A stretch of 64,000 nt of DNA, from IMG/VR virus record IMGVR_UViG_3300027985_000282, positions 1-64,000 of that record. One strand, 5' to 3'. The stretch comes from a virus. Positions 1 through 64,000 of the stretch are shown here, in pieces. The notes below the pieces were generated by a model that was not told the origin of the DNA, did no database searches, and saw nothing but the letters and a program-made list of their open reading frames with translations. How positions within the stretch are numbered: the stretch's first letter is position 1; every line of letters starts with the position of its first letter. The translations under genes and the position numbers were made by a program.

Positions 1-24
1 AAGAGTATAAGAGTATAAGAGTAT
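1..24. repeat. Three tandem copies of an 8-bp repeat
   Basis: The window opens with three perfect head-to-tail copies of AAGAGTAT. A further AAGAGTGT lies at 49-56 and an inverted TAAGAGTT-type copy (AACTCTTA) at 77-84. The array could extend beyond the left edge. Short iterated repeats next to a divergent gene boundary are often binding sites for an initiator or regulator, but no function is demonstrated here. Confidence 0.6.
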
Positions 25-47
25 ATACAGTGTATAGTATTACAATG

Positions 48-84
48 TAAGAGTGTTAAATGTTTAATTGTTATTTAACTCTTA
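48..84. promoter_or_regulatory. Imperfect hairpin in the leader of the late block
   Basis: TAAGAG at 48-53 and TTAAAT at 56-61 pair with ATTTAA at 73-78 and CTCTTA at 79-84, leaving a GT bulge and an 11-base loop. No T-run follows, so it is not a standard terminator. Together with the repeats at 1-24 it fills most of the 196-base non-coding leader before the first gene. The rest of the leader (85-180) shows no convincing promoter by eye, and the ribosome binding site GGAGG lies just before the start at 197. Confidence 0.4.
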
Positions 85-196
85 AACTGTATTCTTAGAG
101 GGTATCTATATATGCAGAGTGGTATGTCTATGTGTATTGCAAATAGTAGTATATGTTATGTAACTTGCAAGTAATGAATGAATTAACGGAGGAAAC

Positions 197-541
197 ATGA
201 GAGATACTAGCAAACTCAACCATGTTCTAGTGACTGAGGTGATAGAGAAGTCATCAACTATGCAAATAAGCATGAAGAATGTTGCTAGAGCGTATAAGCT
301 TGTTAAGATAATCTCTAAAGATAGCACTGTAGCATTGAATAGTATATGGATAGTAGCGGCTAATGCTATTCATAGATTTAGAATCAAAAGTGCAACAGGA
401 TTAGAGATTATAGAGTTCGTAGACAAGCATGCACTAGTAGCAGAAGTAGAGCTTCCTAATGGATTTGAGGAGGCTCGTAACTTTAACTTTAAAAATCTAA
501 CAGATGGTCACAGAGGTGTACCTAGGTTAGAGATTATATAA
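197..541 (+). CDS. Hypothetical protein, first gene of the late block
   Basis: A 114-residue soluble protein of mixed alpha/beta character with no recognised motif, signal peptide or membrane segment. The ATG is preceded by a clear GGAGG at a good distance. It is the first plus-strand gene and lies ten bases before a small beta-rich protein and then the tailspike, so it is probably cotranscribed with tail-fibre genes and may be a minor tail or baseplate component. This role is inferred from position only. Confidence 0.6.
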   Translation: MRDTSKLNHVLVTEVIEKSSTMQISMKNVARAYKLVKIISKDSTVALNSIWIVAANAIHRFRIKSATGLEIIEFVDKHALVAEVELPNGFEEARNFNFKNLTDGHRGVPRLEII

Positions 542-550
542 GGAGAGTAT

Positions 551-805
551 ATGGTAGACGCAAAATGGAAAGCTTCGTATGACAGCACAAGTGACATATC
601 AATTAGTTTTACTCATGCACCTATTAGAAGAGTAGACGTTGATAACAATGGTTCTACAGAAGCAACGCTTACTGTGTATAGTAGAAGTGGAGAAGTTCAG
701 ACTAGAAGCATCTTACCAGATAAGCCGTTTGGATATTATGTAGACGCAAACAGAGTTGAGGTTACTACGAATGGAAACAGAGTAATAGTAGACGTAGGAG
801 TATAG
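551..805 (+). CDS. Small beta-rich protein upstream of the tailspike
   Basis: This 84-residue protein is rich in Ser, Thr and Val in alternating patterns (for example ATLTVYSRSGEVQTRS), which suggests a small beta-sandwich or beta-barrel. It has a GGAGAG ribosome binding site and ends two bases before the tailspike start, so translation is probably coupled. A small head-fibre, decoration or spike-adaptor protein is plausible. No family was recognised. Confidence 0.6.
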   Translation: MVDAKWKASYDSTSDISISFTHAPIRRVDVDNNGSTEATLTVYSRSGEVQTRSILPDKPFGYYVDANRVEVTTNGNRVIVDVGV

Positions 806-807
806 TT

Positions 808-3800
808 ATGCAATACTCAGGAAACTCTAGAGGTGTATATACTAGAGGAGAATATGGAACTAAAGCAACTGAAAGACCGTATTGTAAGAATGGATTAGTT
901 GCTAAGTACACTGGTAAGATTATTAGAGACGGATATGAGGCAAGTATAGTCGATAAGTTTGGCAAGATAGACGCTCCAGTAAGGCAAGGTAGGGCTTATC
1001 AATTAAGCACAGTGTCATACTCAATAGGAAGCAATACGTACAGTCATTATGACCTCCTTAACTCAGTTTTAGAACTGGACTTTGTTCCGATGTCTACAAG
1101 CACTGTAGGATTGGTATCAATAATATCAGACATAGGATCTGTTTTAATGTTAGCTGTAACTTCAACAGCTATATTCCTAAGATTCCCTAACATCGCTAAT
1201 TGTCCATCTGCTTCATACAACTGGAGTAGAAATATAGGACAGTTATACAGCATTAGGATTGAATTTGGAGATGATAATGAGGTTCCAATTGTAAGAATAG
1301 ATGGTGTAGTTATACCAAACACATCTACTGGTACAGCTGTTGCATTGGTTGGCTCAAATAGAAACAAAACGATTATTGGAGCTGACTATGTTTTAACTGG
1401 GAAGTCAAACTGGGTTATAGGCAACATATTATTTAACTTCCATAGGTACGCATGTAATGAAGAGGATGGTGTTATAACTTATGACAACTCTAGTTCGTAT
1501 GAGTATGAAGTTACACACGCTGACTTGTTTGACAACGCTGGAGAGCTGTTTTATTCAGGTTCATATATACAGCTAAGTACAGAGGCTACAAGCCTTATTG
1601 TAGAAGTAGATAGCCAGTTCACACCTAGCTCGTTGACATCTATAACTGTAGACATTAATGATATAGCAACAGAGCTGAAAACTACACAAGTTGGAATAAA
1701 CCAGTACCACATAGAGCTTGCGACTAATGGAGTCAAAACAGTAAGGTTATACAATGGTATCAACACAGGAAGTTCTAGACTGCAAGTAAAGATCACAAAG
1801 CTTATATCAAATAAACCTATTACAATATATGCTCCTATACAGCAAATTAGAACTGCTTATATTATAGGAGACAGCATATCTGTTGGTGCAAATGCTGTGC
1901 AACCTCAATACAGTGGGTGGATTGGGATATTAAAGAGACATTATCCAGGCGTTTCGTTTGTAAATGATAGCAATGGTGGTGCTAGTGTAAGTTATTTCCT
2001 TGCAGATTCTGACCTTGGTGCAAGACTTTCTAGTATAATAGAGCCTGACATTGTATACGTTGCTTTAGGCACGAATGACTTTGGGTTGAATAAGTATGCA
2101 ACATTGCCATTGTTTGAGTCAGCATTATCAAGCCTTATTAATAACATACAGGTAGAGTGTCCAAATGCAAACATCATACTGCAAACACCTGTTATTAGGA
2201 CTGATATAGCTGTTAATTCTTATGGGCATACATTGCAAGATTATAGAGACTCTATAATTGCAGTTGCAAACACATACTCACTACAAGTGATAAATGGGCT
2301 ACAATTGATAAGCGATACAGATCTGCATACTGATTTATTACATCCAAGTACTAATGGGCATGTAGTATATGCAAACAATATAATATCATTGGGAACATTC
2401 TCAAGCAATGATGTCGTAACAACGCCTTTAGAAGCTACAGTTATAGGCACTCCTAATATCAACAATCTTACAATTACAAATGCGACATTGTCATTATTTC
2501 ATACAGAAGACTACAGATTCTCAAATCATGCTAATACTGTAGGATATGCAGTCGATGCTATCACTGGAGCAATTAAGCCAGTTAGTCAAGCTGTAGAAGG
2601 TGACACTGTCTATAATGGCAGGATCAGGCTTAATGCTGAAATAGCAAATTCTTGGTGTGGATTGTTTGATGGTCTAATCACTCTATCGCATCCAGACCTT
2701 ACAGGAGTAGCAATTGATAGTTATCTTGGCACGGCTACTCCAAGCATCGCTGGCAATATCATCAATGTTACCGCTGGGTATCTATACTATCTCAAGTTAT
2801 CTGATGGTTCAGAGTATACTATAGCAGAAGGTAGTGGCAATAATATATTTGACAAAATCAATGGTAGACATCTCGTTATAGTAGGTGCGACTCTTGAAAC
2901 TTTCTGGAGTCCTACTGGTCCATATAGTCATAATTTGCTTAATGGATTTAGCTTGAATAGTAACATTACAGCAGGTCGCATTCCTGCTGGGATGATGTAC
3001 AACAAAGCTTCTATTGTTCCTGAAACGACTGCTAGAAAGCAGTATACCACACATGACTATGATGGAGCTGAAGTTACTTGTGGTACTGGAGGCACATATG
3101 CAACATTGTCTGCAGCAATAGCTGCCGTTGCAAACAATGGAATAGTAAGGCTAGTGTCAGACGTTAATATCGACCTAGAACCATCAGGATATGTGCTTAT
3201 CAATCTAGTAAAATCTTTCAAAATAGATGGTGGTAACTATACAGCTACATCAACAAATGCTAATGTATACTGTATAAGAATAAGAACTGTAAGTACGTTA
3301 ACAATTGAAAACCTAACGATACATTCTGTAGCAAGAGACCCAATTCTCAATGAAACTGGGGTATATTCATATGATTCGGTAGTTAACATTGTAGGATGCA
3401 CAATAACTTCTACTGCTGGGAACAGTAGTGGGGCTGGAGTAAAAATAAGCGGAACTGTATCAAAGTCATATATAAACATAGTTGACACAGTACTTGACGT
3501 AAACAACAATTATGGAATCTACAACTACAATAACCATCCTGAAACATATCTGCTTATTGACAATTGTACTGTTAAAAAAGGGGCATATGGAAATGGTGCA
3601 TCAATATTTTCTAGTAGCCTAACTAATGGCTGGACGTATGTATATGACACAGAGGTATATCATAGATCAAATTCACCAATTGTTATAATTGGAACTGATA
3701 CAGCGGTACCTACATTAGAGCAAAATGCTGATATAAGGGGTTGTAGCTTCTATTTATTAGATACCGTTCAGCACGGTTTATTGTTTGGCAGAGGCACAAA

Positions 3801-4671
3801 AAAGGTAATATGTCAAAACAACTCAATTTGGATGCAGGGGACTAGCAATACTGCTGCAATAGGCATAGTTGTGAAAACTATATCAGATAGCATAGATAAG
3901 AGTATTTTCTCTGGTAATAGCGTATTATCCATGAGAGCGATCTACATCAAAGGTGGCTCTAATAATATTATAGCAAACAACGTTGGAGTGTCTAATTCGT
4001 CTGGTGCGTTTGGGTATGGTATATCACTACTAAATACAATAGAAGCGGATTTAGTCCCGCTTAACTGCAATAATAATACGATTCAAAATAATACGTTTGT
4101 GGGCACAAGCGTTGCTTTTGAAGCGTCAAACACTGTAGATACCGAAGCTATATTGATAACATTGGCAACTTGCACTGTTGACAATAATACATACTATTCT
4201 AATGAAGACTATTATGCCAGAATCTCTGATGTCTTATATTTGTTTTCACAGCGAGAAGAGGTATGGAGTCAAGACGTAAATAGCGTGTTTGCTGAATCAG
4301 AAAAAACACTTACTAAGTATGATGTATACTGGCAAGAACTGACTAACCCAGCAACTGGCTATCACAATGGTGCAGAATCTCAGATGACACTTCCTGAAGC
4401 TCCTGAGCTTATCAACGCTGACAAAGACTTCTGGTTTGATAGCGATGGAAATGCAGTTGCTAGAAGCATTGATGAGATTGTAACGCAAGATAGCTACTTC
4501 TTCGTTAACGAGTCTAAAGGGTATGTAACAGATATGCTGTATTACAGTGATGATATAGAAAATGAGTGTTTGCTTAAAACACTTAGATATGTAAAAGACG
4601 TTATAACACTTGTAAGTGCTGATGATTACATACTTGTAAGTGCTGACGATTATAGACTAATAGGGAGGTGA
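808..4671 (+). CDS. Tailspike / receptor-binding protein with SGNH esterase and beta-helix regions
   Basis: A 1287-residue protein. Residues about 351-530 show a SGNH/GDSL hydrolase: GDS at 354-356 (nucleophile Ser356), GTND at 421-424 (block III), and DLLH at 509-512 giving the Asp509/His512 pair. This fold typically removes acetyl groups from polysaccharides. From about residue 750 onward the sequence reads like a right-handed parallel beta-helix (pectate-lyase-like), with many short Asn-, Val- and Ile-rich turns, as in phage tailspikes that bind or cut surface glycans. The C-terminus ends with two direct LVSADDY units. Residues 1-350 probably hold a particle-binding region and a small lectin-like module. 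The ATG is preceded by AGGAG eight bases upstream. It probably acts outside the cell on capsule, O-antigen or other envelope glycans during adsorption. The hydrolase is well supported; the substrate is unknown. Confidence 0.82.
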   Translation: MQYSGNSRGVYTRGEYGTKATERPYCKNGLVAKYTGKIIRDGYEASIVDKFGKIDAPVRQGRAYQLSTVSYSIGSNTYSHYDLLNSVLELDFVPMSTSTVGLVSIISDIGSVLMLAVTSTAIFLRFPNIANCPSASYNWSRNIGQLYSIRIEFGDDNEVPIVRIDGVVIPNTSTGTAVALVGSNRNKTIIGADYVLTGKSNWVIGNILFNFHRYACNEEDGVITYDNSSSYEYEVTHADLFDNAGELFYSGSYIQLSTEATSLIVEVDSQFTPSSLTSITVDINDIATELKTTQVGINQYHIELATNGVKTVRLYNGINTGSSRLQVKITKLISNKPITIYAPIQQIRTAYIIGDSISVGANAVQPQYSGWIGILKRHYPGVSFVNDSNGGASVSYFLADSDLGARLSSIIEPDIVYVALGTNDFGLNKYATLPLFESALSSLINNIQVECPNANIILQTPVIRTDIAVNSYGHTLQDYRDSIIAVANTYSLQVINGLQLISDTDLHTDLLHPSTNGHVVYANNIISLGTFSSNDVVTTPLEATVIGTPNINNLTITNATLSLFHTEDYRFSNHANTVGYAVDAITGAIKPVSQAVEGDTVYNGRIRLNAEIANSWCGLFDGLITLSHPDLTGVAIDSYLGTATPSIAGNIINVTAGYLYYLKLSDGSEYTIAEGSGNNIFDKINGRHLVIVGATLETFWSPTGPYSHNLLNGFSLNSNITAGRIPAGMMYNKASIVPETTARKQYTTHDYDGAEVTCGTGGTYATLSAAIAAVANNGIVRLVSDVNIDLEPSGYVLINLVKSFKIDGGNYTATSTNANVYCIRIRTVSTLTIENLTIHSVARDPILNETGVYSYDSVVNIVGCTITSTAGNSSGAGVKISGTVSKSYINIVDTVLDVNNNYGIYNYNNHPETYLLIDNCTVKKGAYGNGASIFSSSLTNGWTYVYDTEVYHRSNSPIVIIGTDTAVPTLEQNADIRGCSFYLLDTVQHGLLFGRGTKKVICQNNSIWMQGTSNTAAIGIVVKTISDSIDKSIFSGNSVLSMRAIYIKGGSNNIIANNVGVSNSSGAFGYGISLLNTIEADLVPLNCNNNTIQNNTFVGTSVAFEASNTVDTEAILITLATCTVDNNTYYSNEDYYARISDVLYLFSQREEVWSQDVNSVFAESEKTLTKYDVYWQELTNPATGYHNGAESQMTLPEAPELINADKDFWFDSDGNAVARSIDEIVTQDSYFFVNESKGYVTDMLYYSDDIENECLLKTLRYVKDVITLVSADDYILVSADDYRLIGR

Positions 4672-4673
4672 GT

Positions 4674-5165
4674 TTGTCAATAGGAGAATATGCATTAGAT
4701 AACGATGCTTCAGTAATAAAGCAAGCGTTAAATGATATAGTAAATCCACCAAATGCAGGTATGCACGTAGTGTCACATGCAACAGTGTGTACATTGGCTA
4801 ATACTGATTATCTGCTTGATAGCCATACATTGGCTTCTAGCACTAATGGAGCAACGCTTATAAATGGCGGTGGAACGCTTAAGTTCTCAGAGAAGTGCAG
4901 AATGCAAATGACTGGAAACTATAAGCTTGTAAGCTCTAGCAATACAGCAACTGTGACTATAAAGTTAAAAAAGAATGGCATAGAGTTGTCAAATACAGAG
5001 TTTGACTTTACTCAGCTAGACTTGCATCAGTCTGCTGGAAAATCGTATGACATAGATATAAATGTTGATGATGAGTTAGAAGTATATATAAGGTCATCTG
5101 TAGCTGGAGTGACAGTTACGATTGAGCAGCATTATATCAAACTAGCATTTATTAAACGTATATAA
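4674..5165 (+). CDS. Small structural protein, TTG start
   Basis: A 163-residue protein whose second half is beta-rich and alternates polar and hydrophobic residues, as in small fibre-tip or chaperone-like domains. The start is taken as the TTG at 4674, because AGGGAGG at 4662-4668 is well spaced for it; the GTG at 4668 sits inside that ribosome binding site. The gene begins three bases after the tailspike stop, so it probably cooperates with the spike, for example as a second receptor-binding subunit or head/tail fibre. No family was recognised. Confidence 0.6.
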
Positions 5166-5176
5166 GGAGTGTCGTA

Positions 5177-5545
5177 ATGGAGAAATTATCAACTATACAA
5201 AAACAAGAGAATCTTAATGAGGTATTCTCTTCTGATGCTAAGCATAATGGTGTTAATTACAAATACGTGATAAGTGGAGGCGTGACAGGGCATGGTGAAT
5301 ACGCAGTTCGTGCTACTATAGAGTTTCAGAATGGAGCAAGAAAACTATCTACGTCTACACACGGAGTTGTAGATTCAGATTTGCTTGAAATAGTAAGACA
5401 TAGGTTGCAGTGTTTTCAAAAAGGTGAATTTGCTACACGTGAAAACGCTATAGCTTTGACGCACGTTGAAGAAGCTCTTATGTGGATGAATAAGCGTGTT
5501 GAGGATAGAATTGAGCGAAACGTGTTAGGCACAAACAACGTATAA
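5177..5545 (+). CDS. Hypothetical protein
   Basis: A 122-residue soluble protein with a clear ribosome binding site (AAGGAGTG). The first half contains beta strands (residues 28-60) and the second half is probably helical, ending in a charged segment. No motif was recognised. It lies between tail-fibre and lysis genes and is transcribed with them. Confidence 0.55.
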
Positions 5546-5555
5546 GGAGTTATAG

Positions 5556-6146
5556 ATGGTAAAGATTAGAATACTTACAGATGAGGTCAAAAGCAATGGA
5601 GCATTGCTTGCCGAGTTAGGCAGGTATTTGGATACAGGAGGTTTAGATAGGAAGTTCAATGCTACTCCTTCAGATTGGTCAGAGTATGAATGTCCATTCC
5701 TTCATAAACAATTTGCACTACTAGCAAATAGCTACGGTAGTGACAAAGCTACTGTAAATGGATTTACAGGATGGATAGAGCTTGATGAGGCTGTATTCAA
5801 TGAAGCCACTGTGCTTGGCTATAGCGTTAAAGAGAGATGTACTCATTATGTCAAAGGTGGTAAAGCTTTCGTCTATATGGCAGTTATGACAATGGAGACT
5901 ATTGTTTATGAGTCACAGCTAGTTGAGAACGATGATTATGATCCTAACGATCCTAATAGCTCTGAGTTTATAATGAAGCAAGTTGGTAAATCTGCATATA
6001 GCAGACGCTCTGAGTCTACTGATGCTGAGTTTAGAGAATGGTTAGCATTGGTTAACCAAGATGCGAGCAATCTGTTTACTGATCCTAAAGAGATAGAGGA
6101 GAAGAAAACGCAGTACATTGATAACCAAGCAAGTTTGGAGGCGTAA
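5556..6146 (+). CDS. Hypothetical acidic protein in the late operon
   Basis: A 196-residue protein with an AAGGAG ribosome binding site. The N-terminal two thirds appear alpha/beta, and a DDYDPNDPNSSE stretch near residue 128 looks like an acidic linker leading into a charged helical tail. No catalytic motif was recognised. It immediately precedes the membrane-anchored protein at 6150, so a link to lysis or virion assembly is possible but unproven. Confidence 0.55.
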   Translation: MVKIRILTDEVKSNGALLAELGRYLDTGGLDRKFNATPSDWSEYECPFLHKQFALLANSYGSDKATVNGFTGWIELDEAVFNEATVLGYSVKERCTHYVKGGKAFVYMAVMTMETIVYESQLVENDDYDPNDPNSSEFIMKQVGKSAYSRRSESTDAEFREWLALVNQDASNLFTDPKEIEEKKTQYIDNQASLEA

Positions 6147-6149
6147 CAG

Positions 6150-6866
6150 ATGATAGAGTTGGACAACCAAACAGTCTCTACTCTTGCAGCAGTATTTGCA
6201 GCATTTGCCGCATACAAAGGTACTGCGTGGAGCGTTGTAAAGCTAATAGCAAAGTTTGCAAAGAAAGCTGTACGTACAGATGACGCATATATTAGAGCAT
6301 CACAGTGTGCACTTGCACAGCAGAAGCTGTTCGACGTACTAGATGTTAAGCTTGTAGAGATTAAGGATAGCCAAGACGCATTCCTTGCAGACGTTAAAGA
6401 GCTTATGAGGAAGAAAACATTTGAGGAAGAAGTACAGAGAAAGCATGATGTTATAGTAGCAAACGCTGCTGCGTTTCTGCATGACAATAAAGGAGTCCAT
6501 GACTTTGCCATTATTAAGGCTGAGAGACTAATGGACTTCGTAATGGCTAACTACAGAACGATGTGGTCATCTAACTTTCAGTTATTCAAAGAGAAGGTGT
6601 ATGCATTAGCACAATCTGTTAAAGACGAAGGTACTGTGTTAGCTGGGAAAGACTATACAGAGTTCTTCTATAACATGTATCATACAAGTAGTACAACCAA
6701 ATACCTTAACGATGTTAAAGAGATATTCGCAGACAAAGTAAACAACAAGTCAGAGAGGTTCGTAGATGTATCATTGCTGTTTATGACCAGATTCTTATCA
6801 GATATGGTCAATGCATACAATGCATTTATACGTACGTCTCACGAGAGTTTTGAGGATAATAATTAG
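6150..6866 (+). CDS. Membrane-anchored helical protein, possible holin-like or lysis-associated
   Basis: A 238-residue protein with one hydrophobic N-terminal stretch (about residues 9-32, Ala-rich) followed by a long helical region that ends in an acidic tail. It starts four bases after the previous stop and has GGAGGCG upstream. One N-terminal membrane segment plus a helical cytoplasmic domain, upstream of an M15-type peptidase, is compatible with a lysis function. The domain is larger than that of ordinary holins, so a tail or head-associated membrane role is equally open. A terminator-like hairpin follows at 6873. Confidence 0.5.
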   Translation: MIELDNQTVSTLAAVFAAFAAYKGTAWSVVKLIAKFAKKAVRTDDAYIRASQCALAQQKLFDVLDVKLVEIKDSQDAFLADVKELMRKKTFEEEVQRKHDVIVANAAAFLHDNKGVHDFAIIKAERLMDFVMANYRTMWSSNFQLFKEKVYALAQSVKDEGTVLAGKDYTEFFYNMYHTSSTTKYLNDVKEIFADKVNNKSERFVDVSLLFMTRFLSDMVNAYNAFIRTSHESFEDNN

Positions 6867-6872
6867 GAATGC

Positions 6873-6904
6873 ACAGCTAGGCTACATGTCTAGCTGTTTA
6901 TTTT
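6873..6904 (+). terminator. Terminator-like hairpin after the membrane protein
   Basis: ACAGCTAG at 6873-6880 pairs perfectly with CTAGCTGT at 6890-6897 around a 9-base loop. TTATTTT follows at 6898-6904. It lies in the 48-base gap between the genes ending at 6866 and starting at 6915. It may split transcription or allow partial readthrough into the peptidase genes. Confidence 0.6.
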
Positions 6905-6914
6905 AGGAGTATAT

Positions 6915-7370
6915 ATGCAAAGATTTCCAGAGTATTGGAATAGTATGACAGCTAAAGAAAGTGAGATGCTTAACGGTGTTGGTCCAGGATGGTTGCCTAG
7001 CGTACTACATATAAATACTATATGGCTCTTAAACGTTAAGCAAATAGCGAACATACATGACTTTATGTATATCAGAGCTAAAGACATTGTAGAGAAGTTC
7101 TTAGCTGATGTGATATTCTTCAAGAACTTGCGAGATAGGATACGTGGAGCAGGATTTCCTGAGTGGTTGCGTATTAGGAGAGCAGTAGCGTACTTCGACT
7201 TAGTGCTTAAGCTAGGAGACATGTCTGTAGACTTTAGCGTTGATCTAGGTAAGAGAAGGCAAGAGATCATATACTGTGTTAGGCAATTAGGATTGGATAC
7301 AGGTACTGACAATGCATCATGTGAAGAGTTGAGAGTTATTATTAATAGTATAATAGAGGAGCATAAATGA
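6915..7370 (+). CDS. Putative phospholipase A2-like protein
   Basis: A 151-residue protein with NGVGPG at residues 20-25 and IHDFMY at 47-52. A Gly-rich NGxGPG segment followed by an HD(F/W)xY pair on a helix is seen in a family of small phage proteins resembling the catalytic helix of secreted phospholipase A2 (His48-Asp49 here). Downstream residues contain an acidic helix, as expected. The usual disulfide cysteines are missing, which is common in the phage versions. It lies next to the M15-type peptidase and overlaps it by four bases (ATGA), so it may help breach the envelope in entry or release. The family call is from motif memory and is moderate to weak. Confidence 0.4.
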   Translation: MQRFPEYWNSMTAKESEMLNGVGPGWLPSVLHINTIWLLNVKQIANIHDFMYIRAKDIVEKFLADVIFFKNLRDRIRGAGFPEWLRIRRAVAYFDLVLKLGDMSVDFSVDLGKRRQEIIYCVRQLGLDTGTDNASCEELRVIINSIIEEHK

Positions 7371-7801
7371 AAGATATAATGGACACAGGGAATTACTTCA
7401 GTGATGCAGAGTTGCATCTATTAGATGCTAATGACATGCAGAAGCATAATATGTACAACCTTAGAGATAAGATACTGAATCCAATAAGAAAACACTTCGG
7501 AAAGGCTATATACTGCACTTCTGGACATAGAAGCCCTGCTCACAATGCTAGAGTTGGAGGAGCTGCAGACTCTACTCATTTATGTGAGAACGGATACGCT
7601 GCTGCAGATATATCGTCTCCGCATGTAAAGATTATAGATTTATTTCATCACATAAGACTTACATATCCGTATGCACAGCTTATACTAGAAGAGGATCAAG
7701 GTGTTATACATGTAGCACTTAACATAGAAGATGTTAAAAACTCTAAATATATAGCAACAAGAAAGCTAGTGTACGAGGTATGGGATGAGAAGAAAGTTTA
7801 A
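7367..7801 (+). CDS. Endolysin: M15-type zinc D-Ala-D-Ala peptidase
   Basis: A 144-residue protein that carries the M15 (peptidase M15A) signature. SGHRSPAHN at residues 52-60 leads into VGGAADSTHL, with zinc ligands predicted as His71 and Asp81 (GYAAADI) and a third at His115 in GVIHVAL. It probably cleaves the peptide cross-bridges of peptidoglycan at lysis, or in local wall digestion at entry if carried in the virion. There is no signal peptide, so it would need a holin to reach the wall. It overlaps the upstream gene by four bases and the downstream gene by 17. The length matches the single-domain phage members of this family. Confidence 0.8.
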   Translation: MKDIMDTGNYFSDAELHLLDANDMQKHNMYNLRDKILNPIRKHFGKAIYCTSGHRSPAHNARVGGAADSTHLCENGYAAADISSPHVKIIDLFHHIRLTYPYAQLILEEDQGVIHVALNIEDVKNSKYIATRKLVYEVWDEKKV

Positions 7802-9749
7802 TAAGGTATTGCTACATGACGGTAGTAATAGATTGATACCTTCGAGCATTACAGTAGGATACAAGTATATTAGGTACGATGTAGAGAGTATACTTTATGT
7901 GTACGGTGTTACAGGAGAGGAAAACTCTCCAGAGATTAAGGTTTTGCTAAGTGAGTATAAGCTTCCAAGACCTAAAGACAAAGATGGGAATTATACGCTA
8001 TGGCTAACTAGTAGCACTGTAAAGCTTACAGATGTTAAGCAGATGTATTTATTAATAGAGGTGGACAATTCTGAGTGGATAGATATTAATGACATGCAAA
8101 TAGGTGTATTAGAATCTTCTATCACTTCTAGTAATGTAGGAGACTCTACTGGTAATTACGGTACAGAGTCGTTAGTTATTACATCTTTTAAGCTTAATAA
8201 TGGAGAGATATTCAGCTCTAATCAGGGATGCCCTGTAAGCTTTACATCGTCTAGACCTCCTACACATTTTAGACTGTCAAAGCTGGAAAGCTTTGCGGAT
8301 ACTGAATGGACTATAATCAGTGCGTTTCCATCTGTTGTACAGCTATATATTGCTGGTGTAAATACGTTTTACTTGCAAATAAAGGATAGTGAAGAGTTAT
8401 CCAATGTTGCACATAGCAGTGTTGGTTGGCATGGAATGGAGGTATCATTCTGTGTAGACAATGTTGTATTCAATACCATAAGCATAACAGAAGAGGTTAC
8501 AACACTTAAAATACCTGCATCTCCTGTAGGTTGTGAAGACAGTGTAACGATGATTGCAATTGGAGTATCTGACTCTATAGACAGTCTTATATGTGGATAT
8601 GAAATCGTGTTACCACTAGAAGATGTTGTTGCCCCTCCAGTTATTACTAGTGATAACGATGGCGTTACAGCAGTTTGCAGTGGATGTGATTCAATGACGT
8701 ATACTACTAGCAATGAAGTATATATAGACTACAGTGTATATCCTCCAGTACCTAAAGTGCTTAAACCCACAAAACCAACTCCTAGTAGCGATGTGTATAC
8801 ATCTGAGTTGATATTAGCAGCTCCTATGCATGTTGCAATAAGATCATGGGTAAATGGAATTGCAAGTGCTGTTGTATATAAAGAATTAACTAACTATGAG
8901 ACTGTAGACGTTACTGAAGAGTCTGCAATTATAACAATGAGTCATAGCAATCAAGATGTACGAATATTCTACGAATATAACGCTACTGAAATGCCTAGCG
9001 ATGTAACGCTTAGTAGTAATGAATATACTGCTCCAATAGCTGCACAGAATGGATATTATAGGGTGTCAGCGTATTACATGTCATCTTGGTCTCCAGAGTC
9101 TACACTATCATACAATGTATATCCTTCATATGCAGGAATACAGCAGTACGAACATTTCGATGGCTCTACAGCTATGTCATTGAGTGGAAGTCCTACATAT
9201 GGAGTTGGAAAGTGGAGCAATGCTATACAGGTTGACTATTCAGCATATGCGTATATTAGCAATGCTATCAACGATATAAATCAAGCGATTAACTTGTGGT
9301 TCTATACGTCTAGTGCAGACACTACAACTAGAACTGTGTTACATATAGGAAATGATTACAATGCTTACAAATTAGAGTGCATAGTTCGTAGTGGAAATGT
9401 AGTAGCTGTAAGAACTACTGACAGACTAGGTACTGTAAGAGAGTATACGACTACAGTTAACGACGGATTCAGCATGCTAACAATTAGTATCAATACAGGC
9501 TGGGTGGATAAGAATAGATTTAAAGCATATGTAAATAGCAATGAAATGATGAATAGTGGTGAAGGATTAGATGTTGCAGAGATAGCACATATGAGAGGTA
9601 ATAACACAGTTATTACTATTGGTAGAGGTGTGACGGCTAATAGCAGTACTGTAGGAATTGACGAATTTGTACTATGGAGTGATATTCACATAACTTATAC
9701 AGATGTTGTTGTACTATATAATGATGGTAATGGATATTTAACACCTTAA
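7785..9749 (+). CDS. Tail or fibre protein with C-terminal LamG/concanavalin-like domain
   Basis: A 654-residue beta-rich protein. The last 200 residues (about 450-654) read like a concanavalin A/LamG-type jelly roll: YEHFDGSTAMSLSG, then INLWFYTS, then strands ending in GIDEFVLWSDI, the pattern used by carbohydrate-binding phage adhesins. The middle contains repeated short beta domains with conserved Pro, Val and Thr, similar to chitobiase/Big-type modules. The start at 7785 overlaps the peptidase gene by 17 bases and has GAGG upstream. It is probably a virion surface or tail protein that contacts host glycans. Confidence 0.65.
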   Translation: MRRKFNKVLLHDGSNRLIPSSITVGYKYIRYDVESILYVYGVTGEENSPEIKVLLSEYKLPRPKDKDGNYTLWLTSSTVKLTDVKQMYLLIEVDNSEWIDINDMQIGVLESSITSSNVGDSTGNYGTESLVITSFKLNNGEIFSSNQGCPVSFTSSRPPTHFRLSKLESFADTEWTIISAFPSVVQLYIAGVNTFYLQIKDSEELSNVAHSSVGWHGMEVSFCVDNVVFNTISITEEVTTLKIPASPVGCEDSVTMIAIGVSDSIDSLICGYEIVLPLEDVVAPPVITSDNDGVTAVCSGCDSMTYTTSNEVYIDYSVYPPVPKVLKPTKPTPSSDVYTSELILAAPMHVAIRSWVNGIASAVVYKELTNYETVDVTEESAIITMSHSNQDVRIFYEYNATEMPSDVTLSSNEYTAPIAAQNGYYRVSAYYMSSWSPESTLSYNVYPSYAGIQQYEHFDGSTAMSLSGSPTYGVGKWSNAIQVDYSAYAYISNAINDINQAINLWFYTSSADTTTRTVLHIGNDYNAYKLECIVRSGNVVAVRTTDRLGTVREYTTTVNDGFSMLTISINTGWVDKNRFKAYVNSNEMMNSGEGLDVAEIAHMRGNNTVITIGRGVTANSSTVGIDEFVLWSDIHITYTDVVVLYNDGNGYLTP

Positions 9750-9758
9750 GGAGGTTAG

Positions 9759-11174
9759 ATGATAGAAGATATATTGAACTTCACCCCAGTAATGCTGTCG
9801 AATGAGGTTCATATAATGCTATACGACAAAGACATGAAGCTTAAGCATCGAGAGTCTGGATACAACATTGTAAGAGACTGGTACACATGGGCATTGAAGC
9901 TTAAGCAATGGAGAGACGTTAATAGGAAGTCAGAGAATGCTCATGTACGCAACTACTTTAGTGGCTTAGCAAATGCAGGTCACTTTGACAATATATACTT
10001 AACAGATCATACTGAGACTCCATCTGCTAGTGGAACTGGAATAGACTTCAATACTATGACACAAAGCAGGATTATAGGGTATGCTGTCAAACAGGATATG
10101 ACTATAGGAGATTCTAAGAAAGGTACGATAGTCAAAGCAAAGTGTTATGAGACTAATAGTAAAGTTGTTAATGAGTTTCAGTGGGGTACTAATCAGTCTG
10201 TAGGGGCTATAAGATCAATACTGCATAGTAGAGTACCATATGCAAATATGGACAGCGTGAACATTACAAACGTCTATTCATATTATGTACCACCATACAG
10301 CAGTAAGCAGATGTACAATGCTGCAAATATATCATGCAAGCCAAAGAGTCTAAGTAATGTTAATGGGTCAAACGGCATATGTGTGTTCAAGCTTAATGTA
10401 TCTGGAGTAGACAGAAAGCTATACGTATCAGATATGATACTAGCTAACGATGTGCTTACTATAACTGCTAAACCATTTGGCGATGGATCGTCAGAGATTC
10501 CTGATATTAATGTAGTATTTAACATTCCTTGGCAACCAAGCTTAATTGGTGGTTATACTCCTATATCTGTTGGCATTGTAGCGAATAATGGCACTGTGGT
10601 TGTTGTTGCAAGCGAGGATATTCGATACAGAAACTCTGTAATATTTAAGTCTACTGATAATGGCACAACATGGACTACTGGGTGGGAGCATGCGTATATT
10701 AAGGATACAATATGGTCAGATGGAGTGCATATATATGGTCAAACATGGAACAATGGAAATGTATACAGGAAGCTCATTGCGGATATTCCAAATGGCGATA
10801 GTACAGATGGCTATGTGACACTAGATGGAAGGTATTGGCACTTTGATGGCAAGCTGAGAAATCATACTAGTTCTCATAAATGCGTTGATATTACAACAGT
10901 AGACTGGGATGCTCATACTCATGGAGGGTATATATATGAAAACTGTTCAACAATGCCTCTTCTATATGGAGCCTCATCTGTTGTAGATGGTAAATTTTAT
11001 GCAATTGTGTCAGCTACTCAAGATGGCGGTGGAAGTTCAAACGTGCTAACTGAGATAGACTTGTCATCGCAGCCAGCATGGTATACTAGTCATTACAAAC
11101 TTACAACTCCTATAGATAAAGCTGCTGAAGAAACGCTAATAATTCAGTACGTGTTCAATGTGATAGGAGGCTAG
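9759..11174 (+). CDS. Tail protein, paralogue of the next gene
   Basis: A 471-residue protein with an AAGGAGG ribosome binding site. It shares an N-terminal pattern with the following protein: a short acidic leader, then LYDKDMKLKHRESGYNIVRD here versus EHFDSNGNLKYREEGHNIIYD there. Both also have a central IGYAVKQDMTIGDSKKG or YINRDNQTIGDDPKIG segment, and both end in LTTPIDKAAEETLIIQY or LLAPVDKGAGEVLKITY. The central region contains sialidase/BNR-like strands (KSTDNGTTWTTGW). It is probably a virion surface or tail protein; the specific role is unknown. Confidence 0.6.
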   Translation: MIEDILNFTPVMLSNEVHIMLYDKDMKLKHRESGYNIVRDWYTWALKLKQWRDVNRKSENAHVRNYFSGLANAGHFDNIYLTDHTETPSASGTGIDFNTMTQSRIIGYAVKQDMTIGDSKKGTIVKAKCYETNSKVVNEFQWGTNQSVGAIRSILHSRVPYANMDSVNITNVYSYYVPPYSSKQMYNAANISCKPKSLSNVNGSNGICVFKLNVSGVDRKLYVSDMILANDVLTITAKPFGDGSSEIPDINVVFNIPWQPSLIGGYTPISVGIVANNGTVVVVASEDIRYRNSVIFKSTDNGTTWTTGWEHAYIKDTIWSDGVHIYGQTWNNGNVYRKLIADIPNGDSTDGYVTLDGRYWHFDGKLRNHTSSHKCVDITTVDWDAHTHGGYIYENCSTMPLLYGASSVVDGKFYAIVSATQDGGGSSNVLTEIDLSSQPAWYTSHYKLTTPIDKAAEETLIIQYVFNVIGG

Positions 11175-11175
11175 T

Positions 11176-12621
11176 ATGAATGAAGTTGTCAAGCATATAA
11201 ACTCTAATATAAGTACAGATATACTTATAGAGCATTTCGACTCTAATGGCAATCTTAAGTACAGAGAAGAAGGTCATAATATTATATACGACCATATAGC
11301 TCCTAGATTTCAGTTTGAGTATCAAGGGGTTATAAACAGATATATGCCTAATACTGTATTGGCTACTAGCAGGCAGCATGATGCTAACTGGTTATGGTTC
11401 CAATGTGTGCATTTACTAGATATAGGAAATTTGGAATTATCTCAGACTGGCAGAGACCCTATGTGTATAACTACAGAAGCTGCTTCGCCAAGCACAACTG
11501 GCTACATAAACAGAGACAATCAGACCATAGGCGATGATCCTAAGATAGGCATAGTCAATAGAGACGAATCCTATGCGTGTGACACTCACAGTAAATTCGT
11601 CTATGAGTTTGGAAGCTCAAAGGCTATAGGAGTATTCAATGCTGTTATGCATAGTGCATACAATTCGCTTCCTATGGCGTATGACAATGGATATAATGGT
11701 GCGTTTTCAGAAGAGACGTGTTATTACTATGGAGACCCTAGTAGACCAATAGGCAATGCTGATCTGAACTTCCAGTTGAAGCCGTATGCTAACGGATGGA
11801 ATCAGACATATAGATATGGTAACATAGTGCTAGAGGGTGATGGAGGGTTGTCGTTTGATCTGTACCCATTCGGGACACTATTTGAGTCAAACATACCACA
11901 ACTAGTGTCTCACATTGTTGTCCCTTCAGAAACTTGGGCTGGTAGAACTGCCCCAACTCGGTTGATGGCAAGACATGTTGGTACTGTTACGCATTACTAC
12001 TTCTGGAGATATGAGGATTATGACAATAAATGGATTGTTAGATGCAGCTTTGACAGCTCAACTTCTGAGTGGACTAAAGCTGTGTTTAATTGGACTAGTG
12101 GTCGTAACGGCAGACTTTCTGATATAGATGACGATGCATTCTATTTGTCTAACGAATATGGAACACGTGCTCTTATCAGAATAAAACACAGTGAAAACTC
12201 TACTGGGTATATACTGCATTCGTCAAATAGTTACTCACCTAGATACTTCAACGGGAAGATATATGGGATATTAGACTCTGGAAAGTATGCGTTCCCATCA
12301 GAGCTTACATGGGATGGGTCTAATCCTAACTGCACTCACGACGCAGGGATGTATCAAGATGTTGCGAATCCAATAGCATGGACAACATCTGCTAGCGGAT
12401 CATCATGTGGTGAGTGGTATTATTATGCTAGCTCTGCAAGAAATGACATAACTAACAATTCAACGCAATATTCTACATCGTCTAGCTATTTGGCTCGTAG
12501 GAGATTTGACGGCATTAGGAGATTTAGCTCTTCAGCATATAAGCTACTAGCTCCAGTAGACAAAGGAGCTGGAGAAGTATTAAAAATCACATACACATTT
12601 AACTATAATAGAGGAGAATAG
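11176..12621 (+). CDS. Tail protein, paralogue of the previous gene
   Basis: A 481-residue protein that starts one base after the previous stop, with TAGGAGG upstream. N-terminal, central (TIGDDPKIG) and C-terminal (VDKGAGEVLKITYTFN) blocks match those of the 471-residue neighbour, while the middle, probably the ligand-contact part, has diverged and is rich in Tyr, Trp and Ser. The pair looks like an old tandem duplication. No catalytic motif was recognised. Confidence 0.6.
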   Translation: MNEVVKHINSNISTDILIEHFDSNGNLKYREEGHNIIYDHIAPRFQFEYQGVINRYMPNTVLATSRQHDANWLWFQCVHLLDIGNLELSQTGRDPMCITTEAASPSTTGYINRDNQTIGDDPKIGIVNRDESYACDTHSKFVYEFGSSKAIGVFNAVMHSAYNSLPMAYDNGYNGAFSEETCYYYGDPSRPIGNADLNFQLKPYANGWNQTYRYGNIVLEGDGGLSFDLYPFGTLFESNIPQLVSHIVVPSETWAGRTAPTRLMARHVGTVTHYYFWRYEDYDNKWIVRCSFDSSTSEWTKAVFNWTSGRNGRLSDIDDDAFYLSNEYGTRALIRIKHSENSTGYILHSSNSYSPRYFNGKIYGILDSGKYAFPSELTWDGSNPNCTHDAGMYQDVANPIAWTTSASGSSCGEWYYYASSARNDITNNSTQYSTSSSYLARRRFDGIRRFSSSAYKLLAPVDKGAGEVLKITYTFNYNRGE

Positions 12622-12623
12622 TA

Positions 12624-13058
12624 ATGTATAAAAGTGAAGTGATACCAACTATTAAAGATGGTCAGCAATTAGCAGTTGCTAAATTCACAGCAGCGTATAG
12701 ATATTCGTCTGCTGGAATCGCTGCTATTCCTGCACAGGTAAGATTTTATGGATTGGACAAAGGCGGTGAGAAGCTAATTGCTACTGGAGAGCTTACAACT
12801 CTTAGCAGTTATCCTGCACAAGGAGTTGCATCAGAAATTATATACGGCATACCTGTTGCTGAATATCCGTATATACGATTTGAAGTATACAAACCTGCAA
12901 ATAGTACATTTGTAGGAATAGTAAGTAACCCACAAATGATACTATCAGTAACTGGAGGAACTGATGAACCTCGTGATGACATAGGTGAAAAGGCTAACTT
13001 AACAGAGTCTGCCACTTACAATGACGAACCTCTAGTTGATGAACCTTCTGCTAATTAA
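12624..13058 (+). CDS. Small beta-rich virion protein
   Basis: A 144-residue protein, beta-rich to about residue 115 (VRFYGLDKGGEKLIATGEL and similar strands) with an acidic, flexible tail. A GAGGAG ribosome binding site lies within the end of the preceding gene. It is probably an Ig- or jelly-roll-type structural protein acting with the adjoining tail proteins. No family was recognised. Confidence 0.55.
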   Translation: MYKSEVIPTIKDGQQLAVAKFTAAYRYSSAGIAAIPAQVRFYGLDKGGEKLIATGELTTLSSYPAQGVASEIIYGIPVAEYPYIRFEVYKPANSTFVGIVSNPQMILSVTGGTDEPRDDIGEKANLTESATYNDEPLVDEPSAN

Positions 13059-13067
13059 GGAGTTGCA

Positions 13068-15596
13068 ATGACATTAAAAAGCAATATAGGTATATTTGCA
13101 AGCTCTAATAACAATGCTAATAGAGCTGGGTTAAAAGCATACGAGAAAGGAGAGACTGGCTTTAATGTCAGTCTCAACTCTTTAAGCGTGTCTGCTGGTC
13201 AGACATCAGAATTACAGACGCAGATTCCTATGCAACAAATGCAAGCTGGTATGCAATTAAATGACATGCAAGCAAGTATGCAGTTAAGCGGTACACAAGA
13301 GAGTATTCAGCTGGACGTTAAACAGTTAGAGATGTTGAGCATGGAGCAGTTCGGTCAGAATACGACACTGTTACGTGCCAAACCTTCAGTAACATTTGCA
13401 GAGAATGCTGTAACAGATGAAGAGTATAATGCTGTAAGTGTTGATTATACATATACAGCTACTGATATAGACGATAGCGTTACGTACGACAATAGCAGTC
13501 TCCCAGATGGTGTTACAATGTATATATATAGATGTTTAATAGAATTCTTACCAGTAGAAGATGTTAAGTCTATCACATTTACAGACTATGCAACGCTTAA
13601 ATTAGTAAATGCTGTGCAGTCTAGTCAGATTGGTGATGAGACAGCAGCAGGCAAGTATTTTTACGCATTAAGCACGTCTTCATCTGAGAGCCCTGTAAAT
13701 CATGCAAATGCTTCAACTGCTGTAACACAAGAATTAGGAACTTCGATTGCGTTGCATGATGTGACTGATGCGAAATTTATTGATATGAGATGGAGCTATC
13801 CAATATTAGCTGGTACATCAACTACTGATACGCTACAAGCTATCTCTGTTGGTGACATTGTAACGGTTAATCCAGATACATCTAATGATATATATCCGTC
13901 AACAAAGTTATATGCAGTGTATCCAGATGAAGAGGTTAGAGTATATACAACAACTTCTCAAGACTCGACCGTAACAATAAACTATATATACGTTAGCACT
14001 AATGCGATGATAGGAATTAGAGGTGGTTCACTTGTTATAGATGTAGACGGTGTTGCATATTTGCCATATATGGACTATTTCCTAAATATGCACCAGAAGA
14101 ACATTACAGACATCTTATCTGTAACAGAAATTAGGTTTTCTCCTAGATCGTACACATACAAACTAATATGCATGATAAAAGATGATGAGTATTCTGACCC
14201 TAATACAATCATAGGAACTACATACTATCAGGATACTATAATTCTAAGCGGTACAAAAATCAGAGACATAGGCATATGTAGCTCAATGAATATAGCTGAT
14301 ATATTCTTTGTAACTGCTTATAGCTTAAATTCGTCGAAACAGCGTACTATATATACAGTGTCTAATAATGTTGGAGCTGTTAGCGGAAAGTACTTTTCAA
14401 TTAAACACTACGGTACAGATGGTGCTATACATGCTGATATGAATTATCCACAATACAATGTTGCTCCTAATAAGGTGTTTAGTAAAATCCTTGCAGTTCA
14501 CAAACTCGCACTTAATGCGTTTGCGTCTGTTGCGTATATAGGCAATTATGTATCTCAAGCATATACAGTTCCTGTCTCACTATTTCCAGCAACTAACTAC
14601 ATGTCAGTGCATCCAGAACATGGAACCGCTTTTGTTTCTGTTGTTACACTTCCTACATGGAGTGAAGATATAAATGACATCAGCACACTTCCTCCAAGAC
14701 TTGTAGATGAGTTTCCAGAAGTGTATTATAAGTTTCCTGTAATGGACTATAGCATATCACTAGGTAAAACATTGTTTGCTGTGTACAGAGGAAGTGTATA
14801 TGATAGTCAATTATACTCATATGCAAATACAAACAAACGTTACGACATGCCATCTGGAGATGTGTACGCATCGTCATCATTATTTGTCGTTGCTACAGCT
14901 ACTCTTACGTATATGTATGGATTCAATGAGCTAGGATTTCAGTTATTAACAACTATAGAGGATAAGATACTGTGTGACTCATTGCAATTATCTAGTGGAG
15001 TTTACTTGCTAGGAACTAGAGGTTTATACATATACGATGGGAAAGTTGTACATAGATTGTTGTCACTTACAGCTACTGATGGGAGATTTACAGTAAATAG
15101 TGACGGGTCTATGCTTGCATGCATTATAAGCGGAAATGCATTTAGCTTAGTAGCTGTTAATCAACTCGGACATGTTTCAACTGTAGAGGATAATATCGTC
15201 GGCTCTTCTTTTTTCTTTCTCTCAAAGAAACCGCATGACAAATGTGTATTCTCATACACAAACAACAGTGCTACACACATAGCAGAGCTTACAAAGACAT
15301 CAACTCGTAGTGCATTATCTCGATTAACAGTGTCTCCACTTATAGCACAATACAACTCAGAACTTGTATCACTGAGTGTTTATGCTAAAGGTGTTGGCAC
15401 TATTGTGATCTCAGGACTTACAGACAATACTATAATTATCGATATTGATAGCGTTCAATACAGCAAGTATAATGCTAGTATAGATAATAGAGAGATAGTT
15501 AATGATAAAGCGTATACAATTCATATCTCAAGCAATGTTACAATGTTACAAAGCCTAATGGCAAGCGTTGTTATAGAAAGTAATGTTGACATGTAA
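13068..15596 (+). CDS. Large tail-associated protein, possible beta-propeller
   Basis: An 842-residue protein with an AAGGAG ribosome binding site. Residues 45-100 hold short repeats based on MQxxMQL and related Gln/Met-rich units, probably a coiled or oligomerising segment. The remainder is beta-rich. Residues about 560-730 contain repeated strand pairs such as LFAVYRGSVYDSQLYSY, LFVVATATLTYMYGF and LLGTRGLYIYDGKVV, which look like blades of a beta-propeller. It is probably a structural tail protein (stopper, fibre or hub). The propeller idea is inference from strand periodicity. Confidence 0.55.
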   Translation: MTLKSNIGIFASSNNNANRAGLKAYEKGETGFNVSLNSLSVSAGQTSELQTQIPMQQMQAGMQLNDMQASMQLSGTQESIQLDVKQLEMLSMEQFGQNTTLLRAKPSVTFAENAVTDEEYNAVSVDYTYTATDIDDSVTYDNSSLPDGVTMYIYRCLIEFLPVEDVKSITFTDYATLKLVNAVQSSQIGDETAAGKYFYALSTSSSESPVNHANASTAVTQELGTSIALHDVTDAKFIDMRWSYPILAGTSTTDTLQAISVGDIVTVNPDTSNDIYPSTKLYAVYPDEEVRVYTTTSQDSTVTINYIYVSTNAMIGIRGGSLVIDVDGVAYLPYMDYFLNMHQKNITDILSVTEIRFSPRSYTYKLICMIKDDEYSDPNTIIGTTYYQDTIILSGTKIRDIGICSSMNIADIFFVTAYSLNSSKQRTIYTVSNNVGAVSGKYFSIKHYGTDGAIHADMNYPQYNVAPNKVFSKILAVHKLALNAFASVAYIGNYVSQAYTVPVSLFPATNYMSVHPEHGTAFVSVVTLPTWSEDINDISTLPPRLVDEFPEVYYKFPVMDYSISLGKTLFAVYRGSVYDSQLYSYANTNKRYDMPSGDVYASSSLFVVATATLTYMYGFNELGFQLLTTIEDKILCDSLQLSSGVYLLGTRGLYIYDGKVVHRLLSLTATDGRFTVNSDGSMLACIISGNAFSLVAVNQLGHVSTVEDNIVGSSFFFLSKKPHDKCVFSYTNNSATHIAELTKTSTRSALSRLTVSPLIAQYNSELVSLSVYAKGVGTIVISGLTDNTIIIDIDSVQYSKYNASIDNREIVNDKAYTIHISSNVTMLQSLMASVVIESNVDM

Positions 15597-15627
15597 TAAT
15601 AAGTGAGTTAATAAACTAGGAGTACTT

Positions 15628-15864
15628 ATGACAGGTAGACCATGTATAGAGTGTGCTAGTATATTCGAGTGTGGCACTATAAGGAGATTCTACGAAATGA
15701 ATAAAACTGATTTCTGCAGAGCATTAAAAGACAATTCTGATTTGTGTCCTAATTTCGACGATGCAATGCGAAATGATACTCAGAAATTCGATGTTTTAAG
15801 TAGACTTGAACAATTAAGAACAGAACATAAGAATGCTGTTAAAATGTCTAAAAAGAGCAAATAA
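15628..15864 (+). CDS. Small cysteine-containing protein
   Basis: A 78-residue protein with AGGAGTA upstream. Five cysteines lie in its first 40 residues (CIECASIFECG, then FCRAL and LCPNF), a spacing compatible with a metal-binding site; the C-terminal third is a basic helix. It begins 31 bases after the long tail gene. No family was recognised. It could be a small zinc-binding regulator or an assembly factor. Confidence 0.5.
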   Translation: MTGRPCIECASIFECGTIRRFYEMNKTDFCRALKDNSDLCPNFDDAMRNDTQKFDVLSRLEQLRTEHKNAVKMSKKSK

Positions 15865-15874
15865 AGAGATGCTT

Positions 15875-15908
15875 TAAATGCTGATTGCAGACCGAATTGA
15901 AGCATTTA
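15875..15908. promoter_or_regulatory. Inverted repeat before the GroES-like gene
   Basis: TAAATGCT at 15875-15882 pairs with AGCATTTA at 15901-15908 around an 18-base loop. There is no T-run, so it is not a simple terminator. It occupies the 82-base gap between the cysteine protein and the GroES-like gene and may be an operator, an attenuator or an RNA-processing site. Confidence 0.4.
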
Positions 15909-15946
15909 GGATGTGAATGAACAATCAATCAATGAAAGAGGTTAAA

Positions 15947-16216
15947 ATGCAAATTAAGAGACTTATCGGTAAAAGAGTTGCTGTAAAATCACTAAATCCT
16001 GAGATTAAAAACAGTGGCACAATTATACTTCCAGAGATTAGTAAAGCAGGAGTTACTTATGCAGAGATCACACACATTGCACCAGAACTTGCAGATGTGT
16101 TAGCAGTAGGATCACGAGTGATCTATGATAGGTATGCAGGAGTTGATATAAGCGACAGAGGAGACAGATCGTCAGTGATCCTTATGTTTGATGATGTAAT
16201 GGCTGTAGTTGAGTAA
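15947..16216 (+). CDS. GroES-like co-chaperonin (Cpn10)
   Basis: An 89-residue protein that follows the Cpn10 pattern: RVAVKSL at residues 10-16, then NSGTIILPE at 22-30 in the place of the usual GGIVLP strand after the mobile loop, VGSRVIYDRYAGVDI at 54-68 and VILMFDDVMAVVE at the end. Such a protein would form a heptameric lid for the host GroEL, probably to fold the capsid or other virion proteins, as T4 gp31 does in another sequence family. The start is taken at 15947 because AGAGG lies five bases upstream; an in-frame ATG at 15917 has no convincing site. It overlaps the next gene by TAATG. No GroEL partner gene is in the window. Confidence 0.75.
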   Translation: MQIKRLIGKRVAVKSLNPEIKNSGTIILPEISKAGVTYAEITHIAPELADVLAVGSRVIYDRYAGVDISDRGDRSSVILMFDDVMAVVE

Positions 16217-16914
16217 TGGTTGTATACAGCATTAAATACGCAAACAGAGAAGGCACTGCAACTATTTATGATAGTTGGGATATAAAAGATAAGCGTTACA
16301 CAGTTAAGCTTAAAGATGTTACGTATAGAGATGTTGGCAAGTATTTATGTCTAGAAGACGGTAGTAGACAATTCGTAGAGATACTAAAGGTTATCTACGA
16401 TGTAGTCGAAACGTCTTCTGGCGTTTATTACAAGTGGGAGGTTCTTCCATGTGTTAATCCTAGACTTCCACACACAGAGTTCTGTGGAGCGTTTAAAGGT
16501 GATGAGTCTCTCGACCTTATACCTTTAACAGATGAAGAGCGTAAACTTGCAATGATTACAACTACTGTACGAGAAGAGTTAGTGGTACAAGGAAGTAGGA
16601 GGGTACAATACGTGGCAAACGAATTAGTGCAAAGGCGATTAAGAGAGAAGGGCTTCACTGAGACTGATATAGTTGATAAGGTGATAGACTTAGCTTTAGG
16701 TCGCACAAATCAACATACGTACAAAGCTCTTCAGGCTATTGGCAGGGCATCTGACTTAGAATTCTTAGATGATAAGAGTACAGTGAAGGTAGAGAATAAG
16801 CTGTTGCCACTATCTGCACAGATAGGCAGACCAAGAACATTAGCAGAGAAGCGTATGCTAGCAATAGAAAATGCAGAGATTATAGAGGAAGATCATGAGC
16901 AGTCAGAAGAGTAA
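16216..16914 (+). CDS. Small terminase subunit candidate
   Basis: A 232-residue protein that directly precedes and overlaps the large terminase gene by 20 bases, the usual place of the DNA-recognising small subunit. Residues 1-105 look like a beta domain. From about residue 115 it is helical, with a basic segment (RRVQYVANELVQRRLREKG) that could bind DNA, and it ends in an acidic tail typical of a region contacting the large subunit. No clear helix-turn-helix could be fixed. The call is from position and layout. Confidence 0.45.
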   Translation: MVVYSIKYANREGTATIYDSWDIKDKRYTVKLKDVTYRDVGKYLCLEDGSRQFVEILKVIYDVVETSSGVYYKWEVLPCVNPRLPHTEFCGAFKGDESLDLIPLTDEERKLAMITTTVREELVVQGSRRVQYVANELVQRRLREKGFTETDIVDKVIDLALGRTNQHTYKALQAIGRASDLEFLDDKSTVKVENKLLPLSAQIGRPRTLAEKRMLAIENAEIIEEDHEQSEE

Positions 16915-18571
16915 GCTAACACAGAAGCAAATAGATGTTTGGTTAGTAAAGATTGCTAGTGCATCTGTATATACTAAGTTGTCAGTGCTAAAGTCTATGC
17001 CAGAAGAGATGACTGAGCATCTAATCAATGAACTTGATAAGCATATAGCGTTTTACGCTGCTGTATGTCATAGCGATGTAGGACTTGAAATACCTCCTCA
17101 TCACAGAGAAGCGTACTCTATATTCGAATCAGATGCTAAGCAAATAGGTCAAGTATGGTGGAGGGGCGGAGGTAAAACAACTTGCAAGCGTATATTTATC
17201 ATGCATCAGATATGCAACCTCAAGCAAGAGTGTATAATCACTATACAGGAAACAGAGAAGCAATCTAAAACAGACATGATAACTATCAAGAACAACTTCG
17301 AGAACAATGCTATTATTAGACATATATACGGAGACTTGAAAGGCGATTCAATGTGGGGAGTAGAAGGTATGATTTTTGCCAATGGAGTTATACTGCTTCC
17401 TGGTGCTACTGGTAAGAGTATTCGTGGTACTAACATAGATAACTTCAGACCTACACTTATACTACTAGATGACTTTGCCTCAGAGAAGAACTCTAAAACT
17501 CCTGAGAGTAGAGAGGAGCTTAATCATTGGCTTGTTAGGGTAATACAGCCACTAGGTGTTCCTAATGTTACTAGATTCATTTACATGGGTACGATTATTA
17601 CTCAGTTAGACTTTCTTGCTACTCAGAACCCTAGAGCTGTAGATGAGAATGGTAGCCCAACAGCAGCAGCACTTAATAGTATATTCCGACCTGAAGTTGG
17701 TGGAGCGTATACAGAGTTTAAGGTATCTGCTATTCCTTACGACGGTACAACTGATGATATATTTCCTACATGGGAAGCTGTGTTCCCTCTTGATGCTATT
17801 AAGTCAGCTTACAATGTAGCATTGAGCATGAATGACTTAGCTGGTTTCTATCAAGAGTTCTATAACATTGCAGCAGGTCAAGCAAAGCCTCTATTTAACG
17901 CTAATATGCTTAAAGAGCTTAAGGTAAGCTATCACAGATTCTTGCAAATCCATTATGTTCAAGACCCTACTGGTCGTAAAGTTCCTATTAGGTTAGGACA
18001 AGGTGTAGATCCTAATCGTAGAGTAGCAGTTGGCAGTGATGACTTTATAGTGTTTACAACTGGAAGACTGCCTGATGGCACTTATGTAGCTGTAGACATT
18101 TATGCAGATAGGATACCGATTGAAGAGCATGCTTCTAAAGTAATAGAGAAGATTATAGAGTATAAGCCGTATGTATGCACAATAGAGACTCAAGCATATC
18201 AGTTATCACTAGGTACACAAGTACAAGAGTTAGCGAGGAAGAACAAACTGCACACATGGATACAGTTCTATGAGAAAAACGTGTCCAAAGCTAACTCATA
18301 CAATGAGACAGATGGACTTGCTACAGTGATTAACGCAGATAAGATGATGTATGTGACTGGTTGTCCTAATATAGAGAAGTTCAAGACTCAGTTAGGAATA
18401 TATACAGCAGGAGCTAAGCGACAGCATGACGACACAATTGACGGTGCGTATCTATCAATTAAAGAACTTCCACCACCGATAATGTATGATGTAGACAAAG
18501 CTATACGTGATGCACGTAATAGTTTAGGTGACAATAAGAAGAAGAAGCGTAAAACTTTTATGGGAGTATAG
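16895..18571 (+). CDS. terL: Terminase large subunit
   Basis: A 558-residue packaging motor. The ATPase part has a Walker A-type WRGGGKTT at residues 89-96 and a Walker B LILLDDF at 188-194. The RNase H-like nuclease half starts near residue 350; VAVGSDDFIVFTTGRLPDG leads into VAVDIYADR, followed by VCTIETQ and, near the end, QHDDTIDGAYL, giving the acidic residues expected to hold the two metals. It docks on the portal, translocates DNA into the prohead and cuts concatemers. It is followed without a gap by the portal gene. Confidence 0.9.
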   Translation: MSSQKSKLTQKQIDVWLVKIASASVYTKLSVLKSMPEEMTEHLINELDKHIAFYAAVCHSDVGLEIPPHHREAYSIFESDAKQIGQVWWRGGGKTTCKRIFIMHQICNLKQECIITIQETEKQSKTDMITIKNNFENNAIIRHIYGDLKGDSMWGVEGMIFANGVILLPGATGKSIRGTNIDNFRPTLILLDDFASEKNSKTPESREELNHWLVRVIQPLGVPNVTRFIYMGTIITQLDFLATQNPRAVDENGSPTAAALNSIFRPEVGGAYTEFKVSAIPYDGTTDDIFPTWEAVFPLDAIKSAYNVALSMNDLAGFYQEFYNIAAGQAKPLFNANMLKELKVSYHRFLQIHYVQDPTGRKVPIRLGQGVDPNRRVAVGSDDFIVFTTGRLPDGTYVAVDIYADRIPIEEHASKVIEKIIEYKPYVCTIETQAYQLSLGTQVQELARKNKLHTWIQFYEKNVSKANSYNETDGLATVINADKMMYVTGCPNIEKFKTQLGIYTAGAKRQHDDTIDGAYLSIKELPPPIMYDVDKAIRDARNSLGDNKKKKRKTFMGV

Positions 18572-20581
18572 ATGCAGCAAGTTAATGCTCTGGCAATGCA
18601 GTTATATAGACTAGTTACACAAGCATATACCACAGAGAGAAATGAATGGCTTGTTCGTTGTGATAATAACAGCAAGTTCGTTCTTGGAGGTGATGCACAG
18701 TGGACTAAGGAAGAGCTTGAGAGTCTAAATAATCGTGGTGGATATACTATTACGCTTGATAAGACTCGTAAAGCTATAAATGGTATGGTTGGCATGTTAA
18801 CAGCTAATCAGCCTAGCTTGAAATGCACAGCAGTAAATGGTAATACATATGCTGCTAAGGTTAGAAGTATAATGTTAGATCATGTGCTTAGAGAAAATAA
18901 GTTTCTCTCATTTATACGTACATTGATGTATAGAGGATATGTTGATAATATAGCATATGCATTTGTAGATCATCACGGCAATAACAAGATTACGTTATCT
19001 CAGTTAAAATACGACGAGGTAATCGTAGACCCTAGTAGTAGAGATAACATGTTTACAGATGCTGCATGGATAGCAATTGTGAAATTCATGCCAATAGAAC
19101 AAGTAAAAGCATTGTATGGATTGACTGATGTATCAACAGATATACCAGCATCGTATAGCACAGAATACTACAGTGCGATACATGTTAATCCTTTATTCGA
19201 TGCAACTAGGCAGTTTGTTAAAGTATTTGAGATATACAAGAGAAGGTTAGTCAATACTGATGGAGAGATTAAGGCTATAGTAGAGAAGTCTACTCTTGTA
19301 GGGTATAATTATGCAACGCAAGAGATATTGCCAAGTACAATTACAACATATCCAATTATACCAATATATAGTGATGTTACAGTTGTTAATCCACTTAAAG
19401 TGAGTGACCTAGAGCTAATGAGAGATACGCAGCGGTATGCAAATAAGATGAATAACATAACAATTATGAATGCTCAAGCTACTGGCAGTCCTAAGACGTT
19501 TGTACGTTTACAGGATATACCTGGTGAAGACTTGGAGCAGTTCAATAACGATTATAGCATACCTGGAGCAGTACTTGGTCTCGGACCAAATGCCGAAGCC
19601 CCTGTTGTTGTCAGTTCTCAACCTCTTAACAATGCTTATTTCTCGCTGTATAGAGATGCTGTGCAACATCTTACACAGACATATAGCGGGTTAGGATTGG
19701 ACGGAAATAACACTGATAGTGCTAGTCATCAACCTTCTTTGTTTGAGAAGCGAGAAGTGCTAATGGACTCTATGAAGATCACATCTGGGATATATGAAGC
19801 AGCTCTATCTCAGATGGCTATTCACATACTAGAACTAGTAACTACGTATATGGACGATAATACAGTCGTTCGCTTATCAGGTGGTGTAGAACTTATGCAG
19901 CAGATACAGGAAGATATTAACAGTGGGTTAGATGTAGAGAATCCTGATGCTCTTAATTCTTTCATTGAGAAAATGAAGAAGGAGAACAAGTCTGCCACTG
20001 TGATAGATGACATGATCTTTGAAGCTACTGATAGGCGTAAACTAGCAGATGCCATATTCGACATGTTACATAAGATAGATGATATTACTTACGACTTAGA
20101 TGTTGCAGAGTCTTCATATGCACCATCGTATGCTGCAACGAAATGGAATTCAGCACTAGTTCTTGCAGAGCATAATGCTATAGACCCTGAGACTCTATTA
20201 GAGTTATCACCTCTTGATGACAAAGAAAAGATACTTAGGAGAATAAGCGTTAATAGACAACTGTCTGCACAGATAGACGAATTGACTAAACAGTTAGAAG
20301 CAGCACAAGAGACTATTGGTAAAATGGCTAGTGAAGCAGAGATGTTGCGTAGAAAGAATGTTGATGTATCTAATCAGGCTAGACATGATGCTCAGTTCAA
20401 AGCTGGACAACTTGCTAATCAGTATGCTAAGAAGTCTATGCAGATGGATAGAGCAGAAGCCAGTCGTAAGTTAGAATACATGATAAAGGAGTTTATGCTT
20501 ACACTGTCACAGTCTGACAAAGATGCACTAGCTCAGTTGACTTACGATGATATTAAAAGCAGTATAAATCTGAACGAATGA
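18572..20581 (+). CDS. Portal protein
   Basis: A 669-residue protein encoded directly after the large terminase, as is usual for phage portals. It has an alpha-rich wing and clip region and a stem-like helical stretch, and the last 120 residues form a long coiled coil (QIDELTKQLEAAQETIGKMA) comparable with the barrel region of large portals. The middle (residues 190-420) contains IPIYSDVTVVNPLKVSDLEL and a GLGLDG segment like those found in T7/P22-size portals. It should form the 12-subunit ring through which DNA enters and leaves. Identification is from size, position and pattern. Confidence 0.75.
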   Translation: MQQVNALAMQLYRLVTQAYTTERNEWLVRCDNNSKFVLGGDAQWTKEELESLNNRGGYTITLDKTRKAINGMVGMLTANQPSLKCTAVNGNTYAAKVRSIMLDHVLRENKFLSFIRTLMYRGYVDNIAYAFVDHHGNNKITLSQLKYDEVIVDPSSRDNMFTDAAWIAIVKFMPIEQVKALYGLTDVSTDIPASYSTEYYSAIHVNPLFDATRQFVKVFEIYKRRLVNTDGEIKAIVEKSTLVGYNYATQEILPSTITTYPIIPIYSDVTVVNPLKVSDLELMRDTQRYANKMNNITIMNAQATGSPKTFVRLQDIPGEDLEQFNNDYSIPGAVLGLGPNAEAPVVVSSQPLNNAYFSLYRDAVQHLTQTYSGLGLDGNNTDSASHQPSLFEKREVLMDSMKITSGIYEAALSQMAIHILELVTTYMDDNTVVRLSGGVELMQQIQEDINSGLDVENPDALNSFIEKMKKENKSATVIDDMIFEATDRRKLADAIFDMLHKIDDITYDLDVAESSYAPSYAATKWNSALVLAEHNAIDPETLLELSPLDDKEKILRRISVNRQLSAQIDELTKQLEAAQETIGKMASEAEMLRRKNVDVSNQARHDAQFKAGQLANQYAKKSMQMDRAEASRKLEYMIKEFMLTLSQSDKDALAQLTYDDIKSSINLNE

Positions 20582-20592
20582 AAGGAACACCT

Positions 20593-21309
20593 ATGAACTT
20601 AGGGAATGACAATATGATGTCTAAGATAGCTAGGAACAGCTTAGACGGTGTAAATTTAGAGGACTTGTTTGCTAAGCGTATTGAGCAACAGAATAGAGTT
20701 AATGCTGCTAATGAGCAACATCATACAACTCAGCAAGTATCTGCTACTAGTAATTACAATGCTCCTCAGCCATTCGATGTAGATGCATATATGAAGAGAT
20801 TTATGACAACACCTACATCAGAACAGCAAGCTCAAACTACTCAGATTGCACAACCTGTTGCAGAGCAAAGTGCTGATAAAGCTACAGAGCAGACTACTGA
20901 CTGGTTTGACAAGTTCTTTGCAGACAAGTCTAAGGTAGATGAGCAAACTACTGCACCTGTTAGCACAGCAGCACAGCAAGCAGTTCCACAGAACTCACCA
21001 TCTAATGATATTGCTGCTCAGTTACGTAGCAGAATATCAGAATTGTCTCAGACAGCAACACAACGAGGTATAGACCCTAATAAGGTATTAGAGTTTATGC
21101 AGTCTCTTAGTGTGAATGACTATGTAAACATGTATGCGAATCAGGCAAATGCTAATAGACAGCAAGTAAGTAATGTACAGGCTATTCAGCAACGTACTCA
21201 GCCTTACTCTGGCTCGATTGCAAACATACAGCCTTCTTACAGTTCTAGTGTTAGCCGACAACAGAACACAAATCCGATGGGTGTAGACCCGTCACAGTAT
21301 AACTACTAA
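20593..21309 (+). CDS. Scaffolding protein candidate
   Basis: About 238 residues, very rich in Gln, Ala, Thr and Ser with few hydrophobic runs (for example residues 60-140), as in scaffold proteins, which are soluble, helical and low in complexity. It lies between portal and major capsid, the classic scaffold position. The start is taken at 20593, which has AAAGGA at a suitable distance; an ATG at 20578 overlaps the portal stop but lacks a binding site. A short basic segment near the C-terminus could bind the capsid protein. No protease motif is visible. Confidence 0.6.
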   Translation: MNLGNDNMMSKIARNSLDGVNLEDLFAKRIEQQNRVNAANEQHHTTQQVSATSNYNAPQPFDVDAYMKRFMTTPTSEQQAQTTQIAQPVAEQSADKATEQTTDWFDKFFADKSKVDEQTTAPVSTAAQQAVPQNSPSNDIAAQLRSRISELSQTATQRGIDPNKVLEFMQSLSVNDYVNMYANQANANRQQVSNVQAIQQRTQPYSGSIANIQPSYSSSVSRQQNTNPMGVDPSQYNY

Positions 21310-21320
21310 TGGAGATATAA

Positions 21321-23264
21321 ATGACACCAGATTTTATACCTAACTTACCTAACCCATCTGTTGCACCGTTCTACGATAACAACATGATTACAAATAGCAA
21401 TGTTGGTGACTTCAGAACAGCAGCAGTAGCTGTTAGCGAAGCAAATGTTAATCCTCTAGGAGCTGAGGATGTCGCACTTATTAACAGCAAGTATACACTA
21501 GATATTAGGAACGTTGTTACAACTAAGCATAAAGAGCAGTTTCCTATGCTGTTTACTTTCGACTTAGGTGCTAAGTCTGCTAATCTAGGCGACTCTCACA
21601 TGATTGGAGAAGACAATTCTCAAGATATGCAGATGTATGATTATATGCAGCACAAACTAAGACTAGCAAGTCTTGGTACTGGTGGAGTACCATATGCGAT
21701 TGATGATCCATTGAATATAGGTGGTATGCTGAAGTTCAGAGCTTTAGGTTCTGGAATGCTAGCAAAGTTTGCTACAGCTTATGATGGTACTGCTGTTAAT
21801 GATTTGCTTAATGGCACTACAGTTACTACAACTCACGCTCCTACTGTTACTCTTGCAGATGTAACTCTTAATGGAGCAGCTAAGCATCACATATTACCTA
21901 TTGCATGGGGTCTTGGTGGTGCTGGTGAGACAATGTCTAATGGTGGGTCTGATGCTATTAGAACAATCTCTAAACTTATCGGTGTATTTAAAGCTGAGAA
22001 ATATAAGGAGCTTGGTGTAACAAACGCTATCACAGAGGCAACCTCTAATACTCCTTGGTTTGGATATTCACACATTGCTGGTGCAGATGGAGAGATCAGA
22101 ACAGTACATGCACTGTTTGAAGACCTAGCTGTTAAGATTGATAGCACTGTGTATCAGTTAAATGAAGTAGTTGTTAGAATTGCAGGATTCTTCTACAGAT
22201 CAGACTATAAGCAGTTCGTACTGTTACTAGACTTTGATTACTCAAACATTGAGGAGCCTCTATCTGGTACTGCTGCTTCAAACACATTCCTACTAGAGGA
22301 AATAGCTAAAGATGCTGACTCGTCATTTGCTGGGACATTTACTAGACTAAGTGATAGATTCTTACTTGGTATGCACACATCTGTTCCGACTGCTATCGCT
22401 CAGGGTTCTGACTTTGCAATGGAAGGTGTTAACGGATTCATGTATGAAGTATCATACTCTCAGAACTTCTCTCAGATCGTAACCTCTGATCCTGTTGTTC
22501 AAACTGGTACATTGCTTAAGACTGTAGGATCATTAAGAGTGAATCAGCCAGCTAAGCTTAGAGAAAAAGCATTGTTAGACTTTAAAAAGAAAAGAAGAAA
22601 CTTACAGCTATGGGGTAAAGGTGCTTCACGTAAGGTCAATGCACAAGGTAAGATTGAACAAACCTCAGCAGGATTCTTCAACTATCAGATGTTTCCTATT
22701 CGTTACAGCAAGATGAAGTTAAACAGATACTCTGCTGCTGATAAGTTAGAAGCTGGAAGAGCATTCGTTAAGAACTATGCTAGAAGTGTATTTGCGTTCA
22801 ATCCTACTGCACAGGATACAGGTGTTATAGAGGTAATGTGTTCTAGATATTTTGCTGACCTGTTGGATGATATGTTGAAATTAGGTCTACAAACTGCTAA
22901 CAATGTTGCTGGTTACACAACTGGCGGACAACCATTGCCAGCAGGTCAAACAATGAACCTTAAGAGGTCATTTACTGACATCGCTACTACTTATGGTACG
23001 CTTAGATTCAAAGTAGATGCATCGTTGGATTATGTGCCAGATATGATGCTACCAGCATTTTTAGGCACTGATTACAATCCTAAAACAATGCTAGTTGCAA
23101 TTAACCCAGGAAACGTATCAACTGTTGTTACTAGAGCACCAGAGCTTAAGGGTAATATACAAGGTAACAACGCAGACTATGTCGCTGAGATCATGTATTC
23201 TGAAGAGACTACTGAGGTAAGAGATTGCATGTCTCATATGGTTACACTCGTAGATGTTCAATAA
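21321..23264 (+). CDS. Major capsid protein
   Basis: A 647-residue protein directly after the scaffold candidate, with a good ribosome binding site (GGAGATATAA), followed by a terminator hairpin, a layout typical of the highly expressed capsid gene. The size is in the upper range for HK97-fold proteins and near that of crAss-like and other large podovirus capsids. It contains a long alpha/beta body and a C-terminal region (TLRFKVDASLDYVPDMMLPAFLG) resembling the P-domain strands of such proteins. The first 60 residues lack the strong helical delta domain. The fold call is from context and sequence character. Confidence 0.75.
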   Translation: MTPDFIPNLPNPSVAPFYDNNMITNSNVGDFRTAAVAVSEANVNPLGAEDVALINSKYTLDIRNVVTTKHKEQFPMLFTFDLGAKSANLGDSHMIGEDNSQDMQMYDYMQHKLRLASLGTGGVPYAIDDPLNIGGMLKFRALGSGMLAKFATAYDGTAVNDLLNGTTVTTTHAPTVTLADVTLNGAAKHHILPIAWGLGGAGETMSNGGSDAIRTISKLIGVFKAEKYKELGVTNAITEATSNTPWFGYSHIAGADGEIRTVHALFEDLAVKIDSTVYQLNEVVVRIAGFFYRSDYKQFVLLLDFDYSNIEEPLSGTAASNTFLLEEIAKDADSSFAGTFTRLSDRFLLGMHTSVPTAIAQGSDFAMEGVNGFMYEVSYSQNFSQIVTSDPVVQTGTLLKTVGSLRVNQPAKLREKALLDFKKKRRNLQLWGKGASRKVNAQGKIEQTSAGFFNYQMFPIRYSKMKLNRYSAADKLEAGRAFVKNYARSVFAFNPTAQDTGVIEVMCSRYFADLLDDMLKLGLQTANNVAGYTTGGQPLPAGQTMNLKRSFTDIATTYGTLRFKVDASLDYVPDMMLPAFLGTDYNPKTMLVAINPGNVSTVVTRAPELKGNIQGNNADYVAEIMYSEETTEVRDCMSHMVTLVDVQ

Positions 23265-23267
23265 CTT

Positions 23268-23298
23268 AAAGTGGAGCTTGTCTCCACTTTTCTATTTA
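23268..23298 (+). terminator. Terminator-like hairpin after the major capsid gene
   Basis: AAAGTGGAG at 23268-23276 pairs with CTCCACTTT at 23282-23290 (9 bp, loop CTTGT), followed by TCTATTTA. It starts three bases after the capsid stop. A partial terminator here would raise capsid mRNA relative to the downstream connector genes. Confidence 0.75.
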
Positions 23299-23312
23299 TC
23301 ACAGAGGTAAGT

Positions 23313-23870
23313 ATGACACTAAAGAAAGTAGTATTAGCAAGCAATAATATCCTGTATAAAGATATAGAGTTTCCTAACGGCAAGAAAGTAAGGATAGGTA
23401 AAGGAGGTGTAAGGCACTACATTCCTATCAGTATGGATGAACTTAACTTTATCAGTAGGCAAAGAGATATAATGCTTGTACCTCCAACACTTGAAGAGGT
23501 TAATACTAGATTGCTTGAAGAGATCAAAGTCCCTCTAGCTGATGTTAAGCTTGATGAGGACGAGATAGAAGCATTCACTATAGACAGAGGAGCTGAAGAA
23601 GCTCTTAGGTTAGAGTTGCTTAACAGAGGATTTGATGTGACTAGAATATCTCATAGCGACTATGAGAAGATGAATACTAAGAATCTGTCAGACACAGCAC
23701 TGATAGTGGAACTGGCTAAGAGAGCAAGTAAAAATGAAAGCATAGCAAAAGCTATTGCTATGTATATGGGTAACCCAACAACCAGCATAGAAGATATGAG
23801 TGAAGCTGAGTTGAAAGCTAAGCTTGCACTGCTCGGATATGAAGGACTAAGAAAGAGAGCGACTACATGA
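23313..23870 (+). CDS. Head-completion or connector candidate
   Basis: A 185-residue protein directly after the capsid gene. The start is taken at the ATG at 23313, preceded by AGAGG; an in-frame GTG at 23271 falls inside the terminator and is rejected. The first 50 residues are beta-rich (VRIGKGGVRHYIPIS), and the rest is helical with a possible DNA- or protein-binding HeH-like end (LSEAELKAKLALLGYEG-type pattern). Such small proteins often recruit or end the head shell. The role is uncertain. Confidence 0.5.
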   Translation: MTLKKVVLASNNILYKDIEFPNGKKVRIGKGGVRHYIPISMDELNFISRQRDIMLVPPTLEEVNTRLLEEIKVPLADVKLDEDEIEAFTIDRGAEEALRLELLNRGFDVTRISHSDYEKMNTKNLSDTALIVELAKRASKNESIAKAIAMYMGNPTTSIEDMSEAELKAKLALLGYEGLRKRATT

Positions 23871-24199
23871 AATCAAAGATAGCTAAGTTAGTTGTAAATT
23901 CAGATAGCCCAGAGGGGCTGATTAGTACATCTAATAGCAATGTAAACATTGAGGTTGTGTCTATTATACTAGACGCTAAGAACACAACAGATAAAGAGAT
24001 TCTTGTTAAGCTAATAGCTGAGTCAAACTCTGGTTCAGTATGCGTATCACGTATAGGAGTACCAGCTAAGAGTGAAAAGACTGTTAGCATTGTAGATTCT
24101 AACAAGAACTTTATCGTACTAAACAAAGGTGACATAACTAAATTATCTGTTGCAGCTCCTAAAGGTACGGCAATAGAGGCAGTTATAAATATGGAGTAG
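23867..24199 (+). CDS. Small beta-sandwich-like structural protein
   Basis: A 110-residue protein with strong beta periodicity (IEVVSIILDAKNTTDKEILVKL and SKTVSIV-like strands), typical of small Ig-like or decoration domains. It overlaps the previous gene by ATGA and lies three bases before the next. It could be a head decoration or a tail-knob subunit. No family was recognised. Confidence 0.5.
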   Translation: MKSKIAKLVVNSDSPEGLISTSNSNVNIEVVSIILDAKNTTDKEILVKLIAESNSGSVCVSRIGVPAKSEKTVSIVDSNKNFIVLNKGDITKLSVAAPKGTAIEAVINME

Positions 24200-24202
24200 C
24201 AT

Positions 24203-24856
24203 GTGAAGTTAAGTAAGCTTACAAGCATATTTGATGTAGCTACACTTCAATCTGGGTACGAGGCGACTGTTGAAATGATACGGTTGCCTCGTGTCGTTTT
24301 ACCAGTTACGATAGTTAACGGCAATAGATTTAAGCTACGCAAAATGCAACATACGCTGTACAGAGTTGATGGTTCTGAAGTTGCTCTTAAGAACATAGAG
24401 AGTATAACTAATAGAGTTGGCTCTGTAGACGCTGAAGTATACATAGACGGAGTCCCAACGATAGGGTATATCAATGATATAATTGAACGATATAGTCTTG
24501 ATAGAGAAGAGTATTTACAGTCTACATTGTGCGTATCAGAAGATGAGTACATTGCATCAGTAAATAACGCTTCGTTTGTAGTTGTAGGTAATCAGTATCC
24601 ATACTTCGTAACACCTATAAATGAAGCAAATAGAGAAGCGAGATTCTATAGCATTGCTACAATGATAGAGTTGTATGGTGAGGAGAATCTAGTAGCTGAT
24701 GATTTGTTGGCATCTCTTACTATGCTTAAATGCAAGGAGCTTATATATATGAATGATGGCTCAATAGGACTTGCATCACAGTATGAGTCTTTACATAGTG
24801 AGATGATAAATATATATAACAGTAATAATACTAATGCAGTTAATGAGATGGTGTAG
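24203..24856 (+). CDS. Connector or tail-tube candidate, GTG start
   Basis: A 217-residue protein beginning with GTG at 24203, with GGAG six bases upstream within the end of the previous gene. It is alpha/beta; residues 40-90 are a compact beta region and the last 40 are helical. In podoviruses this position (after the capsid, before the internal virion proteins) normally holds gatekeeper and tail-tubular proteins, so a head-to-tail connector is the best guess. Confidence 0.5.
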   Translation: MKLSKLTSIFDVATLQSGYEATVEMIRLPRVVLPVTIVNGNRFKLRKMQHTLYRVDGSEVALKNIESITNRVGSVDAEVYIDGVPTIGYINDIIERYSLDREEYLQSTLCVSEDEYIASVNNASFVVVGNQYPYFVTPINEANREARFYSIATMIELYGEENLVADDLLASLTMLKCKELIYMNDGSIGLASQYESLHSEMINIYNSNNTNAVNEMV

Positions 24857-24859
24857 AGT

Positions 24860-25402
24860 ATGATAGACAAGTATATAAGCGACGTATATCCTGAACTGAA
24901 TGATGATATTCTATGGTTCATGCAACTAATGGATCATAGATATTTATGCAATGCTACACATATAAGGAGTAGCTTCAATTTGCTTGAAAATCAATTAACT
25001 ATTTTGCCATTGCATGGAGCTGTAATTCGATTAAACTCTGAGTTGAAGAAATACTCATTTACTGAATTTAACGAGATTTCTGTAGCTGGAAACAGCATAA
25101 TTTCTGCAAATAATTTACTTGAAAGTTATTGCATTCTAGGTAATCAGATTTGCACAATTAACAGTAATGAGACTGTAACTGTTGAGTATGATAGCGTTAA
25201 GTATGAGCATAGCAATATAGACAGAGATGTATACTCTCCTCTTACAGCTCTTATGGCATCGTTGCACATGTCATCATTTAACAATGTATATGATCTTATG
25301 AACAAGTTAAGTATTGCTAAACGTAATATACCTCAGAAAGTATCTGTGCAACAACGAACAAAGAATACTAAGACTGTAAGTAGTAAGGTATTTAAACTAT
25401 GA
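24860..25402 (+). CDS. Connector or tail component candidate
   Basis: A 180-residue soluble protein that begins three bases after its neighbour. The first 130 residues are alpha/beta and the C-terminus has a basic tail (QQRTKNTKTVSSKVFKL). The next protein ends in a related way (SRYTSSSKLFKI), which suggests a shared binding motif at the termini of these neighbours. A tail-tube or gatekeeper subunit is possible from position. Confidence 0.5.
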   Translation: MIDKYISDVYPELNDDILWFMQLMDHRYLCNATHIRSSFNLLENQLTILPLHGAVIRLNSELKKYSFTEFNEISVAGNSIISANNLLESYCILGNQICTINSNETVTVEYDSVKYEHSNIDRDVYSPLTALMASLHMSSFNNVYDLMNKLSIAKRNIPQKVSVQQRTKNTKTVSSKVFKL

Positions 25403-25896
25403 AACATATAAACAAATATACAAGCGACATAGAGTTGCAGGATTCGTTCTCCAGAGCTGGAGATTTTTTAGTATATAGTACAACAGGAATTGCTAGCTTC
25501 TCAATCATAGGCATTACTCATGGTGTAAAGACCTTAGATGCTGATAGGCTGATTAGTGATGTTGTATTAGAAAATCTACCTGTTGCAATGCATATGGGCG
25601 AAATAGTTGATATTAACTGGAATACTGGAGAACCATGCAATTATACGCCTAAGATTCTAGGCAATGTATTTATAGGACTTAACTGGACTGCATATGCAAC
25701 AGTGTATGAGTATAGTGATAATATGATAAGCGATGTGTTAGGGTCTGTATTTGCATCTGCAATGAATGACGACTTACAATCAGCTAATGCATATTTGCGT
25801 ACAGCTCAAATGTTGTTATCGCTAGTTAAAGACAAAAGAGCTGATTTACCTATGCCTAGCAGGTATACAAGCTCAAGTAAGCTATTTAAAATATAG
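25399..25896 (+). CDS. Connector or tail component candidate
   Basis: A 165-residue protein overlapping the preceding gene by ATGA. It is beta-rich to about residue 100 and helical afterwards, ending in SSSKLFKI, which resembles the end of the previous protein (SSKVFKL). It has no membrane segment. It is probably part of the portal-proximal tail assembly; this is inference from position. Confidence 0.5.
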   Translation: MKHINKYTSDIELQDSFSRAGDFLVYSTTGIASFSIIGITHGVKTLDADRLISDVVLENLPVAMHMGEIVDINWNTGEPCNYTPKILGNVFIGLNWTAYATVYEYSDNMISDVLGSVFASAMNDDLQSANAYLRTAQMLLSLVKDKRADLPMPSRYTSSSKLFKI

Positions 25897-25904
25897 GAGG
25901 TGTA

Positions 25905-26345
25905 ATGGAGTTTACATCAAATCAATATACTGCTATTGGTGCTGGAGGATTATTAGGACTTGCATCATCTATAACAGGCAACAATGCTGTAGCAGCTAAT
26001 AATAAAAGTATAGATGCTGCAATAAAAGAGCTTAGAGCTAGAGCAGCTGAGCTAGCTAAAGAGCGTAAACAGATAATAAGCACAGGAAGCAATGCTGCAA
26101 ACAACTTCTTATTGTCATATATGACAATCAAAGATCCTAATAAGGCTCAGGGCTTAACATCCGTGTACAGTCAGAATGTTAATAACACTTCTAATTTAAT
26201 GAGAAGCAACAGTTCTGAACAATCCGCTGTGTCATCTAGCATAGCACAGTTGAAGGCTCAAAAACAACACGAAAAAGAGTGGTGGGAGACTGGTCTCGAT
26301 ATGTTAGGAGGTGCAGCATCTACATTACCACTACTACTAATATAG
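25905..26345 (+). CDS. Small internal virion protein, possible channel component
   Basis: A 146-residue protein with AGGAGG upstream. It has a hydrophobic Gly/Ala-rich N-terminal segment (about residues 10-32), a central charged helical region (AIKELRARAAELAKERKQI) and a short hydrophobic C-terminus. This resembles in layout T7 gp14 and P22 gp7, ejected proteins that span the outer membrane. It starts the run of probable ejection proteins up to 39544. Confidence 0.5.
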   Translation: MEFTSNQYTAIGAGGLLGLASSITGNNAVAANNKSIDAAIKELRARAAELAKERKQIISTGSNAANNFLLSYMTIKDPNKAQGLTSVYSQNVNNTSNLMRSNSSEQSAVSSSIAQLKAQKQHEKEWWETGLDMLGGAASTLPLLLI

Positions 26346-26354
26346 GAGTACACA

Positions 26355-27026
26355 ATGGAGCAAGTACAACAACCTAATTACTTTATGCTGTTTATGCAGA
26401 ACCTGCAAGACGCTACAAAGCTTAAGTATGACAAAGAGCAGAGAGTTGAAGATAGAGCATTGCAAAAGACGCAACTAGAAGAAACAGCAAGGCATAACAA
26501 GTCTGTAGAGGAGCTGAATAAAACTCAGATGGATAAAGAGTTTTTAATGCGATCAATGGATTATGCACTTAATCAGGAGAATGCACGCTTTAACCAGTAT
26601 ATAAACGTTGAGAAGCTTAAAGCAGAGCAAGACTATAATAAGAGCATGATAGGCATAAAGAACAGGGAACTAGGATTAGCTAGCGACCAGTTCAAATACA
26701 ATAAGTATATCACAGGTAAAGAGATGGAGACTGTTGCTTTAGGTGCTTATGCTGCTAACATTGATGCATCTAATAAGATAAGGCAAGATCATCCATACAC
26801 TGAATTCGGTACATATGACTTTGAAATAAACGGCAAGACACTTACGTTTAATCTACCTAAGCTCGGACAGTCGTCTAGAATATTCACAGTAGGAAACGAA
26901 TCGTACAAGAGTGATATTAGCAATAAGCTAAGCAGGCAACCGTACCCAAGACCATACAACTACCCTTGGGGACTAGCATTTCAACAGTATCCTACATATA
27001 ATCCTTACGATGTTGGAGGTAAGTAA
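26355..27026 (+). CDS. Coiled-coil internal virion protein candidate
   Basis: A 223-residue protein, strongly helical and charged from residues 20 to 110 (KEQRVEDRALQKTQLEETAR and so on), with a Tyr/Pro-rich C-terminus. There is no membrane segment. It lies between a channel-like small protein and a 404-residue protein with Gly/Ala-rich hydrophobic stretches, in an arrangement like T7 gp14-gp15-gp16. It may form part of a periplasmic conduit or bind the portal inside the head. Confidence 0.5.
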   Translation: MEQVQQPNYFMLFMQNLQDATKLKYDKEQRVEDRALQKTQLEETARHNKSVEELNKTQMDKEFLMRSMDYALNQENARFNQYINVEKLKAEQDYNKSMIGIKNRELGLASDQFKYNKYITGKEMETVALGAYAANIDASNKIRQDHPYTEFGTYDFEINGKTLTFNLPKLGQSSRIFTVGNESYKSDISNKLSRQPYPRPYNYPWGLAFQQYPTYNPYDVGGK

Positions 27027-28240
27027 TGAAAGCAAAGATACTCAGCACAATAGCTGGAGTATTCGCATCTGGAGCAATAAGTGCGTTTAATAGAGATATG
27101 GAGAGATTCATTGCTAAGCATCTAGTATCTGGCGACACAGAAACAGAGAAGAGAAGCAAGGCTAAGTCTGTTATGAATATCGCTGGAGCTGCTGCTAATC
27201 TAGCAGTGGAAATCCCTTCTGCTATTGGAGGTACGGCATTAGCATTCGGTGCTCCTGGTATAGGGACTGCAATAGGTGTACCGTTAACCGCTTACGGATA
27301 TTATGGCTCTGGAAAGAGCCTTATATCTATATATGACAGCATAGCTACATTTGGAGAGTTGCCTGTCAATGACAAACCACTACAGCAATCGAAGTCGTAT
27401 ACAGAACTAGACATTGACACAGCTAAGACTATAATAACAACTAAAGAGGATAAGATGGCTAAAGAAGGTTCTGGACTAGCAGCGTTTGAAGACGCTGGAG
27501 GAGATGACGCTCCAGAAAAGAAAGAGCAGAAAAACAATGATGTTATGAGTGTTGTTGAGCAGATATTATCTAAATCTGACGAGATAAAGTCTGCATTACT
27601 TGAGACTCTCAAGACTCCTGATGTAGACAAAGCAAGAGTTGACACACTGTATAATAGTTGGAAACAAACAGCATCTGTAGGAGCATCATCTGCGTTAGTA
27701 GGTTCTATACTGATGCTCAGAAAAGATGGTAATGCTGGTGCTGAAATGTATAAGACTGGCATGCTACTGAATGAGCAAGCTTTACAAAAAGCATCAGCTA
27801 TAATGTCTGCATTCTCTTCTAAAGATAGAAACGCTCAACTGTTCTTACGTAAAGAGTTAGGGGATTTAGAGGCTATGGGTGTTGATTCGCAACATGTTGC
27901 TAATGTTGCTAACTCATTGCAAACTATTATGCATCAAACAAACAGCTCTATAGCTCAGATAATTAAAGATCGTACAAGTGACGATCCTATTAAAAGAGCT
28001 AAAGGATTGTTATCTATATACAGTGCACAAGCAAATGTATCTTTGCAAGCATTGAAGAATGCGTATCAAATGGCTAAGAATAACATTATAAGTAAAGCAG
28101 AGATTAAAGAGTATCAAGTAGCGTATAAGGAAGCTTTAGACAGCTATAATAAAGTACAAGCTGTTTTCCGCCCTACATTGCTAAAGGCATTCGAGTCTGG
28201 AGTGTTAAGTCCTGAAGATATTGAAGAGCTTACACCTTAA
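27026..28240 (+). CDS. Internal virion protein candidate with membrane-active region
   Basis: A 404-residue protein whose start overlaps the previous stop (TAATG) with GGAGG upstream. Residues about 45-95 are a Gly/Ala-rich hydrophobic region that could insert in a membrane. Residues 150-404 are largely helical and coiled. It has no known enzymatic motif. Its place directly before the giant polymerase-like gene suggests it is ejected with it. Confidence 0.5.
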   Translation: MKAKILSTIAGVFASGAISAFNRDMERFIAKHLVSGDTETEKRSKAKSVMNIAGAAANLAVEIPSAIGGTALAFGAPGIGTAIGVPLTAYGYYGSGKSLISIYDSIATFGELPVNDKPLQQSKSYTELDIDTAKTIITTKEDKMAKEGSGLAAFEDAGGDDAPEKKEQKNNDVMSVVEQILSKSDEIKSALLETLKTPDVDKARVDTLYNSWKQTASVGASSALVGSILMLRKDGNAGAEMYKTGMLLNEQALQKASAIMSAFSSKDRNAQLFLRKELGDLEAMGVDSQHVANVANSLQTIMHQTNSSIAQIIKDRTSDDPIKRAKGLLSIYSAQANVSLQALKNAYQMAKNNIISKAEIKEYQVAYKEALDSYNKVQAVFRPTLLKAFESGVLSPEDIEELTP

Positions 28241-28260
28241 AATACATAATAGGAGATTTG

Positions 28261-31200
28261 ATGAATCCTAGTGAGTTTATATTAGAGCATAAAGATAATA
28301 TCATGAAGCTCTACAATACTGATCTTGAAGACATGCGTAAAAGCATGTCTTTGTATCAAAGCAACGATTACAACGATGTGCGGTTAACTCACCTAGTTAA
28401 TCAGTTCGATGTAATAGATGGCGAGCTGGAAGGTGCATTATCTAAGCATATAGATAGTAATAGCGACAAAGTTGCATTTATGGTAGCTTCTAAATATGAA
28501 GCCTTCCTAAGTGATGCAAAGAAAGCATCTAAGAAGGTTAAACGTGAGCGATTAAGCATTGTACAGAAGAATATAGCAGAGTTAAGTGACTATTCTCCTG
28601 ATAAGAAGGATAACTATGTAATGGCGTTACAAGCTGTAGGGTCTATCAATGAAGACTTGAGTTATGGAACGTTCGGAGTTAGCACAACTGTAGATCATCC
28701 ATTTGCTGTATCAGATAGTATAATTAGTAGGGTATTTAGTCGTGCTACTGATTTCACTATGACTGGTAATGCTTTCGCAGCGTTAGGAGCTGACCCTCTG
28801 CAAAGAGACGCAGCTATATACAATGAAGCACTTATGCAAGGTGTAATTAAGGAAAGTTCATTTGGAAGCATGTTTGAGACTACTGCGTCAATAGCATTAG
28901 GTGTCGCAATGGGAACTGCTGAACGTATAGCAGGTGGAGCATTAGTTAATAAAACACTTAAGAATCCAGCTATTAAAAACCTGTTTCCTTCTAAATACAA
29001 CAGAGCCATTCCTGTAGAACAAGCGTCGTACAGTAAATTGCAAAATGTTATCAGCTCTGTAGGAAGTATAGCAAAGAATGAGTATACTAGACAAGCTATA
29101 TACGGAGGAACGCTTGCTGCTCTGCAAGCTGTTAATGATGATGAAGGTCTTACAAAGCAACTTGGGTTGTTTAGTAGTGAAACATGGGCTGACGCTATAC
29201 AAGCTGGAGTTGCATACGCTGCTGGAACCGCAATATCTAATAAGTGGATAATGCCTGCTATTACTAAGAAAGCAGCACCATTCATTAAAAGATTTACAGA
29301 TGAGTTTGACATGGCTATACAACAAGGTGAGAAGACTGCTGCTAAAAGCGTATTAGAAAAGCTCGTTGTTAAAGCTGATGAATGGGCTAAAACAGCTACT
29401 GATAGGCAAGCTATATCATACTTAAAAGCGAATATAGACAACGTTGCATCTAAAGTTGCTACTACAGAAAACGTTTCTGGCATTATGTCTAAGTTCTTCG
29501 TATCATCATATGCTGGCAATCAGGCTAGTGCATTAAGTTGGCATAGCTTAGGAGCATTAACAGATACTGCTGTTGATTATGCATTAGATGTTGCATCCGT
29601 TAACATGTTAGAGTCTATTACGAATGGAGGATTATTTTCTCCAAGTACTATAGCTATGTTTAAATGGAAAGAAGGTGACTGGAGAAGCAACTTAGAAGGT
29701 GTTGGAATTAACATTCTGCATAGACTTAGTGGAAAAGCTTCTGCTAAAGCAGCTGGACTTGCATTCAATCTCAACATCGATAGACGCTCAGGAATAGTAG
29801 GTGAAGCCGGCACTACAGATTGGATAGCTAAAGAGGCTAAGGAAAATAACTGGGTGTACTCAGACACTGCTAAAATGTATACTCACCTATATAATCTCTT
29901 TATAGGAAATGACATGAAGAGATTAGATACGTACATCAGGAGTGTATCTCCTAATTCATCACTAAGCGAGTTTATATCAGACAAGTTAGATACTCATAAA
30001 TTAGTAATGGCTGCTGCTTTTGCTGAGTATGCTAAGACTAAGAGTAAGGTTGCTCTATCTGGGTATGAATTAAAACGAACTGAACAGTTTAACAATGTGT
30101 TTGAGTCTATAAGTAAAGTTAATATAGATAGTGCTGCATTGATAGATTCTATAGTTGATACTACTCATACTGACGTTGCAAAGATAGAGTTTAACAATGA
30201 GGATCCTATAGCGTTTGGAAGTCGTGTTGCTGATAAACTTACAGAGGATATAGCAGTTAATAAACTAGAAGGTAAAACACGTTTTGCTCTTACAGAGTCT
30301 GATAGTGATAGACTGTCTATGTCATTATCAACATTGTTACGTGGTTTCGTAGTAGATAATACTGATGAGACTCAGGCGTTTTACTCTGCTGTTATACGTG
30401 GAATAGAAAAGAACCTTATCAACAAAGCTATTAAGGCTGATTCATCTGAACAAGCAAGACCTGTATCTCTTAGTGATATTTCAGGTATAGCATTCTTGGA
30501 TATAAAGCGTACAGCTCAGTCAATACCAAGAGACGCATTCGTTGCTGAGCATATAAAGCTAAGAGAATTGTTAAATTCTGATGATATTAAAAAGACAGCA
30601 TCTATAGGAGATGTTGTGTCTAAAGAGTCTATATCAAATGCTGTAGAGATGATTACTCTGTTAAAGAACAAAGAAGTCAACGATGCTGTTAATACAGCGT
30701 TACAAAACACAAGCGTAATACCTCGTATGATGCGTATAGATTTAGATATAGTGAAAGACTTATCTGATAAGTTAAGTGCTGATACGCATAGTGTAGGCGA
30801 AATACGTACAGCAATTGTTAGCAATCCATCACGTATACGTGAGCTTGTTAATGCTGCAGTTGATACGTATGTAAAGCGTATAGAGAATCTGACAGTGCAG
30901 ATAGAAAAGGGAAATAAACCGTCTACAAGTGAATCGTCTGAATTAGCTGCTACAGCTATCAAGCTAATACACATCACACAAAATGCTGGAATTCCTGATG
31001 TAGATGTGTTGAAGCGAGTTGATAATGCACTGCAGAATAATATGGTACGTACAGCAATAGAAGGTATTATGGATAGTAATACAATGGGCAATGCGTTAGC
31101 CTCGTATGCAGACGTTGCAAAGTATATAAGTACAGCTGGATATAGCAATGTAATTGTTGACCTTATAGGATTGGCAGGAAGTTACAATATAGCATCTAAT

Positions 31201-34200
31201 AGTGTTAATGCTCTTATACTAAATACTGTTAGAGGATATATTAGTAGTGCAGTACATTCTGAATTTAGTGGCAAGTTTGGTGCTTTGCGTACTAATTGGT
31301 TAGCAGATTTTGCTATGAATTCATCAGACTCAGTAGGATTCTTACGTGAATTTACATACGACGGTAAGCAGACTAGTATAGACGGTGTTGAAGTTAGCAA
31401 CGCTCCTTTGATGTTTAACGACATAGTATATAAAGTACTTAATGGTGATGCTCTTACAGATGATGAAGCTAAGTTTGCGTCTGCATACGTAGAAGCGAAG
31501 CGAGGTATTGCAGAAATGTTCAAGCTAGGAACAGTAGACAAACAAGATGAATCTATTAAGGCTGGAAACGTCGAACTATCTTTGCAGGGCAATGGTTTTG
31601 CTATAAATGTTAAGAAGTATACGCAGATAGATCCTACTGATACTCCAGCGTTAAGAGCTAAGATTCTTGAGGGATTTGCTCCTATACGTGAAGACGTTTC
31701 AAATGTTGATAACCGTATGGTATCAGAGAAGTCCATGTTTGAACTTAATGGCTCTAGTTACACAGTAGACGATGTTATACGTAGGCTAGAGAAGAGTACG
31801 AATAGTGATATAAGTATTAAAGATGCTGTTAGACTAGTATACCAGAATGGAGTAGACGTTGAATCTCGTGTGAAAGCATTGATAACTAGTCTACTGCCTA
31901 AAAATATAAGCATAACTAGTGATGTTAAGTATGGAATGTCTGATAATGATATAACTGTATTATCTAAGCAGCTTATAAAACAAGCATCATTTCAGAACGT
32001 TGCGTCTCTTACACTAGATAGAATGCAAGACGGTAAGCTCAAGAATCTAAGCATATCGTATGAGAATCAAGATACATCATTTGACAACTATGAAGGCATG
32101 CGTACAATCAACATTGGTATAGACGATGAACTGAAACAAAGAATCTCATCAGCTACAACAGCTACAGAGTTTAATACTCTTACAACAGAGCTTGCAAAGA
32201 TAGGTATTCACAATGTAGGAGCCAAAGGAAATACTACTGACCCTATATTTGTATACATAGATGAAACTAGACCAGACGGTTCAATACCTGCAAGAGTTAT
32301 AAGAAAAGCAGCTAAACAGTTGTCTGATAGAATGGTGAATATGTCGTTAGACCCAGAAGATTCTAAACTTCTTTCTAAACTATCTACAGCTCTATCAAAA
32401 GACGGGTTAGATTATGCTGCAATGATTAAAGAGTTATCTGCTTATGCCACTGATAGACTAGCAATGCTTAAAGAGCTTGGGCTGACTAAAGTTAAGGTAG
32501 CGTCTAAAAACAACGAAACTGTGGAGTTGTTTAAGAAGAACAGTGCAACTGGTAAGAGTCCTATTGAGTCATATGCTGATAGTGTTACAGAGATATATCT
32601 CAAATATGCTGAAACTATTCCAGAAGAGGTTAAGAGTTTATTAGATGAAGTGCAGAGAATAACAGACCCCAAAGAGACTGAGACACTTATGGCGTTAAAG
32701 GAACGGATCAACTCAAAAGCTCAATCTCTTTTTTCTATTCTAAAAGTAGATCAGCTAACAGAAACTGACAAAGCTCAGTTAGATGCGTATGTGCAAAGTT
32801 ACGAAGCTGTTAACGTATATAGCAACCTTAAAGACGCTAAAGATGTTTACACCAACGAAGCTGTTAAGTCTATAGCTAATCTTGAGAAGTATATAAGTAT
32901 GTTATCAGGGCTGCGTAGCGACGATGACAGAGCTAAGGTACTGCTTACTTTCCTTGGTTATGGCAAAGCTGCATTGCATGAGACTAAACTACAAAAGCGT
33001 AGCTCATATCTTACCAACTCAAGATGGTTAAAGAGTGATGGTGACTACATCTCTAAAGATGTAGAGAATATGTTCCTAGATATAGCTCGTGATACAAAGA
33101 TTTATATAACTGCTACAGGTGGTGATGGAGCAATGGCTATTCCAAAGAGTATTCTAGGCAAGCTTTCGATAGCAACAGACATGACAATAGGTAAGCTAGT
33201 AAGCAATTCAGAGTTTGGAGGAATGAAGATCAATGCTATAACGTCAGAACGTCTTGCTAAAAGCGGCATCTTATACGGTACTAATATAGACGCTTCTAAG
33301 AGCGTTTTTATAGATATGTCTGTATGGAAGACTGTATATCCAGAGCTATTAAGCAGCATACAGTCAGTAGATGGCAATGATTATATATATGAGTTATCTG
33401 GATTCAATGTCTGGAACTCTGATAAAGCTATGCTTCTAGCGTCTATGACACTGCACTCTCCTACCAATACATTCTCTAAAGAGATGTCTAACATAGGTAC
33501 AGCTATAGCAAATAGCGGTTCATTAGCATCTACTATTTTTAGTGGTGCTTACATTGCAAGATATAAATCAAAAAATGAGTCGATTTCAGTGCCAGAAGGC
33601 TCGGATTTGCTCGATGTTTATAAGTGGCATAGAAAAGTTGCATCTAATATAAATATCGCTCAAAACAACCTCTCTGCAATGTCTAAAGTTTCAGAATTTA
33701 AAGGAAATCCTGATGTGCAAGTATTGAGTAAAGATCATGAATTGAATAAAAGTATTTTACCTAAAACTTCAATTCCTACTTACATTCTAGCCACAATGCT
33801 TGCGAAAGTTTACAACAATGCTGAATTGCCCAACGAACAACGAATACAAGCTAAAACGCTCGCTAAATCGCTATCGGAAACATTTGATTCTCAACAATTT
33901 GAACAATCAAAACTTAACAATGATGTACTATCAGCACTTAAGGTACTTAGTACAGGCAAGGACGCATTTATACAGTCATACACTGTAGGTGGAGAAACAG
34001 TATACATGGTTAACATGGTTAGATATCCAAGTGAGAGAGCTGGACAGAACTTCTCAGCATTGATAGTAGGAGTTCACAATGCTGGCTATGATACAGAGAT
34101 AAGTGACTTTCATTACAGAAAAGTACATGGAGGCGATTACGATGGTGATGCTATACAGATCATAGGACTTAGCACTAGCAACGTAAGAGAAGGAATGATT

Positions 34201-36387
34201 GATAGTAAGTTAATAGGTTCTCAGTCTGTAGGAAATGAAGTGATTATTAAGCAACTACAAGACGCTTACTATGATGCAGTTGCCACATTGCAAGCAAACG
34301 CTACGTTTATGACTAAGGGTAGTATGTTTAACAACTTCTTACGTAGTCCTGGAACCGCAGTAGCTCCTAATGACTTTATGTCTTTTTACAGATGGGGCGT
34401 TAAGAGACTTGCAGTATTCAATGCTGGCGATAGCAACAAGTCTGCTAATACCAGAAACAACTTCTTTGACTCTGTAAAGAAGGCATTGCATATAGATCCT
34501 CTAATAATAGAGAACAAACCTCTAATAACTAATATTAGTAACTATTCGTTTGGTCATCATGGTTCTAACAGAAGAGTGGTTGTGTTCTCAGGCTCCTCAA
34601 ACCCTGTAAACGATGTAGATAAGCTTACACTGCATTATACAGTGAGTGATGTAATAGCTCTGCCTGCTGGCAAAGAGTATGTAGATAAGAATGGTAGAAC
34701 TTACACAGCGTTTAGTGGGTTAGACGCAGAGGGAGCAACTGTTACGCACATAGTGATGTTTGATAACGAAGAAGGACAAGCGTTGTCGTCAGGTGCTATC
34801 GTTAAGCGACAAATAGCATACAATGATGAGATGTATGCGTCTACAAGAAACAGTAGATTTGAAGCACTTGATGCATACTTAAAAGGATATATCGAAAGAG
34901 TAGACAATGGAACTGAAAGTCCTGCAGACAATCTATTGAGATACTCAACAGAGCAACAGATCATAGAGACTGCAAACGCTATTGGTGTTAACAACATGAA
35001 GAATAACACGCTTAGTTATGTAGCACAGATAATATCAGACCCTTCTAAGTATAAAGACTTTGCAGCTCTTATGTCTACTGCATTAGAAATGCCTTCTGCT
35101 CTAGCAGTTAAGCACGGTGGAAACTTCAACGGTATACCGTATAGAGTTTCATTCGATGCTGGTCTCAACGACAAGATACAAGAGTTTTACTCTGGTAGTA
35201 TAGGTAAGTACGCATACGATGCTGCTGTGAAGAGTACAATGTATGATATACGTAATGGAGTTGCTGGCATATCTGACAATGAGTTTAATAGCCTGAAGAA
35301 GCTTATAGGAAATGCAACAGCTACTGATGATGAGGTCGTTGCTGGTATCAGAGCCGCACAGAAAGCTTATCAACTTGAATTGCACTCAGAGACAACAATG
35401 CCTATGATTGTACGTATAAATGCATATAAAATAGCTAAAGCATATAATGCATCACAGGACAATCTTAACAACCACATATCTAAAGTCATTAGCTATGCTG
35501 GAGATGATCTTAAAGCGTTTATACGTAGCAATATGCCAAGTGACGAGATAGATCCTTTCATGTCTGTAAGAAGCATTAAAGGTAGTGATATTGATCCAGA
35601 GTCTGCAACTCCTGATAAGATTAGAGTTAAGAATCCTGTCGTATCATTACTATCATGGCACAGCATGTTAGAGACTTTCGATGGTATGTTATCACCTGTA
35701 TTCTCTAGTCATAGCAAGCAGAAGTTTCTGCGTATGTTACATAAAAGCACTGCTCGTTTCTATGGTGTAGGAATTACTGAGGACACATTCTATGCAGAGA
35801 TAGCTAGAGCTGCAAACTCTATTGGCGGTAGATACGCTAATTACTCAGCAGGAGATGTTAAGAGTATCCTTAATAAGCTTGGTCTGCATGTCGCAGATGA
35901 GAGAATCAATAAGATCACTGAAGACTTCATAGCTGAACAGATACTTAATGAAAGTACCAAAGGATTTGAGGCTGACATGGCTAAAGAGCTTATAGACCGT
36001 ATAAACACAGAAAAGCTTGATGCTGCTATTGTTCTTAAACAAGGTACTCATACACTGCAATTAAATAAGCTACTTAATCTGTTTAGCAAGTATACAAAGC
36101 CTAGTATCAACGACTCTAATGAAGCTGACAAGCGTCAAATACTAGATGTTTTCCAAGCACTAGTTACAAGAATGACTCATCATCAGCAAGTTGCTTCTCA
36201 GTTATATGCAAATGGGTTAACAGATATGACTACTAGGTATCTTGATATGAATAGCATTGATATACTTGGGTTAGAGTCTATAGAGACTGAACGTATGCAA
36301 CATAAGCACTTAATGAAGAATGCATCTGTTGAGATACAGCGTAAAATAGCTGATACTCAGTACAAGAATTTAACATGTAAGGAGTAA
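28261..36387 (+). CDS. Giant virion protein with double-psi beta-barrel RNA polymerase motif
   Basis: A 2708-residue protein with AGGAG at 28251-28255 before the ATG (an in-frame TTG at 28258 is rejected). The key feature is GGDYDGDAIQI, with DYDGD at residues 1959-1963. DxDGD is the metal-binding catalytic loop of multi-subunit RNA polymerase beta' (DFDGD), YonO-type and crAss-like single-chain polymerases, and RdRP. RYPSE at 1921-1925 matches the conserved R-x-P upstream of this loop. Lysine-containing strands at about 1600-1700 (TGGDGAMAIPKSILGK) could belong to the other barrel, but this is not certain. The N-terminal 500 residues have Ala/Gly-rich hydrophobic segments (ASIALGVAMG and others), compatible with membrane passage. 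Between 500 and 1500 it is mainly helical. It sits among probable ejection proteins, so it is probably packaged and injected to transcribe early genes. Residues about 1761-1887 use codons unlike the rest. It could be catalytically inactive; only activity tests would tell. Confidence 0.62.
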   Translation: MNPSEFILEHKDNIMKLYNTDLEDMRKSMSLYQSNDYNDVRLTHLVNQFDVIDGELEGALSKHIDSNSDKVAFMVASKYEAFLSDAKKASKKVKRERLSIVQKNIAELSDYSPDKKDNYVMALQAVGSINEDLSYGTFGVSTTVDHPFAVSDSIISRVFSRATDFTMTGNAFAALGADPLQRDAAIYNEALMQGVIKESSFGSMFETTASIALGVAMGTAERIAGGALVNKTLKNPAIKNLFPSKYNRAIPVEQASYSKLQNVISSVGSIAKNEYTRQAIYGGTLAALQAVNDDEGLTKQLGLFSSETWADAIQAGVAYAAGTAISNKWIMPAITKKAAPFIKRFTDEFDMAIQQGEKTAAKSVLEKLVVKADEWAKTATDRQAISYLKANIDNVASKVATTENVSGIMSKFFVSSYAGNQASALSWHSLGALTDTAVDYALDVASVNMLESITNGGLFSPSTIAMFKWKEGDWRSNLEGVGINILHRLSGKASAKAAGLAFNLNIDRRSGIVGEAGTTDWIAKEAKENNWVYSDTAKMYTHLYNLFIGNDMKRLDTYIRSVSPNSSLSEFISDKLDTHKLVMAAAFAEYAKTKSKVALSGYELKRTEQFNNVFESISKVNIDSAALIDSIVDTTHTDVAKIEFNNEDPIAFGSRVADKLTEDIAVNKLEGKTRFALTESDSDRLSMSLSTLLRGFVVDNTDETQAFYSAVIRGIEKNLINKAIKADSSEQARPVSLSDISGIAFLDIKRTAQSIPRDAFVAEHIKLRELLNSDDIKKTASIGDVVSKESISNAVEMITLLKNKEVNDAVNTALQNTSVIPRMMRIDLDIVKDLSDKLSADTHSVGEIRTAIVSNPSRIRELVNAAVDTYVKRIENLTVQIEKGNKPSTSESSELAATAIKLIHITQNAGIPDVDVLKRVDNALQNNMVRTAIEGIMDSNTMGNALASYADVAKYISTAGYSNVIVDLIGLAGSYNIASNSVNALILNTVRGYISSAVHSEFSGKFGALRTNWLADFAMNSSDSVGFLREFTYDGKQTSIDGVEVSNAPLMFNDIVYKVLNGDALTDDEAKFASAYVEAKRGIAEMFKLGTVDKQDESIKAGNVELSLQGNGFAINVKKYTQIDPTDTPALRAKILEGFAPIREDVSNVDNRMVSEKSMFELNGSSYTVDDVIRRLEKSTNSDISIKDAVRLVYQNGVDVESRVKALITSLLPKNISITSDVKYGMSDNDITVLSKQLIKQASFQNVASLTLDRMQDGKLKNLSISYENQDTSFDNYEGMRTINIGIDDELKQRISSATTATEFNTLTTELAKIGIHNVGAKGNTTDPIFVYIDETRPDGSIPARVIRKAAKQLSDRMVNMSLDPEDSKLLSKLSTALSKDGLDYAAMIKELSAYATDRLAMLKELGLTKVKVASKNNETVELFKKNSATGKSPIESYADSVTEIYLKYAETIPEEVKSLLDEVQRITDPKETETLMALKERINSKAQSLFSILKVDQLTETDKAQLDAYVQSYEAVNVYSNLKDAKDVYTNEAVKSIANLEKYISMLSGLRSDDDRAKVLLTFLGYGKAALHETKLQKRSSYLTNSRWLKSDGDYISKDVENMFLDIARDTKIYITATGGDGAMAIPKSILGKLSIATDMTIGKLVSNSEFGGMKINAITSERLAKSGILYGTNIDASKSVFIDMSVWKTVYPELLSSIQSVDGNDYIYELSGFNVWNSDKAMLLASMTLHSPTNTFSKEMSNIGTAIANSGSLASTIFSGAYIARYKSKNESISVPEGSDLLDVYKWHRKVASNINIAQNNLSAMSKVSEFKGNPDVQVLSKDHELNKSILPKTSIPTYILATMLAKVYNNAELPNEQRIQAKTLAKSLSETFDSQQFEQSKLNNDVLSALKVLSTGKDAFIQSYTVGGETVYMVNMVRYPSERAGQNFSALIVGVHNAGYDTEISDFHYRKVHGGDYDGDAIQIIGLSTSNVREGMIDSKLIGSQSVGNEVIIKQLQDAYYDAVATLQANATFMTKGSMFNNFLRSPGTAVAPNDFMSFYRWGVKRLAVFNAGDSNKSANTRNNFFDSVKKALHIDPLIIENKPLITNISNYSFGHHGSNRRVVVFSGSSNPVNDVDKLTLHYTVSDVIALPAGKEYVDKNGRTYTAFSGLDAEGATVTHIVMFDNEEGQALSSGAIVKRQIAYNDEMYASTRNSRFEALDAYLKGYIERVDNGTESPADNLLRYSTEQQIIETANAIGVNNMKNNTLSYVAQIISDPSKYKDFAALMSTALEMPSALAVKHGGNFNGIPYRVSFDAGLNDKIQEFYSGSIGKYAYDAAVKSTMYDIRNGVAGISDNEFNSLKKLIGNATATDDEVVAGIRAAQKAYQLELHSETTMPMIVRINAYKIAKAYNASQDNLNNHISKVISYAGDDLKAFIRSNMPSDEIDPFMSVRSIKGSDIDPESATPDKIRVKNPVVSLLSWHSMLETFDGMLSPVFSSHSKQKFLRMLHKSTARFYGVGITEDTFYAEIARAANSIGGRYANYSAGDVKSILNKLGLHVADERINKITEDFIAEQILNESTKGFEADMAKELIDRINTEKLDAAIVLKQGTHTLQLNKLLNLFSKYTKPSINDSNEADKRQILDVFQALVTRMTHHQQVASQLYANGLTDMTTRYLDMNSIDILGLESIETERMQHKHLMKNASVEIQRKIADTQYKNLTCKE

Positions 36388-36388
36388 T

Positions 36389-39300
36389 ATGAAACACTGC
36401 AGTAGGTTGAATACTGCTCTTAAACTAACACGTAGAACCTCTGCAAGTCCAACAGACGAACTGACAGGCTCTACAACTACATCGAGACAACTTGAAATGC
36501 TGTCTCATGACTTTATGAGGATATACGGAGCGGCAAGATCAAATGGGCGTGATATGCTTTCTATGGCAAATGGAATTGCAAATGGCATGCGTAGCGTGAA
36601 TGATCTTATAAGCAATGTTACTGGTGGAAAGTTTAAGAGGTTAAGCGATGTTGTTGACACAAATAATAAGCATCTGATAGAAGATGTAAGTGCTAATATT
36701 AGACGTTATATGGAGCAGCTTGTACTTCATGAGAAGAATAACAAAGCTATATACAATGTACAGATGTACAACGTTACAGCTCAGATTATGAGAGGTTATG
36801 CACTTGGTCATAAACTAGCGATGTTCAGCACTAAAGCGTTCTCTGGTCAATGGATACCGTACCTCAACAAGTTCTACGACGCACTTATAGTGGATAAGGC
36901 GTATATATTTAGACAGAATCCAATAGTTGACAGGCTTAGAGCATTTACGAATACATCAACAAACTCTGTAGAAGGTAGAACAACTCAGCTACGTTACGAC
37001 TTTGAAAAGATATTCATGACAAAGCAATACGGCAAAGATGGTCTTAGCAGCGATACGGTTGCTACGCTGTTGAAGTATTATGATGCTGACAAGCGTACAG
37101 AAATTGATACTGTTATCAAGGCAATGATTGAGGATGGTGACATAAAGAAAGATAAAGACACGTCTGTAGATGCTAGAGTGTTATCTGTAAAAACAGTAAT
37201 GGAGGGTATCTTCAATCAATGGAAGATGTTCAACTACGGTACAACAACTCCTAAAACTAGCGAATACTTCTCTAACTGGCAGAAGTATAGAGGTTCATAT
37301 GTTCATCATATTATAGCATCTGGAGTTGAATACGTTAACTCTGTAAGGTCTGCAATAGACAATGGAATAACTAGCGGCTCATTCCTTGAACGACTATCAG
37401 ATAGAGAGCGTGAGGTTATTAAGTTATTTGGATTCTATGCAGTGCATGGTAATAAAGAGCAAGCTATTAAACTGTCTAGAACGTTAGGTGGTATACAGAT
37501 AGACGAAGAACATAGCTTCCATGTTAAGTCTGACTACGTTCCGTATTTAGAAGATGACCAAATAGCTAATCTATTCACAGTTAAGTCGCAAGGTGTGCTA
37601 ACATGGGCAAAGATGCTATCAGAGCGTAGAGGTGATCGCAGTGGTAAAGAAGTAGATGTTATTACAGCATTCTCTAACGATATAGAGTCGTATAGAGGTA
37701 TGATGACTCAAGCAAACGATAGGCTATTTGCTAGGCAATTACAGGATTATATGACCACTCAATCGTATGTTGAATGGGCTATTCATGATAGGTTTACTGA
37801 TGAGCAACTAAAGATGCATGCACAGTACATGTCAAAAGATTTAGTCGTAAGTTCATCCTCTGTGAACAAGTCTAGACACGTTGAGTTGACTAGACAGTTA
37901 ACCCTTATGAGTTTAGGACTTGTAGGCACGTCACTGTTAATGGTATCAGGTGTTAAGAACTTAGTGCTTGGAGCACTGTCACTTACAAAGAACATCACAT
38001 CTAAAGATGCCTTTGATAGACTTACTGGCGACAGGTCATTAAATGTATTAGAGTCTAGTAAACTAGCAATAGGTAATACAATGCTTGGAGATGTTGTTAA
38101 GAAGAGTGTTGAAATATCTAAGGTTCAATACGTTGGTAGAAGTGATATACATATCATAGATACCGCTCAGACGACTCCTATGAATAAAACTATACAGTTC
38201 GTCATGGATAAAGTAGTTGATAGGTCAAAGCGATACGGTGTGTTTATGCCATTCGTTGACTTTATGACAGACAGTATGAGAGCCGCATTCGACGGTAAGG
38301 GGTTCTTGTCTGCATCTCTTACTGCTGTAGGCAGCGAACGTTTATTAAGATCATGGGGAGATATAGAGTTCGCTAACTTCGTATCATGGAAGTTCCAGAT
38401 GGATAAAGCAGTGCTAGATAATAAAGATACTTCACCTAAAGATCGTAAAGCTATTATGGACAGATGGAAGGATGACAATGCTATTCGTAAAACAGTATCT
38501 GCTATGTATGAAGATGCTACACCACAGCTATACGAGAAGAACAATAAGTATTTCGGTGATTTCTCGCAAGATGTGAAGCCTATATGGGTATCAAAGCAGT
38601 TGCGTGAAGGCGATACAATGATGAAGGTCGCACTAGGAGGTATCGCTACTGCATGGTATATGTTTAGACAGGCTGTACAGTACGATCTTAACAATACACT
38701 TGTAGGAGTCGGTAGAATGATAAGTACTGTGCTAGATTTTAAACATGCAGATCGTGCCACTCCTGTAATGATGCCATTATTTGCAATGATGCTTATGGGA
38801 ATGGACTTCTATGATCTCTTTAGCTCTGAAGAAGATGAGGAAGGAAAGTCTGTTGGCTGGGGATTCTTGCAAGCGGCTAACTCGTTAGGAGACATAGCGA
38901 CTATAGGGAAAGGCATAACTCTAGGACTTGCAGCATTTATGGACTTCCCTTTACAGGAACAGGCTAGAGAAAGAGCAATTGCTCAGCTTGCTAGATACGG
39001 AGGTGGTGTATTAGCTGGCAATGCATTAGAGTCTATATATGCTGATATTCACAATGACTTAGCTCCGTTCACAAATATGCTTGCAAGTATAAAGAACTAC
39101 GGTTCTGGATGGACTACGTTTGCTAGTCAATTTGTAGCGTCTAGCATAGATTATGACCCTAGAAAGATGAAGCAAGCAATGCGAGATATATACAATATTA
39201 AGTTGCCTTTAGCAGATACAGTGCTTGGTGGAGGTAATGATTTGTTACGTACAGTATTAGATGCTATGTATGCAAGTAAGTCTATGACAACAGATAAAAA

Positions 39301-39544
39301 TGCTGATAGGCAAGTAGACGCTATTAGTAATTTCATGCAGGATATTGCTGGTTCTGGATTCTTAGAGGTTAGATCAGTGTATAATGGTAATTACATGTCA
39401 GGAGCTGCATCAAATGCTAGGCTAGCAGCAAATGACATACGCAATGGTTACTCTATTAGCTATGATGTTGACTTCGCAGATGATCTCGATGCATTATCTA
39501 AACTGTTAGAAGACAGTATCAATGGAGACGAGTATGGCGACTAA
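36389..39544 (+). CDS. Large internal (ejected) virion protein
   Basis: A 1051-residue protein starting one base after the giant gene's stop codon, with AAGGAG upstream. It is mainly helical. A hydrophobic patch at about residues 510-535 (SLGLVGTSLLMVSGVKNLVLGA) and others at about 790-830 could touch membranes. Size, helical character, gene order and close coupling match the large ejection proteins of podoviruses (T7 gp16-like in role, not sequence). No lytic transglycosylase motif was seen. Confidence 0.55.
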   Translation: MKHCSRLNTALKLTRRTSASPTDELTGSTTTSRQLEMLSHDFMRIYGAARSNGRDMLSMANGIANGMRSVNDLISNVTGGKFKRLSDVVDTNNKHLIEDVSANIRRYMEQLVLHEKNNKAIYNVQMYNVTAQIMRGYALGHKLAMFSTKAFSGQWIPYLNKFYDALIVDKAYIFRQNPIVDRLRAFTNTSTNSVEGRTTQLRYDFEKIFMTKQYGKDGLSSDTVATLLKYYDADKRTEIDTVIKAMIEDGDIKKDKDTSVDARVLSVKTVMEGIFNQWKMFNYGTTTPKTSEYFSNWQKYRGSYVHHIIASGVEYVNSVRSAIDNGITSGSFLERLSDREREVIKLFGFYAVHGNKEQAIKLSRTLGGIQIDEEHSFHVKSDYVPYLEDDQIANLFTVKSQGVLTWAKMLSERRGDRSGKEVDVITAFSNDIESYRGMMTQANDRLFARQLQDYMTTQSYVEWAIHDRFTDEQLKMHAQYMSKDLVVSSSSVNKSRHVELTRQLTLMSLGLVGTSLLMVSGVKNLVLGALSLTKNITSKDAFDRLTGDRSLNVLESSKLAIGNTMLGDVVKKSVEISKVQYVGRSDIHIIDTAQTTPMNKTIQFVMDKVVDRSKRYGVFMPFVDFMTDSMRAAFDGKGFLSASLTAVGSERLLRSWGDIEFANFVSWKFQMDKAVLDNKDTSPKDRKAIMDRWKDDNAIRKTVSAMYEDATPQLYEKNNKYFGDFSQDVKPIWVSKQLREGDTMMKVALGGIATAWYMFRQAVQYDLNNTLVGVGRMISTVLDFKHADRATPVMMPLFAMMLMGMDFYDLFSSEEDEEGKSVGWGFLQAANSLGDIATIGKGITLGLAAFMDFPLQEQARERAIAQLARYGGGVLAGNALESIYADIHNDLAPFTNMLASIKNYGSGWTTFASQFVASSIDYDPRKMKQAMRDIYNIKLPLADTVLGGGNDLLRTVLDAMYASKSMTTDKNADRQVDAISNFMQDIAGSGFLEVRSVYNGNYMSGAASNARLAANDIRNGYSISYDVDFADDLDALSKLLEDSINGDEYGD

Positions 39545-39800
39545 TAGGTATGATAGGGTTTTCACAGATGCTATATCTAGCTTCATCTTTAACAGATTAG
39601 ATATAGAGCCGAAAGACTCTGTCATTGCAAGAGAGGTAATGGCTAGGTTTCCTGTATGGGTAAAAGCATACACAGTAGACACTGAGTTCCAAGTTGATTT
39701 TATTAAATGGCTTATACATGGCATGCGTATAGCGTATAAGCTTGGTAGACAAGAAATAAAGGAGAGTGACGCATGGGATACACTAAAGACGAATGGCTAG
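39534..39800 (+). CDS. Small hypothetical protein
   Basis: An 88-residue helical protein. The start is taken at the ATG at 39534, with GGAG seven bases upstream; another ATG at 39522 is nearer to the binding site and is less likely. It overlaps the preceding gene by 11 bases and the next by 28. The sequence suggests a small globular helical domain (SFIFNRLDIEPKDSVIAREV). No family was recognised. Confidence 0.5.
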   Translation: MATNRYDRVFTDAISSFIFNRLDIEPKDSVIAREVMARFPVWVKAYTVDTEFQVDFIKWLIHGMRIAYKLGRQEIKESDAWDTLKTNG

Positions 39801-40066
39801 CAAAGATCAACGCTAGACAAAGCATCATATCAGATATGAACAAACAAGGCATTGATTCATCGTATGAGGGCAGAGCGTCTCTGTACAAGAAGATGTACAA
39901 TGCTCCATATACTGGCTCTTACGAGCAAAATAAATCATTGCTAGCATCTACAGCTAAACCATCATTGCAAGAGGCTATGTTTACTCCGACAGCAGAGTCT
40001 ACAGCAACATCTGTTATAAGTTCTGTAAGCTCTGACAGTTTAGCTAGGCAGATATTTGGCAAGTAA
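39773..40066 (+). CDS. Small hypothetical protein
   Basis: A 97-residue protein with AAGGAG before the ATG. Charged and helical at the start, Ser/Thr-rich and probably flexible at the end. It overlaps its neighbour by 28 bases. Late-operon position suggests a minor virion or assembly protein; no family was recognised. Confidence 0.5.
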   Translation: MGYTKDEWLAKINARQSIISDMNKQGIDSSYEGRASLYKKMYNAPYTGSYEQNKSLLASTAKPSLQEAMFTPTAESTATSVISSVSSDSLARQIFGK

Positions 40067-40078
40067 GTAGGAGTAGGG

Positions 40079-40345
40079 ATGTATCAATTACGTATATTAA
40101 ATGAAGTAGGACATATTCTCATAAATAGAGATACAAGTCCTAATTTTACTAGAGGTGTTACACTAGATAAAGATCGTAAATACAAGCAAGACTTAAGTGT
40201 GTTGCCTAACTTATTAACTAGAGGAGATTCATATGAACGAACAACAAATGCAGCAAATAGTGCAGATGGTAGCAGAGGGTATACAGGGAGGAGTTCCGAA
40301 AGAAGAGATTATGAGCAAACTCACAGGTATGGGATTAAGCCCTGA
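40079..40345 (+). CDS. Small protein with a long out-of-frame overlap with the next gene
   Basis: An 88-residue protein with AGTAGGAG upstream. Its first 50 residues have normal composition for this phage. The last 37 codons lie over the start of the 40233 gene in another frame and give a Ser/Arg/Gly-rich low-complexity tail, as expected of a secondary frame. It is probably translated, but its C-terminus may be functionally neutral. Confidence 0.45.
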   Translation: MYQLRILNEVGHILINRDTSPNFTRGVTLDKDRKYKQDLSVLPNLLTRGDSYERTTNAANSADGSRGYTGRSSERRDYEQTHRYGIKP

Positions 40346-40694
40346 AGAGGCAGAAGCTATTATCTCTGATATAGCACAACAGATGCAAGCACAGCAAGAG
40401 CAGCAAGCACAGCAACCAGCTAACAATCAGGCTGCACAAGCAACTGGTGGCAATGCTAATATGTCAGAGGATCAAGCTATGGAAGTTATTATGTCTGCTG
40501 CTGAGCAAATCGGTGCTGCACCTGTGTATGCTATTATAGGTAGTTTCCTATCTATGAGTAGAGAGTTGCAGAGTGCTACAATGCAGAAATTACAAGAGAT
40601 GACTAAGCAAACATCATCTAACGAGACTCAAGAGATGCCACAAGAGCAGCAGCAAAGTGCTAATGACATGGCAGTAAACGCTTTATTTAACTAG
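40233..40694 (+). CDS. Gln-rich helical late protein
   Basis: A 153-residue protein with AGAGGAG before the ATG. Residues 1-50 form a UBA/CUE-like helical unit (MQQIVQMVAEGIQGG then LTGMGLSPEEAEAIISDIA), followed by a long Gln/Ala run and another helical unit. Such Gln-rich coiled proteins often act as assembly chaperones or internal scaffolding components. Role unknown. Confidence 0.5.
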   Translation: MNEQQMQQIVQMVAEGIQGGVPKEEIMSKLTGMGLSPEEAEAIISDIAQQMQAQQEQQAQQPANNQAAQATGGNANMSEDQAMEVIMSAAEQIGAAPVYAIIGSFLSMSRELQSATMQKLQEMTKQTSSNETQEMPQEQQQSANDMAVNALFN

Positions 40695-40705
40695 TAGGAG
40701 ACACT

Positions 40706-41152
40706 ATGAGCATGAAGAACCCAAAGGTTGTATTTAATGGCATAAGCATATTCAATGCTAACCCAGACAACTATGCATTAAAGAATGATTTTCTGGAAAA
40801 CCTAGTATACGTATTAGCATCTGCATCTCCTATGTATAATGCACTTGCTTGTAATACAGTTGTTAGAGGGTTTGTACCTAAATCAAAGCTACCAGATGCA
40901 GACACTTATGAGCGTTATCATTGCAGTGGCAGTGCGTTAGCGTTAAAATACAATGTGAGTAAAGAAAATGCTAAAATGATTTTAATAGAGTTCTTATCAT
41001 CACAGCAAGAAGCACCAACACTATCAGCAGTATTATCTGATAGTGAGGTGACATTCGTTGCTGACAATCATGCTGCTCTTGTAGAGAAAGCTGATAATTC
41101 ATATAGAACTATATGGAAGCAAGACTCTACTCCTTTAGAGCTATTCCAATAA
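40706..41152 (+). CDS. Last gene of the late block, hypothetical
   Basis: A 148-residue soluble protein with AGTAGGAG upstream, of mixed alpha/beta type with no recognised motif. It ends 57 bases before the strong hairpin at 41209 that separates the convergent blocks. Confidence 0.5.
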   Translation: MSMKNPKVVFNGISIFNANPDNYALKNDFLENLVYVLASASPMYNALACNTVVRGFVPKSKLPDADTYERYHCSGSALALKYNVSKENAKMILIEFLSSQQEAPTLSAVLSDSEVTFVADNHAALVEKADNSYRTIWKQDSTPLELFQ

Positions 41153-41208
41153 TCCAGCATATACACATAAGCCATACTCCTGCACTCGATGCAATGAGTA
41201 AAATAAAC

Positions 41209-41232
41209 AAGGACACCTGCCACGGTGTCCTT
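41209..41232. terminator. Hairpin between the convergent late and early blocks
   Basis: AAGGACACC at 41209-41217 pairs perfectly with GGTGTCCTT at 41224-41232 around a 6-base loop. A-rich sequence lies upstream and a short T-run ends the stem. It sits in the 99-base gap between the last plus gene and the last minus gene and probably ends transcription in both directions, although neither side has a long U-tract. Confidence 0.75.
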
Positions 41233-41251
41233 TGTGCTGTGTATACAACTG

Positions 41252-41602
41252 TTATTCCAAGGATTGCTGCAAGCATACCAGATCCCTTGTTATTTCTGTT
41301 AGTTGATCTGTTGCACGCACCAACTCTTGAGTTTTTGCTCGTAAGCTATTAGCTGCCGCTTGTGCAGCTTTTATAACATCATTAGCTCTATATGTATCTA
41401 CGTCTATATTTAATGCTGTTGCAAGTATAGAATTTACACACAATGCTGTCATGCGATGAAACTCTATTTCAGCCGTAAGTACATTTTCAGTTAGCTTCAG
41501 ATTCTTTATTGTATTCTGCTGATGTCTCTGTCTTAGCATCACCATTATTATCAGTATCAGCACCAGTATTAATACTGTCAGTTCTACATGTATCCCATTC
41601 AT
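41252..41602 (-). CDS. Small membrane-anchored helical protein
   Basis: A 116-residue protein with an N-terminal membrane segment (about residues 8-25, VLILVLILIIMVML-type) and a helical remainder. AGAGGAG lies about ten bases before the ATG. It overlaps the upstream gene by 116 bases out of frame. One membrane segment plus a coiled coil is a layout shared with Rz-like spanins and with host membrane effectors; no family was recognised. Confidence 0.5.
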   Translation of the reverse strand: MNGIHVELTVLILVLILIIMVMLRQRHQQNTIKNLKLTENVLTAEIEFHRMTALCVNSILATALNIDVDTYRANDVIKAAQAAANSLRAKTQELVRATDQLTEITRDLVCLQQSLE

Positions 41603-42197
41603 ATAACGACAACTCCTCTACTAGTTTTGTGTAAGCATCTGCATTTATTGACAATCTATTCCTCATCTCTTCTGCAAATTCATAGTCAGCTATGAATTGC
41701 ATCTTTAGTCTTATTGCTAGAATAGAGTCTAACGATCCTTTCAATAGGATGTCTCTATATGTAATACCTCTGCTCTTCATTTCTTTGTTTACATGTTTAT
41801 ACAGCATTATCCTTGATAACGTATTATTAAATGACTTGAATTCGCCTTCTTTGGTTGTAGTTGCTGCTGAGTCAAATGTTAGATGCTGAGCCTCTGAGGT
41901 ATGCCTAGCTTCTGCTATAGACCTTGCTATATCTTTTACAGATTCAAACAACTCTTCATTGTTAGCAGCACATTCCTCTAGCTCGTCTATTCTGTTATCA
42001 CGACTTAGTATCATCCTTTTTATTCTGCTTCTGTCTGATCTTACGTCTTGTAGAGTGGTTTCTAGCTCATCTATTCTGCGTAATTGCGAGTCTTCATACT
42101 GCTTGGCACGCTTAACGTATTTATTTGCTTCTATTAGGAATACCACTAATATCCACACTGCTACTGTTAACACTGTAATAGCTATTACTGCTACCAT
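41487..42197 (-). CDS. Membrane-anchored coiled-coil protein
   Basis: A 236-residue protein with an N-terminal hydrophobic segment (residues 2-22) followed by a long coiled coil (residues about 25-100) and a helical tail that ends in an acidic, Asn/Asp/Thr-rich stretch. It has GAGG before the ATG. It could be an inner-membrane spanin or a membrane-associated replication/exclusion factor. It overlaps the neighbour at 41252-41602. Confidence 0.5.
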   Translation of the reverse strand: MVAVIAITVLTVAVWILVVFLIEANKYVKRAKQYEDSQLRRIDELETTLQDVRSDRSRIKRMILSRDNRIDELEECAANNEELFESVKDIARSIAEARHTSEAQHLTFDSAATTTKEGEFKSFNNTLSRIMLYKHVNKEMKSRGITYRDILLKGSLDSILAIRLKMQFIADYEFAEEMRNRLSINADAYTKLVEELSLYEWDTCRTDSINTGADTDNNGDAKTETSAEYNKESEAN

Positions 42198-42523
42198 TAT
42201 TTACCTCGTACTTTTGTTAATTGATTCACTACATTCTGTAGCGGTATATATGGAGGCTGCCCTGCTTTAGCCAGCATCCACGATGTAGAGATGTTGTTAT
42301 ATGTGATGATATACTCTTCGTTTTTATACTTTACTACATCTCCTTCCCATATCATACCAGACTTAGCATCCTTATACGATCTTCCTGTATACATTGAGAC
42401 TCTAACAGAGTCTCTTTCATGTATTTCTACATTGTCATTGTGAGTTGTCACGTTGTTTGCGAGATAGTTCGCTGTTTGCACTGGAGACAGCAATTTGCCG
42501 TCTCTTGTTATTCTTAGTTTCAT
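42197..42523 (-). CDS. YopX-like small protein
   Basis: A 108-residue protein. Residues 55-85 read SGMIWEGDVVKYKNEEYIIT, close to the YopX pattern of a Gly-Lys-x-Ile/Ile-x-x-GDI-V(K/R) strand followed by beta hairpins, seen in many phage proteins of unknown role. The start is supported by AGAGG. It shares one base with the downstream gene and overlaps the upstream one by 89 bases. Confidence is moderate because the family has low sequence conservation. Confidence 0.45.
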   Translation of the reverse strand: MKLRITRDGKLLSPVQTANYLANNVTTHNDNVEIHERDSVRVSMYTGRSYKDAKSGMIWEGDVVKYKNEEYIITYNNISTSWMLAKAGQPPYIPLQNVVNQLTKVRGK

Positions 42524-42731
42524 AAGCCTCTATCTTTATGTCTTTTACTCTTCTGTTGTTCACTAGTATTGCAACCATCAAGTCCTCAATCTCTGCTTCT
42601 GCTATCCATTCCATAGCGTTTGCTTCGATTGTCTTGCCATATTCTGCTGTGTAGTATACGCTTGCTTTGTACATTGCAGAGATTACAAATATTACGAATA
42701 CGAGAAGCATAATATACCCAGCGATTATCAT
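42435..42731 (-). CDS. Small single-pass membrane protein
   Basis: A 98-residue protein with a hydrophobic N-terminal segment (residues 2-22, IIAGYIMLLVFVIFVISAM) and a basic, polar C-terminus. It has AGAGGAG upstream. The last 30 codons overlap the YopX-like gene in another frame. It belongs to a group of small membrane proteins near the convergent junction. Function unknown. Confidence 0.5.
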   Translation of the reverse strand: MIIAGYIMLLVFVIFVISAMYKASVYYTAEYGKTIEANAMEWIAEAEIEDLMVAILVNNRRVKDIKIEAYETKNNKRRQIAVSSANSELSRKQRDNSQ

Positions 42732-43213
42732 ATATACTCCTCTGATCTTACATTTTCTTCATGCTCTTGTATAAGAGCTTTTGCTAGCAGTGAGTAATTG
42801 AACACATCTATTGCATGTTCCTCCAAAAACTCTACGATTCCGACTTGTGTACTATTTGTCTGCAACATATCTAGGATTGCTATTATATGTTTCTCTACAA
42901 ATCCCAGTAGTGTAGTAATGTACTCATGAGTCGTAGAGTTGTTGTGTAACTTGTGCTTATCTTTAAAGTTTATTAGCCTATCTTGCTTACTTGCATAATG
43001 TTGTTCTCTGTTCAGAAACACTTTCTTTGATATTGTGTCTACTGCGATGTTTTGCTCTAGCGATAGCGACTCTGCTTGTCTTTGCAGCTCTGACCATGCT
43101 AACATGCTTTTTCTATCTGTAAGCACATCTATATAAGCGGCTCTGAATGAGTCATAATCTACCTGTTTACGTAGTTGTCTCTGTATAAATCTATTAAACT
43201 TGTCAGTGTCCAT
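42728..43213 (-). CDS. Hypothetical helical protein
   Basis: A 161-residue soluble, strongly helical protein with TAGAGGAG upstream. It overlaps its neighbours by only four bases (ATGA) and 11 bases. Residues 55-90 are basic and may bind nucleic acid, but no motif was recognised. Confidence 0.5.
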   Translation of the reverse strand: MDTDKFNRFIQRQLRKQVDYDSFRAAYIDVLTDRKSMLAWSELQRQAESLSLEQNIAVDTISKKVFLNREQHYASKQDRLINFKDKHKLHNNSTTHEYITTLLGFVEKHIIAILDMLQTNSTQVGIVEFLEEHAIDVFNYSLLAKALIQEHEENVRSEEYI

Positions 43214-43505
43214 AAATCTCCTCTAGCTGTTTAATTTGTTTTAGTGTATATCTGTGCTTAGCTAATGCCTTTTTAGCATTTCTTAAAGCTAACAATGTTT
43301 GCTCTTTTTTTATCCTAAGAGCTGCTTGTGGTGTACGCTGATACTCTGATAAACGTCCACCTAGTGTAACCTCACACTCTTCATCATGTTTTACTACGTA
43401 GCAGCTATTCTTTGTTTTAGGCTTTGCATCTGCATGTATCATTGTAAGTGTGTTGTCGCACTTTTCTAGCTTATATACCTCTATTGTAGACCCAACATTC
43501 AGCAT
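43203..43505 (-). CDS. Small hypothetical protein
   Basis: A 100-residue protein with AGGAG before the ATG. The first half is beta-like with three cysteines (residues 10-45); the second half is a basic helix (RIKKEQTLLALRNAKKALAK). No family was recognised. It overlaps the MazG-like gene by 35 bases. Confidence 0.5.
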   Translation of the reverse strand: MLNVGSTIEVYKLEKCDNTLTMIHADAKPKTKNSCYVVKHDEECEVTLGGRLSEYQRTPQAALRIKKEQTLLALRNAKKALAKHRYTLKQIKQLEEIYGH

Positions 43506-44154
43506 GTTTTTCTCCTGTCTTGTCTATAAATACATCTTTGCCGAACCTATCAACTCTTACAAGTTCTAATGACTTGTTACTACATGATGAACTAAAGAAG
43601 TACATTGGACGTTTGTTTGCGTGTAGCTTTGTAAGCAGATTGTAAGCTGCTTCTTGTGTGAGTTGTTTACGTGGTCTATCTGTGTACCATTTATCATTGA
43701 ACACATCTCCATGCCTTGCTTGCAACTTCTTGTCATTGTATTCCATTATGCTGCTTAGTGACAATCCAGAGAAGTATAATACTGCATTGTATGCAGCTAC
43801 AATTAGTCTTATGCTATGTTTTGTAATGTAATTTAGGCAGAGCTTATTTATCATAGATGTTAGATTGGTTAGCATGTCATGCTGGTTGTATGCGTTTGCA
43901 TAATCTATATCTATTTCTTCTAGGTTGTGTGTTGCAAGTACATACTCTGCAATTACTATATAATATAACATATCTCCAAGCTCTTCTATTAGATTCTCTT
44001 TCCTGCTGTGATACTTAATTTTCATCAACGCACCTATAGCTTCTCCTGTCTCTGATATGAGTTTATGAGACGCATAGTCTAATATCTGTTCTTCATTGCT
44101 GAATGCTTTGCTTAGCCTGTTAAGCGATTTCTCTTTATACTCTTTGAGTGTCAT
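43471..44154 (-). CDS. MazG-like NTP pyrophosphohydrolase
   Basis: A 227-residue protein. Residues 33-62 carry the MazG/all-alpha NTP-PPase signature: SETGEA at 34-39 (first acidic pair Glu35/Glu38), then EELGDMLYY at 57-65 with Glu58 and Asp61. The enzyme would bind Mg2+ and hydrolyse NTPs or dNTPs to monophosphates; in phages this is thought to adjust nucleotide pools or (p)ppGpp signalling. It lies next to a ThyX-like gene, which supports a nucleotide-metabolism role. The C-terminal 130 residues are longer than in single-domain MazG proteins and unassigned. Confidence 0.75.
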   Translation of the reverse strand: MTLKEYKEKSLNRLSKAFSNEEQILDYASHKLISETGEAIGALMKIKYHSRKENLIEELGDMLYYIVIAEYVLATHNLEEIDIDYANAYNQHDMLTNLTSMINKLCLNYITKHSIRLIVAAYNAVLYFSGLSLSSIMEYNDKKLQARHGDVFNDKWYTDRPRKQLTQEAAYNLLTKLHANKRPMYFFSSSCSNKSLELVRVDRFGKDVFIDKTGEKHAECWVYNRGI

Positions 44155-44172
44155 ACATGTCCTTTATACTCA

Positions 44173-45039
44173 TTATATTTCTATCATCTCATTACCTGCT
44201 TTAATGTCCTGATACCTTTCAAGCATTTTAGGAGTCTTATCATAGTAACAGTCCCACGCTAGCAAATCTGACTCTTCTATGAAGTTATTTCTAACTGCAA
44301 TATGTAACATCGCTCTGCTAAGTACCTGTATCTCAGGCATTGCTGGATTCTCATATCGTACTTTGAAGAAGTTGCCCCAGTTCTGAGTCTCTATCCATCC
44401 AGCAGTGTACGCTTCTGTAAACATTAGACCATGCGAACCTTTGTTTGTGAGTTCTGCTCTGATCTTATACGCCAACTGATCTTCATCCCAGTTGCATTGT
44501 GACATATTGTAGCACAAGTCATTCCAGCTTTCATAGTTTTTCTTGTTAACACTCCATACCACTTGTAGCTCTTTAGGTAGGTAGTATTCTCTTAGTTTTC
44601 GTACACGTTCACTTGCAAATAAATGACTGAAGAGTCTATGATGCAACACATGTGCTGCAATAGTATATGGGAACTTTATTTTGAATAGCAAGAATCTCTT
44701 TCTTTGCAGCTCTGTTGGCATTAGCAGTCTATGCTTACCTTCTAATGTTGCTCTCAGGTTAGCAGTTGATACACTTCCATCCTTATTCTTTATAACCGTA
44801 GGTATAAACTCGAATGGCACACCCGCTTTACCATTGTGCTCTGTACGTAGGTACTTTGCAAATGCATCTGGGTCTGCTATTGTTTTACCTCTACATACAC
44901 TTGCAAGTTTTGCAAGTGTTGTATTGATGTTAAATACTGTTGCATCGTTTGCTGGTATATATGGGTCATAAATCTCTACATATCCATGAGATGCTTCACT
45001 GTCTGAGTTATACAACTCTATTCTGTCTAATAGCTTCAT
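44173..45039 (-). CDS. thyX: ThyX-like flavin-dependent thymidylate synthase family protein
   Basis: A 288-residue protein. HHRLFS at residues 133-138 corresponds to the RHRxxS ThyX motif, followed by SERVRK (143-148). Residues 221-245 (WGNFFKVRYE, then PEIQVLSRAML) match the conserved segment WxNFFxxR...AQPEIQxLA of phage ThyX-type enzymes. The first Arg of the motif is His. If active it would methylate dUMP using FAD, NADPH and methylene-tetrahydrofolate; a related reaction on another pyrimidine, feeding a modified base, is possible. The N-terminal 100 residues diverge from cellular ThyX. It overlaps the previous gene by four bases and is followed by MazG-like, which fits nucleotide metabolism. 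Confidence 0.6.
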   Translation of the reverse strand: MKLLDRIELYNSDSEASHGYVEIYDPYIPANDATVFNINTTLAKLASVCRGKTIADPDAFAKYLRTEHNGKAGVPFEFIPTVIKNKDGSVSTANLRATLEGKHRLLMPTELQRKRFLLFKIKFPYTIAAHVLHHRLFSHLFASERVRKLREYYLPKELQVVWSVNKKNYESWNDLCYNMSQCNWDEDQLAYKIRAELTNKGSHGLMFTEAYTAGWIETQNWGNFFKVRYENPAMPEIQVLSRAMLHIAVRNNFIEESDLLAWDCYYDKTPKMLERYQDIKAGNEMIEI

Positions 45040-45371
45040 GCATTTCCTTTCTGTAGTACGTCTTTAAGCATATGTTCTGGATATAACATTTCAGAGCATA
45101 ATATAGTTGCTTGCTCTGTTATCTGTTGTGCATTATATGCAATAGTCGCTGCTTCTTTTCTGTCAACGAATCTGTTATGGCTTGTCAAGAAGCCTTGCCT
45201 GACTGGATATACCTTAATGTTGTAGTCATACAATTCTTGCATTGCTACTAAGCAACTATCATGTCTATATCCGCATAACACAATGCCCTCTTTAATATTT
45301 ATAGGTTGCGATGTTCTGCAGAACTCGTCTTGCACATGAATAGCGGCACACATTATGAGTTCTTTACTCAT
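45036..45371 (-). CDS. Small hypothetical protein
   Basis: A 111-residue protein with AGAGG and an ATGA overlap with its upstream gene. Residues 5-45 are beta-rich with three cysteines (AAIHVQDEFCRTSQPINI, then VLCGYRHDSCLV). It reads rather like a small phage protein with a tunable Cys-rich core; no family was recognised. It immediately precedes thyX. Confidence 0.45.
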   Translation of the reverse strand: MSKELIMCAAIHVQDEFCRTSQPINIKEGIVLCGYRHDSCLVAMQELYDYNIKVYPVRQGFLTSHNRFVDRKEAATIAYNAQQITEQATILCSEMLYPEHMLKDVLQKGNA

Positions 45372-45676
45372 TCTATTTCCTCTAGAATTGCAACGTTGGA
45401 TATTGCACTCATATCATCATACTCAAGTGTTGTTGTTTTGTATCCAGTACGTTCCCATCTTGCTATAGTCACCTCTATAGATGTCCTTGTGTATACTCCG
45501 TATAGTACGACATCGCTTACTGTGAACTTTACAACAGTTCCTGGTTTAACGTATACAAGTACGTTGTTTCCTTTTTCAGACTGAATCCAACATTGTGTAC
45601 ATACATCAGAATCTCTATCGTTTGAATCGTACTTGCACTCATGACATAGATTCGTATTGTTAGCTCTTAGCTCCAC
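45368..45676 (-). CDS. Small zinc-finger-like protein, GTG start
   Basis: A 102-residue protein. CHECKYDSNDRDSDVCTQC at residues 11-29 is a C-x2-C...C-x2-C pattern typical of zinc binding. The rest is a beta barrel-like domain (VLVYVKPGTVVKFTV and so on). The start is GTG at 45676 with AAGGAG six bases upstream. It could be a small adaptor or nucleic-acid-binding protein. Confidence 0.5.
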   Translation of the reverse strand: MELRANNTNLCHECKYDSNDRDSDVCTQCWIQSEKGNNVLVYVKPGTVVKFTVSDVVLYGVYTRTSIEVTIARWERTGYKTTTLEYDDMSAISNVAILEEIE

Positions 45677-45693
45677 TTATATCTCCTTTCTCT

Positions 45694-46179
45694 TTACTGT
45701 TCTTTTAACAGTATTTGTGCTACATCTTCTTTAAGCATTTTATTCTCGTGTAGTTTCTTTACTATCTTAGATGCAAATAACAAGTCATACCTATCTTTTA
45801 ACTCTTTTGACAGTGTATCAGCTGTTTTGTTAACCATAGATGTTAATTGTTGTGTAACTCTGCTTTCTGATAGATATATGCGTTGCAACTCTTCTTTTAT
45901 ATAGTCCTCTATAGAGACCATTTCTGTAGAAGATGCATATTTGTGAATCTTCATATCAGTTGCTAATTGTTTTACCGCATCATCAATAAACATGGACACT
46001 TGTTGGCGTATATTCTCTATGGCGTTCTTAGTAAACTCTACTCCTAGATCTTTTTTTATAACCGCTAATACTTGTGTTTTTACTTCGTATGCTATGGCAT
46101 TTTTTATTTGCTCTGACAGTGTACTAGAGTCATCTTCTGAGTAGAATTCCGACAAATCTACTGTTATGTTTATCTTCAT
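45694..46179 (-). CDS. Hypothetical coiled-coil protein
   Basis: A 161-residue protein, acidic at the start and helical throughout (for example SEQIKNAIAYEVKTQVLAVI), with GGAG before the ATG. No membrane segment or motif was recognised. It begins one base before the end of its upstream neighbour and lies in a run of small early genes. Confidence 0.45.
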   Translation of the reverse strand: MKINITVDLSEFYSEDDSSTLSEQIKNAIAYEVKTQVLAVIKKDLGVEFTKNAIENIRQQVSMFIDDAVKQLATDMKIHKYASSTEMVSIEDYIKEELQRIYLSESRVTQQLTSMVNKTADTLSKELKDRYDLLFASKIVKKLHENKMLKEDVAQILLKEQ

Positions 46180-46365
46180 TTAACATTCTCCATCTCTGTT
46201 TACCTCTTGCAATGCTTCTGCTATGAGTTTATTCCGTTTAACTTTGACTTGTCTCTTAAGCACTCTTTTGAGATACTTCTTTGCAAGCTTTTCATCCATG
46301 TGTCCTACACATCCGTATGGATAGTCTTTTCCGTGTTGGACACGTCCTGTATAACTTCTACGCAT
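46180..46365 (-). CDS. Small basic protein
   Basis: A 61-residue protein, very rich in Lys and Arg (KRVLKRQVKVKRNKLIAEAL), with GGAG about ten bases before the ATG. It overlaps the upstream gene by 61 bases. Small basic early proteins often bind nucleic acid or host factors; the function is unknown. Confidence 0.4.
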   Translation of the reverse strand: MRRSYTGRVQHGKDYPYGCVGHMDEKLAKKYLKRVLKRQVKVKRNKLIAEALQEVNRDGEC

Positions 46366-46823
46366 ATTACACGTTCTCCGTTTATGACATTCACAACTAA
46401 CTTATATACTTCTCCATATAAGACTTTACTTGGTGTCCATCGTATTGACCTAAACTCATATCCTGCTTTAGCTGTGTAATCATATGCGAATGCATCCATC
46501 CACGATGTATTATCATGTCCTGCTTCTCTTACTTGTATATGAGCTGAGTGCGTAATTGCATATGCTTGGTATTCTTGCCATGTAGGCGTTTGTACATATG
46601 GATTGTTTAGTACACATAAACACCATCTAGACGTTCCTAACATTAAAGCATCTTGCATAGTTGGTGTTTTACCGTGTGTAATACTAGAAACTACTATATA
46701 CTTATGCTTGTCATTGTTGTTTACAGCCACTAGCCATCTCTGTACCCATGTCCTATAATCCGAATCTTTCACCCAGCACTTAATAGGTTCTTGTAATACT
46801 TGTGTCTTCATTAAGTCTATCAT
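46305..46823 (-). CDS. Early paralogue of the 61599-62483 protein (IKCWVK family)
   Basis: A 172-residue protein. Residues 13-55 (PIKCWVKDSDYRTWVQRWLV, then VNNND-type) match the central part of the protein at 61599-62483 (PIKCWVKNHSDEEWKIRWLI), including the downstream ALMLGTSRWCLCVLNN versus ALERSTESWRYCSLID. The pattern suggests a small domain that recognises a nucleotide or protein partner. It has no known function and overlaps the gene upstream by four bases. Confidence 0.5.
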   Translation of the reverse strand: MIDLMKTQVLQEPIKCWVKDSDYRTWVQRWLVAVNNNDKHKYIVVSSITHGKTPTMQDALMLGTSRWCLCVLNNPYVQTPTWQEYQAYAITHSAHIQVREAGHDNTSWMDAFAYDYTAKAGYEFRSIRWTPSKVLYGEVYKLVVNVINGERVICVEVIQDVSNTEKTIHTDV

Positions 46824-47815
46824 TTCATCACCTCTTCAATTTGTTCACACTTATTATACTCGCAATGCTTATACCATCTTAATACTCTTCGTAATCTTTC
46901 ATGTCCTATTTGTGTAGCTGGATAGACAGGAGATAGAACAAGCGTATTAGAATTTATGCTGCGTATTACTGTGAATAAGTCTATTGTTAACATATATACA
47001 GCTCCACCTAATATAGCTGTCTCATTGTTGAGGTTATGCACGACTCCAATTGGCAGATTCCATCTACTCATGTCTTCATATACATCTTGTAGATGTAGAA
47101 ACGTTGTCCTTGTTACGAATACTTGTCTTATGGCTGATTTGTCTGCTGTTACAAACAAAGTCTTTGTTTCTCCTGTTGCTCTATTTAGCTCTATTAGTGC
47201 GTCTACAATGTCTAACTCTTTTGCATATTTGTCATACAACTTATACGATCTTCCTAGTTGCATGCTATTTTGGCTAAGCAATGCATCTTCTGCAATTAAA
47301 CAACTAAGTTTATTGTCTAATTGCATCAATGCACAGTCTTTATCTTCTAATTCGCTTTTACCTATGTACACATTCTCTATCGGTATGCTGACTACTTTCT
47401 GTTCATCATACATACACACTTCTACTAGATCATCATATCTGTTTAGGATCATAGCTTTTAGTAGTACGCTTTTGTCGTCGTGTGTAATCACTACATCACG
47501 CAATGTTTTTAACAGTTCATGTGGTAGAATTACACTTGTTAACTGTACGTAGTTAGAAAGTGCATTAAACACTTCGTCTTTCATTAGTTTTCTTATTTGC
47601 ATATGCACATCTGTGCTGATATAGCACTTTGTTGTATGCACAACTGCTTTATCAGTCATTTCAGCAAAGTAATTGTTGTTAATCTCTTTGATGCTAACTA
47701 TTATCGATTCGTGTGTCTTTTCTCTGTTATAGTATGTGCAGCTCATATCGATGTTTGATTCCCATACATGATTATACATCATGTATTCTGCCATGTATTT
47801 ATTTAATTGTGGCAT
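46820..47815 (-). CDS. Large hypothetical early protein
   Basis: A 331-residue soluble, mainly helical protein with AAGGAG before the ATG. It has no recognisable motif; a DIVDALIELNRATGETKTLF-type helix lies in the middle. It overlaps the downstream gene by four bases (ATGA). It could be a host-takeover or replication-associated protein. Confidence 0.45.
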   Translation of the reverse strand: MPQLNKYMAEYMMYNHVWESNIDMSCTYYNREKTHESIIVSIKEINNNYFAEMTDKAVVHTTKCYISTDVHMQIRKLMKDEVFNALSNYVQLTSVILPHELLKTLRDVVITHDDKSVLLKAMILNRYDDLVEVCMYDEQKVVSIPIENVYIGKSELEDKDCALMQLDNKLSCLIAEDALLSQNSMQLGRSYKLYDKYAKELDIVDALIELNRATGETKTLFVTADKSAIRQVFVTRTTFLHLQDVYEDMSRWNLPIGVVHNLNNETAILGGAVYMLTIDLFTVIRSINSNTLVLSPVYPATQIGHERLRRVLRWYKHCEYNKCEQIEEVMK

Positions 47816-47824
47816 CGTTTCTCC

Positions 47825-48322
47825 TTAGAATGGTGGTTCAATGTCGTCATAATGGTCTCTTTTGTATGCTAATAAGCTTTTCATTTTTTTAAATAGATTA
47901 GCATTACTATATGCTAGTCCTTCATGTATTATTTCTGTATACACTTCTATATCTGCAAACATAGCGACCTCTTTTAGTCCGCTAAACATATGCAATCTTT
48001 GTTCTTTGTCGCTAATTGTTAGTTTCAGCTTACTCATTGCATGTGTTGCGAACGCCCACTCCATAAAGCCTTGTATATCTGTACCGCCTATTATATTCAG
48101 CACTCCATCTTCTAGCTTAATTGATAGCGTTGGTGTATTGTATGGAGCTTCATGTACCTCCAACATTGCAAACGTGTTATACAGTTTTGCTACATCTTCT
48201 TTTTCTGGCAGATAGACACATACGTCAAAGTCAGACTTGCTGTGTACTACTCCGTATGCTCTGCTTCCTGTTAGGAAACGTGGGAACGGTTTTAGCATGT
48301 CTATTGCTTCTTGTATCTTCAC
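47825..48322 (-). CDS. Nucleotidyltransferase-like protein, GTG start
   Basis: A 165-residue protein. GSRAYGVVHSKSDFDV at residues 19-34 fits the nucleotidyltransferase (Pol beta superfamily, predicted MNT/YcgL-type) motif G-S-x-A-x-G-x5-S-D-x-D, with Asp31 and Asp33 as metal ligands. These enzymes transfer a nucleotide to protein, RNA, antibiotic or other acceptors. The start is GTG at 48322, preceded by AAGGAGG. It lies between two other early enzyme genes, beside the radical SAM pair. Confidence 0.7.
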   Translation of the reverse strand: MKIQEAIDMLKPFPRFLTGSRAYGVVHSKSDFDVCVYLPEKEDVAKLYNTFAMLEVHEAPYNTPTLSIKLEDGVLNIIGGTDIQGFMEWAFATHAMSKLKLTISDKEQRLHMFSGLKEVAMFADIEVYTEIIHEGLAYSNANLFKKMKSLLAYKRDHYDDIEPPF

Positions 48323-48342
48323 TACTTATCCTCCTTCTTGAT

Positions 48343-49050
48343 TTAATTGATATGCATGTCTAGATCACAGTATAAAATTTCTAATACTTCTTGCGTTTCT
48401 TTTTGGTTGTACCTAGCTAATGCATCTAACGTTGTTATGTTCTTTATATTTCCTAAGCTTAGAAGCTTTGCACGTTTATAGCTATAATTGCATACAGGAA
48501 TAATATCTCCATCAACTGTAACAGTCATATCATGTTTTACATCATCTAGATCCTCATAAGTTTCCAACGACACACTTCCTATGCAATTATCCTCTGCATA
48601 CCCTTCGTTTATAATCTTTGAGTTCCAATCCATCTTTCGCTTACTCATTGAACATTCAACACTATATTGCTCTGTCAGTGCTTTTAGTTTCATATAGTTC
48701 AAATCTCTTTTCTCTTGCTGTTCTTGAGTCCAAGGATTGTCAGACATCGCTATATGCAATTCTATTCCATGACAACTACAATACTCTAGACACTCTGTCC
48801 ACCACTTTTTTTTCCATACTTGAAAGTTGCTTACTATTGCTAGTATGCTAGGTTTAAAACCTGAACCTCTTAGTATTGTCCAGAGATTCTTGCTAAGTGT
48901 TGGCTCTCCACCTGTCAATGTAACGATTTCATCATCGCATTCATTAGCTATGCGGTTTATCACATCTTGCGTAATATCTCTATTCTCTGCTTTACCTCTT
49001 ATGCAATGTTCACACTTGAGATTGCATCGTCTAGTTACTTCAATTAGCAT
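48343..49050 (-). CDS. Radical SAM protein
   Basis: A 235-residue protein. CNLKCEHC at residues 9-16 is the CxxxCxxC site that holds a [4Fe-4S] cluster and SAM; GGEP at 47-50 is the SAM-binding motif. The C-terminal part (VTVDGDIIPVCNYSYKR, then LSLGNIKNIT) resembles the end of SPASM/twitch-type enzymes, but has too few cysteines for a full auxiliary-cluster set. Such enzymes carry out radical chemistry on peptides, nucleotides or tRNA. It overlaps the next upstream gene by one base (TAATG). The substrate is unknown. Confidence 0.8.
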   Translation of the reverse strand: MLIEVTRRCNLKCEHCIRGKAENRDITQDVINRIANECDDEIVTLTGGEPTLSKNLWTILRGSGFKPSILAIVSNFQVWKKKWWTECLEYCSCHGIELHIAMSDNPWTQEQQEKRDLNYMKLKALTEQYSVECSMSKRKMDWNSKIINEGYAEDNCIGSVSLETYEDLDDVKHDMTVTVDGDIIPVCNYSYKRAKLLSLGNIKNITTLDALARYNQKETQEVLEILYCDLDMHIN

Positions 49051-49775
49051 TACACCTCCAATGATGTCTTTACTATTGAATGAGCATTAAGCTCTATAGC
49101 TTTTAACATTGCTTTATATCCTGCTACTTCAAACTGTTGTGCCATATGATCTGCACTCATTTCTACACTGTATTGTTTCATCAATTCTTGTCTTTTGAAA
49201 CTCCACTGTGAGCCAACGATATAGTAGCCATCTGTTGTGACGTATGCGATGTTTCTTTTCAGCTGTTTTATCGCATCATGCAATGCGTCTATTCTTTGAA
49301 CTGGTGCAATGTATGTGTTGTTCATTGTTCTGCCATCGTTTATTATATATCGACAGTAAGCTGTATTAGTCTCTATGTTAACTCCTAGCTTTTTAAGCAG
49401 CAAGACTACTCTATCTTTGATATGTGTAGTGTTGTCTGCTTTTGTTATCTTCAGTGTTACACTTAATTTGCAACCAGTATTCTGTATAAGCTTTGCCATA
49501 CGTTTCCACCATACTCCTTTGTAGCATACAAAGTTACTTACCACTTCTATCTCTGGTCGTTGGTTAGACTCTAGTATTTCTTTTTCGAGGATGCTAAGTA
49601 TATCTGTGTTTTTAGATGGTTCTCCTCCAACTAGTACTAACTTGTCTACCTTTGTCTTAGCTAGTAGTGCAGAGACTACGCCTTCTTGCAATGATCCTGT
49701 GCCAAATCCTTTATTGCAGGTCTTACATTTCTGATTGCAATCTTTTCTTACTTCTAAATGGATAGTCCAATTCAT
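49050..49775 (-). CDS. Second radical SAM protein, upstream of the first
   Basis: A 241-residue protein. CNQKCKTC at residues 13-20 is a canonical CxxxCxxC cluster motif and GGEPS at 50-54 the SAM-binding loop. The C-terminal half contains FKRQELMKQYSVEM-type helices and no obvious auxiliary-cluster cysteines. It reads rather like QueE-like or small radical SAM enzymes but is not clearly either. It is translationally coupled to the radical SAM protein at 48343-49050, which suggests a common pathway. It may share a substrate. Confidence 0.75.
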   Translation of the reverse strand: MNWTIHLEVRKDCNQKCKTCNKGFGTGSLQEGVVSALLAKTKVDKLVLVGGEPSKNTDILSILEKEILESNQRPEIEVVSNFVCYKGVWWKRMAKLIQNTGCKLSVTLKITKADNTTHIKDRVVLLLKKLGVNIETNTAYCRYIINDGRTMNNTYIAPVQRIDALHDAIKQLKRNIAYVTTDGYYIVGSQWSFKRQELMKQYSVEMSADHMAQQFEVAGYKAMLKAIELNAHSIVKTSLEV

Positions 49776-49792
49776 ATGAATTTCCTCATTTC

Positions 49793-49828
49793 TGCATTGA
49801 TTTTTCAGTCAATTCTGGATTCAATGCA
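49793..49828. promoter_or_regulatory. Inverted repeat upstream of the radical SAM genes
   Basis: TGCATTGA at 49793-49800 pairs with TCAATGCA at 49821-49828 around a 20-base loop. It lies in the 170-base gap between the radical SAM pair (transcribed away) and the gene ending at 49946, and could be an operator or leader hairpin. Confidence 0.45.
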
Positions 49829-49856
49829 CTGTAATTCATTTAAGCTATTCATCGCT

Positions 49857-49917
49857 TAAAACAGGCTAGAAATCGCTAATAAACTCATCGTTTAAATGCT
49901 GTTTTTAGCCTGTTTTA
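49857..49917. promoter_or_regulatory. Perfect 12-bp inverted repeat upstream of the radical SAM genes
   Basis: TAAAACAGGCTA at 49857-49868 and TAGCCTGTTTTA at 49906-49917 are perfect reverse complements around a 37-base loop. Inside and beside it a TCATCG(C/T)TTAAA motif occurs twice (49850-49860 and 49885-49895). The 170-base gap is the longest in the early block, so it probably holds control elements for the radical SAM operon. Confidence 0.5.
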
Positions 49918-49945
49918 CAGTGTACTGTTATTTTTGATTAACTGT

Positions 49946-50440
49946 TCATTTCTTCTTGGATTTGCTCGATTCTAGCGTTGTTAAGTATGTAGATTCGCAT
50001 GCAACAATGTTCAGTTTCTCTATTTGTATTACTTTGAGAATAGAAAAAAGTAGATACACTGCTTGCTCTTTATCCTGTTTATACAAGTCCATCTGTAACA
50101 TACCTATGCATGAGATTATCAGTCCTGTCACTTCTTCAGTTCTTGTGAACTCAGTGTCTAGCTCATTGTTATCCTTCTCATTCACTCTATCTATTACATA
50201 CTGTATAGTCTTGTCTAGATCAAAGTCGTGATACATAAGTAATTGCAATGCGTATCTTAGCAGTTTACCAACTTTAGGTTCGTACACTGGTTTACGTTTA
50301 TACACTGTTGCAGATATGACTTCCGTATTAAACTCTGTCACTCCTACTAGCAATCCTGACATTATATAACGTATTTCTAATCCTCCTAAACTTGGAACTT
50401 CTTGACTTAGCATGTCTCTTAGTAGTTCAAGGTGTTTCAT
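49946..50440 (-). CDS. Hypothetical protein upstream of the radical SAM operon
   Basis: A 164-residue protein with AGAGG before the ATG. Mixed alpha/beta, with a DNNELDTEFTRTEEVTG-type acidic middle and a basic C-terminus (KSKKK). It overlaps the upstream membrane protein by 14 bases. No family was recognised; its C-terminal part could be nucleic-acid-binding. Confidence 0.45.
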   Translation of the reverse strand: MKHLELLRDMLSQEVPSLGGLEIRYIMSGLLVGVTEFNTEVISATVYKRKPVYEPKVGKLLRYALQLLMYHDFDLDKTIQYVIDRVNEKDNNELDTEFTRTEEVTGLIISCIGMLQMDLYKQDKEQAVYLLFSILKVIQIEKLNIVACESTYLTTLESSKSKKK

Positions 50441-50672
50441 TGCCTACCTCTCTTATAATACTTTCAATCTCCGATACTCTGCTGTTAATGAGTGAATCAA
50501 TACTGTTTAATTGATGTTGCTTGTTTATTATAGTGTCTTGATTATGCTGTATCTCTTGCATCAAAGAATCTGTTTCTAGCTTCTCTATCTTCATTTTCTC
50601 TTTTACTGTGTTTATATGCATTGCATTGGTTACTAGTATGACTAGTGATATGAATATTATTGTCTTAATCAA
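50427..50672 (-). CDS. Small membrane-anchored coiled-coil protein, TTG start
   Basis: An 81-residue protein with an N-terminal hydrophobic segment (residues 2-15) and a long coiled coil with repeated Ile/Leu heptads (residues 22-75). The start is TTG at 50672, with AGGAG six bases upstream. One N-terminal membrane segment plus a periplasmic-type coil is the layout of the inner-membrane spanin Rz, so a lysis role is possible. No outer-membrane partner (Rz1) was found embedded in or beside it. Confidence 0.4.
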   Translation of the reverse strand: MIKTIIFISLVILVTNAMHINTVKEKMKIEKLETDSLMQEIQHNQDTIINKQHQLNSIDSLINSRVSEIESIIREVGNETP

Positions 50673-51607
50673 TGTTTCTCCTTATGGCTGTATTTACAGA
50701 TTCCAGCTTTCCACAGATTGCATAATGAATAACATGCATGTGGATAGCCTTCTAGTTCTTTTATTATATAGGATGTACCAGTTTTAGCACCTAGCAGCTT
50801 TTCACCTAACAATGGGAATGCTGCTTCTTTACTGTAAAACGTTGAGTTCTTTATGGCTGTATTTGATACAACGCCCTTAGTGACCTTATAGATTTTAAAG
50901 TAGTTAGGGTCTGCTTCACGCTCTTCTGCATTGCAATAAGGTATTTCATTGATGTGCTTATCTTTATACAACTCATGCTTTGTTATCTTAGCGTGTAACC
51001 ATTGTTCAATTCTTTCATCACTCCATATGTCTAACTGTATCATTGGTGCTGGTATCTCACTGATATATTTAGATCGTATGCTCTTCGTCGGAGTCCAGTC
51101 TTTAAAGATTGGCAGATAGTAGATGTAGTCTACTCTACCTCCTGACTTAGTTATTAACCATCTATATATGTTAGCTTTTATTGTCCATTCATGTTTACGT
51201 CTATCTGTAATTTCTTGCTGTGTTGACATTGTTTTGTAGTCATATAACACATGTACTCCTTTTATTTGTAGAAGGTCGATCGTGCCTCCTATGCAAACAT
51301 CGGTATCTAGCTTCGTATTCGAATATTCGTTAAACATAAGGTCTATATGAAACTCTGTCTTGTACTTCTTGTAGTCTTTGAGCAGTAACTCTAGTGCTAT
51401 ATGCATGAGTGTTCCTGTGAATGCAGCAAATGCTCTACTTGCATATATTTTACCGTCTGCGTGATTTAACTCTCCCCATAGCCTCCGTGAGCCAATCGTT
51501 AGGCTGCTCGGTGTGTACTGAGCTTTCCCTTTGCTGTATGCTTTGATCGTTTCCATCATTGCTTCTAGTATCGGTATCGGTAATTGTATGTCGTTGATTA
51601 GTTGCAT
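50669..51607 (-). CDS. RecB-like / Cas4-like PD-(D/E)XK nuclease
   Basis: A 312-residue protein. GTLMH at residues 65-69, GGTIDLL with Asp111 and YDYKTM with Asp123 and Lys125 form the H...D...DxK core of the PD-(D/E)XK nuclease family (RecB/Cas4/lambda-exonuclease type). The C-terminal 25 residues contain three cysteines (CYSLCNLWKAGICKY), suggesting an Fe-S cluster as in Cas4/AddB-type nucleases, though a fourth ligand upstream is not identified. It probably processes DNA ends in recombination or degradation of host DNA. It overlaps the previous gene by four bases and the following Cys-rich gene by 150. Confidence 0.7.
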   Translation of the reverse strand: MQLINDIQLPIPILEAMMETIKAYSKGKAQYTPSSLTIGSRRLWGELNHADGKIYASRAFAAFTGTLMHIALELLLKDYKKYKTEFHIDLMFNEYSNTKLDTDVCIGGTIDLLQIKGVHVLYDYKTMSTQQEITDRRKHEWTIKANIYRWLITKSGGRVDYIYYLPIFKDWTPTKSIRSKYISEIPAPMIQLDIWSDERIEQWLHAKITKHELYKDKHINEIPYCNAEEREADPNYFKIYKVTKGVVSNTAIKNSTFYSKEAAFPLLGEKLLGAKTGTSYIIKELEGYPHACYSLCNLWKAGICKYSHKEKH

Positions 51608-51818
51608 TTCTATTCCCTACTATTGTGAACATAATGTTGTGCTCTTTGTTAAATGTGTCATCACACTGCACCTTATGACATTGTATGTTATGTCTCTTTG
51701 TGTAGAATGCACACTTTGAACATCCAGCATACTTTATCACTTTAACTCTTATACTGTCTATTACGTGTATATCTCCTTGAGTAAATGACTGTATTTTGTA
51801 CAGTTCGTCTCTTGTCAT
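51450..51818 (-). CDS. Cysteine-rich small protein overlapping the nuclease gene
   Basis: A 122-residue protein. The start is set at the ATG at 51818 (GGAG upstream), which overlaps the stop of the VWA/peptidase gene by ATGA. Residues 29-45 (AGCSKCAFYTKRHNIQCHKVQC-type pattern) give C-x2-C and C-x4-C pairs suited to zinc. The last 50 codons overlap the start of the nuclease gene in another frame and are polar and of low complexity. Confidence 0.45.
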   Translation of the reverse strand: MTRDELYKIQSFTQGDIHVIDSIRVKVIKYAGCSKCAFYTKRHNIQCHKVQCDDTFNKEHNIMFTIVGNRNATNQRHTITDTDTRSNDGNDQSIQQRESSVHTEQPNDWLTEAMGRVKSRRR

Positions 51819-53017
51819 GCTAACTCCATTCTTACAACTGTGCCATATTTGTGTACTATTCTGGCATAGTCTTTGTTTACTAGAAATATTGTAGGCACTA
51901 AACACCCTTTACTTGTTACATCTATATCTGAATACCCGTCTGTAGCAGATATAAGGAACTGAGGTTTATGTTTGTTAACGTATTCATACACTTCTTTATG
52001 TGACGTGCCACCACCTTTCTTGATTTTATTTATCATTTCATCTAGGTCTGAGTTTGACTTTATATCATACTGGTCTACAATCCTATCATTTGCTACTAAT
52101 ACGTGTAGATGTATGTTTCTGAAGAGCTGCACCATTCTTCTACACTCTGCGAATATAGCTCTGATTATCTTTACATTCATAGATGATGATACATCTATAT
52201 GTAATACTCCTACACATTGCTCTGCTGGAGTAGAACCTGGTAACACCAATCTCATACTAGCGTACTTTCTGCTTGTACGTTTCCATGTCTGCTTTCTTTC
52301 GCCAAAAGACGTAAAGAATCGTGCTAGTATGCCTTTCCAGTTAGTTGATACACGTCTCATAGACTCTTTAATTGCAGCTGTGACTGCTTGTCTATCTGAT
52401 TGCGTATTAAACTGTGCCGCAATGTTCATTGCTTCTGTGTTGTCGATGTCTACATTCAGCGTGTCATTGCTATTTCCATCGTCGCCATAGATGTCATCTA
52501 GCATGAATTGAGAAGTGTCTATACGTTTACGTATTAACTCCTCTTCTAAAGACTTAGCTGTGTATGTTTGACAGTCTGTGATACAGTCTGTGTCTCCGTC
52601 TAGATTCGTAAATATGAAGTTATACGTCTTGTTAGCTTGTGACGTTATTTTTGGAGTTACTACACCTTGCGATAATTCTTCTCCATCTAGTAGAAGCAAT
52701 GCATTCACTTTAACATCGCATGCTATTAGCAACTCATTAGATGTATGCTTTAGTAATATATGCTTTAATGAGTAATGCATAATTTCATGCTTTAGTACCA
52801 CTCTTAACTCTTTAGGAGTCATACGTTCTACAAAGCTAGGAGACCATAGTATATTCTTTTTATTGTCTATAGCCATTGTGTGAATTGTATCATCTCTCAT
52901 TACTCTATGCTTTGCTAATATTACAGCGAAGAATGCATCTTTAGGAGTCAGCTTTAGAGCTATCTTTGCTTTCAACACTTTATCTTCTAGCTCTTTTAGC
53001 TCTTTTTCTGTATACAT
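51815..53017 (-). CDS. VWA-like metallopeptidase-type protein (partner of the MoxR ATPase)
   Basis: A 400-residue protein. HEIMH at residues 77-81 with a further His85 is a zinc-metallopeptidase-like motif, and DVSSSM at 275-280, then GGGTSH and TDGYSD, form a von Willebrand factor A-type metal (MIDAS) site. This layout matches the DUF2201-type putative metallopeptidase/VWA family, which is almost always paired with a MoxR AAA+ ATPase (here the next gene). The pair probably remodels or activates a protein partner using ATP; in phages its target is unknown. The start at 53017 has GGGAGG upstream. Confidence 0.72.
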   Translation of the reverse strand: MYTEKELKELEDKVLKAKIALKLTPKDAFFAVILAKHRVMRDDTIHTMAIDNKKNILWSPSFVERMTPKELRVVLKHEIMHYSLKHILLKHTSNELLIACDVKVNALLLLDGEELSQGVVTPKITSQANKTYNFIFTNLDGDTDCITDCQTYTAKSLEEELIRKRIDTSQFMLDDIYGDDGNSNDTLNVDIDNTEAMNIAAQFNTQSDRQAVTAAIKESMRRVSTNWKGILARFFTSFGERKQTWKRTSRKYASMRLVLPGSTPAEQCVGVLHIDVSSSMNVKIIRAIFAECRRMVQLFRNIHLHVLVANDRIVDQYDIKSNSDLDEMINKIKKGGGTSHKEVYEYVNKHKPQFLISATDGYSDIDVTSKGCLVPTIFLVNKDYARIVHKYGTVVRMELA

Positions 53018-54148
53018 TTATCCTCCCATAATGTATGGTGCTACTTGCAGTAGTAACTTCTGTCCTGACGTATGCTTATTTACAGCTTTAATGAATTGAT
53101 CGTCGCTTCTGTTCACCATTAAGAACATGCTTATTGCTTCATCTGCATCTATACTACTCATCAATGATATTACTTTGTTAGTATGCTTGTTTGTTTTGTA
53201 GTATTCTGCTATAGCTCCTGTTGCAAAGAACCTCTGAGCTGCTGTAAGGTCTTTGAATAACCTAGGATCGTCTAGTATTTTTTCTACATTTACAGATGCT
53301 GCATTATTTATGTATGCTTGGTACTCTATAGCCCAATTCTCTCCTACACTCGGTGCTATTGTTAGCGTTGTCTGTTCTGGTGTCATTGTACCTAGCGTTT
53401 CTTCTGCTAACAGGTCTTGTCCTGCAACTGCTACTGACCTAGGTGTTGGAAATGAATCAATTCCTTCTTCTACATCCATTACTGGAGTAAACAACGCTTT
53501 AGGACTATACTGCACGAACGATATTACATGATGATGTACATTATTCTGTGATGCCCATGGTGCCCATTCTTTAGGCGAAGGAGGCATAAGTTCTACATTC
53601 TTAAACCTATTCTTAAGTGGTGCAGGTCGTTCTGTAACTGCCGCACCGTCTTCAGCTCTGTTACCTGCAGATATTATACGTATACCAGATGAGAAGGTTA
53701 AATCTCCTACTGATCTGTCGTGTATCATATTATATGCTGCATTCATAATTGCTGTAGCAGCGTTTGGTAACTCATCGAAGAAGAGTATACCTGATATAGG
53801 CTTAGATAGTAAATAGAACACATCTGGTACAACCCATCTTACATATTCTTTTACTAGTGAAGGCATACCGTTAATATCTACTATCTCTTTAGTTGATAAA
53901 CGTATATCTACTAGTATGTAATGCTGTGCAATTCGTTCGTCTGGCATCATAAGTAATGCTTGCTTTTCTTTAGGTGTAAGTCTGTTCCATTCTATGAATG
54001 CCATATTGTTCAATGATGCTGTTCTTTTTGCAAAGTCTCTTATTCTCTCTGACTTGCCTATGCCTGGTGCTCCTGCAATGTATAGAGGACGGTCATATCG
54101 TATGCACTGCTTAAGTACATAGTTAAACTGCTGGCTGTTTACACGCAT
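53018..54148 (-). CDS. MoxR-type AAA+ ATPase
   Basis: A 376-residue ATPase. GAPGIGKS at residues 26-33 is the Walker A motif, FFDELPNA with Asp125 and Glu126 the Walker B; AGNR further on gives sensor 1. This is the MoxR/RavA/AAA_5 pattern. The start is taken at the ATG at 54148, with GGAGG six bases upstream, in preference to an ATG at 54166. It is immediately upstream of a VWA-like metallopeptidase gene (stop and start adjoin), the standard MoxR-VWA pair. It probably acts as a chaperone-like ATPase for the partner's target. Confidence 0.8.
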   Translation of the reverse strand: MRVNSQQFNYVLKQCIRYDRPLYIAGAPGIGKSERIRDFAKRTASLNNMAFIEWNRLTPKEKQALLMMPDERIAQHYILVDIRLSTKEIVDINGMPSLVKEYVRWVVPDVFYLLSKPISGILFFDELPNAATAIMNAAYNMIHDRSVGDLTFSSGIRIISAGNRAEDGAAVTERPAPLKNRFKNVELMPPSPKEWAPWASQNNVHHHVISFVQYSPKALFTPVMDVEEGIDSFPTPRSVAVAGQDLLAEETLGTMTPEQTTLTIAPSVGENWAIEYQAYINNAASVNVEKILDDPRLFKDLTAAQRFFATGAIAEYYKTNKHTNKVISLMSSIDADEAISMFLMVNRSDDQFIKAVNKHTSGQKLLLQVAPYIMGG

Positions 54149-54789
54149 GATCCCTCCAATACCCACATTGCTATCTTCTTCTTGTCATCTTCTAGGTGTA
54201 TATACGAGTTTCTCAATGCTTCAATGTCTGATTGACTCAGTGGTAACTGTATTCTTTGTATCAGCCTTGAATGCGAATACTCTACATAGAGTTTCGTTCT
54301 ATTCATGTTCATATACCACTTACAGTTTTTCCCTATTCCTATCATCAACACTGATGCATTGGATACTCTTCCTACTGGTGCTTGCACAAATACTTTGTCA
54401 GATGTTCTGAAGTATGTATACTCTACTGATACATTGAACTTAGGATATACTACTGTAAATGTTGTATCAGTATTGCTTTCCCATTCTCCTTGCATATAGA
54501 AGCCTAGCGACTGTACAGGTTCATCTGTCCATGTTGATTCCCTGATAGCTGCCTGACTCATCTCATTAGCATATTCTTTCATCCATGTAGATACATCACT
54601 TGCTATCTTTGTTAACTCCATCTGTACATCGCTAAGTCTTTCCTTCATGACTTGCATAAACTTTACTCTTGTTTTTGCTGCTATGAATAGCCTGGAGTAT
54701 TGCTTTGTAAATGCATTTGATGCGGCTTCCCATGCTTCATTCTGCATAGCCTCACGTGATTCGTGAGTTCCATACATGCTTTTAAACAT
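54139..54789 (-). CDS. Hypothetical early protein
   Basis: A 216-residue protein with AAGGAG before the ATG. Helical to about residue 100 (with ATKQYSRLFIAAKTRV-like stretch) and beta-rich afterwards (NTDTTFTVVYPKFNVSVEY). It has no recognised motif. It overlaps the MoxR gene by ten bases and so may belong to the same functional set. Confidence 0.5.
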   Translation of the reverse strand: MFKSMYGTHESREAMQNEAWEAASNAFTKQYSRLFIAAKTRVKFMQVMKERLSDVQMELTKIASDVSTWMKEYANEMSQAAIRESTWTDEPVQSLGFYMQGEWESNTDTTFTVVYPKFNVSVEYTYFRTSDKVFVQAPVGRVSNASVLMIGIGKNCKWYMNMNRTKLYVEYSHSRLIQRIQLPLSQSDIEALRNSYIHLEDDKKKIAMWVLEGSCV

Positions 54790-55084
54790 TGTCTCTCCTT
54801 TGCAGGTTTACGTCCTTAAGGATTTGCTCTAGTGTATCATCCTGTCTGTTCATTGCATATTGCTTGTCTGCAATGAACAACGATGCAACTAGAGCTGTTT
54901 CTTTGAACACTTCATTATAATCGTTCCACCAGTATCCACTATCATACATTCGTAAACATAGAGCCTCCATAGGTGTCTTAGGTATCAACTCAAAGTTGTC
55001 ATCTATTCCTACTATAGACTTTAATCCGCTTATTCTCTCGAATGTTACTAGTGGTGTTACACATGAAACTTGTATACGAGGCAT
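54782..55084 (-). CDS. Small hypothetical protein
   Basis: A 100-residue protein with AAAGGAGG before the ATG. Mixed alpha/beta, with a mid-protein WWNDYNEVFKETALVASLF segment. It overlaps its downstream neighbour by eight bases and lies directly after the primase-helicase gene. No family was recognised. Confidence 0.5.
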   Translation of the reverse strand: MPRIQVSCVTPLVTFERISGLKSIVGIDDNFELIPKTPMEALCLRMYDSGYWWNDYNEVFKETALVASLFIADKQYAMNRQDDTLEQILKDVNLQRRDNV

Positions 55085-55094
55085 ATATCCTCCT

Positions 55095-57161
55095 TTAATT
55101 TGAAAACTCTATAGCTGGTACGATCTCAACCTCCTTAGAGGTTAATTCTCCTATCATCCTTCTTTCACCGTCATAGTCGTAGTGATACATCGGCAATGAT
55201 GCTCCTTCACGATTAGCTGCTAACCACAATGACATGACAGTGTCGTGTTGCCCAGTGTCTGACGGGTCTACTGGTTTATATGGTCTACACGCTGTAAGGA
55301 TTTTGTTAGCCATAGCCATTACAGCTTGTCCTCCTTTCCCAGCGTCTGGATTTATAACTGCTCTACCTCCACCATCAACACCTTTAGTTGGCTGTGTAGG
55401 CACTATTAATGCCCAATGGTTAGTTTTTACCAGATCAGGCAAGTATCCTGCTAAGTATTGCATACGTGCTGTTTCATTGACGATACGTGCTTTAGGATTG
55501 TTTGGCTTTTCTTCATCTCTTACGGGTATGATTTGTAAGTAGTCTCCTATAACAGCTCTGATCTTTATTCCATGCTTCAATTCTATACTGTTTACATGAG
55601 ATTCCCAGTCTTGTACTGGTACTCTACCTGTATCAATGATAAATATATGCTTGGTACGTTCGTAGAACTCTATAGCATCTATAGGGTCTAACAAGTCTAA
55701 ACCAAGCATCTTTGCTAGAGTTTTAGCAACGTTTCCTCTGCCTATCTCATACGAGAACACTACGATTGGCATCCCACCTCTAAGTGCCATTGTAAGAGCT
55801 ATCATCGTTTTACCAACTTTAGCACCCGCAATGATTAGAAGTATCTCACCTTCAGCTGGTTCTAGGTACACATCCATCTTAGGGAAGATTCTACCTAGAT
55901 GAAATTTAGGAGTTGTGTCTAGTGCTGCATCTTGTACACCTCGTATAACGTCTTTCATGTCATACAATGAATGCTGTCTAGACTTGCCTGCCCAGAATTG
56001 ACATGTGTTGTTGTGTACACAGAACTTATCAGTATACTCGTCTTTACATAGGTTATACTTTGTAGTGTCTATATATCTAAATACAGACTTTATCTCTGAT
56101 TCCTTCATCGGGTCTTTGAATAGATGTCTGTTCCATGATGTTAATACTCCCCATACTAGTGGAGGGGCTAATTTCATATCATGTGCAAAGAATGACATTA
56201 TACGTAGCAATGCATTGTTACGATGATCTCCGTGTCCAATGTTTGCTTGCATCATATTCCATATACATGCTTTTTGATTGTATGGCGATGGAAAGTCGTG
56301 CTTAAACTCTACTGTCTCTGGTAGTTGCAACGCTGCTTCATTGTACTCAAGTTCCCACCTATGCTGTATACCTGTAAAATCTGGGAAGATCAGTTCATCT
56401 AGAAACGCATCCTGTATTACAGGCTCTACGTATACATATTCGTATTCACCTTTGGTCATATCGGGATTCTTTAATGTACCCTTCCATATAACCTTGGTTT
56501 TCAATGCTCCTGTTTTGTTATGAGCAGTGAATGGCATACGAAATGTTGTGTTTATTGCATATGGAGCCATATCTATGAACTCTGCCATGCTAGGGAACCA
56601 CTTCTTTACCATGTTCGCAAACAGCTTGTTAACTCTGTCTGCTCTGTTTTTCAATTCGTCTGGAACTTTTATATACGCCATAGGAATATAGAAGTGCATA
56701 CCTTTACGTCCTGAAGCGTATTGGTGATGCATGATCTTATTTTCTTCTAGTGCTTGGACGAATGGACGTATAGCTGTTGAGAAGCGTAATGCTTTCTCTT
56801 TCAGCTCTTCATCTGAGTATATCTTGTTAGGTTCTAACTTCATATCTACGTCTATGTATAGCCAATTGCTATACACATTTCCATTGTAACCAGACGTTGA
56901 GCCGCTGTGCTGCTCCATATACGTAATAATATCGTCATCGTATGTGAAGCATGACAAGTACCCTGTACGAGCTTTGCATAGCTTCAATCCTGCTGTATAT
57001 TCACCTTTAGATACGTCTATTGGATTCTTTGCTAGATACATGTCCATCTCTATCTGAGAGTTGAACTTACGTGATACATGTGACCGTTTAATTTTTGCAA
57101 CTTCTTCTGGGAGTATTGCTGTCCTTAGTTCAGCAATGTCTTCTGTGTATAGATAAACCAT
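55095..57161 (-). CDS. Primase-helicase fusion (AEP/PrimPol plus RecA-type helicase)
   Basis: A 688-residue protein. The N-terminal half is an archaeo-eukaryotic primase (AEP) domain: YIDVD with Asp104 and Asp106, SGRKGMH at residues 150-156 (the S-x-H motif), Asp197 and Arg208 in the third motif. A PriCT-like helical region (GHGDHRNNALLRIMSFFA) begins near 309, and four cysteines or His between 372 and 387 may bind zinc. The C-terminal half is RecA/DnaB-like, with GAKVGKT at 446-452 (Walker A) and IGDYLQII at 538-545 (Walker B). It should make primers or short DNA and unwind the fork. An AAGGAG ribosome binding site precedes it. Confidence 0.82.
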   Translation of the reverse strand: MVYLYTEDIAELRTAILPEEVAKIKRSHVSRKFNSQIEMDMYLAKNPIDVSKGEYTAGLKLCKARTGYLSCFTYDDDIITYMEQHSGSTSGYNGNVYSNWLYIDVDMKLEPNKIYSDEELKEKALRFSTAIRPFVQALEENKIMHHQYASGRKGMHFYIPMAYIKVPDELKNRADRVNKLFANMVKKWFPSMAEFIDMAPYAINTTFRMPFTAHNKTGALKTKVIWKGTLKNPDMTKGEYEYVYVEPVIQDAFLDELIFPDFTGIQHRWELEYNEAALQLPETVEFKHDFPSPYNQKACIWNMMQANIGHGDHRNNALLRIMSFFAHDMKLAPPLVWGVLTSWNRHLFKDPMKESEIKSVFRYIDTTKYNLCKDEYTDKFCVHNNTCQFWAGKSRQHSLYDMKDVIRGVQDAALDTTPKFHLGRIFPKMDVYLEPAEGEILLIIAGAKVGKTMIALTMALRGGMPIVVFSYEIGRGNVAKTLAKMLGLDLLDPIDAIEFYERTKHIFIIDTGRVPVQDWESHVNSIELKHGIKIRAVIGDYLQIIPVRDEEKPNNPKARIVNETARMQYLAGYLPDLVKTNHWALIVPTQPTKGVDGGGRAVINPDAGKGGQAVMAMANKILTACRPYKPVDPSDTGQHDTVMSLWLAANREGASLPMYHYDYDGERRMIGELTSKEVEIVPAIEFSN

Positions 57162-57188
57162 ACTACTCCTTGCTGTTCTTTAGCATAG

Positions 57189-57211
57189 AAAAAAGGAGGC
57201 ATTGCCTCCTC
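57189..57211 (-). terminator. Terminator after the SSB-like gene (minus strand)
   Basis: GGAGGC at 57195-57200 pairs with GCCTCC at 57204-57209 around ATT, and the minus transcript ends in a run of six U's (plus-strand A-run at 57189-57194). It immediately follows the stop of the gene ending at 57214 and lies before the primase-helicase gene, so it probably limits the upstream transcript. Confidence 0.75.
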
Positions 57212-57213
57212 TG

Positions 57214-57792
57214 TTAGAATTTTAGATTCTGTGGTGGTACTACAGTGTTTGATGTCATATTTGCTACAGTACTTTGTGTGCTTGCAACATTAGTTGTGTT
57301 AGTAGCTTTAGGCTTAGGAGCTGTAGACGTTAAATCTGCCATATCAACTAGAGTTCCTACGTGTGATATAGGCATCAATGCAAAGATGTCTTCATCTTTA
57401 CGTTTGTGAATACCGTTCTGCAGAATTGCATGGTATGCCTTATCAGGATTCTTAGGATTTGTGTACTGAGGATATAGCAGTGCTGCTACTTTAGCACCTT
57501 TACACGCATTGATTCTAGCCATCACATTCTGTATAGGCTCTTCAGGTGTAGTTGGTTGCATTCCGCATGCTACTAATAGCATATCAATCACTGCTTTCTT
57601 ACCAATATCTTTTTCGTTGGTAAGATATATAGACTCTGGATATGTAGCATTTGAACCTTCTACCTTAATCTCTGCTACAGTAAACTCTCCTTTTTGTGAA
57701 CTTACCTCTTTAAGTCCTACAAACTCTGCTGCATTGTACCCTGTAATAAATGTTGACCCTCCGCCAACTGGAATATCTTCGATACCTTTCAT
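57214..57792 (-). CDS. Probable single-strand DNA-binding protein
   Basis: A 192-residue protein. The first 130 residues look like an OB-type beta barrel (VGLKEVSSQKGEFTVAEIKV, then VAALLYPQYTN), and the last 60 are a Pro/Thr/Ala-rich flexible tail ending in LKF, as in SSB proteins whose C-terminus binds partners. The start is taken at 57792 (AGAGGA upstream), not the ATG at 57798. It lies directly after a RecA-like ATPase, as in Sak4-SSB recombination pairs. Confidence 0.55.
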   Translation of the reverse strand: MKGIEDIPVGGGSTFITGYNAAEFVGLKEVSSQKGEFTVAEIKVEGSNATYPESIYLTNEKDIGKKAVIDMLLVACGMQPTTPEEPIQNVMARINACKGAKVAALLYPQYTNPKNPDKAYHAILQNGIHKRKDEDIFALMPISHVGTLVDMADLTSTAPKPKATNTTNVASTQSTVANMTSNTVVPPQNLKF

Positions 57793-57794
57793 TG

Positions 57795-58475
57795 TCATTC
57801 CTCTTCTTCATATTTACGTATTTTAGCTAGTATTGTTGCTAGCTCATTAGGTTCTTTAGGCTCGAACATGCCTTTAGGTGACTTGCATATACCAAAGCCA
57901 TTAGTTTTGAAGTAGTGCTCGTCCTGCAATGTAACTTCTGCTTGTAACACAATGTCGAAGTATCCTTGCGGTACAACTACTTCATTGTAGTACTCTCCAG
58001 GAATTACAAGCTCTTCTTTACTTCTATGCTTTTGCCATATGAATATCGTCTCTACATCGAATTGTTCTGCAAGATTTGCTTGTGAGAATGCATCTGTTAT
58101 AAATGCTTTCACACGAACATATATTGCACGTGTATCTTTATCTGTCGCTGCTTGTCTGAACTGTTGCTCTAGGTTTAGCAACATATACTGAAAATCATCA
58201 AACACTACATACTTAAACTTACGTTGTCTTGCTAGTAGGAATATATTACTTATCTTGCTAACAAATGCTCCGTCTGGTTGCTTTGCATACGGTTCTTGTA
58301 TGTATATTACATTACCTTCTGACCAGTCATCTGACAATGCCTGATAGTGCTTTTTAAAGCCTTTCATTGGTATAGCCATCTTACTAGTCGATTTGACTAG
58401 CAGTGTTTCTGCTGGTGGTAATGAACCTAGTGAGTGCGACTTTCCTGAACCGCTGTATCCTGTAACCAGTATCAT
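57795..58475 (-). CDS. RecA-fold ATPase, Sak4-like
   Basis: A 226-residue ATPase. GYSGSGKS at residues 6-13 is Walker A and VVFDDFQ (about 90-96, with Asp93/Asp94) is Walker B. The single-domain size and ssDNA-binding partner next door match Sak4-type phage recombinases (a RecA-like core without extra domains). The start is set to the ATG at 58475, for which AGGAG is five bases upstream; the in-frame GTG at 58481 abuts that site. It would assist strand annealing or repair at the fork. Confidence 0.7.
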   Translation of the reverse strand: MILVTGYSGSGKSHSLGSLPPAETLLVKSTSKMAIPMKGFKKHYQALSDDWSEGNVIYIQEPYAKQPDGAFVSKISNIFLLARQRKFKYVVFDDFQYMLLNLEQQFRQAATDKDTRAIYVRVKAFITDAFSQANLAEQFDVETIFIWQKHRSKEELVIPGEYYNEVVVPQGYFDIVLQAEVTLQDEHYFKTNGFGICKSPKGMFEPKEPNELATILAKIRKYEEEE

Positions 58476-58509
58476 CCTCACTCCTAACTAGTATCATGTT
58501 TACTCCGAC

Positions 58510-58538
58510 AAAAAAAAGGGAGTCGTTGCTCCCTTTTT
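58510..58538 (-). terminator. Terminator between the 58557 gene and the Sak4-like gene
   Basis: AAAAAGGGAG at 58513-58522 pairs with CTCCCTTTTT at 58529-58538 around TCGTTG. The minus transcript reads through the stem into eight U's (plus A-run 58510-58517). The plus strand also has a five-T run after the stem, so it could act in both directions. It follows the stop of the gene at 58557. Confidence 0.85.
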
Positions 58539-58556
58539 ATACTCTGCTATTATGAG

Positions 58557-59159
58557 TTATTTACGTGCGGCAAGTATACCATCAATCTCTTCTACTGATA
58601 CTTTGAAGATATTACAGATCATCTCTTTAGGCATACCATTGTCGTATGCACTTAGCACAAACTCAGCTCTTGCTTTGTTCAATGTATTAGTTGCAGGAGC
58701 AGCTTTCAATACCCACTCTGATTCAGGTACTACTTTGGCAATCTCTTCAATGATTGAAGGATTAGGTTCTGTTACAAGAGTTGCCTCTGCTGTGATAACT
58801 GATGTGTATTCTTCACCTTTGTCATTTACCTTAATCTCTGTCCCACCTGTAGGTTTGTTGTACTTGTAGGTCTTTCCGAAATAGATAGCTCCTACGATTT
58901 TTTGTGCAGAGATTCTTTTTTGCTCAGGCAGCTCACCTGTTATGAAATACTCTATAATATCCTCTTTCTTACCACCTGTTGTTGCAATGCCTAGCATTAC
59001 TAGGTCTTTAGGCAGTCTCTTTACGATTCCTACCGATTTCTTTGGCAAATCACCTGTTAACTGTGCTACCTTTTTAGTTGTTTCAGTAGTCTCAGTTGTT
59101 TCATTTGTTTCAGTGATTTCTGTTTCCATGTCTTCATTCAGTGTCTCAAACGGTGTCAT
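58557..59159 (-). CDS. Hypothetical early protein with a repetitive N-terminus
   Basis: A 200-residue protein. Residues 10-30 hold a Thr/Glu-rich repeat (TETNETTETTETTKK). The rest is alpha/beta and ends in a helical unit (GMPKEMICNIFKVSVEEIDGI) that resembles a helix-turn-helix. It has TAGGAG before the ATG and is bracketed by a terminator, so it may be expressed on its own, highly. It could be a DNA-binding or structural early protein. Confidence 0.5.
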   Translation of the reverse strand: MTPFETLNEDMETEITETNETTETTETTKKVAQLTGDLPKKSVGIVKRLPKDLVMLGIATTGGKKEDIIEYFITGELPEQKRISAQKIVGAIYFGKTYKYNKPTGGTEIKVNDKGEEYTSVITAEATLVTEPNPSIIEEIAKVVPESEWVLKAAPATNTLNKARAEFVLSAYDNGMPKEMICNIFKVSVEEIDGILAARK

Positions 59160-59222
59160 ACGATCTCCTATTTTAGTTTACTGCTTCTTGCAGTGTTAGT
59201 TGTTTAGTTTAAGGCTTGTAAC

Positions 59223-59561
59223 TTAATTGCTAAAAGCGTTCTCGTCAATCTCTAATGCTGCACATGCCCATAGTTCTGGTGTAGGTAGAGCACTTAGTAC
59301 ATAGCAATACTCTACTGCTAGTTGTACTTTCTGTTCAAACTGTAATGATGACTTGTTGATGTTGTCTAGTGTGCGTTGTACGCATGGCAATAACCATGCA
59401 TCTTGTACTCCATCATCATCATATTCTACATCTTCATTTACTATTTGTACATATATCACATTGCCTATATGTGCTAACATTTGCAGTGTAATTACATCTC
59501 CTTTCTTTATAGCTTTGTATGCTACTGATTCGCTTGGTGGTTTCCTGTCGCTAAAGAACAT
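59223..59561 (-). CDS. Small hypothetical protein
   Basis: A 112-residue acidic protein with AAAGGAGG before the ATG. The first half is beta-rich (KKGDVITLQMLAHIGNVIYV), the second helical. No family was recognised. A gap of 63 bases separates it from the next gene, containing a short ACTGC-AAGAA-GCAGT hairpin on the minus strand. Confidence 0.5.
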   Translation of the reverse strand: MFFSDRKPPSESVAYKAIKKGDVITLQMLAHIGNVIYVQIVNEDVEYDDDGVQDAWLLPCVQRTLDNINKSSLQFEQKVQLAVEYCYVLSALPTPELWACAALEIDENAFSN

Positions 59562-59573
59562 ACTCCTCCTTTA

Positions 59574-60005
59574 TTATACGTATATTATGTTCATTGCTCT
59601 GTGCTCTAAATACTTGCTGTATCTTGCTTTGTTTACGTGTATGACATGATACTTGTTAGTCTCGTCATCTTTAATGTATGCTACACCGTTTACAGATACA
59701 TACACTTTGTGTGCATCTTTTTGCGGACTATCTCCGTTACCGTACATGAGTTCAACTCCGTTGTTATATACACATGCATATCCAAATAGTGCTGCATTTT
59801 CTGTTATTAAGCGTATCGTGGAGTATTCACTATAAGGCACATCTGCTAGTACCTCATTGTTACTGTATCCGCCTTGTTTCAATGCTTTGTCTTGCTCACT
59901 ATACATTGCTAGCAGCTTACCTTCTAGCGTAAGCATGATTATGCCTCTTATCGCTAATGCTAACATAATTACACCGCTTTTTGTTTCATATTGCTTTGGT
60001 GGCAT
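59574..60005 (-). CDS. Small hypothetical protein, possible membrane association
   Basis: A 143-residue protein with AAGGAG before the ATG. Residues 11-30 (VIMLALAIRGIIMLTLEGKL) are hydrophobic and could be a membrane-associated helix; the rest is beta-rich. It overlaps the upstream gene by 20 bases. No function is apparent. Confidence 0.45.
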   Translation of the reverse strand: MPPKQYETKSGVIMLALAIRGIIMLTLEGKLLAMYSEQDKALKQGGYSNNEVLADVPYSEYSTIRLITENAALFGYACVYNNGVELMYGNGDSPQKDAHKVYVSVNGVAYIKDDETNKYHVIHVNKARYSKYLEHRAMNIIYV

Positions 60006-60321
60006 TGTTGCACTCCTTTACTAGCTGTTGTTCTAGCTCGTTTAATACTGATTCGTGCGGATACATATGATCGTAAGGATCGTACTCTGGTTCTAGCCAT
60101 TCAGACCATCCTCTTTGCATATGTACTCGTTTACGCAGTGCTTTGAGTGTCTGCAATTTCTTCAGTTTCTCTTCTAGCGTATCTTGCTTTGATATGCTTA
60201 CAGCTTCGTGTATATAGCCAGCATTGTCTGTATTGAATAGCTTTTCATAGATTGGCAGCCTATTTTCTATGTATGTTTTAGTCTCTATACGCTCTTTAGC
60301 TCTTAGTAGCTCTTTATTCAT
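59986..60321 (-). CDS. Small helical hypothetical protein
   Basis: A 111-residue, highly charged helical protein with a weak GGCAGAG-type binding site. It contains a WSEWLEPEYDPYDHMYPHES segment near residue 75. It overlaps the genes on both sides by 20 and 8 bases, so translation is probably coupled. No family was recognised. Confidence 0.45.
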   Translation of the reverse strand: MNKELLRAKERIETKTYIENRLPIYEKLFNTDNAGYIHEAVSISKQDTLEEKLKKLQTLKALRKRVHMQRGWSEWLEPEYDPYDHMYPHESVLNELEQQLVKECNNATKAI

Positions 60322-60628
60322 TTTCTGCTCTGCCTTTCCATAGTATATCTAGATGATGCAAGAACGCTTCGCTTTGTCTAATTCTCGAATAGAGTATGCG
60401 AATGTACTTCTGTGTTCTCATCATTGCTTGATACAGAGCTTCTCTTTCTGTACTGTGAGCATATGATAACCTTTTATCTTTAAAGCATCTCTTCTCTTTA
60501 CCATCTACTAATATTATTACAGAGCACTTTGTTTCTCTTAATACTTCGTAGACCCTACGATGTGTAGAAACGTATCCTGACATTTTTACAGTCTTTTCGT
60601 ATCTGTACCACTGTTTCTTCTCATTCAT
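60314..60628 (-). CDS. Small basic hypothetical protein
   Basis: A 104-residue basic protein (many Lys/Arg) with GAGGTAAG before the ATG. Residues 18-60 are beta-like, and the second half is helical. It overlaps its neighbours by 8 bases each side. It might bind nucleic acid or a host protein. Confidence 0.45.
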   Translation of the reverse strand: MNEKKQWYRYEKTVKMSGYVSTHRRVYEVLRETKCSVIILVDGKEKRCFKDKRLSYAHSTEREALYQAMMRTQKYIRILYSRIRQSEAFLHHLDILWKGRAENE

Positions 60629-61016
60629 TGCACTTACCTCTTAATAGTCCTATGCAGTACAACTCTATTAGGTAGAACTGGCTTAGTTTCTTCTGTATGA
60701 ACTTACCTCTGTTACGCAGAATTTTTACTGGTATCACTGTACTACAATCTGCTCTGCTTTTAAGTGCAGACACTAGCTCTTTGTAAGTGTTATTTTCTAA
60801 GCATCCCATAACGTGCTTTTCTGAAACAAAACCTATGTTGTATACGCAGTGCTCACACTCTAATACGCTTTTATCTATTCTTATCTGCTTTGCTGCTATA
60901 CACAATGGACAATACATAGTTGATATGTTATTGTTATCTACTATGTCTATCTTTGTCTGTCGCTTAGCTGTCTGGTAATAATTGAGCAGCTTCGCTAATG
61001 CTTTGTAGTTGTACAC
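60621..61016 (-). CDS. Zinc-finger-like small protein, GTG start
   Basis: A 131-residue protein. Residues about 36-60 contain CPLCIAAKQIRIDKSVLECEHC, a C-x2-C...C-x2-C zinc site; another Cys pair occurs later. The start is GTG at 61016, preceded by AGTAGGAA. It overlaps the next upstream gene by 53 bases. Such proteins often bind nucleic acid or scaffolds; no family was recognised. Confidence 0.5.
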   Translation of the reverse strand: MYNYKALAKLLNYYQTAKRQTKIDIVDNNNISTMYCPLCIAAKQIRIDKSVLECEHCVYNIGFVSEKHVMGCLENNTYKELVSALKSRADCSTVIPVKILRNRGKFIQKKLSQFYLIELYCIGLLRGKCNE

Positions 61017-61455
61017 TTCCTACTCCTGTGATTGATCTTAGATATGCATCGTAGCGTTTCTCATATTCTCTCTCATAATCGAAAGCTGAGTCTTCGTTGA
61101 TACCATCCTTTTCTAGCTCTGCATTTATTGCTCTGCAGTATTTGTCTAGCCATTCATCATAGCTTAAGATGCTGCTTTGTCTAGACTCTTTATAGTCTAG
61201 TGGTACTCTTTTAATCATCTCATCTTTGCATAGTATGTTGGATTCATACAGTCCAAGAAACCGTGCAAACTCGCTAATGATTTGTCTTCCTAGTTCTGTA
61301 GGCATTTTAGCTTGCAATGTAATAAGTGTTGTACCTTGTACTTGCTTGTACAGCTCTCTTACTAGCTCTCTGTACAATCTATTTGCTAGCTTCTTTTGCC
61401 TTTTAGGCTCTGCATGCATTGCTTTCTTTCTAAGCTTTATATAATACTCTATCAT
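60964..61455 (-). CDS. Helical hypothetical protein
   Basis: A 163-residue, charged, helical protein with a weak AGAAG upstream. The second half (residues 100-163) contains two DYE-type acidic patches. It begins at the edge of a 143-base non-coding region that carries a long inverted repeat and a plus-strand terminator. No family was recognised. Confidence 0.45.
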   Translation of the reverse strand: MIEYYIKLRKKAMHAEPKRQKKLANRLYRELVRELYKQVQGTTLITLQAKMPTELGRQIISEFARFLGLYESNILCKDEMIKRVPLDYKESRQSSILSYDEWLDKYCRAINAELEKDGINEDSAFDYEREYEKRYDAYLRSITGVGSVQLQSISEAAQLLPDS

Positions 61456-61479
61456 TGATACTTCTCATGTGTTGTGCGT

Positions 61480-61529
61480 TAGCGTTATATTAGTATTGTT
61501 TAAATGATAATATAAAAGAATTAACGCTA
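61480..61529. promoter_or_regulatory. Nested inverted repeat in a 143-base gap
   Basis: TAGCGTTA at 61480-61487 pairs with TAACGCTA at 61522-61529, and a second arm pair TTATATTA at 61485-61492 with TAATATAA at 61508-61515 lies inside, with a 15-base loop. It lies upstream of the minus gene starting at 61455 and contains AT-rich -10-like words on both strands. It could be an operator, an RNA leader or a replication element. Confidence 0.45.
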
Positions 61530-61570
61530 TTATGACTGTAGTGCATTGCTTCTACATTGCTATTAAGGTG

Positions 61571-61600
61571 TAAGGCATATTGCTATGCCTTATTTTTTTT
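61571..61600 (+). terminator. Rho-independent terminator pointing right (plus strand)
   Basis: TAAGGCATA at 61571-61579 pairs with TATGCCTTA at 61584-61592 (loop TTGC), followed by eight T's at 61593-61600. On the minus strand no U-run follows the stem. It therefore ends plus-strand transcription although all surrounding genes are on the minus strand, which suggests a short plus-strand transcript in the gap before it. Confidence 0.75.
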
Positions 61601-62483
61601 AGTTGATTAGTTCTATTACTTGCTTATGGCATTTTGGGCAAATGTTTAACATCTCTAATCCGTTATTTGTGCTTGCAGGTATATGTTTGTATCCACACAT
61701 GCATATCCATTCAGTAGGTTTAGCATGTGGGGATGCTTGCCTTATTTTTCTGTAAATTGCTTTACCTACATACTTGCTATGTTTATGAGGCTCTAGCTTA
61801 TTTATCATCTCTTTTAATAGTCGTTCATCTCTATCTTTTATTAGAGACTCTGGCGTAAACAGATCATGTATTTTGTATTCTGTCATGTGTATCATCCTTC
61901 CATAGTCTGTTAAAACTATGAATAGATTTTTTACATGTCCTATAATGATTGCATTGCCTACTTTTATACCATTTTTGGTGTATAGTACTGTACCTTCTGT
62001 AAGGACTTGCAAGTTATTTTTGACATCCGTGATGTCGTTGCCTTGTTCATCTTTAGGGTCTATCAGTGAGCAGTATCTCCAGCTCTCTGTACTTCGCTCT
62101 AAAGCTTTTAACATTGATATGCTTTTTTCATTAGATATGTATATTGTTGTTATATACACTGGTTCGTCATTGAATTGTGATACAGCTATTAACCATCTTA
62201 TCTTCCACTCTTCATCGCTATGATTTTTTACCCAGCATTTTATAGGGCTATGGATATGTTTTGCATCAATACTGACTGCTTGCATCTCTGCATTTATTAA
62301 TATATAATGCATGACGTTATTGTTGTGCTTGATATGTATGCCATTCCAGTATATGCTCCAATCTGTTAACATTAACTCTTGCTTTGAGCTAGGTTTGCGT
62401 TGTACGCTTTCTAAACACTTTGACACTGCTTCTAGTAGCTTACTATCTACTTCAGAGCCTGTTGTTTGCGATAAGCATTGCAT
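61599..62483 (-). CDS. Large early protein with an IKCWVK domain and a C-terminal zinc ribbon
   Basis: A 294-residue protein with AGGAG before the ATG. Residues about 78-125 (PIKCWVKNHSDEEWKIRWLI and on) match the N-terminal part of the 46305-46823 protein. The last 35 residues contain CMCGY and ICPKCHK, a zinc-ribbon pattern of C-x-C and C-x2-C. This is consistent with a nucleic-acid- or protein-binding early regulator. Function unknown. Confidence 0.5.
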   Translation of the reverse strand: MQCLSQTTGSEVDSKLLEAVSKCLESVQRKPSSKQELMLTDWSIYWNGIHIKHNNNVMHYILINAEMQAVSIDAKHIHSPIKCWVKNHSDEEWKIRWLIAVSQFNDEPVYITTIYISNEKSISMLKALERSTESWRYCSLIDPKDEQGNDITDVKNNLQVLTEGTVLYTKNGIKVGNAIIIGHVKNLFIVLTDYGRMIHMTEYKIHDLFTPESLIKDRDERLLKEMINKLEPHKHSKYVGKAIYRKIRQASPHAKPTEWICMCGYKHIPASTNNGLEMLNICPKCHKQVIELIN

Positions 62484-62491
62484 TGTTGCTC

Positions 62492-62869
62492 CTATAGTTT
62501 GTTTAATAGTTCGTCTAGCATCTCTAGAGGGTTTTTAGCATTGTTCTGCATTTGTTTCTGTTTGCTCTTTTCTCGTAACTCTTCATTGATGTAAACGCTA
62601 CCTATAGTAGTGTTGATCTGTAGACCTTCTAGTGCTTCTTTTATGTCAGATTCTATTGCATCTATCATTGGCATAGCTTTGTATCGTGCATCAATTGTTA
62701 GAACTTGCAATGCTTTTTGCATTGTATCTGCGTTTACATTTTGACACAGTAGCTTGTCATTTGTTGACACTGTGTATTTAGGTGTATTCTCTTTTATATA
62801 CACTCGTATTGTTACAGGTGTATTAAAGATTGTTCCCTCAAACTTTGCTTGTAGTTGTTTCTTTGCCAT
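62492..62869 (-). CDS. Small hypothetical protein
   Basis: A 125-residue protein with AGGAGG before the ATG. Residues 5-50 form a beta-hairpin region (FEGTIFNTPVTIRVYIKEN) and the second half is helical with a Lys/Gln-rich tail. It lies three genes from the right end of the early block. No family was recognised. Confidence 0.5.
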   Translation of the reverse strand: MAKKQLQAKFEGTIFNTPVTIRVYIKENTPKYTVSTNDKLLCQNVNADTMQKALQVLTIDARYKAMPMIDAIESDIKEALEGLQINTTIGSVYINEELREKSKQKQMQNNAKNPLEMLDELLNKL

Positions 62870-62878
62870 TCTGTCCTC

Positions 62879-62986
62879 CTATAGTTCTGTTAAACGTTTA
62901 GCCATCACTATTAGCAGTGATATGCCTATTATTAGAAATGCTAGCTTTGTTACTGCTGCTATGAACTTTTCTTTCCTGTGTTTCAT
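62879..62986 (-). CDS. Very small single-pass membrane protein (35 residues)
   Basis: A 35-residue reading frame that begins at the ATG at 62986, preceded by AGGAGGAG at a correct distance. Residues 10-27 (VTKLAFLIIGISLLIVMA) form one membrane helix, flanked by basic residues. It starts 20 bases after the stop of its upstream gene and ends with TAG inside the next gene's ribosome binding site. Small membrane proteins of this type are common in phage early regions and can act on host functions. Confidence 0.55.
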   Translation of the reverse strand: MKHRKEKFIAAVTKLAFLIIGISLLIVMAKRLTEL

Positions 62987-63005
62987 AACTCCTCCTGTAT
63001 AGCAA

Positions 63006-63557
63006 TTACTCTATGCTATACAAGCCTTTCAAGTAATTGCCTAATTGTTGTTTACCGTGTGATCCGTAGTAGACGTATGTTGTTGTGACATGTTCTACTC
63101 CATTTTTTATTGTATATTGATGTAGCTCTGCAAAGTCGAATACTTGATTTATGCGTTTATATGCTGTTACTGTGTCGTATTTTAGTGCTTTGTACGACTC
63201 TATTTTTTGTCCTTTATGCCATACTATTGGTACAATACCTAGCTTACCATACTTTGTATGCTCAATTGTTGTAGATGCTGGTAATGAACCTCTGTGAGCA
63301 TATACATTGTATCTGTTTCTACATTGTTGTACCGCAGAGTTTTCTGCTGGTATTACGTATAGAATCTTTCCATGGTTATACATAATTGCTTCATTGTTTG
63401 TTACTACAGATAGTGCTGTATCTGCTGTACCTTTCAATGTTATAATACTTGGTGTTACGCTAATCACTTCTAATCTGTCAGCGTCTCTTAATTTGTGCAC
63501 TTTATGAACGCCTACTCCTAGTGTGAGTAATTGTTCATATGTGATACGAATCTTCAT
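63006..63557 (-). CDS. Hypothetical beta-rich early protein
   Basis: A 183-residue protein with GGAGGACAGTA before the ATG. It is mainly beta strands (IITLKGTADTALSVVTNNEA, then KILYVIPAENSA), probably a small barrel or propeller-like domain. No catalytic motif was recognised. It overlaps the stop of a possible 29-residue reading frame by TAATG. Confidence 0.5.
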   Translation of the reverse strand: MKIRITYEQLLTLGVGVHKVHKLRDADRLEVISVTPSIITLKGTADTALSVVTNNEAIMYNHGKILYVIPAENSAVQQCRNRYNVYAHRGSLPASTTIEHTKYGKLGIVPIVWHKGQKIESYKALKYDTVTAYKRINQVFDFAELHQYTIKNGVEHVTTTYVYYGSHGKQQLGNYLKGLYSIE

Positions 63558-63646
63558 TACTGTCCTCCAATTGTTTTACATGCTGCTGGCATGCTCAGTT
63601 GTTGTCCTACCTCAAACTCATGAGGAGGACAGCCTCCTATCAGCAT
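63557..63646 (-). CDS. Possible 29-residue reading frame
   Basis: An open frame from ATG at 63646 to TAA at 63557, encoding a Gly/Pro/Glu/Gln-containing peptide (IGGCPPHEFEVGQQLSMPAA). It has no clear ribosome binding site, and the same DNA forms two strong hairpins (63579-63593 and 63604-63630), so an RNA element rather than a protein may be the functional product. Kept as a candidate because it fills the space exactly up to the next start codon. Confidence 0.25.
   Translation of the reverse strand: MLIGGCPPHEFEVGQQLSMPAACKTIGGQ
63579..63630. promoter_or_regulatory. Two adjacent hairpins in an intergenic region
   Basis: CATGC at 63579-63583 pairs with GCATG at 63589-63593. GTCCT at 63604-63608 and CCTCA at 63610-63614 pair with TGAGG at 63621-63625 and AGGAC at 63626-63630 with one bulged A, a 10-bp stem. 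They lie in the 112-base gap between the last two early genes and may form a leader RNA or processing signal. Confidence 0.4.
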
Positions 63647-63669
63647 CAACAGTTGTACATTCTGTTGTG

Positions 63670-63855
63670 TTAAGCTAATAGGAGGAAGTCATTAGCGGAA
63701 TGTATAGGATTCGAACCTATAAGGCTTTTGACTTTATTGAGATTTTTCAGTTCATCTTTGATCCAGCTTGAGCTTGCTTTGATCTGAGTGTTAGCATAAA
63801 CAACGACTTCGTTACAGTTGTTCATCTGCTGTTCATATTTTTGCTCTCTATTCAT
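63670..63855 (-). CDS. First gene of the early block, small helical protein
   Basis: A 61-residue protein with AAGGAG before the ATG, a strong site. Residues 5-45 are helical and charged (EQKYEQQMNNCNEVVVYANT, then SSWIKDELKNLNKVK). The last 16 residues are encoded by a DNA stretch resembling the 3' end of a tRNA gene, so the original C-terminus may have been different. As the first gene next to the divergent end it may be an early regulator. No family was recognised. Confidence 0.5.
   Translation of the reverse strand: MNREQKYEQQMNNCNEVVVYANTQIKASSSWIKDELKNLNKVKSLIGSNPIHSANDFLLLA
63693..63720 (-). other. tRNA 3'-end-like segment (T-arm plus acceptor half)
   Basis: On the minus strand, ATAGG-TTCGAAT-CCTAT (63720-63704) is a perfect five-pair T-arm with the consensus TTCRANN loop, followed directly by a seven-base acceptor-like strand ACATTCC and GCTA (63703-63693). 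No matching GGAATGT 5' half lies upstream, so there is no full tRNA here. It is inside the end of the gene at 63670-63855. Such partial tRNA ends are typical of integration sites but may also be a chance palindrome. Confidence 0.4.
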
Positions 63856-63866
63856 ATTTGTCTCCT

Positions 63867-63905
63867 TCAGTCAGTGGTTTATAAGCCTCCATTATCTCTG
63901 ACTGA
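63867..63905. promoter_or_regulatory. 8-bp inverted repeat before the early block
   Basis: TCAGTCAG at 63867-63874 and CTGACTGA at 63898-63905 are perfect reverse complements around a 23-base loop. The repeat lies between the start of the last minus gene (63855) and the promoter-like element at 63952, within the leader of the early transcript. It may be a hairpin in the 5' RNA or a protein-binding site. Confidence 0.45.
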
Positions 63906-63921
63906 ACAGATGAGGAAACAA

Positions 63922-63967
63922 TCCAAGCTCTATTTGCTTTAATAGCATTAGTTGTATAGAGCTTGGA
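63922..63967. promoter_or_regulatory. 12-bp perfect inverted repeat, possible operator
   Basis: TCCAAGCTCTAT at 63922-63933 and ATAGAGCTTGGA at 63956-63967 are perfect reverse complements around a 22-base loop. The right arm overlaps the spacer of the promoter-like sequence at 63952-63981, so a dimeric regulator bound here could control it. It lies in the divergent end region. Confidence 0.5.
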
Positions 63968-63981
63968 GAGTTAATTATAAT
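63952..63981 (+). promoter_or_regulatory. Sigma-70-type promoter-like sequence at the right end
   Basis: TTGTAT at 63952-63957 and a perfect TATAAT at 63976-63981 with an 18-base spacer point rightward out of the window. The same AT-rich core reads TATAAT on the minus strand (63979-63974), which could serve the leftward early block, but its -35 would be beyond the window edge. The rightward reading would lead to the late block only if the ends of the molecule join. Confidence 0.35.
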
Positions 63982-64000
63982 ATAAGTAAGCAGTTTAACG

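Follow-up and report, generated by a model that had tools for sequence, protein, structure and literature searches.

Does the protein of 2708 residues encoded in the late region of this viral DNA work as an RNA polymerase (RNAP) that travels in the virion, and if so, in what kind of phage? The window analysed here is 64 kb of a 66,049-bp IMG/VR record. To our knowledge, virion RNAPs are known from few lineages, with T7-like enzymes in N4 and two-barrel enzymes in crAss-like, P23-45-like and jumbo phages. The giant ORF starts with an ATG at 28261, and AGGAG at 28251–28255 is a good ribosome-binding site. The original prediction was based on GGDYDGDAIQI at residues 1957–1967 with RYPSE 38 residues upstream, and both elements were found at these places when they were read again from the translation of 28261–36387. 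The elements of the giant ORF are as follows.

28261..36387, plus strand: giant ORF, candidate ejected virion two-barrel RNA polymerase, 2708 aa, open throughout
33658..34230, plus strand: proposed DPBB-A, the catalytic beta'-type barrel, residues 1800–1990
33946–34170, plus strand: profile-supported part of DPBB-A, residues 1896–1970
34021..34035, plus strand: RYPSE, residues 1921–1925, the R-x-P element of DPBB-A
34129..34161, plus strand: GGDYDGDAIQI, residues 1957–1967, with D1959/D1961/D1963 as the proposed catalytic Mg2+ ligands

The distance from R1921 to D1959 is 38 residues, the motif region covers 34021–34149 of the DNA, and the R-x-P, the loop Gly and the complete set of three catalytic Asp are preserved. 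The fixed-spacing motif R-x-P-x33-G-x-D[YF]DGD appeared in 0 of 20000 shuffles of the 2708-aa protein, and D[YF]DGD alone in 83 of 20000. When the window was shuffled 100 times, the DNA form of the motif was never matched. Among 1795 ORFs of at least 100 codons, drawn from the window together with some 45 other phage loci, the motif was unique to the giant ORF, and no other ORF with D-x-DGD was found in the genome. Searches of the giant protein against Pfam, PHROGs and PDB sequences gave no family at a meaningful score, and no relatives were found by phage tblastn or in the scans of viral and genome contigs.

The similarity to RNAPs is not confined to the motif. With a profile built from ten candidate single-chain RNAPs, the giant protein was matched with a probability of 70.5% (E 3.9e-5) over 72 columns (residues 1896–1970). 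With the same profile, the controls (shuffled and reversed sequences, the N4 vRNAP and other parts of the giant protein) reached at most 0.3%; sequences that carry this motif by chance reached 1.5–6.3%. The families in this profile had been gathered with the motif and are not independent of it. The independent profile was built only from the literature (phi14:2 gp66, crAss001 gp50, P23-45 gp64, P23-45 gp96 and YonO), and here the giant ORF ranked first of the 1795 ORFs with E 0.0052, the best unrelated ORF having E 3.1; an overlapping copy of the giant ORF in locus L001 was matched as well. When a 24-sequence profile including E. coli beta' was used, the giant ORF reached E 1.2e-4 and the next ORF 2.1. 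Local shuffles that kept R, P, G and DYDGD reached the observed scores in 0/150, 0/150 and 3/150 cases. The DPBB-A similarity spans 50–72 columns, with modest scores and good controls.

DxDGD-type loops are also present in EF-hand, dockerin and thrombospondin repeats. The DYDGD could accordingly be an unrelated acidic loop, calcium-binding or other, at a coincidental spacing from the R-x-P, and the existence of such loops in other folds and the missing match to any Pfam or PHROG polymerase family speak for it. However, an acidic loop of this kind does not account for the loss of similarity in the motif-preserving shuffles or for the far lower scores of the chance motif carriers. No EF-hand-like profile matched either, and loop positions 6, 8 and 12 (A, Q and L) are unfit for an EF-hand, so that the EF-hand itself was ruled out by the missing Pfam match and these positions, and the acidic-loop reading in general is very improbable. 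The residues D1959 to Q1966 can also be aligned with T7 motif A (DGSCSGIQ). A T7-like polymerase was ruled out, since no N4-type vRNAP similarity was found and the motifs T/DxxGR and B would stand in an implausible arrangement. The sequence comparisons support the DxDGD motif of the giant ORF as that of a two-barrel RNAP catalytic barrel, rather than one that arose by chance or binds calcium. The giant protein very probably contains a catalytic (beta'-type) barrel, whose homology to RNA polymerases can be stated with high confidence. The polymerase reading in the original prediction is strengthened by the identical R-to-D spacing, by the profile similarity to the P23-45, crAss-like, jumbo-phage and YonO enzymes, and by the negative controls.

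The R1-P3-G37-D39 spacing is identical in the giant ORF, P23-45 gp64 and P23-45 gp96. When this spacing was recast as a DNA pattern and 2.9 million viral contigs were scanned, 42 stretches were obtained. The matches include both P23-45 RNAPs, many ORFs of 500–600 aa that resemble the split beta' subunits of jumbo phages, and a handful of obvious chance matches. Seven loci (L064, L067, L070, L085, L092, L094 and L101) carry giant ORFs with R-x-P...G-x-D[YF]DGD, of 2372–4110 aa, L094 being a fragment. A crAss-type terminase was found in five of these seven records, so the pattern recovers known lineages; no crAss terminase match was found in the 32-kb records of L085 and L101. The giant ORFs of the seven loci are likely crAss-like virion RNAPs. 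Family models of Pfam and PHROGs, and searches keyed to the N4 vRNAP, miss such enzymes, which one fixed-spacing DNA pattern finds. The scan also gave a 762-aa ORF with RYP...GGDFDGD in L071 (a 74951-base contig), which is like P23-45 gp64 in size and motif. No crAss terminase was found in the L071 record, and this ORF is perhaps another single-chain non-virion two-barrel RNAP.

Structure prediction was less informative. A single-sequence AlphaFold model of residues 1491–2340 had a pLDDT of 32 and no usable fold. When residues 1800–1990 were modelled with 16 related windows, the mean pLDDT was 56 (low confidence), and in this model the loop is flanked by strands on both sides and preceded by a short helix. 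The two best matches of this model among 350,542 PDB chains were AR9 phage RNAP, with non-significant E-values of 0.064 and 0.14, and these matches are in part a product of the input alignment, which included relatives of the AR9 RNAP family. Further RNAPs were found lower in the fold matches. The double-psi fold that had been expected around residue 1960 was therefore not confidently obtained. The first barrel, which had been expected in the same chain, was not recognised with sequence profiles. By sequence, neither a DPBB-B with its lysines nor a bridge helix or trigger loop was recognised in the giant protein, and longer profiles of the crAss and giant-ORF family (−230 to +60) left it unscored. 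Two resemblances that looked attractive by eye, one upstream to the crAss/giant clamp region (TNT...GS) and one to the cellular first strand of DPBB-A, had no statistical support and were rejected. K1656/K1680 is a candidate lysine pair, a regex match only, with a spacing like that of the QDE-1 lysines.

As only one domain has statistical support, and neither a second barrel nor a trigger loop could be recognised, the giant protein might be an ejected structural or channel protein with a relic, catalytically dead DPBB-A, while a host enzyme transcribes the early genes. Its giant length, far beyond the needs of an RNAP core, would also agree with this. In contrast, a dead relic need not have retained the R-x-P element, the Gly of the loop and every one of the catalytic Asp residues, and giant size is usual in known virion RNAPs: P23-45 gp96 has 5002 aa, the N4-type vRNAP of JWAlpha has 3425 aa and the crAss-like giants have 2372–4110 aa. 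A relic barrel is thus unlikely, and an active polymerase is preferred.

The kind of phage was examined through the following genes.

16895..18571, plus strand: terminase large subunit, phrog_38 (also the JWAlpha TerL family)
18572..20581, plus strand: P22/N4-type portal protein, phrog_156, PF16510
50669..51607, minus strand: N4 gp42-type exonuclease, phrog_2139
51815..53017, minus strand: N4 gp25 homologue, metallopeptidase/VWA, phrog_1314, E 5e-52
53018..54166, minus strand: N4 gp24-type AAA ATPase, phrog_1297, E 2e-64

The order of ThyX, radical SAM, metallopeptidase/ATPase and primase genes is similar to that of crAss001. Crassvirales membership, which the gene content suggested, was ruled out by the terminase and portal families, since those of this phage are not the crAss-type phrog_6681 and phrog_6547. 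The proviso of the original prediction, that the phage might not be crAss-like, consequently holds. Its view of the gene neighbourhood needs to be extended, because it missed both the place where N4-type phages have their vRNAP and the shared gp24, gp25 and gp42 homologues. The gp24 gene adjoins gp25 here, as in Schitoviridae. Of two further Schitoviridae hallmark genes, the large terminase shares phrog_38, a broad family, with JWAlpha (E 1e-6), and the portal belongs to phrog_156 and not to N4's own phrog_1216. No similarity to the N4-type virion RNAP gp50 was found in the genome, and the family A DNA polymerase (PF00476), present in 5/5 control records, is absent. No ORF of the window matched the JWAlpha MCP, gp67 and gp69 (capsid, tail and small terminase) in a single-sequence search. 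According to the hallmark genes of Schitoviridae, which include the T7-like virion RNAP gp50 (PMC10654107), the missing N4 vRNAP, family A DNA polymerase and capsid, tail and small-terminase matches mean that this phage is not a schitovirus. No close relative was found when relatives were sought by gp25, terminase motif and polymerase. By the tests run here, the phage lies outside Crassvirales and outside Schitoviridae.

Several other genes and regions were observed in this genome. The ORF at 55095–57161 (minus strand) has an archaeo-eukaryotic-type primase domain fused to a DnaB-like helicase, and it may be the replicative enzyme because no family A DNA polymerase was found. Two adjacent radical-SAM ORFs are located at 48343–49775 (minus strand), near ThyX (44173) and a MazG ORF (43471); crAss001 also has ThyX and a radical-SAM gene. 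A 1287-aa ORF at 808–4671 (plus strand), with a GDSL-type esterase domain at 352–523, probably encodes a fibre or spike of the tail that acts as a deacetylase or esterase. The contig ends (1–60 of the window and 65676–66049 of the record) are rich in AGAGTATA/TACTCT-like repeats; the genome is perhaps almost complete, its two termini being related.

The giant gene is on the late strand, after the terminase (16895), the portal (18572) and the structural block. It ends the terminase-portal-late module, ahead of the convergent replication block and far from the early block, and the virion RNAP of the schitovirus JWAlpha occupies the same genome place. Among its 2708 residues the giant protein has a single Cys, located at the very end of the C-terminus, and about 21 would be expected from the other late ORFs. 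The JWAlpha vRNAP has 0 Cys in 3425 aa. Among the crAss-like giants, L070, L092 and L085 have none, L064 has 7 and L067 has 10, and 0 or 1 Cys was found in four of the six long giant ORFs of the scan loci. N4-type vRNAPs are without cysteine, and the authors tie this absence to passage into the host (PMC2784036, PMC3715699). The neighbours of the giant gene are similar in composition.

25905..28240, plus strand: immediately before the giant gene, three late ORFs of 146, 223 and 404 aa without Cys, whose products may be ejected together with the giant protein
36389..39544, plus strand: immediately after the giant gene, an ORF of 1051 aa with a single Cys, possibly an internal or ejected protein

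The 146-aa ORF has a very weak match (E 0.014) to the JWAlpha virion protein that adjoins the JWAlpha vRNAP, and the 1051-aa ORF has no family match. A T7-like RNAP (PF00940), present in 5/5 schitovirus records, was not found in the genome. From its position and composition the giant protein appears to be a packaged virion protein, and the phage probably delivers a transcription enzyme of its own to the cell that it infects. The original prediction had described a packaged enzyme in a phage with no other polymerase gene; the late position, the very low Cys content and the failure to find another RNAP gene agree with this inferentially.

P23-45 gp64 and YonO are two-barrel RNAPs that are not virion proteins (PMC10770324, PMC5467207), and by their example the giant protein could be a functional two-barrel RNAP made in the cell and left unpackaged. 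Its place on the late strand, next to the terminase, the portal and the structural genes and well away from the early block, argues against this, as does the near absence of Cys, which the flanking ORFs and known virion RNAPs share. Moreover, a first RNAP would still be required to start early transcription. We therefore give an unpackaged enzyme very little credence and prefer a virion polymerase.

The closest precedent is P23-45, whose gp64 and gp96 are both proven two-barrel RNAPs. Chaban et al. spotted gp96, a tape-measure-fused virion RNAP of 5002 aa, by the DFDGD that this giant virion protein contains although it has no other similarity, and they went on to prove its activity (PMC10770324). 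Like gp96, the polymerase proposed here would lie inside a giant virion protein, and gp64 has DYDGD and G-Q at +7/+8 in common with it. However, no overall sequence similarity to the P23-45 enzymes is detectable. The core is N-terminal in P23-45 but near residues 1500–2350 in the giant protein, and P23-45 infects Thermus and has a long tail and a tape-measure fusion, whereas this phage has a P22/N4-type portal. The crAss-like RNAPs (phi14:2 gp66, crAss001 gp50, L064, L067, L070, L092 and L094) are likewise giant, mostly low in Cys and encoded in the late module, with R-x-P...G-x-D-x-D-x-D and an IVG-type strand before the loop. They differ in that gp66 and gp50 carry DFDID/DFDVD and the gp66 loop is one residue further from the R-x-P, and their phages have phrog_6681/6547 instead of phrog_38/156 as terminase and portal. 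The beta' fragments of jumbo-phage (AR9/phiKZ-type) RNAPs and YonO also share the DPBB-A motif, but the jumbo-phage RNAP is split over several ORFs, and YonO is an 839-aa non-virion enzyme with DNDGD. N4 and Schitoviridae have gp24, gp25, gp42 and terminase homologues in common with this phage, and N4 gp50 resembles the giant ORF in genome position, giant size and near absence of cysteine. In contrast, N4 gp50 is a T7-like single-subunit RNAP with no sequence relation to the giant protein, and the T7-like second RNAP and family A DNA polymerase of N4 are missing here.

Taken together, the giant protein is likely a two-barrel, virion-packaged RNA polymerase, and is best read as a divergent virion RNAP of a known superfamily in a new phage lineage. 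It would be made late and packaged with the neighbouring low-cysteine proteins, and ejected through the envelope at infection. D1959, D1961 and D1963 would hold the catalytic Mg2+, with a second barrel presumed upstream in the same chain, and the two-barrel core would transcribe the first genes to enter, as has been proposed or demonstrated for N4 gp50, crAss-like gp66 and P23-45 gp96. The giant protein would thus be the functional counterpart of N4's unrelated T7-like gp50, working from the same genome place. Neither the superfamily nor the concept of packaging a two-barrel RNAP is new; new is its proposed occurrence, in one genome, in a non-crAss phage lineage with N4-like features and in the slot where N4 has an unrelated enzyme. 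The odds are roughly even that this lineage, related to N4 in gp24/gp25/gp42 and in gene order, shows unrelated polymerase folds swapped at one syntenic locus, and that the enzyme forms a branch separate from the crAss-like, jumbo and P23-45 enzymes. A two-barrel enzyme at the N4 place in a non-crAss phage would mean that either polymerase fold can be accommodated in ejected giant proteins, and would connect the infection strategies of N4 and crAss-like phages.

Possible promoters were also counted. In the early half (40500–60000), 41 sigma-70-like promoter matches were found versus 74 in shuffles (sd 8), and in the late half the deficit was smaller (65 versus 78, sd 9.5). The deficit fits a weak dependence on host promoters, and coding constraints could explain it as well. 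The intergenic regions at 61456–61598 of the window and 64415–64764 of the record, which lie before early genes, contain strong inverted repeats (DNA folding z −3.5 for 61456–61598), and they are candidate promoter or regulatory regions for a phage RNAP.
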